A stretch of DNA of 44,660 nt from a bacterium (GTDB taxonomy: Bacteria; UBP15; UBA6099; JAJRTR01), in assembly GCA_024278215.1 (NCBI GenBank), contig JAJRTR010000197.1, positions 1-44,660 on the forward strand, written 5' to 3'. Shown in pieces: positions 1-44,660 of the stretch. The notes below the pieces were generated by a model. The model worked only from the letters and a program-made list of their open reading frames with translations, ran no database searches and was not told the DNA's origin. Each line of letters opens with the position of its first letter. The stretch's first letter is position 1. The position numbers and the translations under genes were made by a program.

Positions 1-2
1 AG

Positions 3-104
3 ATCAGCATAAAAAATGCCTCATGGCTTGCGAAAGATCCCCTCGATTATGCTACTTTCAGAGAGCACGACGGGGAAATACAATATGGCCCTTATGAGGG
101 TTGA
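3..104 (+). CDS. 3' end of an unidentified protein (partial)
   Basis: The frame starting at base 3 is open to a TGA at 102-104 and gives 33 residues rich in Asp, Glu, Tyr and Trp (it includes WLAKDPLDYATF and ends GEIQYGPYEG). The composition is coding-like, and the frame runs off the left edge of the window. I do not recognise the family. It could be chance, since the piece is short. No terminator is obvious after it. Confidence 0.3.
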   Translation: MSIKNASWLAKDPLDYATFREHDGEIQYGPYEG

Positions 105-231
105 CAGTGTCCTCGGCACCATTCTTATCTTCCTGCCGGTTTTTCAAGCATGATATTTTCTGCGGCAATACACATAAAGCAATATCATGGTGAACAACAT
201 AACAATATTCGATGATCCACGGGCGACTATT

Positions 232-409
232 GAGCCAATTTCAAAATTATGTTCGTAGCGAGATCGAGCGAAATTGTACAGAGCAAGGCGGAGGTGTAAA
301 ATCCTCGCAGGCGTACTTGTAGAGTACGTCGAGGACAATTTTGTGCCGACAACGCAGCTATGGACAATAGCAGCCGACCGCAGCAGAATCAGAATTTTGC
401 AATTGGCTC
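232..409 (+). repeat. Repeat A, complete copy 1 (178 bp, terminal inverted repeats)
   Basis: The element starts GAGCCAATTTCAAAAT and ends ATTTTGCAATTGGCTC, giving a 16-bp imperfect terminal inverted repeat. It is flanked on both sides by TATT (228-231 and 410-413), which looks like a 4-bp target duplication. A second copy of exactly the same length lies at 20332-20509 in inverted orientation. There is no room for a transposase, so it looks like a MITE-type non-autonomous element. It sits directly before the peptidase T remnant. Confidence 0.8.
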
Positions 410-411
410 TA

Positions 412-710
412 TTGAAAATACTGCTCTGGTTTCGAGATTTCTCGATTATGTGCAGTTCCAAACGCAGACCGATGAAAAAAGTGTGTCATGGCGGCAGAGC
501 GATGGAAGCTGCCATGCTTGCCGGAATTGCTCCGGCACTCTGCCCGATGCGCGGTGGGACCGACGGCACTGTACTCACTGCTAAAGGGCTTCCGACTTTT
601 AACTTTTCTTTGGAGGCGTCAACTACCACGGTCCGCAGGAATGGACTTCTACTCGCGCTATGGCACTCTCCTTCTGCACGATCCTGAACCTTGTTCAACT
701 CCGGTCGTAA
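412..710 (+). pseudogene. pepT: Remnant of peptidase T (M20B tripeptidase)
   Basis: Three pieces in two frames align to peptidase T. Bases about 412-483 encode the N-terminal helix (LVSRFLDYVQ, then QTQTDEKS). The frame then changes and the text jumps to the C-terminal part: MLAGIAPAL, PMRGGTDG, AKGLPTFNF (about 484-608). A second frame change near 609 gives GGVNYHGPQEW and runs to a TAA at 708-710. E. coli PepT has IRGGTDG, GLPCPN and GGYNYHGKHEF in the same order. The whole middle, including the metal-binding region, is missing, so no active enzyme can be made. No start codon is left: the frame runs back into the end of repeat A. Recognition of the family is firm; where the deletion joins is approximate (about 484-490). 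Confidence 0.75.
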
Positions 711-865
711 CAGTAGACGAATACATGGAGATGATTAGGAAGCACTTCCACAATTCACATAATTTGCTCTTTGCGTCATATTCGGTTTTCTTTTTCATCA
801 TATCACTTATGTTGCCCCACACAGAATCTGCTATAATATAAACAAAGTGAGAGTATGGCGACCGC

Positions 866-1663
866 ATGAAAAAGCTGCTGAAATATTTTTTTACTATCTG
901 TCTGTTTACCACCATCACTGCTGCCTTCACCGCAAACACAATGGCCGGGGAAACGCAGGCTGTCGCCGCTACTGCCACAGTCTCTACGCCCGCTTTTTAT
1001 ATCTATCTCTACGACAATATCGATCCGGAACTCGTCAGGAAAATCATTCCTATGTTGAAGGAAGCCCTCTTCGACATGGAATTTGTAATTGTGCCTGAAA
1101 AACTCGAGGTGCCTGAAAGCGCATGGGTGGAAGTGCGTAAAAAGTATTATGCAGGCGACATCCTTAAGCAACTCGCAGCAATCAAACCTGAAAATGCAAT
1201 CGCTGTTGTAGGCATTCTCGATGTGGACATATTCGTCGGCAGGCATCCTTACGTCAAAGGGCTCTCGAACCCTGCCATCGGAACATCCGTTGTCTCTGTA
1301 AAAAGACTCCGGGAGTACGCATCCGAGTACCGTTTCAAGCTGCGGCTTGCAAAGGAGATACTGCACGAACTTGGCCACCTGCTCGGTCAGGAACACTGCC
1401 AGTACCCCAGGCACTGCGTCATGGGCTATTCGACAACACTTGCGCAACTCGACGCGAAATCAAGGTTCTTCTGCCCGTATCATAAAGAGCAGATTTTAAA
1501 GGAACTAAAAGATAGAGGCCTCTCACCGCAAAAGCATAAACTGCCCGAACTGCCTCCGGTCAATACCGCTGAGAAAGACAAGGTGAAAAATCGAGATAAT
1601 GAAAAAGCCGAGTCATCCTCCCGGGAGACGGCGGAAACCACACTCGATTTTATCGTGGATTGA
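866..1663 (+). CDS. Secreted archaemetzincin-like zinc metalloprotease
   Basis: This 265-residue protein starts with a signal peptide (residues 1 to about 27: KK, then a hydrophobic core, ending near MAG). The zinc site HELGHLLGQEHC (H167, E168, H171, H177, C178) followed by CVM (C184) is the archaemetzincin signature (HExxHxxGx3C-x4-C-x-M-x17-CxxC). Two details differ. Five rather than four residues separate the first two Cys. The last CxxC is C203-x2-H206, which could still bind a structural zinc. Most archaemetzincins are cytosolic, so an exported form is unusual. The last 50 residues are charged and probably disordered. It stands alone, between a peptidase T remnant and repeats. The substrate cannot be told from sequence. 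Confidence 0.8.
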   Translation: MKKLLKYFFTICLFTTITAAFTANTMAGETQAVAATATVSTPAFYIYLYDNIDPELVRKIIPMLKEALFDMEFVIVPEKLEVPESAWVEVRKKYYAGDILKQLAAIKPENAIAVVGILDVDIFVGRHPYVKGLSNPAIGTSVVSVKRLREYASEYRFKLRLAKEILHELGHLLGQEHCQYPRHCVMGYSTTLAQLDAKSRFFCPYHKEQILKELKDRGLSPQKHKLPELPPVNTAEKDKVKNRDNEKAESSSRETAETTLDFIVD

Positions 1664-1695
1664 TTATTTGTATGCTTTCACATCGTAACAATTAT

Positions 1696-1750
1696 GAGCC
1701 AATTGCAAAATTCTGATTCTGCTGCGGTCGGCAGCTGCAAGTATCCATAG
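1696..1750 (-). repeat. Repeat A, fragment of one end
   Basis: Starts GAGCCAATTGCAAAATTC and follows the right end of copy 1 (in reverse) for about 55 bases, then stops where repeat B begins. The opposite terminal repeat is absent, so this is a truncated copy. Confidence 0.65.
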
Positions 1751-1935
1751 CCCGGATTTCTCAAAAAGAAATCCGGAAAACCGTGAGAAGCCCCATTCCA
1801 CTGCGTTGCGGTGGCGATTCGGGATCGGTCAATTACCGGCATTTTGCGCGCAAGAGGCCGGCTGGCCGGCTGTTCCCTCACCACTCACTTATGGGCATTC
1901 TCCCGATTTTTGGCTCGCATTGGTGAAACCTGCGC
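1751..1935 (-). repeat. Repeat B, copy 1
   Basis: The reverse complement of this stretch matches 20013-20215 over most of its length, including the shared segments ATCGGGAGAATGCC, AGCCGGCCAGCCGGCCTCTT and CGAATCGCCACCGCAACGCA. One end carries a hairpin, CCGGATTTCT (1752-1761) and AGAAATCCGG (1767-1776), with a 5-base loop. It may also serve as a transcription stop for the archaemetzincin gene, although no T-run follows. Short open frames across it are by-products of the repeat. Confidence 0.65.
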
Positions 1936-2010
1936 CATAATTTCAAAATGGTGTCAACCCCAAATATGCCGGATCAGGAGGTCTGACGTTTTTGAAGGAG
2001 AGAGGCAATA

Positions 2011-3480
2011 TTATCCGTAAGGGCCGAACATGATTTCTTCTTTGTGTTCGGAGAAGCTGCAGAAGCTGAATTCGTCTTTGACTGCGAGCGATGCGTTGGG
2101 TGTGATGATTTTTACGCCCGGATGCACAACGTTTCGAACTTTGCAGATGCCGCCTTTGAGCGCGTTGATCTTGTCCATGAGGAACCGCAATTTGCCGGAC
2201 TGCTCTTCTATCTCGTCGTTAAGCTGGTGGAATGCTGGAATTATTTTTCGCAGCAGTTCTTCTTTTTCTGCGGGCAGGGTGCCTTCTTTTTTTTGCTTGA
2301 GAAGTGTTTTCAGGTTGAGGTTGATCTTTTCACGTTTTTCACGTTTCTCTTCTATCTCGCGGCTGAGTTCGTTACGGATTTTCATTGTTTTGGGGCCGAG
2401 CCCGATTTCGACGATCGTTTCGGTGAACGAAGTCGAGCCGAGTTCGGTGACATCGCATATTTTGCCGCAAACGATCTTGCCGCCGATGATGCTGCCCCTG
2501 GGGTTGTTCAGAATGATATTTTCGCCGGCTGTCAGGTTGCTGTGTCGCGATGCCTGCAGGATAGTGATGTTCCTGCCGGCCTCGACATTGCCGCTCTCGA
2601 CCGAGCGGATCGTGACGGAGCCGCCGGCGACGATTGTTCCCTCGTTGAGTCCGTAGAGGCCCCCGCCGATGAGTATGTCGTTTCCTGCTTCCACTATCGC
2701 TTTTTCAACGTTTCCTTTAACCTGGATGTCATAGACAGCTTTAACTTTGAAATCCGCGAGTACGTTTCCATGCACGAGCACAGAGCCGTCGAAGTCGATG
2801 TTGCCGATTGCGAAATCCACATCACCGGCGACTTCGTATACCGGGCTGACGAACAGTTTGCCGTCCCGCAGTATCGGCTGTCCGCATATTTTCGAAATAA
2901 CGGACTGACCGTCTTCGGATAGTTCGGCGTTTTCGCCGACTACAATGTCCACATCGCGCCCCTGAAGCGCAGGGGTTTCGCTGCCCATGACATCCGTGCC
3001 GGGTTTGCCGGGCCGGGGCGGTATTTTCTCGGCGATTACCGCGCCTTCCGCTACGCTCTGCACAAGATTCAACTCGTGATGATCCACATTTCCGTAGTTG
3101 TCTTCCTCGAGCCTGATATCGTCTTTTTTTGTGTTGAATTTATAGTCTATGCGTGCGCTGATCCCGTTTGTTGGTGCGACGCCGTGTGCGACCGGTACAA
3201 AAACATTGTACGAGCCATAAAGGAAAATCTCCCGGATAGCGTCTTCGTCTATCCCGCAGACAACTCCCGCTGCCTTCAATGCTTTTTTTACGTCTTTCGC
3301 GTCTATATCCTGGTCGCACTCGACGGGCGGCCTGACTTTAACCGATGCCTTGAGATTGTCATCGCTTATATGTACAGTTACGGCGGCGTCCGAATCGTGT
3401 TTGTCGGCGATCCTTTTATCGAAACCATCGAGACTTCGTATTATGTCGTCTTCCCATGTGGATTTATCTTTTGCGTTCAT
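2011..3480 (-). CDS. FapA family protein (DUF342)
   Basis: A 489-residue member of the FapA/DUF342 family. The N-terminal region has the family's VKKALKAAGVVCGIDEDAI helix, followed by the KIPPRPGKPGTDVMG turn. The middle part (about residues 200-340) is Gly- and Val-rich, with repeats such as VKGNVEKA and AGNDILIGGG that suggest a beta-solenoid. A charged coiled coil follows (about 365-440). The start is ATG at 3480, preceded by AAAGGATCGCGGCA; upstream codons would run into a repeat A terminus. FapA proteins are linked to flagellar assembly or polar surface processes, but the biochemical role is not settled. A second, longer paralogue fused to a receiver domain lies in the chemotaxis cluster (8416-10200), which suggests a shared pathway. 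Confidence 0.85.
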   Translation of the reverse strand: MNAKDKSTWEDDIIRSLDGFDKRIADKHDSDAAVTVHISDDNLKASVKVRPPVECDQDIDAKDVKKALKAAGVVCGIDEDAIREIFLYGSYNVFVPVAHGVAPTNGISARIDYKFNTKKDDIRLEEDNYGNVDHHELNLVQSVAEGAVIAEKIPPRPGKPGTDVMGSETPALQGRDVDIVVGENAELSEDGQSVISKICGQPILRDGKLFVSPVYEVAGDVDFAIGNIDFDGSVLVHGNVLADFKVKAVYDIQVKGNVEKAIVEAGNDILIGGGLYGLNEGTIVAGGSVTIRSVESGNVEAGRNITILQASRHSNLTAGENIILNNPRGSIIGGKIVCGKICDVTELGSTSFTETIVEIGLGPKTMKIRNELSREIEEKREKREKINLNLKTLLKQKKEGTLPAEKEELLRKIIPAFHQLNDEIEEQSGKLRFLMDKINALKGGICKVRNVVHPGVKIITPNASLAVKDEFSFCSFSEHKEEIMFGPYG

Positions 3481-3499
3481 TGCCGCGATCCTTTCATAG

Positions 3500-3518
3500 A
3501 TAATTTTACAATTGGCTC
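3500..3518 (-). repeat. Solo repeat A terminus upstream of the fapA-like gene
   Basis: ATTTTACAATTGGCTC (3503-3518), preceded by ATA, matches the outer end of repeat A. No partner end lies within 200 bases. It sits 20 bases upstream of the start codon, within the presumed leader. Confidence 0.5.
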
Positions 3519-3669
3519 TTATAAGTGTTTTACCTTGTGGCGGGTTTTCCAAACGTGATTTATGTCAATAACGGATTATATGCGATAATTTGCTGTTATA
3601 TGCGGCTCAAAATAATATATTTTTTGTTCAGGTTGTATAATGAACCGTGAAAGGTGTCGAGAGTCGAAA

Positions 3670-5067
3670 ATGGCGAAGAAAGAAATACGGCTGATATGGG
3701 AGCGCAGCGCGCGAGGCCCGGCGGAGCATAAGTGCGATTTCAGACGCGTCGAAAGATACGGCGGGAGGGACGACGCGTCCGGTCAGTGCCGAATGTATCA
3801 CGGCGACAATATGGCGGCGATGTGTGATGTCGCCTGCGAATATGCAGGCGGAATCGACCTGATATACATTGATCCGCCGTATGGCACCGGCAGGCGGCTG
3901 AGCAGCAGGTTGCGGAGCAGGGCAGGGGAGTCGCCGCCTGTCGAGTGCAGCGCGTTCGACGACAGGTGGGGCGGCGGTCCCGCGGAATATATGGATATGC
4001 TTGCGCCCAGGCTGGAGATGATGTGCAACTTATTGTCGCCTCGCGGCTCGATCTATGTACATGCGGACTGGCGTATGGTCCACTACATAAAAGTTTTTAT
4101 GGATGAGATATTCGGTCGTGAAATGTTCCAGAATGAAATCGTCTGGTGCTACAGGGAAGCGGTGAACTCGAAAAAAAGATGGAACCGTAAACACGACACA
4201 ATTCTTTTTTATTCGAAAAGCGATAAGTTTACATTCAATTATTCAGAAGTGCTTGAACCGCACGCGGAATCTACATTGAAGAAGTACAGGCGCGGTGACG
4301 AGAAAGGCCCGTACAGGCTTATGGGGCGGGGGTTGAAGGGCAGCCCCATCAGGTCGGCACGCGACGTCGCTCCCGAATGGGAGCAAAAACATCCCGAACT
4401 AACCTACAGGCACTACCTGCCCGCCGGAAAACTTCCGGTCGATTACTGGAATATCGACATCGTCAACCAGGCGGCGCATGAGCGCACCGGATACGCAACA
4501 CAGAAACCCGAATCACTGCTCGAAAGAATAGTGCTCGCGTCGTCGAATCCGGGTGATATTGTCGCGGATTTCTTCTGTGGTTCGGGCACAACACCTGTTG
4601 TGGCGCAGAAACTCGGACGCCGCTGGATCGCTTGCGATGCGCAGAAAAGGTCGATTCATATCACACGGAAAAGGCTTCTGGCACTGGACAAACCGATTGA
4701 ATTTGAAATCCTTTCGGCAGGCGGTCTATATCAAAGTCCGGATAAAAAGCGGGATGACTCTCTTTTCGACATAGCGGAATATAGCGGCGAATCAAATGCG
4801 TTTTCAGTAGTTCTCAAGGAAATGAAAAGCAGCGAAAAAGATGAAAACGGCAAAACTGCTGCTGGAAATAATATCGAGTTCTGGGCGATAGACCCGGAAT
4901 ACGACGGTACTGTATTTCGTCCTCAATGGTGGACAATCAAGAGAAACAAGAGAGGCGCGGTCGATGTCGAATCACCGGTGTTGCGAAAAAATGGTGACAC
5001 TGCTGTTGCGATCATTGCGGGTTTTGAAGACGGCGAGCAGTGTAAGATAGTTCGAAGAAGTGTTTAA
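3670..5067 (+). CDS. Site-specific DNA methyltransferase, beta class (N6-adenine or N4-cytosine)
   Basis: A 465-residue amino-methyltransferase. Motif IV DPPYGTG (residues about 68-74) comes before the SAM-binding motif I FCGSGTT (about 302-308), which is the beta-class order. TQKPESLLERIV before motif I is also typical. The DPPY form favours adenine methylation, but N4-cytosine cannot be excluded. The C-terminal 120 residues may read the DNA target. The ATG at 3670 is preferred because homologues start with a short Lys-rich stretch and GAGAG lies 6 bases upstream; an earlier in-frame ATG at 3640 overlaps a TATAAT box at 3636-3641, which would then be the promoter. No restriction endonuclease or specificity subunit is adjacent, so it looks like an orphan enzyme. 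Confidence 0.85.
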   Translation: MAKKEIRLIWERSARGPAEHKCDFRRVERYGGRDDASGQCRMYHGDNMAAMCDVACEYAGGIDLIYIDPPYGTGRRLSSRLRSRAGESPPVECSAFDDRWGGGPAEYMDMLAPRLEMMCNLLSPRGSIYVHADWRMVHYIKVFMDEIFGREMFQNEIVWCYREAVNSKKRWNRKHDTILFYSKSDKFTFNYSEVLEPHAESTLKKYRRGDEKGPYRLMGRGLKGSPIRSARDVAPEWEQKHPELTYRHYLPAGKLPVDYWNIDIVNQAAHERTGYATQKPESLLERIVLASSNPGDIVADFFCGSGTTPVVAQKLGRRWIACDAQKRSIHITRKRLLALDKPIEFEILSAGGLYQSPDKKRDDSLFDIAEYSGESNAFSVVLKEMKSSEKDENGKTAAGNNIEFWAIDPEYDGTVFRPQWWTIKRNKRGAVDVESPVLRKNGDTAVAIIAGFEDGEQCKIVRRSV

Positions 5068-5129
5068 AAAGCTGGAGCCGCTTGCAGCAATCTGTTCTGT
5101 GTAGGGGACGGCAACGCCGGGGCAGGGGA

Positions 5130-5426
5130 TTACGCGCTTTCGATCTTTCTGATAGCCTGTAGAGCAGTTTTCTTGAGATAGGGGTCTCTGTCGTTTGTGA
5201 GTTTTTTCAATTCGTGTACTGCGGCAGCGGCCTTTTTGTAGCCCAGTGTTTTGGCGGCATTCCTGCGGACTGCAAAATCTTTATCGCCAAGTGCTTCGAT
5301 GAGCGCGGGGATAACTTCCGGGTCTTCGAATTTTCTTAATATATATGTCGCCTGCGACCTGACAGTGGGGTTTCCATTCTTCAGGGCACGAATCCATTGT
5401 TCGGCGTTGTTGTCGGTATATCCCAT
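5130..5426 (-). CDS. Small HEAT-repeat protein
   Basis: About 98 residues forming two to three HEAT (PBS-lyase type) repeats: NPTVRSQATYILRKFEDPEV, then DFAVRRNAAKTLGYKKA and DPYLKKTALQAIRKI. Such repeats form a helical solenoid for protein contacts; no catalytic residues are expected. The frame is open further upstream, but a near-consensus promoter (TTGAAA-N17-TATAAT, 5473-5501) lies inside that extension. The start is therefore probably ATG 5426 (AGGG 6 bases upstream) or ATG 5432, not the ATG at 5501. It converges with the methyltransferase gene. The partner is unknown. Confidence 0.7.
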   Translation of the reverse strand: MGYTDNNAEQWIRALKNGNPTVRSQATYILRKFEDPEVIPALIEALGDKDFAVRRNAAKTLGYKKAAAAVHELKKLTNDRDPYLKKTALQAIRKIESA

Positions 5427-5472
5427 ATACATCCCTGGCAAAGCATCTTCAGTAATGCTCATTAGACAATGG

Positions 5473-5501
5473 ATTATAATACTCGTATTTGCATTTTTCA
5501 A
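5473..5501 (-). promoter_or_regulatory. Sigma-70 type promoter for the HEAT-repeat gene
   Basis: On the minus strand TTGAAA (5496-5501) and TATAAT (5473-5478) are separated by exactly 17 bases. Transcription would begin near 5466, which fits a start at 5426-5432. Confidence 0.65.
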
Positions 5502-5556
5502 ACAGAAAAATCCTATTAAAAACTATGAAATTTACAACTTTGAGCGTAATCTCCGA

Positions 5557-6705
5557 TCATGAAGGCCTGGCCAGGACACTGCGCGCGATAACCATTCTCT
5601 GAACTTCGCTTGTGCCTTCGTATATCTCTGTAACTTTAGCGTCGCGGTTGTAGCGCTCGACATCATATTCTTTGCTGTAGCCGTAGCCGCCGTGTATCTG
5701 GACGGCGGTGTTTGCGACTTTTGTGGCGGTTGCGCTGCAATAGAGTTTCGCCATGGCTGCCTCCGCGGAGTACGGCATGCCGGAGTCTTTATACGCGCAG
5801 GCTCTGTAGAGCAGAAGGCGAGCGGCGTCGATCTGCGTCGCCATGTCGGCGAGATAATTCTGTATTGTCTGAAATGAGGAAATCGGTTTTCTGAACTGCT
5901 GTCGTTCTTTCGAGTATTTTACTGCGGCCTCGAACGATGCCTGGGCGATGCCTAGCGCCTGTGCGGCGATGCCGAGCCTGCCGGTGTCAAGTGTTTTAAG
6001 GCCGATCTTCAGTCCGTCACCGCGTTTTCCGAGCAGATTGCCGAGCGGCACACGGCAGTCTTCCATGAAAAGAGACGATACAGGATTGGCTCTCATGCCG
6101 CAGAGATCTTCTATCTCGCCTACCGAATATCCGGGTGTGTCGTTTTCGACAATAAAAACACTTGCAGCGCGTCTCGGGTTATCGGGGTCGGTTACTGCGA
6201 ATATCAGCGCCGTTCCGCACACTCCGCCGTTCGTGACAAATATCTTTGTTCCATTTATTGTATATCCGCCGTTTTCCTCGACAGCGTTCGTTTCCACACC
6301 GCCCGCGTCGGAACCGGCGTTTGCCTCGGTGATGCAGAACGCTCCTATTTTCTCGCCGCGCGCGAGCGGTGGTATGAACTTTTCTTTCTGTTCCTTTGTG
6401 CCGAAAACGTAAAGCGGGTAAACGCAAACGCTGTTGTGGACAGTCACACACAGCCCGATCGCGGCGCACACACGAGAAAGCTCTTCGATGACAATGGCGT
6501 AGCTTATCGTGTCGAGACCCGCACCGCCATATTCCGGCGGCACCTGGAGTCCGAAGTAATTGAGCTTCCCCATTTTCTCGATCACTTCCACGGGGAAGCG
6601 TGCTTCGCGGTCGATTTCCGCCGCGATGGAGCCAAGCTCGGCCTCGGCAAATTCGCGCGTTGTCTTGCGGATCACTTTGTGTTTCATGCAAGGATTGAAG
6701 TCCAA
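5557..6705 (-). CDS. Acyl-CoA dehydrogenase (short-chain/branched type)
   Basis: A full-length 382-residue FAD enzyme that oxidises acyl-CoA to trans-2-enoyl-CoA and passes electrons to electron-transfer flavoprotein. Visible signatures are the FAD/substrate segment AFCITEANAGSDAGG (about 122-136), the C-terminal helices with QIHGGYGYSKEYDVER (about 336-351) and the catalytic base E363 in IYEGTSEVQ. Its position corresponds to Glu368 of short-chain dehydrogenases. The start is TTG at 6705, giving MDF as in many relatives, with GGGG 8 bases upstream; the first ATG (6687) has no ribosome site. No ETF, thiolase or hydratase gene is near, so the pathway (fatty-acid or amino-acid breakdown) is open. 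Confidence 0.92.
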   Translation of the reverse strand: MDFNPCMKHKVIRKTTREFAEAELGSIAAEIDREARFPVEVIEKMGKLNYFGLQVPPEYGGAGLDTISYAIVIEELSRVCAAIGLCVTVHNSVCVYPLYVFGTKEQKEKFIPPLARGEKIGAFCITEANAGSDAGGVETNAVEENGGYTINGTKIFVTNGGVCGTALIFAVTDPDNPRRAASVFIVENDTPGYSVGEIEDLCGMRANPVSSLFMEDCRVPLGNLLGKRGDGLKIGLKTLDTGRLGIAAQALGIAQASFEAAVKYSKERQQFRKPISSFQTIQNYLADMATQIDAARLLLYRACAYKDSGMPYSAEAAMAKLYCSATATKVANTAVQIHGGYGYSKEYDVERYNRDAKVTEIYEGTSEVQRMVIARSVLARPS

Positions 6706-6821
6706 TTTCGTTACCCCGTAAAATCGTTATTATCGTGAACCGACTGCACATTCATGATTATCGCATAAACTTATTATGATAGAAAATAGAATGAAGTAAC
6801 AAGATGAAGAATACAAGTTCC

Positions 6822-6850
6822 TTGAAGAAAAAATGTGCAATTGATAATAT
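6822..6850 (+). promoter_or_regulatory. Probable promoter of hldD
   Basis: TTGAAG (6822-6827), a 17-base spacer and TAATAT (6845-6850). A start near 6857 would give a 45-base leader containing the GGAGG ribosome site of hldD. Confidence 0.45.
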
Positions 6851-6901
6851 AAAACTGCGCAGTTGAAAGTGTGCCGCAACAAAAATGGAGGACACAGTCC
6901 A

Positions 6902-7855
6902 ATGTATATAGTAACAGGTGGAGCGGGTTTCATCGGCAGCCATATAGTCAGGGGCCTTAACGACAGGGGAGTCACGGATATACTTGTTGTCGACGATCTC
7001 AAGAACGGAATGAAGATATTCAATCTCAACGATTGCAAGATGTCGGATTACATGGACGCGGCGGAGTTAGAGTCCATGCTGGACCGTGGCGCGCTAGGTG
7101 GCGACATCACCGCGATACTGCATCAGGGCGCGTGTTCCGACACTATGGAATATGATGGTCGGTATATGATGAAAACGAATTTTACTTTCTCAAAAAAGCT
7201 GCTGCATTTCGCACTCGAAAAAAAGATTCCGTTAGTTTATGCATCAAGCGCTTCGGTGTACGGAGCGAACACGGAGTTCAAGGAAATACCCGCAAACGAA
7301 CACCCGATAAATGTCTACGCGTTCTCGAAACTCGTGTTCGACCAGCATGTCAGAAAGCTTCTCGAAGGCGCTGAGAGCACAGTAGTCGGGCTTCGCTATT
7401 TCAATGTCTACGGTCCGCGGGAGACGCTCAAGGGAAAGATGGCGTCGATGGTTTATCAACTATACAGGCAGGTAAAGGAAACCGGCAGTGCACGACTGTT
7501 CGAGGGAACCGCAGGTTACGGCGACGGCGAGCAGCGGCGTGATTTTATTTACGTCGGCGATGTTGTAGACATCAACCTGCATTTCGCCGATGCCCCCGTC
7601 ACAAAAGGTATTTTCAATGCCGGAACTGGAAAGAGCCGCACGTTCAATGCCATTGCCCGCGCATTTATCAAACAATTCGGTAAGGGAACAATCGAGTATA
7701 TACCGTTCAACAAAACGCTTGAAGGCAAATACCAGAGCTTCACAGAGGCCGACCCCACAGCACTACGCGCCGCTGGGTATAAGAAGGAATTCACGGGGCT
7801 TGAGGAGGGCATCGCAGCCTGTTTCAAAGAATGGGAAGCGGGCAGGGCGATTTGA
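6902..7855 (+). CDS. hldD: ADP-L-glycero-D-manno-heptose 6-epimerase
   Basis: A 317-residue extended short-chain dehydrogenase/reductase that converts ADP-D-glycero- to ADP-L-glycero-manno-heptose for the LPS inner core. The NAD(P) site TGGAGFIGSH is at the N terminus; the active site shows ASSASVYG and YAFSK (Tyr-x3-Lys). RYFNVYGPRE, KMASMVYQL, RDFIYVGDVVDINL and EYIPF closely follow E. coli HldD. The ATG at 6902 has GGAGG 10 bases upstream, so the longer frame beginning at 6863 is not used. No other heptose genes are adjacent. Its presence implies an LPS-type outer membrane. It converges with cheX. Confidence 0.95.
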   Translation: MYIVTGGAGFIGSHIVRGLNDRGVTDILVVDDLKNGMKIFNLNDCKMSDYMDAAELESMLDRGALGGDITAILHQGACSDTMEYDGRYMMKTNFTFSKKLLHFALEKKIPLVYASSASVYGANTEFKEIPANEHPINVYAFSKLVFDQHVRKLLEGAESTVVGLRYFNVYGPRETLKGKMASMVYQLYRQVKETGSARLFEGTAGYGDGEQRRDFIYVGDVVDINLHFADAPVTKGIFNAGTGKSRTFNAIARAFIKQFGKGTIEYIPFNKTLEGKYQSFTEADPTALRAAGYKKEFTGLEEGIAACFKEWEAGRAI

Positions 7856-7903
7856 AACGGATTTCGTGAACCTGTTCCTCAGGGATATGCCTGAACCCGC
7901 ATG

Positions 7904-8386
7904 TTATTCTTTCTTGAATGATTCGGAAACAGCGAGATTCACTTCAAGTTTTCCTGTGGACATATCGAGCGGAATGACGATTGTCTTTATATGCTCCTGG
8001 CAGGATATTTCCATTTGCCTGCCGGTGATAACGGATGGCGGGGTTATGTCGGTAGAGTAACCGGCGTCCGCGAGTCCTATGGTGGCGTTGGCGGTGATCA
8101 TATTCGACATCTCTGCGAGTGCGCTCTGAGCGAATTCGTCGAGCTCAAAGATTTTCTCTTCCATGAGCATGACAGCGGCAATGCCTTTAGCGGTTTCCAC
8201 CGACATAGTGATTACAACCTGACCCGTCAATGCGCCGGTTATACCGACGATGATGGCCACATCGTAAGTCTTATACGGGTACTTGTCTCTAAGAAATATT
8301 TTTCCTTTAGATGGTGCTTCTCCGACTGTGCTTTCGATAATGCTTACAATAGATTTTATAAATGGATTAAGAAATTCCGCTTTCAT
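7904..8386 (-). CDS. cheX: Chemotaxis phosphatase CheX
   Basis: A 160-residue CheX. It removes phosphate from CheY-P; the CheC/CheX/FliY family active site ExxN is present as E92-M-S-N95 in ALAEMSNMITANA, close to the Glu96/Asn99 of Thermotoga CheX. The C terminus ends as a normal CheX domain. The start has AAGGAG 8 bases upstream of ATG 8386. It is the last gene of the chemotaxis cluster, 29 bases after the FapA-REC gene. A second, divergent CheX-like protein is encoded at 12635-13138. Confidence 0.88.
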   Translation of the reverse strand: MKAEFLNPFIKSIVSIIESTVGEAPSKGKIFLRDKYPYKTYDVAIIVGITGALTGQVVITMSVETAKGIAAVMLMEEKIFELDEFAQSALAEMSNMITANATIGLADAGYSTDITPPSVITGRQMEISCQEHIKTIVIPLDMSTGKLEVNLAVSESFKKE

Positions 8387-8415
8387 TATTCTGGCTCCTT
8401 ATAAAGTTGCATTGT

Positions 8416-10200
8416 TCACTTACCGGCGACCCGGTTGATGATTTCCACGACCTTGTCCGGAACAAAAGGTTTGATAATGAAATCTTTCGCGCCGGCGATT
8501 ATGGCGTCCTTGACTTTTTCTTTCTGACCCAGCGCCGAGATCATTATTACATTCGCTTTCGGGTTCATTTTTTTGATAGCTTTAAGAGCTGTAAGCCCAT
8601 CGACATTCGGCATTGTTATGTCCATGGTGACGACATCCGGGTTCAGCTTACTATAAAGCTGGACAGCTATTTTGCCGTCTTCCGCTTCGCCCAGCACATT
8701 GAAATTAGCGTTTTCGAGAATATTCTTGAGTTTGTTGCGCATGAATTTAGCGTCATCGACAACCAGCACGGATTTCTTCTTTTCTTTTGTGCCGACACTT
8801 CTTGTTCTCATCTTGCCTGTCATTTCGTCATAAGAAGAAAGCGCGATGCCGCCGGTGTTTTTGTCTGCCGACAGGGTAGCAAATTTCATCGGTTTCCTTA
8901 TTCGTTCTTTCGACGCGCCGATGTATACGAAACAACCGGGGTGTATGAATTCCTCGCCCTTGACCGTCGCGAACGGGTTCACATGAATACGTGTCTTGAG
9001 CGAAGCGATCTTATTCTGGAGTGTAGATTTATTCGCCTCGAGTTTTGCGGCCATTTTTTTGTAATCTTCGATTTTATCATTCGCCACGGTCCCGGAAGTT
9101 CTCAGGCTTTTACGGATACTCTCGAGTTTGAGAACTATTTCATCGAGTTTTTTCTCCATTTCCGACATTTTGATATAGACATCGTGCTTGTATCCTGCGC
9201 GTAAATAGGTAGCTGTTTCCTTGTCGGTGCCAAGGTGTTTTGCCCTGATCTCATGGTATGCCATGATGTCGCCGCCCATGATTTTTCCTTCACGGGATGT
9301 GCATATTATCATTCCGTTGCTTCTGACTCTGCTGGAAATAATAGCTCTGTCGACAATAACATTTCCGTCTGCTTCGACTTCGGAGTTCTCGATGAATTTT
9401 GCGGATATGCTGCCTTTTGCGATAACAGCACCCTCGTTTCGAGTGATTATACCGCCCTTGACCATGATGTCGCCGTTGGAAATAACTTCGCAGGCCTGCA
9501 CGTTGCCGCCGATTGTGATGTTGCCCTCAGCTTTTACGACAAAGCCGTCCGCGATATTTCCCTTTATGTCCAGTGCGCCTGAAAAGTTTATGTTTCCTGT
9601 CGAGTAATCGACATCGCCGTTGACGACATACACAGGGTCGACGCTTACTTCGCCGTTGACTAATTTCGGAGAGCCGTCCATATCGGCGATCAACCGGGTT
9701 CCGTCTTCCGAGGCCGTCACATTTGCCCCCGCTTTGACGGATACTTCCATTCCCCATTCACCGGGTATTTTTTCACCCTTGACGTTTATGCCCTCTTCGC
9801 CTCTTGTTGCAGGTACTTTATACGCGATGACTTCACCCTTTTTGACGGACTTCACAAGGTTCAATTCGCGCAGGTCGATACGATCGCCGTCGTCTGTCGT
9901 CCGCGATGCCTCGTCTGTATCTTTCCACGTATATGTTACAGTGGCATCCTGTCCGAATCCGGGATTAGTGCCCGCGGCGGCCATGAAGTCGACATGTATC
10001 AATTTGCCTTCTTCAACGAAGGCTTCGATCCTTTCATTGTTGACAATGCCGTGGACTACGCCTGCCGCTTTCAGCGCTTTTTTCACATCAATAACATCGA
10101 CCGGTTTCCCAAAGTCGTCCGGTGGAACGATAAAAGCCACAGCGGACATTTTGTCCTCGGAAATCTCGACGGTTACTATTCCGTCCCTGTTCTCACTCAT
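8416..10200 (-). CDS. FapA (DUF342) protein fused to a C-terminal CheY-like receiver
   Basis: 594 residues. The first 470 are a FapA/DUF342 protein like the one at 2011-3480 (VKKALKAAGVVHGIVNNERI, VPATRGEEGINVKGE, then the Gly-rich solenoid with IKGNIADGFVVKAEGNITIGG and a coiled coil). The last 121 (about 474-594) are a complete receiver: VLVVDDAKF, phospho-acceptor D527 in VTMDITMPNVDG, and the Lys in IIKPF. The start is ATG 10200 with GGAGG 9 bases upstream. The fusion implies that FapA activity, thought to act on flagella or the cell surface, is controlled by phosphorylation, perhaps by the CheA or REC-kinase of the same cluster. That link is inference. About 190 bases separate it from the upstream kinase, so it may have its own promoter. 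Confidence 0.85.
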   Translation of the reverse strand: MSENRDGIVTVEISEDKMSAVAFIVPPDDFGKPVDVIDVKKALKAAGVVHGIVNNERIEAFVEEGKLIHVDFMAAAGTNPGFGQDATVTYTWKDTDEASRTTDDGDRIDLRELNLVKSVKKGEVIAYKVPATRGEEGINVKGEKIPGEWGMEVSVKAGANVTASEDGTRLIADMDGSPKLVNGEVSVDPVYVVNGDVDYSTGNINFSGALDIKGNIADGFVVKAEGNITIGGNVQACEVISNGDIMVKGGIITRNEGAVIAKGSISAKFIENSEVEADGNVIVDRAIISSRVRSNGMIICTSREGKIMGGDIMAYHEIRAKHLGTDKETATYLRAGYKHDVYIKMSEMEKKLDEIVLKLESIRKSLRTSGTVANDKIEDYKKMAAKLEANKSTLQNKIASLKTRIHVNPFATVKGEEFIHPGCFVYIGASKERIRKPMKFATLSADKNTGGIALSSYDEMTGKMRTRSVGTKEKKKSVLVVDDAKFMRNKLKNILENANFNVLGEAEDGKIAVQLYSKLNPDVVTMDITMPNVDGLTALKAIKKMNPKANVIMISALGQKEKVKDAIIAGAKDFIIKPFVPDKVVEIINRVAGK

Positions 10201-10388
10201 TTGTCCAAACCTCCAATTAAGTCTTTCTTCTAATTCTTCAGGTTGCCACATAAAAGATGTGTCCTGAATCAAGTTGTTTTTATATCAACCCGCATTGCCT
10301 TTCAGGGCGATTCGGCGCAAAAACATTATCACGAAAAAAAAGCTATATGCAAACGTGAAAGTGTGCCGCTCTCTGTCGTATTTTTAAA

Positions 10389-11591
10389 CTATTCGGCGGT
10401 CCATCGCACCGTCACACTGGTGCCTCTTCCACATTCGGTGTCGTACTCTATCTTCCCGCCGCTTTCCTCTATCACTCCCAGCGCGATGGAGAGACCGAGC
10501 CCTGTGCCTTTCCCAATCGGTTTGGTGGTGAAGAAGGGCTCGAAAATCTTGTCTCTCTCATCTTCCGGAATGCCTTCTCCGTTGTCAGTGATTACGAGTA
10601 CCTTATTGCCGGCGGCCAATTCTGTTTTAACCTCTATAGCCGGGTCTTCAACATGTTCCAGCGCATCACAGGAATTCTGTATAAAGTTCATAATTGTATG
10701 AACCAGGTTCTGCCCATTTGCGGAAATACTCCCGACATTATCTGAAAGCATTTTCTCGACGGATATGTTCCTCAATCGTGGAGAAAGAATACTCAAAGCG
10801 TTTTCTACACAATCGTTCAGTGAGGCTTCCTGAACATCCCCCTGGTCACGTCTCGCAAATGTTCTCAATGCCATGGAAATCTGTGAAACCCTTGTGACGC
10901 CGTTTCTTATTCCCTGAAGAATCCCATCGAGATTTTGTCTGATTTTTATAATTTCTTTTTTGTCGATCCCGCTGCTTTCCAGGATTTCATCGACTCTCTT
11001 CAGGTACTTTTCGAGAGTCTGGATATTTGTGGAAATGAATGCGAGCGGATTATTTATCTCATGGGCCATGCCGGCCGACATGGTGCCGAGCACTTTCAGT
11101 CTTTCCGAATGTACGAGTTCACGCTGTTGCTGTTTTATCGTGTCGAGAGCCTCCTCGAGCTCCGAAGTCCTGTTCGCAAGGTGTTTGAGGAGTTCGCGGT
11201 TTTCCACCTTCAGCAATCTTTTCTCAGCGGCGCTGTCGATAATGCCGGGTAGAATCGAGGGCGCGTCGATGGGTTTCTTAAGGAAATCAATTGCGCCGAG
11301 CCGCATCGCTTCAAGAATATTACCGGCATTTCTGTGTGCGGAAATCACAATAACCTGTGTGTCGGAGTCTCTCTTTCGTGCAGCCTTCAGGACATCCATT
11401 CCTGATGCGCCGGGCATTTTCAGGTCGGTAAGGATAACGTCATATCTGTTCTGCTGAATCTTTTCGACAGCTTCTTCGCCACTTCCTGAAATATCGGGTT
11501 CGTAGCCGTACTTTTCAAGTATCTTCCGGAGCGTATCGAGGAACAAATCCTCGTCGTCCACAACCAGCAGTTTTAAATTCTTACGGTCCAC
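10389..11591 (-). CDS. Histidine kinase with N-terminal receiver domain
   Basis: 400 residues, soluble. Receiver domain at 1-120 (VVDDED, D56 in VILTDLKMPG, Lys in FLKKP). Next comes a coiled-coil linker (about 122-165), a HisKA domain with the phospho-acceptor H177 in AGMAHEINNPLAF, and a HATPase domain with the N box (MNFIQNSCDAL), DNGEGIP and GKGTGLGLSIALGVIEESGG. It lacks a sensor or membrane part, so input probably comes by phosphorylation of the receiver, for instance from CheA. It starts 9 bases after cheB and is probably co-transcribed. The target regulator may be the receiver of the FapA fusion downstream; that is inference. Confidence 0.88.
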   Translation of the reverse strand: MDRKNLKLLVVDDEDLFLDTLRKILEKYGYEPDISGSGEEAVEKIQQNRYDVILTDLKMPGASGMDVLKAARKRDSDTQVIVISAHRNAGNILEAMRLGAIDFLKKPIDAPSILPGIIDSAAEKRLLKVENRELLKHLANRTSELEEALDTIKQQQRELVHSERLKVLGTMSAGMAHEINNPLAFISTNIQTLEKYLKRVDEILESSGIDKKEIIKIRQNLDGILQGIRNGVTRVSQISMALRTFARRDQGDVQEASLNDCVENALSILSPRLRNISVEKMLSDNVGSISANGQNLVHTIMNFIQNSCDALEHVEDPAIEVKTELAAGNKVLVITDNGEGIPEDERDKIFEPFFTTKPIGKGTGLGLSIALGVIEESGGKIEYDTECGRGTSVTVRWTAE

Positions 11592-11600
11592 CGAAACTCC

Positions 11601-13138
<1,538 letters not shown>

Positions 13139-13555
13139 TTTTTCCTGTGGACTCATCTTCCCACTCTCCAAGTATGTCGATGACAATATTTCTGATAAGC
13201 TCCGGAGTGAACGGTTTTCTAATGAAGGCTGTCACACCCTTATTTATCAGCCTTTCTATTTTCGCGCGGCTGCCCTCTGTGGAGACGACGACAGTCGGCA
13301 GATTATCAAGGATATCCTCTTTTTTCATTGTTTCTATCATTTCAACGCCATCCATCACAGGCATGTTTATATCTACAAAGACCAGATCAATCCAGTTGTT
13401 GCGCAAAATATCGAGCGCCTCTCTGCCGTTGCCTGCTTCATGCACTATCCCGACAGGTATTCCCGCTGCCGCAAGAGTCTTTTTCAGCATCGTCCTGATG
13501 ATAGTCGAATCATCAGCAGTCAGAAAATTGAAAGCCATGTCTGCTCTCTCCTCAC

Positions 13556-14041
13556 CTAAAGTTCCATTTTCTCGCCCTTGATCTTCAGGTATGTCTTTCC
13601 CGTCCCTATTTCAAGCATCATAATAATCGGATAGCTGTTACCGATGTGTTCACCGGACATGATCACATTGTTTTTCCAGAATATCTTTCGCATATAGATG
13701 TAATTTCTTCTTCCGATCTCGAACATGTCGTTTCCTTGAGTCGTTTTTCCGCCGCCCGCAACTTTTACAACCATTCTGTTCTTTTTCGCGCCAAGTTTGT
13801 AAGCTTCTTTGAACATCATTGGAATCCCGGTGTCGGCATACATGAAAGGATTTCTCTTAGCTTTGTCCGGCTCGTTTTTCGAGCCCGGGAGTTGGAAATG
13901 CAGCAGTGCTCCCACATGAACCTCAGGATCATATATTGTTATTCCTATACAGGAGCCGAGCGCGTGTGTAATGATGATGTCGTTTGGATTCGATGATATC
14001 TTCATGTCGGAAACGCCAACGACTTTTCTGTTTCTGTTCAT
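13556..14041 (-). CDS. cheD: Chemoreceptor glutamine deamidase CheD
   Basis: 161 residues. The catalytic triad of CheD is in place: T25 and C31 in ITHALGSCIGITI and H48 in GALLHFQLPG, with the same spacing as Thr21/Cys27/His44 in Thermotoga CheD. KVAGGG and the FEIGRRNY segment are also typical. CheD deamidates receptor glutamines and, in CheC/CheX organisms, can bind the phosphatase. It lies 62 bases after cheR. The ribosome site is weak. Because no receptor gene is present in the window, its substrates must be encoded elsewhere. Confidence 0.93.
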   Translation of the reverse strand: MNRNRKVVGVSDMKISSNPNDIIITHALGSCIGITIYDPEVHVGALLHFQLPGSKNEPDKAKRNPFMYADTGIPMMFKEAYKLGAKKNRMVVKVAGGGKTTQGNDMFEIGRRNYIYMRKIFWKNNVIMSGEHIGNSYPIIMMLEIGTGKTYLKIKGEKMEL

Positions 14042-14103
14042 TCTTTATGTCCGTTTCGCTATATTCGAAAAGTATTCCCCGGATTTCAATGAGAATGAGT
14101 TCA

Positions 14104-14985
14104 TTACGATTTCCGGTAGACTGCCGGTTTTATGTATTTAAAACCATGTTTTATACTCGAAAGGCTTTCAGAATGTCCGACAAAGAAGTAGCCTCCCGGC
14201 AGTATCGCATCATAGAATTTATTGACAAGTTCCTTCTGTGTGGCCCTGTCGAAATAGATCATTACATTGCGGCAGAAAACGACGTTGAACTTTCCCTGGA
14301 AAGGCCATTGCGCCATGAGGTTGAGCTGCCTGAACCGCACAAGGGCGGTAAGGTCCGGGTTGACTTTATACTGCTCTCCTTTCCTGTTCGGATATCGTGA
14401 AAAATATTTGAGGCGGAAACCTTTGGGAGTGGCCCTGAAAGCCGAAGCATTATATATTCCCTGCTCCGCCCGGTTGAGGATTCTCGTGGAAATATCAGTC
14501 GCGAGAATAAGAGCGTCCATTCGGTGCATATTGGGGATTTGTTCTCTCATCAGCATGGCGATCGTGTAGGGTTCCTCGCCGGAAGAACATCCCGCGCTCC
14601 ATATTCTCAACTTTCTGTCTTTATCAGGATCAATCGGCTTCAGCACATTTTTTGTCAGAAAGTCGAAGTGGTCTTCTTCCCTGAAAAAGAATGTGAGATT
14701 AGTCGTCAAGACATCTACCATGTTGATCAACTCTTCGCCGGTAGCGTCCTGCTCGACGTAATGGAGATATTCTTTGTAAGTGTCGAAACCGAGTTTTCGC
14801 AGGCGCTTGTTTAGTCGTGCCTGGACGAGTTCTTTTTTACCGTCATGAAGATTTATTCGGGAAAGTTCGTAGACTTTATCGCTGATAATCTTAAATTCAC
14901 GATCCGACAACGGGCGGCTTTTAAGGATGTTGCCGACCGGGGCGTTATTGTGCTTCTCGTATGTTTTGTTATACCTGTTTTGCAA
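14104..14985 (-). CDS. cheR: Chemotaxis protein methyltransferase CheR
   Basis: About 293 residues. An N-terminal helical domain (LSDREFKIISDKVYELSRINL, then TFFFREEDHFDFL) is followed by the SAM-binding fold: IWSAGCSSGEEPYTIAM (motif I), LATDISTRIL, and VFCRNVMIYFD. It transfers methyl groups to receptor glutamates. There is no ATG near the start. TTG 14985 has AGGA 8-9 bases upstream and is preferred; TTG 15012 would overlap the cheA stop but has no ribosome site. There is no C-terminal TPR extension. Confidence 0.92.
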   Translation of the reverse strand: MQNRYNKTYEKHNNAPVGNILKSRPLSDREFKIISDKVYELSRINLHDGKKELVQARLNKRLRKLGFDTYKEYLHYVEQDATGEELINMVDVLTTNLTFFFREEDHFDFLTKNVLKPIDPDKDRKLRIWSAGCSSGEEPYTIAMLMREQIPNMHRMDALILATDISTRILNRAEQGIYNASAFRATPKGFRLKYFSRYPNRKGEQYKVNPDLTALVRFRQLNLMAQWPFQGKFNVVFCRNVMIYFDRATQKELVNKFYDAILPGGYFFVGHSESLSSIKHGFKYIKPAVYRKS

Positions 14986-15008
14986 AAATACTCTTCCTGA
15001 ACACAGCT

Positions 15009-17648
15009 TCAAACCGGTGCGAATTCGGCATTATTGGCAAGTCGCACAAGACCTGTCGTATCAAGTATAAGGGAGACTTTCCCGTCGCCGAGAATCGCGC
15101 CTCCGGATATACCCTCGAGATTGTCGAAAGCCCGTCCCAGCGATTTTATCACCACCTGCTGCTGGCCAAGGAGCTTATCGACCAGCAACGCGCATTTCTT
15201 GCCGTCTCCCGTGATAATGACGAGAAGCGCCTCTTCCGGTTTGGACACGGCACCTTCTATTTCAAACAACCGGTAGAGCCTGAAAAGAGGGATCAGGCTG
15301 TCCCTGACATTCAGCATTTCCCCTTTGCCCACCACGGTCTTCACCTGCCCGTTTTCAGGCCTGATGCTTTTCATGATGGCGATTGTGGGGATGATGAATT
15401 TTTCTTTTCCGACCGAAATGAGCATTCCCTCGATGATGGCGAGTGTGAGCGGCAGCCTGATTATGAATTCGGTGCCCTTGCCTTTTTGGGTTTTTATTTC
15501 CACCCGGCCCCTGAGTCCGTCTATACACTTCTTTACAACGTCCATGCCGACGCCCCTGCCGGAAACATCGGTCACCTCTTCGGCGGTCGAAAAGCCGGGT
15601 TTGAAAATGAGATTGTATATATCTTCTCGGCTGAGTTCCTGTCCCGGTTCTATCAATTGTTTAGCTTCAGCCTTTGCGCGTATCTTGTCGACATCCAGCC
15701 CTTTGCCATCGTCCGCTATTGATATTACAACATTGCCGCCCTCGTGCTTTGCCGATATACGCACACTGCCTTTTTTCGGCTTATCCGACAGGCTCCTCTC
15801 AGCCGGGGATTCAATACCGTGGTCTACAGCGTTTCTGACCATGTGCACGAGAGGGCTGCTTATCTCTTCGACAACATTTCTGTCGAGTTCGGTGTCTTCG
15901 CCGGAATAGGAAAACTCGACGGGAACGCCCGATTTTACTGAAAGATCGCGGGCGATTCTGGCCAGCTTTTGAAAAGTGCTTTTCAAGGAAATCATTCTCA
16001 TGCTGGTAGCGAGTTCCTGGAGTTCCCGCGTTATCTTGCCAAGGTGCGCGACATTCTGTGCGAGCTTCTCATTTTTTGTATCTCTTATCTCAGGTTCCTG
16101 GACGACCATCGAGTTGGCGATAACAAGCTCCCCTACAGCGTCGATAAGTGTGTCGAGTCTGCTGGTGCTGACTTTTATCATGGAACTGATGCGCGTCGAT
16201 ATCATCGGCGTCTTTACAGACGATTCTTTTTTCTGAGCCCTGAGAGCCAGCGCGACATCCTTCGCTTTTACCGCGCCTTCCTCGACAAGCAACTCGCCGA
16301 GTGGCCGTTTTTCACCGCCATGTTGTTTCTCCAGCACTTTATCGATTACTTCGCGACCGATTACTCCTGAATTCGTCAGCACTTCTCCGATCTTCTTGCC
16401 GGGAAGCATGACAACTTCCCTTTCGCTGGATTCGGCAGGGTTATCAAGCCGCGAGAGCAGTTCGTCGATACCTTCGGGCCTCACATATTTGCCGCCCGAA
16501 ATGTTTCGGCTGATGACCTCCACAAGCTCCTTGAGCATGTCGAGCGCATCGAAGCATACGTCGGCATAATTTCCTTTCAGTATTATGCGGCCCTCACGGG
16601 CATCGTCGAGCAGCGACTCCGTGCGATGGGCGATATTGCCGACATCCTTAAGCTTAAGAAAACCGGCTATCCCCTTTACGTTGTGAAACGCTCTGAAAAG
16701 TTCCTGCAAGTCCTCCTGGCTTTCAGGGTTGGTTTCGAGGCTGAGCAGCGCAGTCTCCGCATTGCTCAAATATTCCAGTGTCTCTGTCACGAAGTCCATC
16801 AACTCGCCGCGTTCGGCATCGAGGTTTATGATAATAGGTCTGTAATGCGATACAGGTTTTACAGGCTGTCCGGTCTTCTGGGGATGCACGCCGAATTTCG
16901 TGCGGATACTGTCGATCAAAGAATCTTCTATTTCAGGAATGTTGTCCGGTTTCAGGCTGTCGCAGAAGTCCGCAAGAAAATCTTTAGCAGCAAGCAGTCC
17001 GTCTGCAATATTTCTTTTCGACGCATTCTTGTTCTGTTCGATAATGCTCTCCAGGTCGTGAAGGAAGCCCGAAAGCGCTTCAAGACCGATCGCTCCCGCT
17101 TCGCCTTTCGCGTTGTGAATGTATCTTTTCACCTCGTCCAGATCGGCGCTGCCGTCATCTTTTTCCAGCGAAAGAATCTGCGATTCGAATTCATCGAGCA
17201 TCAACCTCTGATTCTGGATAAACGCATCAATGAGATCGGGAGTCACAAGTTCGTTGAAAACGCCGGATGACGGTTTGGCTGGAGACATGTCGCCTGTCGA
17301 TTCATAAATCCCGGCTTCATCTTCAGGCTCGTCCGATGCGTCCTCGTCTCCGCCTCTCATTTCGCGCTCGATGTGAGCGATCATGCCCTGCAAATCCGTT
17401 ATGTGTTCTGTGAGCTTATCCGTCAGTGCCGGGATATCTGCATCGTCCTCGATCAATTCGGTGGAAGTCTCAAGCGTGTCTCCGGCGGCAATACGAAATT
17501 CTTCCGGCATTTCTTCATTGAGCGCAAGTTTCTCCACCTGGTATATAACTGCCTCGGCGACATCCTGGTCGTCCGGCTCGAGTTCCATCACAAGAGCAGC
17601 TACAACCTCCAGTACCATTCTTGCTTCTTCTATTATGTGTTCGTTCAT
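15009..17648 (-). CDS. cheA: Chemotaxis histidine kinase CheA with two Hpt domains
   Basis: 879 residues, longer than usual (about 650-700). Order: an N-terminal helical region without a clear Hpt histidine (1-100); Hpt 1 with H178 in IHNAKGEAGAIGL; Hpt 2 with H322 in FHNVKGIAGFLKL; a segment at about 417-473 with two tandem LGELL.EEG-like units (IGEVLTNSGVI, LGELLVEEGAV), resembling the MshEN/type II secretion E N-terminal fold; the dimerisation domain (TSRLDTLIDAVGELVI); HATPase (RNAVDHGIE, DDGKG, GRGVGMDVV); and a C-terminal CheW-like domain (FIIPTIAIMKSIRP). ATG 17648 overlaps the preceding stop (ATGA) and follows AAGGGGAC. No separate CheW is encoded nearby. Confidence 0.95.
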   Translation of the reverse strand: MNEHIIEEARMVLEVVAALVMELEPDDQDVAEAVIYQVEKLALNEEMPEEFRIAAGDTLETSTELIEDDADIPALTDKLTEHITDLQGMIAHIEREMRGGDEDASDEPEDEAGIYESTGDMSPAKPSSGVFNELVTPDLIDAFIQNQRLMLDEFESQILSLEKDDGSADLDEVKRYIHNAKGEAGAIGLEALSGFLHDLESIIEQNKNASKRNIADGLLAAKDFLADFCDSLKPDNIPEIEDSLIDSIRTKFGVHPQKTGQPVKPVSHYRPIIINLDAERGELMDFVTETLEYLSNAETALLSLETNPESQEDLQELFRAFHNVKGIAGFLKLKDVGNIAHRTESLLDDAREGRIILKGNYADVCFDALDMLKELVEVISRNISGGKYVRPEGIDELLSRLDNPAESSEREVVMLPGKKIGEVLTNSGVIGREVIDKVLEKQHGGEKRPLGELLVEEGAVKAKDVALALRAQKKESSVKTPMISTRISSMIKVSTSRLDTLIDAVGELVIANSMVVQEPEIRDTKNEKLAQNVAHLGKITRELQELATSMRMISLKSTFQKLARIARDLSVKSGVPVEFSYSGEDTELDRNVVEEISSPLVHMVRNAVDHGIESPAERSLSDKPKKGSVRISAKHEGGNVVISIADDGKGLDVDKIRAKAEAKQLIEPGQELSREDIYNLIFKPGFSTAEEVTDVSGRGVGMDVVKKCIDGLRGRVEIKTQKGKGTEFIIRLPLTLAIIEGMLISVGKEKFIIPTIAIMKSIRPENGQVKTVVGKGEMLNVRDSLIPLFRLYRLFEIEGAVSKPEEALLVIITGDGKKCALLVDKLLGQQQVVIKSLGRAFDNLEGISGGAILGDGKVSLILDTTGLVRLANNAEFAPV

Positions 17649-18082
17649 GGAGTCCCCTTGAAATTTTCAAAACCCATTCCCTTTTTCCATCTTGCTACTC
17701 TTTCGATCGCGCATTTAACAGCATCGACAAGCAAGTCAAGATCATGGAAAGGTTTCGCGAAATAATCCGCCGCGCCTGCCGAAAAGCAATCCAGTAGATA
17801 CGACATGTTGGAATATGCTGTCATTACTATCACCACGCACATCGGATTCACATCCTTGATACGCCGAAGGAGTTCTACTCCATCCATCCCCGGCATCTTT
17901 ATATCGGTAATAATGATGTTGTAGTGATCGTTCAATAACTTCTGAACCACTTCACGCGGGTCACTGCATATATCGGCATTTATACCCTCCAGATCGAAGT
18001 GCCTCTTCAGGCTTTCAAGTAGTTGCACTTCGTCGTCAACAATCAGAATGCTTTCCTGACTGTAGTCAATTTTGTTTGCCAT
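17645..18082 (-). CDS. Response regulator, single receiver domain
   Basis: 145 residues: ILIVDDEVQLLESLKRHF, phospho-acceptor D60 in NIIITDIKMPGMDG, MTAYSN and the Lys in YFAKPFHDLD. The short basic tail carries no DNA-binding or output domain. It is the first gene of the chemotaxis operon, with AAGGAG 6 bases before ATG 18082, and overlaps cheA by 4 bases. It is more like NtrC-type receivers than CheY, so it may report to the REC-kinase rather than a motor; that is inference. Confidence 0.88.
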   Translation of the reverse strand: MANKIDYSQESILIVDDEVQLLESLKRHFDLEGINADICSDPREVVQKLLNDHYNIIITDIKMPGMDGVELLRRIKDVNPMCVVIVMTAYSNMSYLLDCFSAGAADYFAKPFHDLDLLVDAVKCAIERVARWKKGMGFENFKGTP

Positions 18083-18195
18083 TCACATCTCCTTCGAATT
18101 AAGAAAAGCGTAATATCAGATTTTTCTCTCCACAATCCAACCGGAAATTCATCCGTAATTCTTATATATTGTAGACTAAATTATTATTTATACAG

Positions 18196-18591
18196 GAGCA
18201 GATTGCAAAATTATCTTCGCAGCCGGACGCGGCAGAAACAGAATACAGTAATCGGCTCGCACATATACAAGTAATTTACCGTATGCCCATCGTCATAGAT
18301 GACATGTAATATATCAACATCCATGCCAACTACTGAATATACGTCCCTGATCATCATCGCAAGCCGGTCGGTCAAAACACCTGTGCAGTAGGATGAAAGG
18401 GCGCGGGAGCGAGATTCTTCGCTTTACTTCGTGCCTTCAGTACGACAAACAGGGAAACGCAATAATAAAGTTCACATAATGTATTAATTACCATACAACA
18501 TGTCTGTATCTGCATATAAGTGCCGGTGTGCGATCAGAAGTCATAACAATTTCGCTCGACCTCGCTACGAACATGATTTTGAAACAGGCTC
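18196..18591. repeat. Region bounded by two inverted, degenerate repeat A ends
   Basis: The left end, GAGCAGATTGCAAAATTA (18196 onward), and the reverse complement of the right end (18546-18591) both resemble the left terminus of repeat A, including the TTCGTAGCGAG-like segment at the right. The 396 bases between them are unlike the complete repeat and contain a decayed coding fragment. It may be two partial insertions or a composite unit. The rest of the 18083-18646 gap holds only AT-rich sequence. Confidence 0.45.
18255..18426 (-). pseudogene. Coding remnant of unknown family
   Basis: On the minus strand one frame stays open for about 57 codons between a stop and the repeat-A-like end. It reads like protein, with LTDRLAMMIRDVYSV and DVDILHVIYDDGHTVNYLY, but has no good start or ribosome site. 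I do not recognise the family. It may be a leftover of a gene cut by the flanking repeats, or a chance open frame. Confidence 0.25.
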
Positions 18592-18646
18592 GATAGTGAT
18601 ATAGTTTTATGGAAATCCGCAACCTGAATGTTCTATACTGAATGTC

Positions 18647-19936
18647 ATGAGGCGCATGACCGTAATACACACAGTATCATCGCGTATGTCTGTATTCATG
18701 CCGGTCAAAACCGCATTTGTTATAGTTCTTCTGTTTTTTTTTGCAGGTATTTTCTCAGGCTGCGGCGGTGTCGACACTACTGTAATTACGATAACCCCCG
18801 AACCGCCGCCGACCCAATCGATAACCGGCTTCACTGCTTCGCAGGGTGACGGCACAGTTATTCTTTCATGGACGAATCCCACTTATGACGACTTTGCAGG
18901 TGTGATGATACGGCGCGGCGCGCTGGGTTTTCCCGACTCGCCCGACGCTCCGGACGCGGCATCGGATACGGTTGTTTTCAATGGTCTCGATAATACATTC
19001 ACAGACACTTCGGTCGAGACCGGTTCATCATATTATTACTCTGCTTTCGGATACGACAGAGCCGCTGTGTACTCCGAAAGATCGACTCAGACTGTTACTG
19101 TAATCTATCTGCCTTTCACGCTGGTGGCACTGCCCGACACACAGTACTACTCTCTCGATTACCCCACACTGTTCAGTTCGCAGACACAGTGGGTCGTCGA
19201 TCACGCCGAGGAAAAAAACATAAAATATGTGCTCCATGAAGGTGATGTAGTCCACAAGAACACAGATGCGGAGTGGGAAAACGCCGCATCAAGCATGTTC
19301 CTGCTCGACGGTGTGGTGCCCTATGCGATATCCGTCGGTAATCACGACTATGACGGCGACCGCGACACCACACGTTTCAACACATATTTCCCTAGATCGA
19401 AATATGCCGGCTACTCTTGGTTCGGCGGCAGCCGGGAACCGGACAGTATGGACAACACATACCATTTCTTCACAGCCGGCGGTGCCGACTGGCTCGTGCT
19501 GGCCCTCGAGTATAACCCGCGCGACGAAGTTCTGGAATGGGCGCGTGGTATCGTGGAAATGTATCCGCACAGAAAAGTGATTCTCGACACGCACGCATAC
19601 CTTTATCCGGACGACACCCGCCACAGCATCGGCAACAATGTATGGGATAAGCTTGTGCGCAAGTATAAGAACTTTATCTTCGTCGTCAACGGGCATTACA
19701 CGGATTCTGAAGCGGCGAGACTCGTAAGCGAGGGAGACAACGGCAACAAAGTGTACCAGATGTTCGCCAACTACCAGACATGGGTATTCGGCGGGCAGGG
19801 CTACATGAGAATCATCGAAGTCATACCCGAAGAATCAAAAGTGAAAGTGCGTTCATTTTCGTCGTGGCATAACGATTATCTCGAAGACTCCGACAACCAG
19901 TTTGAGTTTGATAATGTGGACCTGGCAAGCCCATAG
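18647..19936 (+). CDS. Lipoprotein with FN3-like domain and metallophosphoesterase domain
   Basis: Up to 429 residues. A lipoprotein signal (hydrophobic FVIVLLFFFAGIF followed by lipobox FSGC) places it at the outer or inner membrane surface. Next is a fibronectin type III-like domain (about residues 55-150: FTASQGDGTVILSWTNP, ending with SYYYSAFGYD), then a calcineurin-like phosphoesterase domain with LPDTQYYS, HEGDVVHKN, VGNHDYD, DTHAYL and NGHYTDS, which supply the two-metal site. The substrate could be a phosphomonoester, diester or nucleotide. The start is uncertain: ATG 18698 gives the most usual signal peptide, and a TATACT box at 18634-18639 argues against 18647. The gene stands alone. 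Confidence 0.85.
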   Translation: MRRMTVIHTVSSRMSVFMPVKTAFVIVLLFFFAGIFSGCGGVDTTVITITPEPPPTQSITGFTASQGDGTVILSWTNPTYDDFAGVMIRRGALGFPDSPDAPDAASDTVVFNGLDNTFTDTSVETGSSYYYSAFGYDRAAVYSERSTQTVTVIYLPFTLVALPDTQYYSLDYPTLFSSQTQWVVDHAEEKNIKYVLHEGDVVHKNTDAEWENAASSMFLLDGVVPYAISVGNHDYDGDRDTTRFNTYFPRSKYAGYSWFGGSREPDSMDNTYHFFTAGGADWLVLALEYNPRDEVLEWARGIVEMYPHRKVILDTHAYLYPDDTRHSIGNNVWDKLVRKYKNFIFVVNGHYTDSEAARLVSEGDNGNKVYQMFANYQTWVFGGQGYMRIIEVIPEESKVKVRSFSSWHNDYLEDSDNQFEFDNVDLASP

Positions 19937-20012
19937 AGGTATCTCAACTTGTGGCTGACATAGCATTTCAGTCGTATAATACTATTGAGCAAACGGCATT
20001 GGGTTTAACCCG

Positions 20013-20215
20013 CACATATTTCACCAATGCGGGCTAAAAATCGGGAGAATGCCTGTAATAACAAGGCGCGACAAGTGAGTGGTAAGGGAGCAGCCGGCCA
20101 GCCGGCCTCTTGCGCAAAATGCAGGTATGTGACCGACCCCGAATCGCCACCGCAACGCAGTAAGTAGAACAGGCGTTATCGAGATTTTCCGGATTTCTTT
20201 GTGAGAAATCCCTTG
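20013..20215 (+). repeat. Repeat B, copy 2
   Basis: Matches the reverse complement of 1751-1935 along most of its length, with a small insertion (GTAATAACAAGGCGCGA region) and the same terminal hairpin GGATTTCT/AGAAATCC (about 20193-20213). The beginning carries an extra inverted pair, CCCGCA/TGCGGG. Intergenic, no protein-coding content of its own. Confidence 0.65.
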
Positions 20216-20331
20216 CGAACAACTACCTGTGAACGGATTCAAGCATTGAATGTCGGCAAAAACAGCAGGCCATGCTTACCATCCCGAGCCCCTGCACTTT
20301 TCCGATTCCTTCCACTAAGTTTTTTCCTTAT

Positions 20332-20509
20332 GAGCCAATTGCAAAATTCTGATTCGGCGGCGGTCGTCTGCAATTGTCGACAGATGCGTTGTCGGCGCAA
20401 AATCTCCTCGACGTACTTTACAAGTTCGCCTGCGTGAATTTTACAACTCCGCCTTGCTTTTGAACAATTTAGTTCGACCTTGCTTCAAACATAATTTTAC
20501 AATTGGTTC
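20332..20509 (-). repeat. Repeat A, complete copy 2 (178 bp)
   Basis: Bounded by GAGCCAATTGCAAAAT and ATTTTACAATTGGTTC. Its reverse complement aligns to copy 1 (232-409) from end to end without a length change, with perhaps one base in six different. No target duplication is seen here. Its right end lies about 30 bases upstream of the promoter of the DUF5693 gene. Confidence 0.8.
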
Positions 20510-20538
20510 CAGGCAACAAGATTTTGACACGGCTGTTA

Positions 20539-20547
20539 TGCTATAAT
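20539..20547 (+). promoter_or_regulatory. Extended -10 promoter of the DUF5693 gene
   Basis: TGCTATAAT is a consensus extended -10. A TTGACA occurs at 20524-20529, but only 12 bases away, too near to act as its -35. Transcription near 20554 would leave a short leader with AAGGAG (20560-20565). Confidence 0.45.
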
Positions 20548-20571
20548 CGTTTTGATAATAAGGAGACTGTT

Positions 20572-22479
20572 TTGACTGGAAAAAACAATCGGGCAGCAAC
20601 CCTGATACTGCTGGCAGTCGCGCTGGCAGGTGCACTTGCTTCAGGGCGCATCCTGTGGAAAAGAATGTCGTTCGAGAAGGCCGCCGGAACTGTGCAGATA
20701 GCTGTGGACTTGCCGTCTTTTTATGCTGTCGCGCCTCCGGGTACTGATATTAACGCACTGATCGAAAAACTAAAAAACGCCGGTGTTGGTGCGTTCGGAG
20801 TTTTCGAGTACAAGAGCAAACAGCTTGTCGAGTCAGGCCTTATTAGCTTCGAGTATCCGATAGCCGGTGCGAATAGAGGTAATTTAAACGGGATATCGCT
20901 GCGTCTTGATGCTGCTCGCGCAGTGCCTGAACTGATAAGCAACTGGAAACCGTTTCTGAATACGTATTTCGGCCCGGGAACATGCGATGATAATGATTTC
21001 GTGTGCACGATACCGGCGGTTGAGAAAAGCAAGTTCGATGAAATTTCATTCGGACTCGAGGCAACGCCGAAAGACCTGCATATAGTTCCGCGCCTTTTCA
21101 ACTCACCTTTTGAAAACAAAGCTACTATAAGAAAAAAGATTTCTTCTATCAGTGATTCAGGAAAGCAAACAGTAATAATTTTCGACGGCGATTCTGTGCT
21201 TGGTTATCCGGATTTGACGGATGTTGTCGCGGCGGCGATAAACGAACGCGGGAATCTTGATTTCGGAATGATAGAAATAACAAAGCAGGATGGAGCGCAT
21301 AAACTGGCGGAAAAACTGCCGGGCAGGGTGATTCCCGTACACAGCATCCCTTCGGATGAACTCGCAAAAACACCAGAAGATGAAGCCGTGTCCAGATTTC
21401 GCAGGGCTGTGCGGGAACGCGGAATAAAAATGGTTTATGTCAGACCATATACAACATTATATGGTTTGTCGCCCGAAGAAGCACTTGAGAGAAATATCGA
21501 GTATATCGAGGAAATAGCGGCGGGCATCAGGGCAGACGGTTTCGAGATTGGCGATGTAGAGCCGATGGGGCCGTTTATCATATCGCAGTTTCTAAGAGCG
21601 ATATGCCTTGCGGGTGCCGCGGCGTTTGTGTGGCTGCTCGCATCAGCCGTGCTGAAGATGCCTGCGTTTCCGGGGATAGCACTGGCGTTTATTACGTTTC
21701 TAATGGGAGTTTACCTGCCGTCAGGCGAGGGGAAACTGAGCATCGATTTTCTGGCGAAACTGGCTGCTCTCGGTACGGCATGTACAGTTCCCGCGCTTTC
21801 TGTTTCATTATTCTTCCTCGGGAGGCAGGAGGGCGGCAGAGCCTGCGGATTCGGAGAAAACGCGGTCAAATGGGTCGGCGCTTGTGCTGTCACCATTGCC
21901 GGTGCGGTATTTATCGCGGCAATGCTTTCGCAGAGAAGTTTTTTCCTGCGGCTGGATCAATTTGTTGGTATAAAACTCTCTTTCCTTTTGCCGCTGTTGA
22001 TAGTTTTCGTTGTTTACATGATCAAAACGGATATGCGATTCAGTGAGTTTCTGGCGACACCGCTGAAGTATTCGGAAGTGATAGCGGGTCTGGTGCTGCT
22101 TGCTGCCCTGGCCCTGTATATATTAAGGTCCGGAAACGATGCCGCGGGTGCCGTGAGCGGTATCGAAGTACACCTGCGTGCAACGCTTGAAAATCTTCTG
22201 CAGGTCAGGCCGAGAACAAAAGAATTCCTGATCGGGCATCCGGCGCTGTTGATTGCGGGCCTTTTCCCGGCTTCAAAAAAGAATTTCTTTCCGCTACTGG
22301 TGCTTTTTGCCGGTCTGATCTGTCAAATCAGCATAATAAACTCTTTCTGCCATCTCCATACACCGGTGGCTATAACATGGACGCGAACTACTGTCGGCAT
22401 GTTATTGGGATTCGGCACAGGTGCGTGTCTGAGGGCCGTTATTCCTTTGTTGAAAAAGATTTTTACGTTTTCCGGGTAA
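20572..22479 (+). CDS. DUF5693 family multi-pass membrane protein
   Basis: 635 residues. One N-terminal membrane segment (about 8-24), then a large extracytoplasmic domain of about 320 residues (VDLPSFYAVAPPGTDINALIEKLKNAGV, GVFEYKSKQLVESGLI, VRPYTTLYGLSPEEALERN) that resembles a glycoside-deacetylase-like barrel. The C-terminal half has about seven hydrophobic helices. This layout is typical of DUF5693, found elsewhere beside cell-envelope polymer genes; the function is unproven. The start is TTG 20572 with AAGGAG 6 bases upstream; the ORF open from 20503 lies across the promoter and repeat A. It converges with the sensor kinase, with a 20-base gap. Confidence 0.8.
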   Translation: MTGKNNRAATLILLAVALAGALASGRILWKRMSFEKAAGTVQIAVDLPSFYAVAPPGTDINALIEKLKNAGVGAFGVFEYKSKQLVESGLISFEYPIAGANRGNLNGISLRLDAARAVPELISNWKPFLNTYFGPGTCDDNDFVCTIPAVEKSKFDEISFGLEATPKDLHIVPRLFNSPFENKATIRKKISSISDSGKQTVIIFDGDSVLGYPDLTDVVAAAINERGNLDFGMIEITKQDGAHKLAEKLPGRVIPVHSIPSDELAKTPEDEAVSRFRRAVRERGIKMVYVRPYTTLYGLSPEEALERNIEYIEEIAAGIRADGFEIGDVEPMGPFIISQFLRAICLAGAAAFVWLLASAVLKMPAFPGIALAFITFLMGVYLPSGEGKLSIDFLAKLAALGTACTVPALSVSLFFLGRQEGGRACGFGENAVKWVGACAVTIAGAVFIAAMLSQRSFFLRLDQFVGIKLSFLLPLLIVFVVYMIKTDMRFSEFLATPLKYSEVIAGLVLLAALALYILRSGNDAAGAVSGIEVHLRATLENLLQVRPRTKEFLIGHPALLIAGLFPASKKNFFPLLVLFAGLICQISIINSFCHLHTPVAITWTRTTVGMLLGFGTGACLRAVIPLLKKIFTFSG

Positions 22480-22499
22480 TTTGTAATGTTTACAAGCAA

Positions 22500-24290
22500 T
22501 TATTTATCGTTACAGGCGGGAAAAGTCAGAACGAAGGAAGTGCCTTCACCTTTTGTTGATTTGACATCTATTTTTCCATTATTGTTTTTCACAATGCGGA
22601 AGGTTATGGACAGTCCCAGCCCGGTGCCGGCCCTTTTTGTCGTGAAGAACGGGTCGAATATCCGTGACAGGTCTTCTTCGCTTATTCCAGGCCCTGTGTC
22701 ACGGATACGCAACACAACATTATCATTTACCGCATCGCAGGATATGGACAAAGTACCTTTGCCCTTCATTGCCTGCGCGGCATTCAGGGAAATATTCATG
22801 ACGGCCTGAATTATTTCCTTTCTGCTTCCGACAATAAACGCTTTGCTTGAGAAATCCGCAATATTAACATCGACATACTTCATTATTTTGTGAAACATAA
22901 GGATTCGCAAGGCTTCTTTTACTGCTTCTGCTACATCGACAACTTTCTTTTCAACACCGCCGGGACGCGAGAAGTCCAGGAGTTCCCTGATTGTCGAATC
23001 GATGAACCCGACTTCTTTATCAAGTTCAATGATGTAGTGGTCGAATTTTTCGGGCGGAGCGTTCCGCAGCAGTTGGAGATATCCGGATATGGCGGCGAGA
23101 GGATTCCCTATTTCATGGGCGACCCCGGCGGCGAGTTCACCAATGGCGGCGAGTTTTCCCGACTCGATAAGCTGCTCCTGGTTGAGCCTTATTTCCTCGT
23201 CGCGCCTCTCCAGCGCTTTTCCCATCCTGTTGAAGCTTTTCGCCAGTCTGCTGAATTCATCTTTTCCCGTTTCCGGGATTCTGTGCGCAAAATCACCGGT
23301 TTCGATACGGCTGACGCCTTCGGCCAGATCATCGAGCGGCTCGACGATTCTTCTTGACATCGAAGCGCTCGCGAGAACTGAAAACGCGAAGGCCAGCACG
23401 GCGATCAGTGCGATGGCGAGGAGACCGCTCTCCTGGATTTCGGAGATTCTCGATTTCGGATAGATCGTGATCAGGTAGGCGACATGCCTCTGTCCGCTTG
23501 TGATGGGTGTGCGGCCCACAAGATAGTCTTTATCAAGATACTCGCCGGGCGAAAGCTGCGCTTCATTTGTAATCTCGAAAGTTGCTGAAATAATGGTGCC
23601 GCGATATTCGACAGCGGTTTCCGTTCCTGTCAGAGATCGTATTTTCTCGACAAAACGTTCGTCGAGATAGTTGCCGATACGCACATAGCCCGAAGGCGCA
23701 GTCCTGGCTGAGGCAGTGTCGCTGCAAGCCTCGTCGATGTCTCTGTATCCGCATGTGCTTTCGTCGGAAAAAACAGGAGCCACAGCTACCGCGGCGATCC
23801 TGCCGGGAAAAACAGGTTCGATACCGGCCGCCGCTGTTTTGGTGCTTTCGGCATTCTGGAATGACGGATACAAAAAAAGAGGCTCGGTTTCCGCGAGTTC
23901 CGCGTCAATATCTTCATAATCGAACCTTGTCGCGTGACGCAGCACAACACCGTCTTTGCCCGCGATAGAAATAAAATCCGCTCCGAGCGAGTCGATCTGT
24001 TTTTTCAATTCCGCCTGTGTAATCTCTCTGCCGTCCTTACCCAGAGAAGTTTTAATAAAATAATCATTCGACATCAGCCTTGAGAGTAACGCGGCATCCA
24101 GAATGTTTTGCCTGATGATGTTGCGCGCAAGCAGGGAAGCACGTTCCATTTCGTTGCGTGCTTCGGATTCCAGGTATCTTGATGTGAAAACAAAAAAAGC
24201 GACGCCTGTAAAAATGACAACGCCAAGCACAACGGCGGCATGGGCCGACATGAGTTTGCCGAAAAGGGACGTTGTTCTATTATTCAACAT
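22500..24290 (-). CDS. Membrane sensor histidine kinase
   Basis: About 596 residues: membrane helix 1 (about 15-36), a periplasmic sensor of about 250 residues (Cache-like, with a Cys-containing loop CGYRDIDEACSD), membrane helix 2 (about 289-311), HAMP (RRIVEPLDDLAEGVSRIETGDF), HisKA with H392 in AAGVAHEIGNPLAAISGY, and HATPase (MNISLNAAQAM, DTGPGIS, GTGLGLSI). ATG 24290 overlaps the stop of the upstream lipoprotein gene by 11 bases; ATG 24326 is possible but overlaps more. No response regulator is next to it; a receiver elsewhere must be its partner. Co-transcription with the solute-binding lipoprotein suggests that protein feeds it a signal. Confidence 0.9.
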   Translation of the reverse strand: MLNNRTTSLFGKLMSAHAAVVLGVVIFTGVAFFVFTSRYLESEARNEMERASLLARNIIRQNILDAALLSRLMSNDYFIKTSLGKDGREITQAELKKQIDSLGADFISIAGKDGVVLRHATRFDYEDIDAELAETEPLFLYPSFQNAESTKTAAAGIEPVFPGRIAAVAVAPVFSDESTCGYRDIDEACSDTASARTAPSGYVRIGNYLDERFVEKIRSLTGTETAVEYRGTIISATFEITNEAQLSPGEYLDKDYLVGRTPITSGQRHVAYLITIYPKSRISEIQESGLLAIALIAVLAFAFSVLASASMSRRIVEPLDDLAEGVSRIETGDFAHRIPETGKDEFSRLAKSFNRMGKALERRDEEIRLNQEQLIESGKLAAIGELAAGVAHEIGNPLAAISGYLQLLRNAPPEKFDHYIIELDKEVGFIDSTIRELLDFSRPGGVEKKVVDVAEAVKEALRILMFHKIMKYVDVNIADFSSKAFIVGSRKEIIQAVMNISLNAAQAMKGKGTLSISCDAVNDNVVLRIRDTGPGISEEDLSRIFDPFFTTKRAGTGLGLSITFRIVKNNNGKIDVKSTKGEGTSFVLTFPACNDK

Positions 24291-24888
24291 AATCGTGATA
24301 TAACCGGGCGAAGATGCCTGTTTCATTTAAATAAATCAGTATTTCAACGACTGCGGCCGACAATTCAGGGCCGCCCTGTTCAGAAACGCAAAGTGTTTTC
24401 CAGCCCTCCACGCCGGTGAAAAAATATTTTATCCTTCTGCCGCCCTCGCAGTCCTGTGTCTCTCCTGTAAGGAACATAACGTCGAATTTGTCGTGCCAGT
24501 CGCTATTCTTAGATTTGTTTACTTCGCCTGCCATTACGATATTTGTTTTAACTTCAAGAACGGAAGAAATCTCATTGGCGAGCGAGGGATTGAAACCGGC
24601 GGGCAACCCGAACCGGGGATCAGGATATTGGAAAGGCTTTTCCGTTGCGGGCAACGCTACCCTCAATACTCCGCGCGCGCGCACCTCTTTCAGCCTTCCG
24701 GCATCAGGTATCTGCGAAAGAACTCTGCGTGATATCCGGCCCATCACTTCCTTCTGGATTGTTTCCGGCGCATCGGATTGCGCTCCGGATGAGGATTTAT
24801 TGCCGGATATGTCGGCGCAACTCGCAATTATTGCAGAGATGCACACCGCGCACAACATAATCAATATATGTTTTCCATATCTATTCAT
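24280..24888 (-). CDS. Periplasmic solute-binding (family 3-like) lipoprotein
   Basis: 202 residues. Signal peptide with lipobox IIASC, a Ser/Gly-rich linker, then the first lobe of a family 3 solute-binding fold (VRARGVLRVALPATEKPFQYPDP, GFNPSLANEISSVLEV) and a shortened second lobe ending IYLNETGIFARLYHDYVE. It is smaller than usual (about 250 residues), so ligand binding may differ. ATG 24888 overlaps the stop of the TPR gene by 4 bases (ATGA); the longer open frame to 25062 is a shadow of that gene. There is no ABC permease nearby, so it is more likely a sensor subunit for the kinase than a transporter part. Confidence 0.75.
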   Translation of the reverse strand: MNRYGKHILIMLCAVCISAIIASCADISGNKSSSGAQSDAPETIQKEVMGRISRRVLSQIPDAGRLKEVRARGVLRVALPATEKPFQYPDPRFGLPAGFNPSLANEISSVLEVKTNIVMAGEVNKSKNSDWHDKFDVMFLTGETQDCEGGRRIKYFFTGVEGWKTLCVSEQGGPELSAAVVEILIYLNETGIFARLYHDYVE

Positions 24889-26048
24889 TCCGATTTTAAT
24901 ATCCACAGAAATTTGGGGTTGTCCGAAAGCCAGCCGAAATCGGAGTCGTTCTTTAACCGTACAATCATCGGGCGGCCTCCCCACTCGACAGCCTTTCCCG
25001 CATACTCGACAGCTTCCGTGCCTTTCTTCATTCTGGAATATATCGCGGCTATTTCGTACCATGTTTCAGCAAGTGAAGGATCGATATCCACTGCTGTAAG
25101 GAAGATGTCCACTGCTTTCGAGTACTCAAAAGTTTTGCTGTAAAGCAATCCGAGTTGATGGTAGTATTCAGGGTTGCCGCTGTCGATATCGATTGCCTTC
25201 TTCAGTTGATGTTCGGCAGCCCCGTACTTCCGCGAAAGGAAATCCGTGAAGCCTGACCAGAAATATGCTCTTGGGTCGGACGGTGCAGTCTCGGCAACTG
25301 ATTTAAACTTTGCCTCAGCTTTACTAAGTTCTGTCTTTTCCAGGTAGATTCTGCCGATCAGGATGCTGGGTTCAATGTAATTCTCATCAGAACTCTCGGA
25401 TTCCCGTGCCAGGATGAGCGCCTTTTGCGTTTCGTTATTCTCATAAGCATAAAGTGCTTTCCAGTACTTCACATAAGCCTCATTATTGTCGGTACCGACG
25501 ATTGAAACATCATCCGGTTCCGGTAATTTCACATCAATTGCAGCGCTGATATTTCGTGCCAGTAATGTTTGCGCTTCAGCAATTGAGAATTTCTTTATAT
25601 TGAAGGAAATGTCATCAATAATTCCCGTATCCGGATTTATAAGTGTGCCGATGAAAGAAAAACCGGTTCTTGTCTGTTCGAGTCGACCTTCTATCAGAGC
25701 CGAAGCGCCCAGAAACTGCCTTAAAGCATCTTTAGTTTCAAATGATAGAGAAACCTTTTTTCCACGGTTCCATCTGTTGGCCAATCGCCGTAGCTGCTCG
25801 CGCGGCATTGCCCTGTATGAGCCAGTTCTGTTGATGAGCTTTATCGAGTAGTCTGTAAGAGCTAGCGCCGCCCACGGCTGATCTAAACCTGCTTCCGACA
25901 CATAATCGAAAACGACTATATCCACTCTCGCCCGCGCGGTTGCTGTCGACGCGAGAAAAACAGACAGCACAAAATATAGAAGTGATGTCACTTTACATAC
26001 GTGTACAATATTTGTGACGACATCTTTATGGATATTGCACTTTTTCAT
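24885..26048 (-). CDS. Exported TPR protein with CsgG/TolB-like N-terminal domain
   Basis: 387 residues. Signal peptide (hydrophobic LLYFVLSVFLASTATARA), then a domain beginning VDIVVFDYVSEAGLDQPWAALALTDYSIKLI, which resembles the nucleotide-free CsgG/TolB-N type fold used to generate or sense envelope components. The C-terminal half has about five TPR-like helical pairs (YIEPSILIGRIYLEKTELSKAEAKF, PEYYHQLGLLYSKTFEYSKAVDIF, AETWYEIAAIYSRMKKG). ATG 26048 has AAAGG about 9 bases upstream. It is the first gene of a three-gene cassette with the solute-binding lipoprotein and the sensor kinase. Confidence 0.75.
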   Translation of the reverse strand: MKKCNIHKDVVTNIVHVCKVTSLLYFVLSVFLASTATARARVDIVVFDYVSEAGLDQPWAALALTDYSIKLINRTGSYRAMPREQLRRLANRWNRGKKVSLSFETKDALRQFLGASALIEGRLEQTRTGFSFIGTLINPDTGIIDDISFNIKKFSIAEAQTLLARNISAAIDVKLPEPDDVSIVGTDNNEAYVKYWKALYAYENNETQKALILARESESSDENYIEPSILIGRIYLEKTELSKAEAKFKSVAETAPSDPRAYFWSGFTDFLSRKYGAAEHQLKKAIDIDSGNPEYYHQLGLLYSKTFEYSKAVDIFLTAVDIDPSLAETWYEIAAIYSRMKKGTEAVEYAGKAVEWGGRPMIVRLKNDSDFGWLSDNPKFLWILKSE

Positions 26049-26186
26049 CAACGAAACCTTTGTTGACATGGACTTGCCGTTATATGTAGTTTAATGAACG
26101 GCTCCGATGCTGTCTTATCATCGTTCCCAGGGTCTACCCTGTGAACGTCGAAACTGAAAGCGCCGGCTTTCTCAATAAAAGTTTTT

Positions 26187-26222
26187 CACGACAACACATT
26201 GTCGCTTACAGCGCGATAAGGG
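26187..26222 (+). repeat. Short dispersed hairpin repeat (type C), copy 1
   Basis: CGACAA (26189-26194), loop CACA, TTGTCG (26199-26204), then AGCGCGATAAGG. The same core and tail are found inverted at 44529-44567. It lies in the 235-base gap between the TPR gene and the HprK-like gene. Confidence 0.35.
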
Positions 26223-26283
26223 CCTATCTCCCCAGAGGGAAGGACAACTGCCACAAAAAAAGATAAAAATGATTCTATTATTG

Positions 26284-27267
26284 TCATTTACAGATATTGA
26301 TTATCTCATTCACCGGGGTTTCCTTTCCGGCTTGAATCCTGAGTTCGAAACAACTTGCGGAGGATGCGATGTTATCACAACGCAGCAAATACCTTTCGTA
26401 GTCAGCCTCGATCAGGGGCGTTCTGTGCAGGTTCAATAACTTCAGAACAGCTTTCTTTTTACTTAATGAAATAATACCATGTCGCGCTTGCATAATCGAA
26501 GGAAAAAATACAAAATCAACACAGGCGGCGACGCAGTCCGGCGGCGGCGACATGAAAAGCCCTTCGTGAAAGTAAGTAAAACCCTTAGCGAGCAGCCTGC
26601 CGCCGCATTTCTCCGAAAGGTCGGCAGCGTTAAGTAATTCCGAATTTCTTAATAGCATAGGTGTGTGTTTGTCGAAGCCGACGGCGGCGGAATCGTCCGA
26701 CATATACTCTGCATCGTTCTCGAGCATTGCCCTCATCAGAGTCGATTTCCCGCTCATGTTTTCACCGCAAAACATAATACCTTTGCCGTCGTATATCACG
26801 CTGGAAGCGTGAATGAACAATATGTTTTTTGATTTCATTACATGCCCGATAAAAGAAGTAATTGCAGAGAAAAACACTTCCGCCGGGTTGTCCGGAGGCA
26901 CGCCCGGTAGTTCGATCGTACACCTGTGTGTCTCCATATCGCACATCATAACAATATCACCCGTCGCCCCGCGAAGGGGTATGCAGATATTATCATCGCC
27001 GGGCAACGGCAACTCTTCATCGTCGGTTTCCAGAAATTCGAGAGAAAAAACACTTTCATTACTATTATCGTCCGCAGGCAGTATTCTATTGCCGTAATGC
27101 AGCTTAAGACAATGCTCGAGGAAATTGCCGCGGACGGAGCAGAAACGAAGAACAACGCCGAACAGATGGAGGTCGAAACTATTCCTGTCGCCGATGCGTG
27201 AATAAATGTCGTGGGTTGCAGTCTCTATCGTTCTGGTCCTATCGTGCAGTCTTGAGCCTGGCGGCAA
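26284..27267 (-). CDS. HprK-like kinase (P-loop) of the RiPP-like cluster
   Basis: Up to 327 residues, related to HPr kinase/phosphorylase. The Walker A loop is GENMSGKST (about 168-176), preceded by ILFIHASSVIYDGKGIMFCG, and the acidic segment MSDDSAAV follows. The rest has family-like strands but lacks the full HprK signature. Such kinases occur in lasso peptide clusters, where they phosphorylate the precursor, and as HprK-related kinase A next to PqqD-like proteins in exopolysaccharide regions. The gene overlaps the radical SAM gene upstream by 29 bases. No ATG is available near the start: TTG 27267 is one option, and a later unusual start cannot be excluded. It is the last gene of the cluster. 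Confidence 0.75.
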   Translation of the reverse strand: MPPGSRLHDRTRTIETATHDIYSRIGDRNSFDLHLFGVVLRFCSVRGNFLEHCLKLHYGNRILPADDNSNESVFSLEFLETDDEELPLPGDDNICIPLRGATGDIVMMCDMETHRCTIELPGVPPDNPAEVFFSAITSFIGHVMKSKNILFIHASSVIYDGKGIMFCGENMSGKSTLMRAMLENDAEYMSDDSAAVGFDKHTPMLLRNSELLNAADLSEKCGGRLLAKGFTYFHEGLFMSPPPDCVAACVDFVFFPSIMQARHGIISLSKKKAVLKLLNLHRTPLIEADYERYLLRCDNIASSASCFELRIQAGKETPVNEIINICK

Positions 27268-28753
27268 TCGAATTGAATCCCTTATACAGCGGCTTCATAA
27301 TACGGTGCTCGAGGGCGGGCGACACGAAAAAAAGAATCCTCGAACAAAGTGACGCAACGGCCCAGGCCAACTTGCGAAGTCCCATCTTCCAGCCGTCACC
27401 CTGTATCGCATGGCGCGTAGAAAGTGGAAACCTGCAAAGGTAATTTCTTGTTTTCGCCGAATAGTTGAAAAAATTTCTCTCAAGAAAAGGGTTCCTTGAT
27501 TGCAACCACCGGAAAAGCGGTCGGCCCGGCTTCTCGACAGCTTCCAGGTAGTCCTCCAGCCACCATTCTGTAAATCCGTATTCACGGTGATAGTCATTGT
27601 ACAGTTGTGTGCCGGGAAACGGTATCGGCACAAAAACTATAAAGGATGCTTTTTCCCGAAATTTATCCATGAAGTCGAGATTGTTTTGAAAATGCCTCGG
27701 GCCTTCCCAGGGCAGGCCGGTTATGAAATACCCGCTAACATTTATTCCCGCGTCAGAACACAGCCGTATCGCTTGCTCGTTCTGCTCGGAGCATATTCTT
27801 TTCCGCAACATTTTCAGAGTATCGTCGTTGGCGCTTTCCATGCCGATAAAGATATCCGTGCAGCCCGCGGATTTCATCAAGGCAAGTGTTTCTTCATCGA
27901 GATGATCGGTCCTGGCCATGCACTTCCAGTGAAACGGCCTCTTCCCGGCGAGCTTCGTCATTCTATCGCAGAGGCTGCGGACGAGTTCAATATTCTCAAG
28001 GAAAGATGAATCGATGAAATGCAGGTTTGCTATCGAGTGGTTGGTGACAGCATCTTCGATCTCGCTGAAAACACTTTCTTCCGATCTGTATCTCACGCCC
28101 CGGTTGAGATGTCTTTCAACGCAGAAAGTACATTTGCGGAAACAGCCCCTGCTGAGCAGTAAAATCAGCAGGCGATCGTCGGCATCGCCTGTCTCTGAAT
28201 AGAAACGATTCGACGGAGGTGGAAGATCGTCGATATCTTCAACATAAGACGCGCGCCCGATGTATCTCGAACCATCTTCGGAACGCCAGGCGATACCGCT
28301 CATTCCGGCAGGCGATTTCCCTTCACGCCAGCGCAGGATAAGTTCCTTGAATGTTTCCTCTCCGTCCCCGATCACGGCAGCGTCGAAACCGGCGTCGAGA
28401 ACCTCGCCGGGCAGCAGGGTGGCGTGCAATCCGCCGGCGACAAGCTTTGCTTCCGGCAGTGCGGAGCGTACCAGTTTAAGAAAATCATAGGCGTAGAGAA
28501 TATTCAGACTTGTATTCAGGGAAAAGCCAACAACATCCGGGCTTAGCTGCTTGATTCTACTGATCAAACGGCGTGCACCCGAGTCGAAATCAAGGCATGG
28601 TTCGTCCAGCAATTCCGTGCCGATGCCGGCTGCTCTGAGACTGGATATAACATAACCGGCACCAAGAGAATAGCTCAGACCTTTACCTGGATAAGGGGGG
28701 ATAATGATCAGGGTTTCTTGTTTGTCGGATTCCACTTTTTCGATAGCGGGCAT
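27239..28753 (-). CDS. B12-binding-type radical SAM protein
   Basis: 504 residues. An N-terminal B12-binding-like Rossmann domain (IIIPPYPGKGLSYSLGAGYVI, PDVVGFSLNTS, VAGGLHATLLPGEVLD, AAVIGDGEETFKEL) is followed by a radical SAM barrel with the 4Fe-4S motif C204-x3-C208-x2-C211 and GMESANDDTLKMLRK, typical of the B12/Elp3-like branch. The cobalamin lower-ligand motif DxHxxG is not visible, so cobalamin may bind base-off. Reactions in this family include C-methylation and oxidative rearrangements. The C-terminal 100 residues are basic and partly hydrophobic. It lies 94 bases after the peptide gene, behind a hairpin, and before the HprK-like kinase; this context suggests peptide or polysaccharide modification. 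Confidence 0.82.
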   Translation of the reverse strand: MPAIEKVESDKQETLIIIPPYPGKGLSYSLGAGYVISSLRAAGIGTELLDEPCLDFDSGARRLISRIKQLSPDVVGFSLNTSLNILYAYDFLKLVRSALPEAKLVAGGLHATLLPGEVLDAGFDAAVIGDGEETFKELILRWREGKSPAGMSGIAWRSEDGSRYIGRASYVEDIDDLPPPSNRFYSETGDADDRLLILLLSRGCFRKCTFCVERHLNRGVRYRSEESVFSEIEDAVTNHSIANLHFIDSSFLENIELVRSLCDRMTKLAGKRPFHWKCMARTDHLDEETLALMKSAGCTDIFIGMESANDDTLKMLRKRICSEQNEQAIRLCSDAGINVSGYFITGLPWEGPRHFQNNLDFMDKFREKASFIVFVPIPFPGTQLYNDYHREYGFTEWWLEDYLEAVEKPGRPLFRWLQSRNPFLERNFFNYSAKTRNYLCRFPLSTRHAIQGDGWKMGLRKLAWAVASLCSRILFFVSPALEHRIMKPLYKGFNSIAARLKTAR

Positions 28754-28792
28754 GTAATGATGATCCCGGGTCCATTTTTAAAACAAATACAA

Positions 28793-28813
28793 CAACACAA
28801 AACACTTGTGTTG
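28793..28813 (-). terminator. Hairpin between peptide gene and B12 radical SAM gene
   Basis: On the minus strand, CAACACAA, a 5-base loop and TTGTGTTG form a perfect 8-bp stem, followed by a T-rich tract (TTGTATTTGTTTT). It lies about 35 bases after the stop of the peptide gene. It may be a partial terminator or mRNA-protecting hairpin that raises the amount of peptide mRNA over downstream enzyme mRNA, as is common in RiPP operons. Confidence 0.5.
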
Positions 28814-28847
28814 CGGCAGCTGTTTGTAACAGGAAAGCGAAGCAGGC

Positions 28848-29009
28848 CTACTTATCGGCGTCCTTTGCCATAGCAGCCTTGCACGACGGCCCACTGTATA
28901 CGTCTTTAACAGTCCCGTATTTTGTCAGGGTCGGTTTGACAAACAATTTTTTGCCATTTTCAAAATGATCGGCACTACCTGTCTGCGAGCAGTTCTTTTT
29001 CTTTTCCAT
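28848..29009 (-). CDS. Putative RiPP precursor peptide with lasso-type leader motif
   Basis: 53 residues, starting at ATG 29009 with an excellent ribosome site (GGAGG, 6 bases upstream) inside the last codons of the radical SAM/SPASM gene, which it overlaps by 35 bases. The peptide has a basic N terminus, then F23-x2-P26-x-L28-x3-G32 with YGTV (31-34). This is the YxxPxLxxxG leader signature bound by PqqD-like recognition proteins in lasso-type RiPPs. The putative core follows V34: DVYSGPSC and then KAAMAKDADK, with one Cys (C43), Tyr and several Lys. The usual Thr before a lasso core is Tyr38 here, and no lasso cyclase is encoded nearby. That it is a modified peptide is inference from motif and neighbours. 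Confidence 0.7.
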   Translation of the reverse strand: MEKKKNCSQTGSADHFENGKKLFVKPTLTKYGTVKDVYSGPSCKAAMAKDADK

Positions 29010-30051
29010 TCCGCACCTCCTTTTCCATGAAAGTGTTGACGATTCTGCAAACTTCGCGCGGCGCGGAGAAAATATTTCCGTGTTCATACAGACCCAGTCC
29101 CGGGCACGGCCTGCATTTCGGAAAATGGTTGCAGCCTGCGCATTCAAATTGTTTGACTTTCATATTACGTATTTCTTTCAGCGCGTTCGAGTTGCGCCAC
29201 AAATCACCGAAAGAGGATTCTCTTATATTTCCGGCCGGAATATCGACCAGCGAGCAGGGCAGCAAGTCTCCATGGCTTGTGATGTAACCGGTGGTTCGCC
29301 CCATTGTGCACCATGACTCGATCGTATTGTCAGGCAGATAATCTTCGGGATCGACTTTACCGAAATCTGCCGCGAAAGTTTCCCACGGCCGGGGCAATTC
29401 CCTGAAAACCGATTCTGGCAACCTGTATTTCAGTGGCGAATTGTCTCCATTTTCCCTTGGCAGAATTATCGAATAGAACTGGTGCCTGACCCCTAACTTC
29501 CCGCAGAGTGCTTCAATGGCGTCACACTCTGAATGATTTACCGTCATCAGGAGTGTGGAAGCTTCGGGATGCAAGCGGGCTTCCGCCAGTCTTTCAAGCG
29601 CACTTATTGTTTTTGCAAAGCTTCCCGGTGTCCGGGTGACTTTTTCGTGAATCCGCTTTTCAGCGCTGTAGAGACTAACGGCGACTGCCTTGATCTTTTC
29701 CGGTCGCTGCGAAAGCATGTCGATGATTCGGTCTGTCAGCAAAACTCCGTTTGTCTGGAGCGTTAGCGGAAAGTCCGAATCGAGCAATATCTCAAGGATC
29801 TCATATATTCTCGGATGAGTCAGGAACTCGCCACCGGTGAGATTCAGGTGAAAAACCCCTGCCTCTTTCATCTCCGGCAATATTTTCTTATAGTCTTCCG
29901 GTTGCAACTCGTTTTCGATATTTGTATTGCATTTGAGCACACAATGGACACAATTGAGATTGCAGCGTCTTGTGACTTCGATCTGGATGCGCACAGGACT
30001 GCTTTTTCGTGACAGGTATTTGAATAACTCTTCGCGTTTTTTTCTTATCAT
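28975..30051 (-). CDS. Radical SAM/SPASM peptide-modifying enzyme
   Basis: 358 residues. The radical SAM motif C30-x3-C34-x2-C37 (RRCNLNCVHC) is followed by GGEFLTHP and a barrel with LQTNGVLLT. The C-terminal SPASM region has a Cys series (WCTMGR, LLPCSLVD, FECAGCNHFPKCRPCPG and EVCRI) that can bind extra 4Fe-4S clusters. This is the PqqE/ranthipeptide-type architecture used for peptide crosslinking or modification. It overlaps pqqD by 4 bases (ATGA) and the peptide gene by 35 bases, so the three are translationally coupled, which favours the encoded peptide as substrate. Confidence 0.88.
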   Translation of the reverse strand: MIRKKREELFKYLSRKSSPVRIQIEVTRRCNLNCVHCVLKCNTNIENELQPEDYKKILPEMKEAGVFHLNLTGGEFLTHPRIYEILEILLDSDFPLTLQTNGVLLTDRIIDMLSQRPEKIKAVAVSLYSAEKRIHEKVTRTPGSFAKTISALERLAEARLHPEASTLLMTVNHSECDAIEALCGKLGVRHQFYSIILPRENGDNSPLKYRLPESVFRELPRPWETFAADFGKVDPEDYLPDNTIESWCTMGRTTGYITSHGDLLPCSLVDIPAGNIRESSFGDLWRNSNALKEIRNMKVKQFECAGCNHFPKCRPCPGLGLYEHGNIFSAPREVCRIVNTFMEKEVRNGKEKELLADR

Positions 30052-30341
30052 AAAGCGCGATCAACTTCAGTAATCAGATTTTCTGCACACAGATCGTCAA
30101 GCAATTCTTGCACCTGGCTCTCAACATCATGCGCACAACAGTCATAATCATTTTGAAGAACTTCGATTATATCCTCGATTACGCATATATCGCCAAGTAA
30201 TCGCCATATCTCGGTTCCTGTTTCATTCAGACTGTAGTATACCCCTGATTTAAGATTCAAAAGCACAGCCTCGCCGTTGATTATCCGTTCGACACAATCT
30301 TTGCTCCTGGTCCATCGTTTCTTTTTCGCATTAATCATCAT
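30048..30341 (-). CDS. PqqD-family peptide chaperone (RiPP recognition element)
   Basis: 97 residues with the PqqD fold: VERIINGEAVLLNLKSGVYYSLNETGTEIWRLL, then helices ending in CAENLITEV. PqqD-like proteins bind the leader of a precursor peptide and deliver it to a radical SAM partner. It is encoded directly before that enzyme with a 4-base overlap. ATG 30341 and ATG 30338 are both possible starts. It is likely the first or second gene of the RiPP-like operon. Confidence 0.9.
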   Translation of the reverse strand: MMINAKKKRWTRSKDCVERIINGEAVLLNLKSGVYYSLNETGTEIWRLLGDICVIEDIIEVLQNDYDCCAHDVESQVQELLDDLCAENLITEVDRAL

Positions 30342-30342
30342 A

Positions 30343-30426
30343 TTATTGTGTAGCCGCCGGATATTTCAGTAAATACATTTCGCACGAGCCAATTGCAAAA
30401 TGATATTCTGCTGTATCCGGCTGCAA
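30343..30426 (-). CDS. Possible 27-residue upstream peptide before pqqD
   Basis: TTG 30426 has AAGGAG 6 bases upstream, as good a ribosome site as the TTG-started DUF5693 gene has. The frame runs 27 codons (it includes MYLLKYPAATQ) to a TAA one base before the pqqD ATG. It could be a coupling leader peptide. Against it, most of the frame lies within a repeat A fragment (30386-30428), so it may be chance. Confidence 0.2.
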   Translation of the reverse strand: MQPDTAEYHFAIGSCEMYLLKYPAATQ

Positions 30427-30428
30427 GT
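30386..30428 (-). repeat. Repeat A, fragment of one end
   Basis: GAGCCAATTGCAAAAT followed by a diverged version of the same end seen at 1696-1750 (shared GGCTGCAAGT-like tail). It lies between the divergent pqqD and polysaccharide export genes. Confidence 0.6.
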
Positions 30429-30608
30429 GGTTCTCCTTATATAATATTTTAAAATGTGGAAGTAAAAAAGTAAAGCTGTAAACGGGATGATAATAGTAAG
30501 TGTACTGTGCATCAGGTGATAATCGAGACATTTGAAGCCAGTTATTGCAGCACCTTAAATCAAGCCCAGACAGGTTGTAACGCAAGAGCAAGAAAAAAGA
30601 GTTTTTAA

Positions 30609-30637
30609 TTGCAAGGATTTTTGACATGCTGTATAAT
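30609..30637 (+). promoter_or_regulatory. Promoter of the exopolysaccharide export gene
   Basis: TTGCAA (30609-30614), a 17-base spacer and TATAAT (30632-30637), preceded by TG. Transcription would begin near 30644, giving a leader of about 70 bases to ATG 30714. Confidence 0.6.
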
Positions 30638-30713
30638 TTAAAATTAGTCGAAATACCCGACAGATAAAAAATACTTCGATTTTCATCTTTAACAGAAAAT
30701 GGAGGCACAAATA

Positions 30714-31661
30714 ATGAATAAGGCGTTTTTAAAAATCTTTTCAGCAACGCTGGTGTTTTTGTCTGCATTTGTGATGATTCACACTGACAATTCATTGTGC
30801 GTTGATAAAAGTAATTTCAAACTTGATACCGGCGATGAAATAATGGTACGAATTCCAGTCGAGCCCAAATTCAGCGGTAAATACGTAATTGACGAACAGG
30901 GACAGTTTTTCCTTCCGCTGATAGAGGGAATTGAATTGGGAGCATTTGTGGCAAAGGGCAAAACCATAAGTGAAATCGAAAAAATACTAAGTGACCGGCT
31001 TAGCGAGTACTTCATACAAACCGAAGCAACCGTATCACTGGTAAGCATGGGGATCAGACCCGGCAGATCGGTATCTGTGATAGGAGAAGTTTTCAGACCC
31101 GATAACTTTAACTTTTATGACGGATTCACCCTTGTTGACGCTATTATAAAATCTGCAAATGTCAAACCTAATGCCGACATAAGCAATATTGTGGTGCAAA
31201 GGAGAGGTTCTCCCCCGATCAATATAGACGCGAGAAATATTCTTAATGGAACAGACATGACAAACAACATTTTACTGAAGGCCGGCGACTATGTAATTGT
31301 GCCTGGTATGACATCGCACATGCAAATAAAAATAGTTGTTCTTGGAATGGTTAGTGATCCCGGAAGCTACACACTGCCGGAAGGTTCGCAGGTAATCGAC
31401 GCGATATCAGCCGCCCAGGGAACCATCGGAAGAGCGGGTATCGGAAAGTCGTACATCATCAGGTCCGTAAATGGAAGGCCAACGGTTATACACACAGATT
31501 TAAAAGCGTTGATACAGAGAGCCGATTTGAAGGAAAATGTGGAATTAATGGATGGCGATATCGTATTTGTGCCCGAATCATCAGGTTACGACATAATGAA
31601 CAAAGTGTCCGATATACTCAACCTTAATCTACTGAAAAACATCATAAAAGACGATTTTTGA
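30714..31661 (+). CDS. Polysaccharide export protein (Wza-like, SLBB domains)
   Basis: 315 residues. Signal peptide (FLKIFSATLVFLSAFVMI), then a Poly_export domain (LDTGDEIMVRIPVEPKFSGKYVIDEQGQFFLPLIEGI) and two SLBB-type segments (VSVIGEVFRPDNFNF, IVVLGMVSDPGSYTLPEGSQVIDAI). It should form part of the periplasmic or outer-membrane channel for polysaccharide release. There is no Cys at the signal cleavage site, so it is not a typical lipoprotein Wza. ATG 30714 has GGAGG 8 bases upstream, so the ATG at 30699 is not used. A larger SLBB protein (34279-35862) lies downstream. Confidence 0.85.
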   Translation: MNKAFLKIFSATLVFLSAFVMIHTDNSLCVDKSNFKLDTGDEIMVRIPVEPKFSGKYVIDEQGQFFLPLIEGIELGAFVAKGKTISEIEKILSDRLSEYFIQTEATVSLVSMGIRPGRSVSVIGEVFRPDNFNFYDGFTLVDAIIKSANVKPNADISNIVVQRRGSPPINIDARNILNGTDMTNNILLKAGDYVIVPGMTSHMQIKIVVLGMVSDPGSYTLPEGSQVIDAISAAQGTIGRAGIGKSYIIRSVNGRPTVIHTDLKALIQRADLKENVELMDGDIVFVPESSGYDIMNKVSDILNLNLLKNIIKDDF

Positions 31662-31671
31662 ACAGGGACTA

Positions 31672-31998
31672 ATGGAGCCGGGAAAACGCGAACAGCATTA
31701 TTTGAGAAGACTGAACACTCGCGGTATATCGCGGGTCATCTATGTCGTTCTGTTCACATTCCTTGCCGTTTATTTTGGAAAACTTCATTACAGGAACTGG
31801 ATATATATGGAACACAGAGTTCGCGAAGCAAAACAGACATACAACGAGAAGTTGAACAGACTTGAAGAACTTAAAAAAGAAAAAAGGCGAATGAAAGACC
31901 CGGAGTATGTAGCGAAAATAGCACGAGAAGAACTTTACTTCATGAAACCAGGTGAAGTCAGAATAGAAGTTACGCCTGATCCGGTGACTGAAAAATAG
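31672..31998 (+). CDS. Septum formation initiator family protein (FtsB/DivIC-like)
   Basis: 108 residues: a short basic cytoplasmic tail, one membrane helix (about 22-40: VIYVVLFTFLAVYFG), a coiled coil (about 47-75) and the family end DPEYVAKIAREELYFMKPGEV. FtsB/DivIC bridges the division complex and peptidoglycan synthases. It begins 10 bases after the export gene. Together with the next S1-domain gene it matches the divIC-yabR pair known from Firmicutes, so these two are probably a conserved unit that happens to sit within the polysaccharide region. Confidence 0.85.
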   Translation: MEPGKREQHYLRRLNTRGISRVIYVVLFTFLAVYFGKLHYRNWIYMEHRVREAKQTYNEKLNRLEELKKEKRRMKDPEYVAKIAREELYFMKPGEVRIEVTPDPVTEK

Positions 31999-32050
31999 CA
32001 GTACCGTTTGCCGGTAAACACAACCCCCTGACAGGGAGGCGTCTTTACAA

Positions 32051-32500
32051 ATGGACTATGAAGTTGGGGCACTGGTCGAGGGCACCGTGGTTGATATAGT
32101 GAAATTCGGGGCGTTCGTCAAGATCAGAGGCGGGAAAACGGGGCTTGTCCACATTTCCCAGATCAGCGACAAATTCGTGCGCGAAGTGTCGGATCATATT
32201 GACGTCGGAGCCAAAGTCTACGCCCGGGTAATTTCCATCGACGACCGAGGCAGAGTTCAATTGTCCATTAAAGATGTCTCTGAAGAAGAAATCGAAAAAC
32301 TGGAGTCCGAGAAGGAACAAAGAGACACGATCCGCAAACAGGTGTATCCCGAACATTCCGATACTTCCCACAGGCACAGGGAAGAAGATAATTTCGAGTC
32401 GAAATTCAAGCGATTCATGCGCCAGAGCGAAGACCGCCAGGTTGACATCAAGCGCAATCTCGAATCAAAACGTGGCGGCAGCAAACGTCGCAGAAAATAA
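32051..32500 (+). CDS. S1 RNA-binding domain protein
   Basis: 149 residues. One S1 domain covers residues 1-75 (VGALVEGTVVDIVKFGAFVKIRGGKTGLVHISQIS, GAKVYARVISIDDRGRVQLSIKD). The remainder is charged, basic at the end (KRRRK), and probably unstructured. Relatives (YabR, general stress protein 13) associate with ribosomes or RNA. GGGAGG lies 12 bases before the ATG, a rather long spacing. Confidence 0.88.
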   Translation: MDYEVGALVEGTVVDIVKFGAFVKIRGGKTGLVHISQISDKFVREVSDHIDVGAKVYARVISIDDRGRVQLSIKDVSEEEIEKLESEKEQRDTIRKQVYPEHSDTSHRHREEDNFESKFKRFMRQSEDRQVDIKRNLESKRGGSKRRRK

Positions 32501-33156
32501 TCATTCAGTAACTTCACCTCTACCTTCCGCTCGAAAGAAATATCAGATGCTTTTTCGTCGATTCATTCCGTCAGTCCTCCATGTCAGGCGAATCGAAGAT
32601 TCTCGTTTTCGATAACCATCTCCTCGGTTCCACTGTTCCCGGCTGGAACGATCGGACTGAGTGCTCCTGCTACGTTCTCAACTTAACGGATTTCTTTTTG
32701 AGAAATCAGGGATAGCGCTTTCCTCGCAATAACCCGACAAAGAGCATAGGATCGTTCAATCCGGGCGTTTCGGGTCGGCCCACGGGACGAGAAAGAACGT
32801 CACAATACTGATTCGTGTGTAATTAGCCATTTTCAATACAGCCGTTGTTGTTAAAGTCAGCGAAAATGCACAAAAACGCTATTTGCGAGTTCGCTATTGT
32901 TGCTTATTGTCTGTTGACAAATGTCATCCGTGCCTTTTTATACACGAATCAATACTAAGAAAAAATATGCAATAAAACATACATTATTTCACAAGGTGAA
33001 AACATATCCGACAACCCGGTTGTGAGTTGACATTATTGATCGGGCAACATAAACTTAAGCACGGAAAATCAGTGACGCAACAGCATATTCATGAATAAAT
33101 GCTTAAGATAATCCGGTTACGTAAAATCTCATTGAAGAGGGTTGCGGGAACATAAT
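32501..33156. other. Long intergenic region before the Wzz gene
   Basis: No coding frame is credible here. It holds the terminal hairpin of repeat B without the rest of the repeat (GGATTTCTTTTTGAGAAATC, about 32691-32710) and a possible promoter at 32914-32942 (TTGACA, 17 bases, TTTATA). Transcription from it would give a leader of about 200 bases before the Wzz gene. Confidence 0.5.
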
Positions 33157-34239
33157 ATGGAGCTTGTTGAACTGCTGAAGGTATTCAGGAAACATCTGAT
33201 ATTGATATTCGGACTTTCGATATTTTCTATGGTATCTGCAATATGCGTTGTCTGGAATATCGAAAGGGAATATGCCGCAACTGCGAAGCTTATCGTGCGG
33301 AAATCAGATAATCTCAGATTGGGCCGTGCCTCCGTACTGATCGGACTCGACAGTTCCATGTCGGGGATTTCCGTCGAGTATGTAAGAGTCATCATCAGCT
33401 CCGACACGATCGCAAAAAAGGTGATAGAGTCGCTTGACCTGTTGAATGAACCTCTTTTTACCGACAAAAAACTCACTTACGAGAAAATGCTTAGAAAATT
33501 CCATAAAAAGACGGAGATAGATGACAAACAATATGGAACACTCGCTGTGAAATTTTACAGTACAGACCCGGAGTTCGCCGCGAAGGTCGCAAACGAGATA
33601 GCACAGCAGACGGTTGATTATATCCTGCAGGAGAAACTGGAGGATTCGGAATATCTGAGTTCAAAGGTAGTCGCCGCGAGGGCGGAACTCGAGGCTATCG
33701 AAGCAAAAACCCAGCAATATGAAGAAGAAAATAACATTGTGAAAATTAATAGCCAACTTGATCTGCATCTTTCCTCACTTACGCAATACCAGCGCCAGGT
33801 GGTTGAGAATAATGCAACAGTAAAGGGGTTGAAGAGAGTTCTCGAATCGACTACAAACCCGGTACTGGCGACACAGACGCAGCAGAAGATCGAGGAACTG
33901 ACTCAGCTTGGGAAAGTACTGCAATCAAAAATCGACGAGTTGGAAGCCCGCTTCAGTAGTATGCCCGAGCAGAAACGGGAGTACCAGGAAATGCTTAGGC
34001 AGAAGGCTGAAGCTGTGAAAAAACTCGTCTCTCTCGAAGCTATGCTCGATATGAACATGACCGAAGTCGACCGTTCTGCCGAAAACGTGAAAATTCTGGA
34101 CAGAGCCTATGCAACAGACCTGCCTGTGAGACCGAGAAAGATTCTTATCGTCATGCTTTGCACAGCAGCAGGCTTCTTTCTCGGTTTTTTCATTGCCGTT
34201 GCTGTCGAGGCTGTCAGAGCAGATGAAGAGGCATCCTGA
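33157..34239 (+). CDS. Polysaccharide chain-length determinant (Wzz family)
   Basis: 360 residues with the Wzz layout: N-terminal membrane helix (about 14-37), a long periplasmic part with coiled coil (about 170-300), and a C-terminal membrane helix (about 328-350, preceded by Pro-rich LPVRPRK). It controls polymer length at the inner membrane. The C terminus stops after the second helix, so the tyrosine autokinase domain of Wzc-type proteins is absent and no separate kinase gene is nearby. ATG 33157 is chosen over the TTG at 33142. Confidence 0.88.
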   Translation: MELVELLKVFRKHLILIFGLSIFSMVSAICVVWNIEREYAATAKLIVRKSDNLRLGRASVLIGLDSSMSGISVEYVRVIISSDTIAKKVIESLDLLNEPLFTDKKLTYEKMLRKFHKKTEIDDKQYGTLAVKFYSTDPEFAAKVANEIAQQTVDYILQEKLEDSEYLSSKVVAARAELEAIEAKTQQYEEENNIVKINSQLDLHLSSLTQYQRQVVENNATVKGLKRVLESTTNPVLATQTQQKIEELTQLGKVLQSKIDELEARFSSMPEQKREYQEMLRQKAEAVKKLVSLEAMLDMNMTEVDRSAENVKILDRAYATDLPVRPRKILIVMLCTAAGFFLGFFIAVAVEAVRADEEAS

Positions 34240-34278
34240 CAGGTACAACTTGAATATTTCATTGAGGAAAAACGATAA

Positions 34279-35862
34279 ATGAATTGCATATCAAACAGAA
34301 GAATTGTTGTCTGTGTTGTTGGAATGCTTTTTACTTTGCTGATGCTTTCGATGTCGCCGAAACGCGCATATTCGGAATCGACGGAATATGCCAGGGCCGG
34401 GAGTGATTTATCTATTTACCAGGCAATGCCGGATATGCAATCCGGGAGAAGCGCCGCGGATCATGTCCCCATGAATATCGATTTCTACAACAGGATGATC
34501 AGCAGTATCGATCCTGACAGATATGTAGTTGATTCAGGAGATGTTTTCAGTGTCCTCACGTGGAAACCCGGCTTGAAGAGTAGTGAGATGCTTGTCACGG
34601 TCGATCATGGAGTTATCTTTCTCGAGATGATCGGCGAATTGACTGTCGGCGGGCTTACGCTGACCGATACAATCGCGAAGATAAAGGCTGCATATTTCGA
34701 GAAGTTCAAGCAGTTTAACGTGAGAGTGAAACTCAGCAGGATGAGAACTTATGAAGTGCTTGTCGCAGGCCAGGTGAAGTCTCCCGGCTACTACCAGCTG
34801 AACCCGCTGACAAGACTATCGACCATACTGGACATGGCGGGCGGTTTCAATGGGGTCGGGTCTATGAGGTCCATAACCGTTTATGACGATAACGGCGGCA
34901 GCAGGGTGTGCGACCTTACGCTTTTCGATGAAGAGGGCGACGCGGAGCAGAACCCGTATATCCTTGAAAACAGCAGGATCATCGTGCCGGTTGTTTACGG
35001 CAGAGTGATGGTGAAGGGCGGTTTTATAAAACCGGGCAATTACGAAATTGTGGACGGCGAAACGCTTTTTTCGCTCATAAAATATTTTAAAGGTCTGCTC
35101 CCCGGTGCCGACAAGTCGGAAATACAGTTGATACGGCATGTCGCGCAAGGAACTTCCGGACCCAGATTTGCCACATTTGTTTTCTCTATGGAAGACATCG
35201 CGGGAAAAATCGGCAAAGATTTCAACGTCGCGCCGGGAGATACTCTGGAAGCCATTGACAGTTCGGCAAATTATACTGTTTCGATTATGGGCGCTGTTAA
35301 AAATCCGGGGACGCACTCTTATGTCGACGGAATGCGCTTGTCCGACCTCATAAGGGCAGCAGGCGGGCTCCAGCTGAAAGCGGGCCGGGCGGGCGACAGC
35401 CCGGGCGTGGAAATGTCTTCAATAAGAAACGCCACACTCCGGAGAGTTTCTCCCGAGACAGGCGAGTCCACCGAGACTGTGATCGACTTGAATGCTCTGC
35501 TCATTTTCCATGACGGCACGCAGGATATCGAACTCAAGGCGGGCGATTACATCACTGTGCTTGTTGAAACACAGGTTGTTTATGTCGACGGCATGGTCCA
35601 GCACGGCGGGTTCTTTCCTTACGATCCCGATAAAAGCGTGAAGGATTACATCTACATGGCGGGAGGCCCGAAACAGGAATCGGATATCGGCAGATCGAAG
35701 TTGACACGAAACGGTGTAACAACGTATATCAGTTTGTCGGAAAATGTTTTGCCGGGCGACAGCATCAATGTGCCTCCGGACAAAAGTTACAACTTATCCA
35801 GATATCTCGGGTTCCTGTCAAACCTGTACATCGTGTTTCAGATAATAGGCAAAACAAATTAA
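34279..35862 (+). CDS. Large polysaccharide export protein with several SLBB domains
   Basis: 527 residues. Signal peptide (VVCVVGMLFTLLMLSMSP), Poly_export domain (about 80-160: YVVDSGDVFSVLTWKPG), then SLBB repeats: EVLVAGQVKSPGYYQLN, RVMVKGGFIKPGNYEIV, VSIMGAVKNPGTHSYVDG and VYVDGMVQHGGFFPYDP. The C terminus is hydrophobic (YLGFLSNLYIVFQIIG) and may anchor it. It is about twice the size of the exporter at 30714 and probably forms the main channel or an adaptor. It follows the Wzz gene by 39 bases. Confidence 0.87.
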   Translation: MNCISNRRIVVCVVGMLFTLLMLSMSPKRAYSESTEYARAGSDLSIYQAMPDMQSGRSAADHVPMNIDFYNRMISSIDPDRYVVDSGDVFSVLTWKPGLKSSEMLVTVDHGVIFLEMIGELTVGGLTLTDTIAKIKAAYFEKFKQFNVRVKLSRMRTYEVLVAGQVKSPGYYQLNPLTRLSTILDMAGGFNGVGSMRSITVYDDNGGSRVCDLTLFDEEGDAEQNPYILENSRIIVPVVYGRVMVKGGFIKPGNYEIVDGETLFSLIKYFKGLLPGADKSEIQLIRHVAQGTSGPRFATFVFSMEDIAGKIGKDFNVAPGDTLEAIDSSANYTVSIMGAVKNPGTHSYVDGMRLSDLIRAAGGLQLKAGRAGDSPGVEMSSIRNATLRRVSPETGESTETVIDLNALLIFHDGTQDIELKAGDYITVLVETQVVYVDGMVQHGGFFPYDPDKSVKDYIYMAGGPKQESDIGRSKLTRNGVTTYISLSENVLPGDSINVPPDKSYNLSRYLGFLSNLYIVFQIIGKTN

Positions 35863-35910
35863 CTGATGAATGTTGAACTGCAGTGACTACAGCAAGGACG
35901 CAACTTAGAA

Positions 35911-37440
35911 ATGACAACCGTCAGTCTATCTCCTGAAAAGCGCAATATAAGAATATACCTGTTTGCAGCGTTTGTTGTAGCAGTGGGTATTATCCTCGCG
36001 TATTACCTGTGGGGTTTGCTGGGACTGTTTTCTTTTTTCCTGATCTCACTGTATCTTTTCGCCGGAACAATAGCCGGTAAATTTGTCAAAGACGTGCCCG
36101 AACGCGAAAAAAGAAATGTGTGGTGCCTGTTTCTCATCGCACTCGCGATTCGGGTTGTGTGCGCAATCGCCGTCTACATGTTGCATCCGACAGCCGTTAC
36201 GAAGGACGAAACAATCTACTTGCGGAGCGGCCTCTATATCGCTGATATTCTGGCTGCCGGTCGCATCCCCGACCTTTACATGATTTCACAGGGTGGGTTC
36301 CACTACGGATATTCTCTGCTTGTCGCATTTCACGACCTGCTTTACTCCTCACGCCTGCTGTCCATGTTTACGAACTGTTTTCTTAACGCTTTTACGATAT
36401 ATTTTCTTCACAGACTGACCGTAATATATTTTCCGGGCGAAAAAAATGAGAAACTGCGTCACGTTACATGTTTCATTTATGCCCTGTTCCCATTTGCAAT
36501 ATATTTAAGCGCAAGCAACCTGAAGGAAGCGACCGTAACATTTATTGTCATGGCGATACTTGTGCAACTGTCCGAACTGGCGAGAAAGGTGACAGCCGTA
36601 AGGCTCGCGCAACTGTTGTTGCTGCTGTTTGTCCTGAGGACATTCAGGTTTTATCTTCTGTTTATTATTGTTGCCGTTATTTTTGCGATGATGTTGATGA
36701 TCTATAACCGAAAAGGCCCCGATGTACTGCTGAAGAGAATATTTGCGATAGCATGTGTTATCGCCGTTCTTATGGTTGTTCCGGCGTTTCGAGACCTTTT
36801 TACGCATAATCTGCAACGAAGCATCTCGCAGGAAGTTCTCGGAAGATTTGTTTTAACGGCACTGGTTAAGGGCGCGCCTGTCGGCGTAGTAGGCGGTACG
36901 ATCGGTTCTTCGACTCTCCTTTCATCACTTGCAGGCGGTTTGACAAGATTTTTCTTCAGTCCTATTCCCGGCACCGCTTATCTCAACGACGGTGTCCGGG
37001 CCACACTCGAGTTCGATGCGCTCGCAAGTTATTTTCTGCTGCCTTTTTTCCTCTATGGCTTTTTCGGGTTCATCAAACGAAATTTCAGGAACGGTCTGCC
37101 TGTCTATGCGTTCATGCTCGGCTTCCTTATTCTGGAGTCGATAGTGTTCTTCGGCATCGGAAGGCGCAACATGCCTGTGGAGGTACTGTTCGTGTTCTTC
37201 GCCGCATACGGGCTGGTCGGGCGCAAGGAGTTTTACCCATACGCCGCAATGTTTCACTTCTTAATTGTTTGTTTCCTGTTTAATTTTCATTGCGGATTGA
37301 AGTTGACGATAACCTTGATCGGGCCACTCTTTGTGATACTCTTTCTTTTTATAGTGTGGCTGGCGTTTTTCGCACATCTGCCGGGCTATAAATGGAGATT
37401 TCAAAAGAAACAGGCAACGAGCGGCAGCGTGATGAAATGA
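35911..37440 (+). CDS. Multi-pass membrane glycosyltransferase-like protein (GT-C type)
   Basis: 509 residues with about 11-13 membrane helices. TKDETIYLRSG in the first large loop gives the acidic pair expected of GT-C (GT39/PMT-like) enzymes, which use lipid-linked sugars. A polysaccharide polymerase (Wzy-like) is an alternative, given the flippase that follows. Its stop overlaps the flippase start (ATGA). Confidence 0.7.
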   Translation: MTTVSLSPEKRNIRIYLFAAFVVAVGIILAYYLWGLLGLFSFFLISLYLFAGTIAGKFVKDVPEREKRNVWCLFLIALAIRVVCAIAVYMLHPTAVTKDETIYLRSGLYIADILAAGRIPDLYMISQGGFHYGYSLLVAFHDLLYSSRLLSMFTNCFLNAFTIYFLHRLTVIYFPGEKNEKLRHVTCFIYALFPFAIYLSASNLKEATVTFIVMAILVQLSELARKVTAVRLAQLLLLLFVLRTFRFYLLFIIVAVIFAMMLMIYNRKGPDVLLKRIFAIACVIAVLMVVPAFRDLFTHNLQRSISQEVLGRFVLTALVKGAPVGVVGGTIGSSTLLSSLAGGLTRFFFSPIPGTAYLNDGVRATLEFDALASYFLLPFFLYGFFGFIKRNFRNGLPVYAFMLGFLILESIVFFGIGRRNMPVEVLFVFFAAYGLVGRKEFYPYAAMFHFLIVCFLFNFHCGLKLTITLIGPLFVILFLFIVWLAFFAHLPGYKWRFQKKQATSGSVMK

Positions 37441-38954
37441 GCGATTCAAGGCGAGTCCTTTCAGGCAGTATCGCGTTATACTCCTCTAATATCTTTGTCA
37501 TCATAATTGGTTTTTTCACATCCGTAATACTTGTTAGAAACGTGTCCGAGGCGGATTACGGCGTTTATAATGTGTTTGTAAGTATCTTTGCTCTCGGCTC
37601 TTACATCACCTCGCTCGGCCTTCAAAATGTCATCATCCGCTTTGTCCCCGAATACCTTTCGCAAAAAAAATATAATATTGTTTTTATGCTTATCTCCGGT
37701 TCGCTCATGCTGCGGGCCGTGATGTCGATACTTTTTGTTTCAGGGCTTATTATCTTTAAAAATGCGTTGCTGATACATTTCAAACTTCCTATTCTTATCT
37801 CCTCGATATACATGATGATTTGCTTCACATTTTTACTGATCGCCATGAAGAGGATCATCGGAACGAATTTTCTGAACGCGTTCATGCGACAAATGATGGA
37901 TACCGGTACTATCGTTGTTACGAATATTATCCGCATCGTCCTTCTGCTGCTCTTCTTCAGGATGGGATACGGGCTTTACGGAGTGTTCCTCTCATGGTTT
38001 ATTTCGGAATTCGCGGCATTTTCGATATATGCCGTCAATGCCATAACGATCCTTGCCGGGTTGAAAAAGAAAAAACACGAAGACTCCGGCGGTGAACTGG
38101 AGATAACGCCGATAGTAAGATACGGCCTTTTCGACTATTTCGGCTCATGGACTTGGTTCCTGCGAGACCTGACGATAGACACTTTTATCATTGCCTATTA
38201 TCTCGACATGAAGCAGGTCGGGCTGTACGCTTTCGCGATTAAGATTATCGTCCTGTCACGCATATTCAATCCCACGGAAATACTCAAAGGCGTCATTATC
38301 CCCATGGTCGCGTCGAGATACAGAGAGTCGGAGGCCAAAGAGGACCTGAAGTTTCTATTCAAGTTTTTAACGAAGCTGACTCTTTTCCTGATCGTACCGG
38401 CGTATTTCGGAATCGCGTTCCTTGCTGAAAAACTTATCATTCATGTTTTCGACCCCAAGTTCGTGGCGAGTATACCGATACTTTTTATGCTGCTCGGGTT
38501 CCTTTTCTTCAGGCGCATAACGAGCGCATTCGGTATCATACTTGTCATTCTTAAGAAAAATGAGTACTTTTTCTATACGGGCATTTTCGGGGTCTACAAC
38601 ATTCTTCTGGAGCTTGTCCTTGTGCCGCGAACGGGGATAATGGGCGCGGCCTTTGCTTCCGGGTCCACCGTGCTTCTGATGTATCTTTTCTACTGGCTTG
38701 TATTCATTTATATTCTCAAAATCAGGATAAGTTTCCCTTTTACGGCGGCGCTCAAGATTGCGCTGAATACGGCGGCGATGCTGATCGCTTTGTACTTCAT
38801 GGAACCTCACATCAACTCCGTGATCTCGCTTATGGCGGCAACACTTGTAGCGGCGGTCGTTTATTTTATGGTGTCTGCCGTCAACAGACCGTTTGTCGAT
38901 GAAGAAAGAAAATTATTGAACAAGTCCATCGGCAGACCCCTGTGGATTTTCTGA
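37437..38954 (+). CDS. Polysaccharide flippase (Wzx-like, MOP superfamily)
   Basis: 505 residues with about 14 membrane helices. The N-terminal segment (SGSIALYSSNIFVIIIGF, RNVSEADYGVYNVFVSIFALGSYI) is typical of Wzx/RfbX proteins that move lipid-linked repeat units across the inner membrane. Translation probably starts at ATG 37437, overlapping the preceding stop (ATGA); an ATG at 37392 would lie deep inside that gene. It is the last gene of the polysaccharide run. Confidence 0.85.
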   Translation: MSDSRRVLSGSIALYSSNIFVIIIGFFTSVILVRNVSEADYGVYNVFVSIFALGSYITSLGLQNVIIRFVPEYLSQKKYNIVFMLISGSLMLRAVMSILFVSGLIIFKNALLIHFKLPILISSIYMMICFTFLLIAMKRIIGTNFLNAFMRQMMDTGTIVVTNIIRIVLLLLFFRMGYGLYGVFLSWFISEFAAFSIYAVNAITILAGLKKKKHEDSGGELEITPIVRYGLFDYFGSWTWFLRDLTIDTFIIAYYLDMKQVGLYAFAIKIIVLSRIFNPTEILKGVIIPMVASRYRESEAKEDLKFLFKFLTKLTLFLIVPAYFGIAFLAEKLIIHVFDPKFVASIPILFMLLGFLFFRRITSAFGIILVILKKNEYFFYTGIFGVYNILLELVLVPRTGIMGAAFASGSTVLLMYLFYWLVFIYILKIRISFPFTAALKIALNTAAMLIALYFMEPHINSVISLMAATLVAAVVYFMVSAVNRPFVDEERKLLNKSIGRPLWIF

Positions 38955-39272
38955 ATCATCAAATATCCAGTGTCCTGTCAACTTTAGCAGCCAGATAGAA
39001 AACGCCCTTTTTTGCATAAATCAAGGAATGCCTCGGAAAGACAACCGTGCGAAATGAGTGGTGGAGGGGCGTTCGTGGCGGAGCAAGGTCGGGACAAGAA
39101 TGTTCGTCGATACATAGTCGTCACGGGAAAAACGGATAAGCCAGTTATAACCTCACAGAGGTTAAAGGTGTATACAAGCAATAAGTAATGGTGTAAAATT
39201 GCAAGGAAAACGGGAAGCCATTTTCAAGACAAAATTTCAAGATATAAGCGATCAGGATAACTGTTCAGTCTA
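38955..39272. other. Intergenic gap with a repeat B-like fragment
   Basis: About 39022-39065 (GGAATGCCTCGGAAAGACA, GCGAAATGAGTGGTGGAGGG) resembles the middle of repeat B, strongly diverged. Nothing else is recognised; no terminator with a T-run is seen after the flippase gene. Confidence 0.35.
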
Positions 39273-40256
39273 ATGAAAGAAACTGGGATTTCAGAGAAAC
39301 TGGTGAAAACCGATTGTCCTCTCTGCGGAAGCGGTGATTTCACCATAATACTCCGTGCGCGTGACTGGTTTTATGGTGCGCCTGGTGTGTTTACTGTCTC
39401 CAGATGCAATAACTGTTCTCTTGTCATGCAGAATCCACGTCCGGGACCTGAGAAGATGGCGGATTTCTATCCCGATGATTACGAGCCGCATATCATGGCG
39501 GCGAGCGGAGCTGACCTAGATAATATAATCGCAGGTCAGGAATCCCGCAGGGAATTACTGGAAAGATTCACAGCGCGGGGAAGAAACCTCGATGCAGGCT
39601 CGGGAGACGGAAGGTTCATGTTATGTCTGAAGCGGGCCGGATGGGATGTCGAGGGCTGTGAGTTCGTGGAGAGAATGGCGAACTATCAGCGCGATGTGCT
39701 GGGGTTGAACGTGAAAGGATGCGACCTCATCACTGCGAAATATCCGGAGAATAGATTTGACTCAGTTACATTCTGGAGTGTTCTCGAACATCTGTATAAT
39801 CCTGTCGCAACACTGACAGAAGTCAACCGCATACTGAAACCCGGCGGTGTCGCTGTTGTGGGTGTTCCCAACTTTCATTCTCTTGAAAGATTGTTCTTCG
39901 GTCAGTACTGGTATGCGCTCTCAGTGCCGTACCACCTGTTTTTCTTCACGCCGCGGACTATGAAAAAGATTGTGGACAAGGCGGGCCTGGTGATAGAGCG
40001 GACCTTTTTTTCAACTACTGCTACAAGTACTATTAAAAGTACAAAGAAGATTATAAATATCGTTTCGGGACAAAACGCGGCTGAGGATTCCAGTTCCGAG
40101 AAACTGACCATCTCTGATGAGCCTGTCACAAAGAGTCGCGATATTGCTGGTTTGAAAAAGATTTTTTTCAACAATGTTGTTTGTCCCGTATTGAAGATAT
40201 TTGATATTCTTCATGTTGGTGGAACCACCAATTACATTATCAGAAAACCACTTTAA
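39273..40256 (+). CDS. Class I SAM-dependent methyltransferase with N-terminal zinc-ribbon
   Basis: 327 residues. The N terminus has CPLCG and CNNC (Cys 15, 18, 46, 49), a probable zinc knuckle. The SAM site is RNLDAGSGDGRFMLCLKRAGWDVEGCE, with FDSVTFWSVLEHLYNP and LKPGGVAVVGVPNF. This pattern is common in methyltransferases of polysaccharide and glycan clusters. A C-terminal extension of about 80 residues is unassigned. It is separated from the flippase gene by 318 bases, so membership of the polysaccharide operon is uncertain. Confidence 0.85.
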   Translation: MKETGISEKLVKTDCPLCGSGDFTIILRARDWFYGAPGVFTVSRCNNCSLVMQNPRPGPEKMADFYPDDYEPHIMAASGADLDNIIAGQESRRELLERFTARGRNLDAGSGDGRFMLCLKRAGWDVEGCEFVERMANYQRDVLGLNVKGCDLITAKYPENRFDSVTFWSVLEHLYNPVATLTEVNRILKPGGVAVVGVPNFHSLERLFFGQYWYALSVPYHLFFFTPRTMKKIVDKAGLVIERTFFSTTATSTIKSTKKIINIVSGQNAAEDSSSEKLTISDEPVTKSRDIAGLKKIFFNNVVCPVLKIFDILHVGGTTNYIIRKPL

Positions 40257-40595
40257 CCGAACTGCTATGTCAATACGCATAGATTCTGTTGAAACGTAAG
40301 AATATCACAGTGCAAAAAATATATCTTCCAGCGAGAAAATCAACGATGTTTCATGTATGCTTTTCCACGTCATTTATGCCTTTTTGTTTTTCCACATTCA
40401 CAAGTGTATTTTTCACAAACATTTCACATGATTCCAACAAATATTCCACATGGCACTAAGCCGGAAATATGACGATAGTTTTACGGTATACTGGAGAATA
40501 CCTGCATAAACGCCTTAATATGGAGAATATAAGAGAATCAGGGGTGTAATATTAAGGTAATTCGACTACAACACGATATACGGTTTTATGCCAAA

Positions 40596-40642
40596 ACACA
40601 ACACATTGTGGATAACTATTTGGGGTATACAATATATAGTAT
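40596..40642 (+). promoter_or_regulatory. Tandem NrdR-type boxes upstream of nrdJ
   Basis: ACACAACACATTGTGG (40596-40611) and ATACAATATATAGTAT (40627-40642) match the NrdR consensus acaCwAtATaTwGtgt at 13 and 14 of 16 positions by eye. The centres are 31 bases apart, the spacing of known NrdR box pairs (about three helical turns). They end 17 bases before the -35 of the nrdJ promoter. Confidence 0.65.
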
Positions 40643-40659
40643 TTTTTTAAAATGCACTA

Positions 40660-40688
40660 TTGACATTATGGTGCTGCTGATTTATGAT
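40660..40688 (+). promoter_or_regulatory. Promoter of nrdJ
   Basis: TTGACA (40660-40665), 17 bases, TATGAT (40683-40688). It would produce a leader of about 220 bases; no cobalamin riboswitch is recognised in it. Confidence 0.65.
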
Positions 40689-40913
40689 GGATTCGTCAGG
40701 GAATCGGGACGGAAAAAGTTTACCCGCACAAGACCATTCAAATAACTGATAGTGAAAGAATCGTGTCTTCATTATAAGGGTATTATGTGTAAATAATTAT
40801 ACTATTATTGATAATATATCGGAAGAAGAGAACGTCGATTTTGCGATGATAGATTTGCGATATTGCGGGAGATGTCGAAACGAACACTTAAATAGAATAA
40901 AGGGGCAGCGATA

Positions 40914-43394
40914 ATGTCGGACATCAGCAGAAATGAAGATCGAAGTAGTGAAATTACGGAAGTAACAAGTGATGTAGTAAGCGATATGTTTTCGGAACTT
41001 ATAGAAGTTGACAGTGAGCAGAAAGCAGCTCCAAAGAAAAAGAAGAAAACGAAAGTGAAGAAGAAATCTGCAAAAAACGACCGGAGGAAATCGCCGGAAA
41101 AGGGGGAATTGAAAGAGGCTTCCGCATGTGCCGAGGATTTAAAGCCGAAGATAACAGCCAACGCAATGCGTGTGCTCGAGCGCCGCTATCTGAAAAAGGA
41201 CGAAAACAACAGGGTATGTGAGGAACCTGCTGAAATGATGAGGCGTGTGGCGCACAACATCGCGTCGGCCGATGTGCTGTATAATCCACATGCGAATGTG
41301 AAGGAAACGGAAGAGAAGTTTTACAGGATAATGGCGGCACTGGAATTTGTGCCGAATTCACCGACGTTGATGAATGCGGGAAGGGACCTCCAGCAGCTTT
41401 CCGCGTGTTTTGTTCTGCCGGTAGACGATTCGATGGAAGACATCTTCGACACGGTGCGAAACACCGCGCTGATCCACAAGTCAGGCGGCGGCACGGGATT
41501 CAGTTTCTCGAGGCTGCGCCCGAAGAACTCGCGTGTCAGGTCTACCCGCGGCGCATCGAGCGGCCCTGTTTCTTTCATGCAGGTGTTCAATGCCGCCACA
41601 GAAGTCATCAAACAGGGAGGAACACGCCGGGGCGCCAATATGGGTATCCTGCGCATCGACCATCCCGATATAATGGAATTCATAGAATGCAAGAAGGATA
41701 CAAAAAAACTAAATAATTTCAATATTTCAGTGGGAATCACCGACAAGTTCATGAAGGCGGTCAAAAGCGGCTCGAAATTTGATCTTGTAGACCCCCGCAA
41801 CGGACAGACGACGGCGGAACTGGATGCAAGAAAGGTATATCGAAAAATCATCGAGATGGCCCACAAAAACGGTGAGCCGGGTGTCGTGTTTCTGGATGTA
41901 ATCAACAAGTTTAATCCGACACCGCATGTGGGAGAAGTGGAAAGCACCAACCCGTGCGGAGAACAGCCTCTGTTACCTTATGAGTCGTGTAATCTCGGCT
42001 CGATAAATCTTTCATGTATGGTGAAAAACGGAGAGATAGATTATCCGAAACTGAAACATGTCGTTCATGCTTCGACACATTTTCTGGACAACGTGATCGA
42101 CATGAACAGGTATCCTATCGACAAGATCGACGCCATGACGAAAGCTAACAGGAAGATCGGGCTGGGTGTGATGGGATTCGCTGATATGCTGGTCCAGATG
42201 GGAATTTCTTACAACTCCGAAGACGCTGTAGATACAGCCGAGAGTGTCATGCGGTTCATACAGGTCGAATCGAAAAAGGCATCTGCGGAACTCGCGGCAT
42301 CGCGCGGCGCGTTTCCGAATTTCGAAGGCAGCGCTCTCGACATTCCCGGTGTTCCGAAAGTGCGCAATGCCACAACAACGACTATTGCACCTACCGGCAC
42401 TATTTCCATTATTTCAGGCTGTTCCAGCGGGGTCGAACCATATTTCGCTGTTTCCTACGTCAGGACGGTGATGGACAAAGACGAGTTGGCGGAGGTTAAC
42501 CCCTACTTCGAGAAAATAGCAAAGGAACGTGGATTCTATTCTGAAGAACTGATGAAACGCATTGCGAAAAAAGGTACGATCAAAGACTTCGAAGAGATTC
42601 CGCAGGAAGTCCGAGACTTGTTTGTAACATCCATGGACATCACGCCCGAGGACCATATCCGGATACAGGCAGCTTTCCAGAAATATACAGACAACGCTGT
42701 ATCCAAGACGGTGAACTTTCCGGCGGATGCGACAGTAGATGAAGTGGAACAAGTGTACAATATGGCTTATGAAAGCGGCTGCAAGGGGATCACAATCTAC
42801 AGGTACGGCAGCCGCGACGAGCAGGTGCTGACATTTGCGAAAGAAGAAAAAAGCGGGCGGGAAAAAACAGCGGCAGCCGTAGATGTAAAGACCGTAACGG
42901 CGCAACCGCGTGAAAGACCGTCGGTCACATTCGGTCGCACAGAACGTATACGCACCGGTTGCAGCAACCTTTATGTCACGCTCAATTCCGATGATAACGG
43001 GCTTTGCGAGATTTTTATGCAGATGGGAAAAGCCGGTGGATGCGCAGCGGCTCAGTCCGAGGCGATCTCAAGGCTGATCTCGTTGTGTCTCAGGTCCGGG
43101 ATCGAGATGGAAAAAATAAGAAAACACCTCAGGGGTATACAGTGCCACATGCCGACGTGGGAAAACGGGTCTATGATCCGCAGTTGCCCGGATGCACTTG
43201 CGATAGTGCTCGAGAGACACAGTCGCTGGATGGAAGCCGACAAGAATGCCGGCAGGAGTACACACACGAAAATCGAGAGGTCCGGCAAAGACCTTCTGAA
43301 TCTTGTCGGGTCATGTCCACAGTGCGGCGGCCCGGTCGAACATTCCGAGGGCTGCCCGAAGTGCAGAATCTGTTCGTGGTCTAACTGTACATAA
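40914..43394 (+). CDS. nrdJ: Vitamin B12-dependent (class II) ribonucleotide reductase
   Basis: 826 residues. It reduces ribonucleotides to deoxyribonucleotides using adenosylcobalamin, with or without oxygen. Signatures: NSPTLMNAG near the start of the barrel; SCNLGSINLS preceded by NPCGEQPLLPYE, with the finger-loop Cys; IAPTGTISIISGCSSGVEP; and a C-terminal redox tail with CPQCGG, CPKC and CSWSNC. The N-terminal 60 residues are low-complexity and Lys-rich (PKKKKKTKVKKKS). AGGGG stands 8 bases before ATG 40914. Regulation by NrdR is suggested by the boxes upstream. It is a single-gene transcript. Confidence 0.95.
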   Translation: MSDISRNEDRSSEITEVTSDVVSDMFSELIEVDSEQKAAPKKKKKTKVKKKSAKNDRRKSPEKGELKEASACAEDLKPKITANAMRVLERRYLKKDENNRVCEEPAEMMRRVAHNIASADVLYNPHANVKETEEKFYRIMAALEFVPNSPTLMNAGRDLQQLSACFVLPVDDSMEDIFDTVRNTALIHKSGGGTGFSFSRLRPKNSRVRSTRGASSGPVSFMQVFNAATEVIKQGGTRRGANMGILRIDHPDIMEFIECKKDTKKLNNFNISVGITDKFMKAVKSGSKFDLVDPRNGQTTAELDARKVYRKIIEMAHKNGEPGVVFLDVINKFNPTPHVGEVESTNPCGEQPLLPYESCNLGSINLSCMVKNGEIDYPKLKHVVHASTHFLDNVIDMNRYPIDKIDAMTKANRKIGLGVMGFADMLVQMGISYNSEDAVDTAESVMRFIQVESKKASAELAASRGAFPNFEGSALDIPGVPKVRNATTTTIAPTGTISIISGCSSGVEPYFAVSYVRTVMDKDELAEVNPYFEKIAKERGFYSEELMKRIAKKGTIKDFEEIPQEVRDLFVTSMDITPEDHIRIQAAFQKYTDNAVSKTVNFPADATVDEVEQVYNMAYESGCKGITIYRYGSRDEQVLTFAKEEKSGREKTAAAVDVKTVTAQPRERPSVTFGRTERIRTGCSNLYVTLNSDDNGLCEIFMQMGKAGGCAAAQSEAISRLISLCLRSGIEMEKIRKHLRGIQCHMPTWENGSMIRSCPDALAIVLERHSRWMEADKNAGRSTHTKIERSGKDLLNLVGSCPQCGGPVEHSEGCPKCRICSWSNCT

Positions 43395-43661
43395 TCTCAA
43401 ACCGATGTGCAGGTGCGCTACTATATTCAGTCATATCCCATTATTTTCAGCCCGCTGATTCTGCGATGGAAGTGAAGAAGCGAGGCCCCCGTTCATATTA
43501 TGGGGTGACATTCGGGAATCTCTTTTTCCAAAATGCACAAGTTCAGATATAATATCCGATATATGCAATTTGCTATTTAGTATGGATATACTGGAGCTTG
43601 TCTAAGGGCGGGAATAATAGAAAAAGAGGTAGAAGAACTGCTTTCGAAGAATGTTGAAATA

Positions 43662-44450
43662 GTGGATGTCGATCCACTCCAATATCAGAATATGCTGTGT
43701 ACCATGAAGGAATCCGGCAGGGTGTCCTTTAACTGTGAAGTGCCGACCCTGATTGTTTTTTATCACGAAAACAGGGCTGTTCACGTGGTGCATTCGAAAA
43801 AGGGACCACTGGAAAGTATCCGTTTCAGCGGTCCCGGCAAACTGGATTCGCTGGCTCGTGATTATGGCGTAGACCGGATTATATGCCTCGAAACCGGGGC
43901 GCTCCGCAGAGTTGCGGCAGATGCGCAGGCACGTATACGGTATGACCAGCCGTTGTGGGGCCAGTTGCTTGCGGCGCGCGCGGCGCTTGGGCGTGAGTGG
44001 GGATCGGGAATTCACCTGTATCCCGACCCGACGACCGCATTGCCTGATATTCCCGAGTTGGCACTCAAGTTGTTCCGCCGTCTGCTGCCGCCGAGTTTTT
44101 TCCTTGTCGTTGCCGCTTTCACAGGCGATACTGTGTGGACTTCTCTTATGGTGAAGGTGGAGGGCGGTGAGGTTACGACGATCACGACGACCGACTCGCT
44201 GGGACCGCTGGATATCAAGGACTTGAACATCGAAGAAAAGTCTACAAAGATAAGCCGGGTTATCACAGCGCGTTGGGGTGCCGCGACTGCCGGTTTCTAT
44301 ATGGAGCGCACGGCATTTCAACAAATTATTGCGCATCCGCGCCCTGTTTCGGCACTGGCCAGGCTCGTACACAGAAAATGGGTTGTTGTCACCCCATTCC
44401 CTTTGCGAATGAGGGTTTTGCTCGCTATTGGAAAGATGTTCAGGATGTAG
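43662..44450 (+). CDS. Unrecognised protein, start uncertain
   Basis: 262 residues from GTG 43662. I do not recognise the family. It is mostly soluble, with strands and helices (LIVFYHENRAVHVVHSKKG, SFFLVVAAFTGDTVWTSLMV), and ends RVLLAIGKMFRM. The frame stays open upstream to 43581 and continues protein-like (EKEVEELLSKNVEIVDV), so translation probably begins earlier. No ATG, GTG or TTG exists in that part; AGGGCGGGA stands directly before two ATA codons at 43614-43619, and a CTG at 43638 follows AGAGG. A rare start codon or an indel is possible. A TATAAT at 43548-43553 may be its promoter. Confidence 0.6.
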   Translation: MDVDPLQYQNMLCTMKESGRVSFNCEVPTLIVFYHENRAVHVVHSKKGPLESIRFSGPGKLDSLARDYGVDRIICLETGALRRVAADAQARIRYDQPLWGQLLAARAALGREWGSGIHLYPDPTTALPDIPELALKLFRRLLPPSFFLVVAAFTGDTVWTSLMVKVEGGEVTTITTTDSLGPLDIKDLNIEEKSTKISRVITARWGAATAGFYMERTAFQQIIAHPRPVSALARLVHRKWVVVTPFPLRMRVLLAIGKMFRM

Positions 44451-44528
44451 TGTCGTGTCAACGATGAAAAGACGTAAGATGGGTTAGCCCGCATATCTCA
44501 CGCATTTACAAGTGTGACATGACAGTGG

Positions 44529-44567
44529 GTTCTTATCGCGCCGCAGGCGACAACACATTGTCGCCAA
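44529..44567 (-). repeat. Short dispersed hairpin repeat (type C), copy 2
   Basis: GGCGACAA (44546-44553), loop CACA, TTGTCGCC (44558-44565), with CTTATCGCGCC before it, is the inverted match of 26187-26222. The hairpin follows the last gene by about 95 bases and could also end its transcript, though no T-run follows. The nearby AGCCCGCATATCTCACGCAT resembles the start of repeat B. Confidence 0.4.
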
Positions 44568-44660
44568 GCAGATAATGTGGTGAACATGTAGCGTTCAGTC
44601 CCTGCGTTCCGGGTCGGAGCCTCGAAACGATGAAAAATCGGTGTGGACGAGTGTGAGTAC

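Follow-up and report, generated by a model that had tools for sequence, protein, structure and literature searches.

The window, by which we mean the whole 44,660-nucleotide stretch of DNA analysed here, comes from a genome of the candidate phylum UBP15 and carries, at positions 26284-30341 of its minus strand, genes for a PqqD-like RiPP recognition element (RRE), a radical SAM/SPASM enzyme, a 53-residue peptide, a B12-binding radical SAM enzyme and a kinase of the HprK/PEPCK fold. All five open reading frames had been listed in a preliminary description of this DNA and were recovered with the same coordinates:

30048..30341, minus strand: PqqD-like RRE, 97 aa (PF05402, 5e-16; in 7/7 UBP15 genomes)
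28975..30051, minus strand: radical SAM/SPASM peptide-modifying enzyme, 358 aa (PF04055, 4e-23; PF13186, SPASM, 8e-10)
28848..29009, minus strand: precursor peptide, 53 aa (one copy each in 7/7 UBP15 genomes; purifying selection; RBS)
28893..28943, minus strand: putative RRE-binding stretch of the leader, F23..S39, with a YxxPxLxxxG pattern, positions -17 to -1 (from sequence; spacing rule from PMC10368454)
28851..28892, minus strand: predicted core GPSCKAAMAKDADK, placed by spacing (GPSC and C-terminal DK invariant in 7/7)
27239..28753, minus strand: accessory B12-binding radical SAM enzyme, 504 aa (PF02310, 4e-19; PF04055, 3e-19)
26284..27267, minus strand: predicted HprK/PEPCK-fold kinase, 327 aa (AlphaFold2 model with Foldseek; conserved columns)

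No exporter gene lies within the cassette. Comparison with at least seven UBP15 genomes (the window genome and six relatives) revealed the operon in 7/7, with the kinase gene coming next wherever the contig extends to it. The five-gene order, earlier taken as a unit, is not fixed, given that the B12 enzyme is absent from most relatives; it occurs in the cassette in only 2/7 genomes (the window genome and G005, there at a contig edge), and so the two radical SAM enzymes do not form a fixed pair. The window genome encodes 40 B12-radical-SAM homologues in all, and we surmise that the one in the cassette may provide an optional extra modification in some species.

The 53-residue peptide is a real gene, located in single copy directly after the SPASM gene in 7/7 genomes, with an AGGAGGT upstream of its ATG and a start that overlaps the 3' end of the SPASM gene; the preliminary description had named clusters consistently lacking this gene as evidence against its proposal, and the gene was kept throughout. 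Between lineages, pS was 0.62-0.88 vs. pN of 0.05-0.30 (e.g. 0.79 vs. 0.05), which shows purifying selection on the peptide; its identity within UBP15 was 46-67% vs. 32-44% for PqqD and 22-28% for the kinase. The motifs KP, LT, YGT, KDVY, GPSC and DK are invariant in 7/7 peptides, and the core differs between genomes in its C-terminal half (AAMAKDA, AIMEAEA, GTLGSTT). Since core and leader barely change across UBP15, the product would seem to have one conserved job rather than that of a diversifying antibiotic, which suggests a physiological role.

The precursor reads MEKKKNCSQTGSADHFENGKKLFVKPTLTKYGTVKDVYS, then GPSCKAAMAKDADK, with the predicted cleavage between the two. In lasso peptides, the leader motif YxxPxL spans positions -17 to -12 (PMC10368454, PMC13381572); here F23xxP26xL28 and Gly40 occur at this lasso-leader spacing, with Y replacing F23 in the other six genomes. 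The earlier assignment of a lasso-type leader thus stands for the pattern, F/YxxPxLxxxGx5[Y]xG, but not for the NCBIfam lasso leader model NF033521 (12.2 bits, cut-off 19), and position -2 is Tyr38, not Thr, in 7/7. We placed the core at GPSCKAAMAKDADK by offsets counted from the leader aromatic residue (Y-17, P-14, L-12), giving an invariant Ser at core position 3 and an invariant Cys (Cys43) at position 4. The kinases BsfK and LppK phosphorylate core Ser3, with BsfK being aided by an RRE (PMC10368454, PMC13381572), and by analogy with these two published HprK-like RiPP kinases we predict Ser3 to be the phosphosite; the invariant Cys4 is the predicted target of the SPASM enzyme.

Among the six relatives, the SPASM enzyme shows 41-53% identity, with invariant C30/C34/C37 and seven other invariant cysteines. 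A paralogous SPASM enzyme (about 36%) occurs in six genomes, with PqqD, kinase and peptide all absent beside it, and is therefore ruled out as a second copy of the cassette. One alternative is that the SPASM enzyme uses the peptide as raw material for a redox cofactor or a small molecule in the manner of PQQ or mycofactocin, with most of the peptide discarded and the kinase serving the cofactor pathway. The extreme conservation and single copy in every UBP15 genome do resemble cofactor precursors, and the mycofactocin maturase model gives the enzyme a high score (114.7 bits), though one under its cut-off of 265; however, the dehydrogenases and peptidases that belong to known cofactor systems are absent beside the cassette, and the variation in the C-terminal half of the core speaks against it, as do the relatives from other phyla, which vary much more, so we regard this alternative as unlikely.

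Very distant homologues in at least seven other phyla (Chloroflexota, Omnitrophota, Nitrospirota, Aminicenantes, Aerophobota, Thermodesulfobacteriota and Bdellovibrionota) keep the order PqqD-SPASM-peptide-kinase. Their peptides vary far more than those of UBP15, having three Cys and, in most, a C-terminal Ser, and the only core residue common across phyla is a Cys at Tyr+20, found in 18/19 of them and in all UBP15 peptides. In a FastTree phylogeny of SPASM enzymes with midpoint root, PqqD and/or the kinase adjoin 61/74 rows in the half containing UBP15, compared with 2/50 in the other half. The Tyr-to-Cys spacing is thus fixed in cassettes that span many phyla, and it lets both modification sites be predicted precisely enough to test; given the cysteines and C-terminal Ser of the distant relatives, the Ser3 prediction rests on the two published analogies.

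A Pfam search of the kinase returned no family above threshold. Its AlphaFold2 model (pLDDT 86.5) matched PEPCK by Foldseek with an E of 7e-11, showing a PEPCK/HprK-type P-loop fold. The fold is a predicted one, as the sequence search of solved structures gave mostly P-loop noise, with HprK at E 0.02. The motif H153, G168, G173, K174, S175, D191, D192 (H-G-G-K-S-D-D) is spaced as H...G-x(4)-GKS...DD, as in BsfK, with the middle Gly of the P-loop replaced (M171).

Taken together, we favor, with a probability of about 60%, a RiPP locus in which a leader-bound precursor is modified by the SPASM enzyme and the HprK-like kinase and then cleaved to a conserved product. The PqqD-like RRE would bind the leader motif F/Y-x-x-P-x-L and present the precursor to the two core modifiers; the SPASM enzyme would most likely act at Cys4, perhaps joining it through a thioether or a comparable C-S bond to the C-terminal half, which ends in the invariant Asp-Lys; the kinase would most likely phosphorylate Ser3; and the leader would be removed before Gly1, possibly by an unlinked lasso-B2-type peptidase, to yield GPSCKAAMAKDADK or a derivative. 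The same cassette might instead act at other sites, with the SPASM enzyme modifying e.g. the Tyr or Lys of KDVY, the kinase modifying Thr or a residue elsewhere, and the leader perhaps staying attached. KDVY is as well conserved as GPSC and the cassette has no peptidase, but the Cys shared across phyla and the precedent for Ser3 from two systems make this version quite unlikely.

The absence of a lasso cyclase (the Asn-synthetase-like C protein), as proposed earlier, was confirmed in the window and holds for the genome as far as its assembly, 95% complete, allows. Each of the three Asn-synthase genes in this genome starts with MCGI, which by our own reading would be a glutaminase-type N-terminus, and one further match is QueC-like, leaving no candidate for a cyclase elsewhere. 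The companion claim that the leader peptidase is missing holds for the cluster only: the genome carries a lasso-B2-type peptidase at C171 (36.8 bits vs. NCBIfam cut-off 33), unlinked to the cassette; such an unlinked peptidase is found in 7/7 UBP15 genomes. G248 and G112 harbor a PqqD-B2-SPASM-peptide-kinase operon, tying the peptidase directly to SPASM. Owing to Tyr rather than Thr at -2, B2-type cleavage at this leader is no more than a possibility, and a second PqqD system, on C115, could be the partner of this peptidase. The view of the locus as a lasso pathway that has degenerated or been split, with its cyclase elsewhere in the genome and a phosphorylated lasso peptide as the product, draws on the leader pattern and spacing, the lasso-like best NCBIfam match of PqqD (lasso_PqqD_Bac, 60.7 bits vs. 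cut-off 80), the B2-type peptidase above cut-off, a kinase type shared with lasso clusters (cyclase-peptide-kinase in G370) and a Glu at core position 9 in four relatives. We consider it highly improbable in light of the Asn-synthase survey, the SPASM enzyme in 7/7 and the lack of an acidic residue at positions 7-9 of the window core (acids lie at 11 and 13, with only Asp13 invariant).

Several neighbors accompany the cassette, with a TPR-SBP3-histidine kinase run following it in the same direction:

24885..26069, minus strand: exported TPR protein (TPR domains; 37-39% identity in four relatives, start also in G002)
24280..25062, minus strand: SBP_bac_3-like small lipoprotein (weak PF00497, 0.0046; 33-39% identity in four relatives)
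22500..24326, minus strand: sensor histidine kinase (HAMP, HisKA, HATPase_c; about 46% identity in four relatives)
30699..31661, plus strand: divergent SLBB polysaccharide export protein (PF02563/PF22461)

The TPR gene overlaps the kinase gene in the f2 relatives, and the true start of the SBP_bac_3-like gene is probably an internal ATG. The SLBB gene adjoins the cassette in 5/5 relatives with a long enough contig. The link to surface polymers drawn in the preliminary description has one support, a conserved divergent SLBB-FtsB-S1 neighbor; the remaining EPS genes in the window are not kept beside the cassette. The conserved divergent export gene is our sole basis for suggesting a polysaccharide role. 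Another possibility is that a surface polysaccharide or lipid is the substrate of the radical SAM enzymes and the kinase, with the small ORF being regulatory or structural, for which one may cite this same export gene and the resemblance of the B12 enzyme to lipid- and cofactor-related enzymes (BchE, HpnJ, ladderane). This is very unlikely, as a peptide substrate is what one would expect from PqqD, the YxxP motif and the joint conservation of peptide and enzymes across phyla, the B12 enzyme is optional and the wider EPS operon is not retained. Within the RiPP reading, the co-directional TPR/SBP/histidine-kinase genes may serve to read the product as a signal. We speculate further, as a possible but doubtful scenario, that bacteria throughout UBP15 share this peptide as a signal or a surface factor, with a radical modification on Cys4 and a phosphate on Ser3. 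Its pathway would then be an offshoot of lasso machinery without a cyclase, SPASM having replaced it, and these genes would sense the peptide to control the export of surface polysaccharide.

The preliminary description rightly saw a RiPP cassette combining an RRE-SPASM pair, a lasso-like leader and an HprK-like kinase, with no cyclase and a polysaccharide export gene back to back, but went too far in calling it unlike any nameable class. An HprK-like kinase with an RRE and no cyclase has been published (LPP, PMC13381572), PqqD-SPASM-peptide-HprK cassettes are widespread, and SynChlorMet is a named relative. In the open-access literature, we found no paper combining SPASM with HprK, and searches by term returned none for SynChlorMet or for RRE with HprK.

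The SynChlorMet cassette (NCBIfam TIGR04248-04251; ScmC HprK-like, ScmD PqqD, ScmE/ScmF SPASM) likewise brings PqqD, SPASM and a kinase-like protein together, but has two SPASM enzymes to the one here. The window proteins fall far below the ScmC, ScmD, ScmE and ScmF cut-offs (ScmD 26.5 of 100, ScmF 93.6 of 400), so kinase and PqqD were rejected as members; the ScmC model matches 28/38 aligned kinases of this class and gave no match to the window kinase. HPr-rel-A (HprK_rel_A with PqqD_rel_X) also pairs kinase with PqqD, but membership was rejected on scores under cut-off (kinase TIGR04352, 22.7 of 200 bits; PqqD TIGR04353, 17.4 of 35 bits), and the window cassette has SPASM and peptide in addition. 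Sactipeptides and ranthipeptides (PapB, AlbA, StsB type) share a SPASM maturase and a core that contains Cys; in contrast, the window maturase lies far under the cut-offs of those types and is accompanied by a kinase. LPP shares a discrete RRE with an HprK-like kinase, the absence of cyclase, a YxxP leader and core Ser3. It is often found in polysaccharide loci, mainly in Bacillota, and has a signal-peptidase-type leader peptidase, an NTP transferase and an MsbA-like exporter in a core set without radical SAM (PMC13381572); this SpI peptidase, transferase and exporter are absent among the annotated window neighbors. Phosphorylated lasso peptides (paeninodin, BsfA) are similar in 1) YxxPxL at -17 to -12 and a PqqD-type B1; 2) an HprK-like kinase whose motif is spaced in the same way; 3) Gly1/Ser3, as in BsfA. 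They differ in that the window cassette lacks the cyclase, has Tyr for Thr at -2 and an unlinked B2-type peptidase, and has a SPASM enzyme in place of macrolactam formation. Our best reading is that the locus is a variant of RRE/SPASM/HprK RiPP cassettes, with SynChlorMet, LPP and phosphorylated lasso peptides as its nearest named systems, joining three RiPP toolkits otherwise found apart, i.e. the lasso-type leader and B2-type peptidase, the HprK-like peptide kinase and the SPASM radical SAM enzyme.

The five minus-strand genes claimed in the preliminary description were all found where it had placed them, on contig 175 of a 4.55-Mb genome (95% complete) that is a member of candidate phylum UBP15:

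26284-30341, minus strand: cassette of PqqD-like RRE, SPASM radical SAM enzyme, 53-residue precursor peptide, B12 radical SAM enzyme and HprK-like kinase
30699-31661, plus strand: divergent polysaccharide export gene (SLBB)

This gene set is established, with PqqD, SPASM and B12/radical SAM identities secure by Pfam; the kinase, to which HprK-related kinases A and B matched weakly, was not recognized by Pfam, and structure prediction (pLDDT 86.5, pTM 0.85; 38-row alignment) assigned it a PEPCK/HprK-type fold (Foldseek E 7e-11, TM about 0.5). Its residues H153, G168, G173, K174, S175, D191 and D192 have the same spacing as the motif of the RiPP kinase BsfK (H148, G163, G168, K169, S170, D186, D187; PMC10368454), differing from BsfK only at the middle Gly, which is M171 in the window kinase, Gly in four relatives and Glu in the relative G002.

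Among the UBP15 genomes in the collection (at least 7 species), PqqD-SPASM-peptide order was kept in 7/7, each with a single-copy peptide, and the kinase came next in all six whose contig extends to it; the five-gene order is not fixed, the B12 radical SAM enzyme being present in only two of the seven (the window and G005). The back-to-back polysaccharide export gene was borne out, with SLBB in 6/6 genomes having sequence there, window included; Wzz/Wzx and the other exopolysaccharide genes of the window were absent beside the cassette in relatives. Genes for a TPR protein, an SBP3-like lipoprotein and a histidine kinase lie downstream in five UBP15 genomes, and G002 has the TPR gene start after the cassette. 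Overlap of the TPR and kinase genes in the f2 relatives suggests that cassette and TPR gene form one operon. Since pS (0.62-0.88) is far above pN (0.05-0.30) between lineages, the peptide ORF is a true coding sequence.

We also noticed that B12-binding radical SAM homologues are strongly expanded, with 40 in this 4.5-Mb genome and 22-38 per phylum relative. A paralogous SPASM protein (36%) on another contig (C170, L033 8582-9643), without PqqD or peptide, appears to adjoin a response regulator and histidine kinase, and has orthologues in five relatives. A ribonucleotide reductase gene lies downstream of the exopolysaccharide genes in the window (40914-43394); in relatives (L035-L037) it (66% identity) is instead near the paralogous SPASM gene, which is itself followed by an ORF resembling a metallo-beta-lactamase-fold protein. 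On contig C115 (L038, G000:C115:31000-50000; 7295-10114, minus), a second PqqD protein precedes two ORFs, apparently ATP-grasp-like and decarboxylase-like (LysA type), the latter beginning MKMLYEKPVIKRLRTGLMNKYGNS..., where a putative leader-like YxKP motif would be joined to the enzyme.

Invariant residues of the peptide in seven UBP15 genomes comprise KK, KP, LT, YGT, KDVY, GPSC and a C-terminal DK. Lasso precursors carry YxxPxL at positions -17 to -12 (PMC10368454), and from this spacing we infer a leader ...FVKPTLTKYGTVKDVYS and a core GPSCKAAMAKDADK, in which Gly1, Ser3 and Cys4 are invariant. Core Ser3 is the proven target of BsfK and of a second HprK-like kinase, LppK (PMC10368454, PMC13381572), a match that was not assumed beforehand, as leader spacing alone set the core start. 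Position -2, occupied by Thr in lasso leaders and by Ile in that of BsfA, is Tyr in the UBP15 peptides (7/7).

Scanning a SPASM alignment against 84,980 genomes yielded at least 80 loci. When 124 SPASM proteins were placed in a tree, PqqD and/or the kinase adjoined 61/74 rows in the half containing UBP15 and 2/50 in the other, showing that these genes are linked. A short ORF whose leader is K-rich and carries YxxP was found directly 3' of a SPASM gene in Chloroflexota, Omnitrophota, Nitrospirota, Aminicenantes, Aerophobota, Thermodesulfobacteriota and Bdellovibrionota, mostly in the UBP15 order PqqD-SPASM-peptide-kinase. These distant peptides, chosen by YxxP and not by Cys, have Cys at exactly Tyr+20, the UBP15 Cys4 position, in 18/19 cases (counting from the second YxxP in L065). 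They have three Cys and, in 13/19, a C-terminal Ser, which may by analogy be the kinase target, as in paeninodin; one core Cys plus Ser3 in place of C-terminal Ser is the main difference of the UBP15 variant. Separately, Nitrospira loci L079, L087, L092 and L111 each hold three SPASM-type radical SAM proteins with PqqD and kinase, the L087/L092 peptide, located among these genes, reading KKPYTSPQL / KKPYSMPQL...AILSAC...DSGPRAS.

As claimed, the cassette holds no leader peptidase, but a stand-alone lasso-B2-type protein is encoded elsewhere in the genome (C171; NF033537 36.8 bits, cut-off 33; Cys and His retained), with homologues in 6/6 UBP15 relatives at 44-52% identity (in G002, a short stretch at a contig edge). 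In another lineage, G248 (L151, G248:C1:158000-169000; 3594-8960) and G112 (L150) share a PqqD, B2-type peptidase, SPASM, 51-residue peptide (KYIKPVLTKYEKVRDVTTATVALEGTASAADCTLTRC... in L151) and HprK-like kinase operon, which lacks a cyclase and carries a lasso-type peptidase of its own; the kinase is followed by a large membrane protein, read as O-antigen-ligase-like. Because this operon holds the peptidase, B2-type cleavage of a SPASM-modified peptide is plausible, and we infer the same for the UBP15 peptide.

We surmise that the RRE would present the leader, the SPASM enzyme would modify Cys4, the kinase would phosphorylate Ser3 and the leader would be cleaved before Gly1. The near-constant peptide sequence argues for one conserved role of the product; the TPR, SBP and histidine kinase genes may point to sensing, and the SLBB gene to some tie with the cell surface.

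RRE plus HprK without a cyclase is already established for linear polyphosphorylated peptides (LPP), often in polysaccharide loci (PMC13381572), and we found no paper in an open-access library combining SPASM with HprK. By their defining tests, the cassette belongs to none of lasso peptides, SynChlorMet, HPr-rel-A and LPP; it works like a blend of all four.
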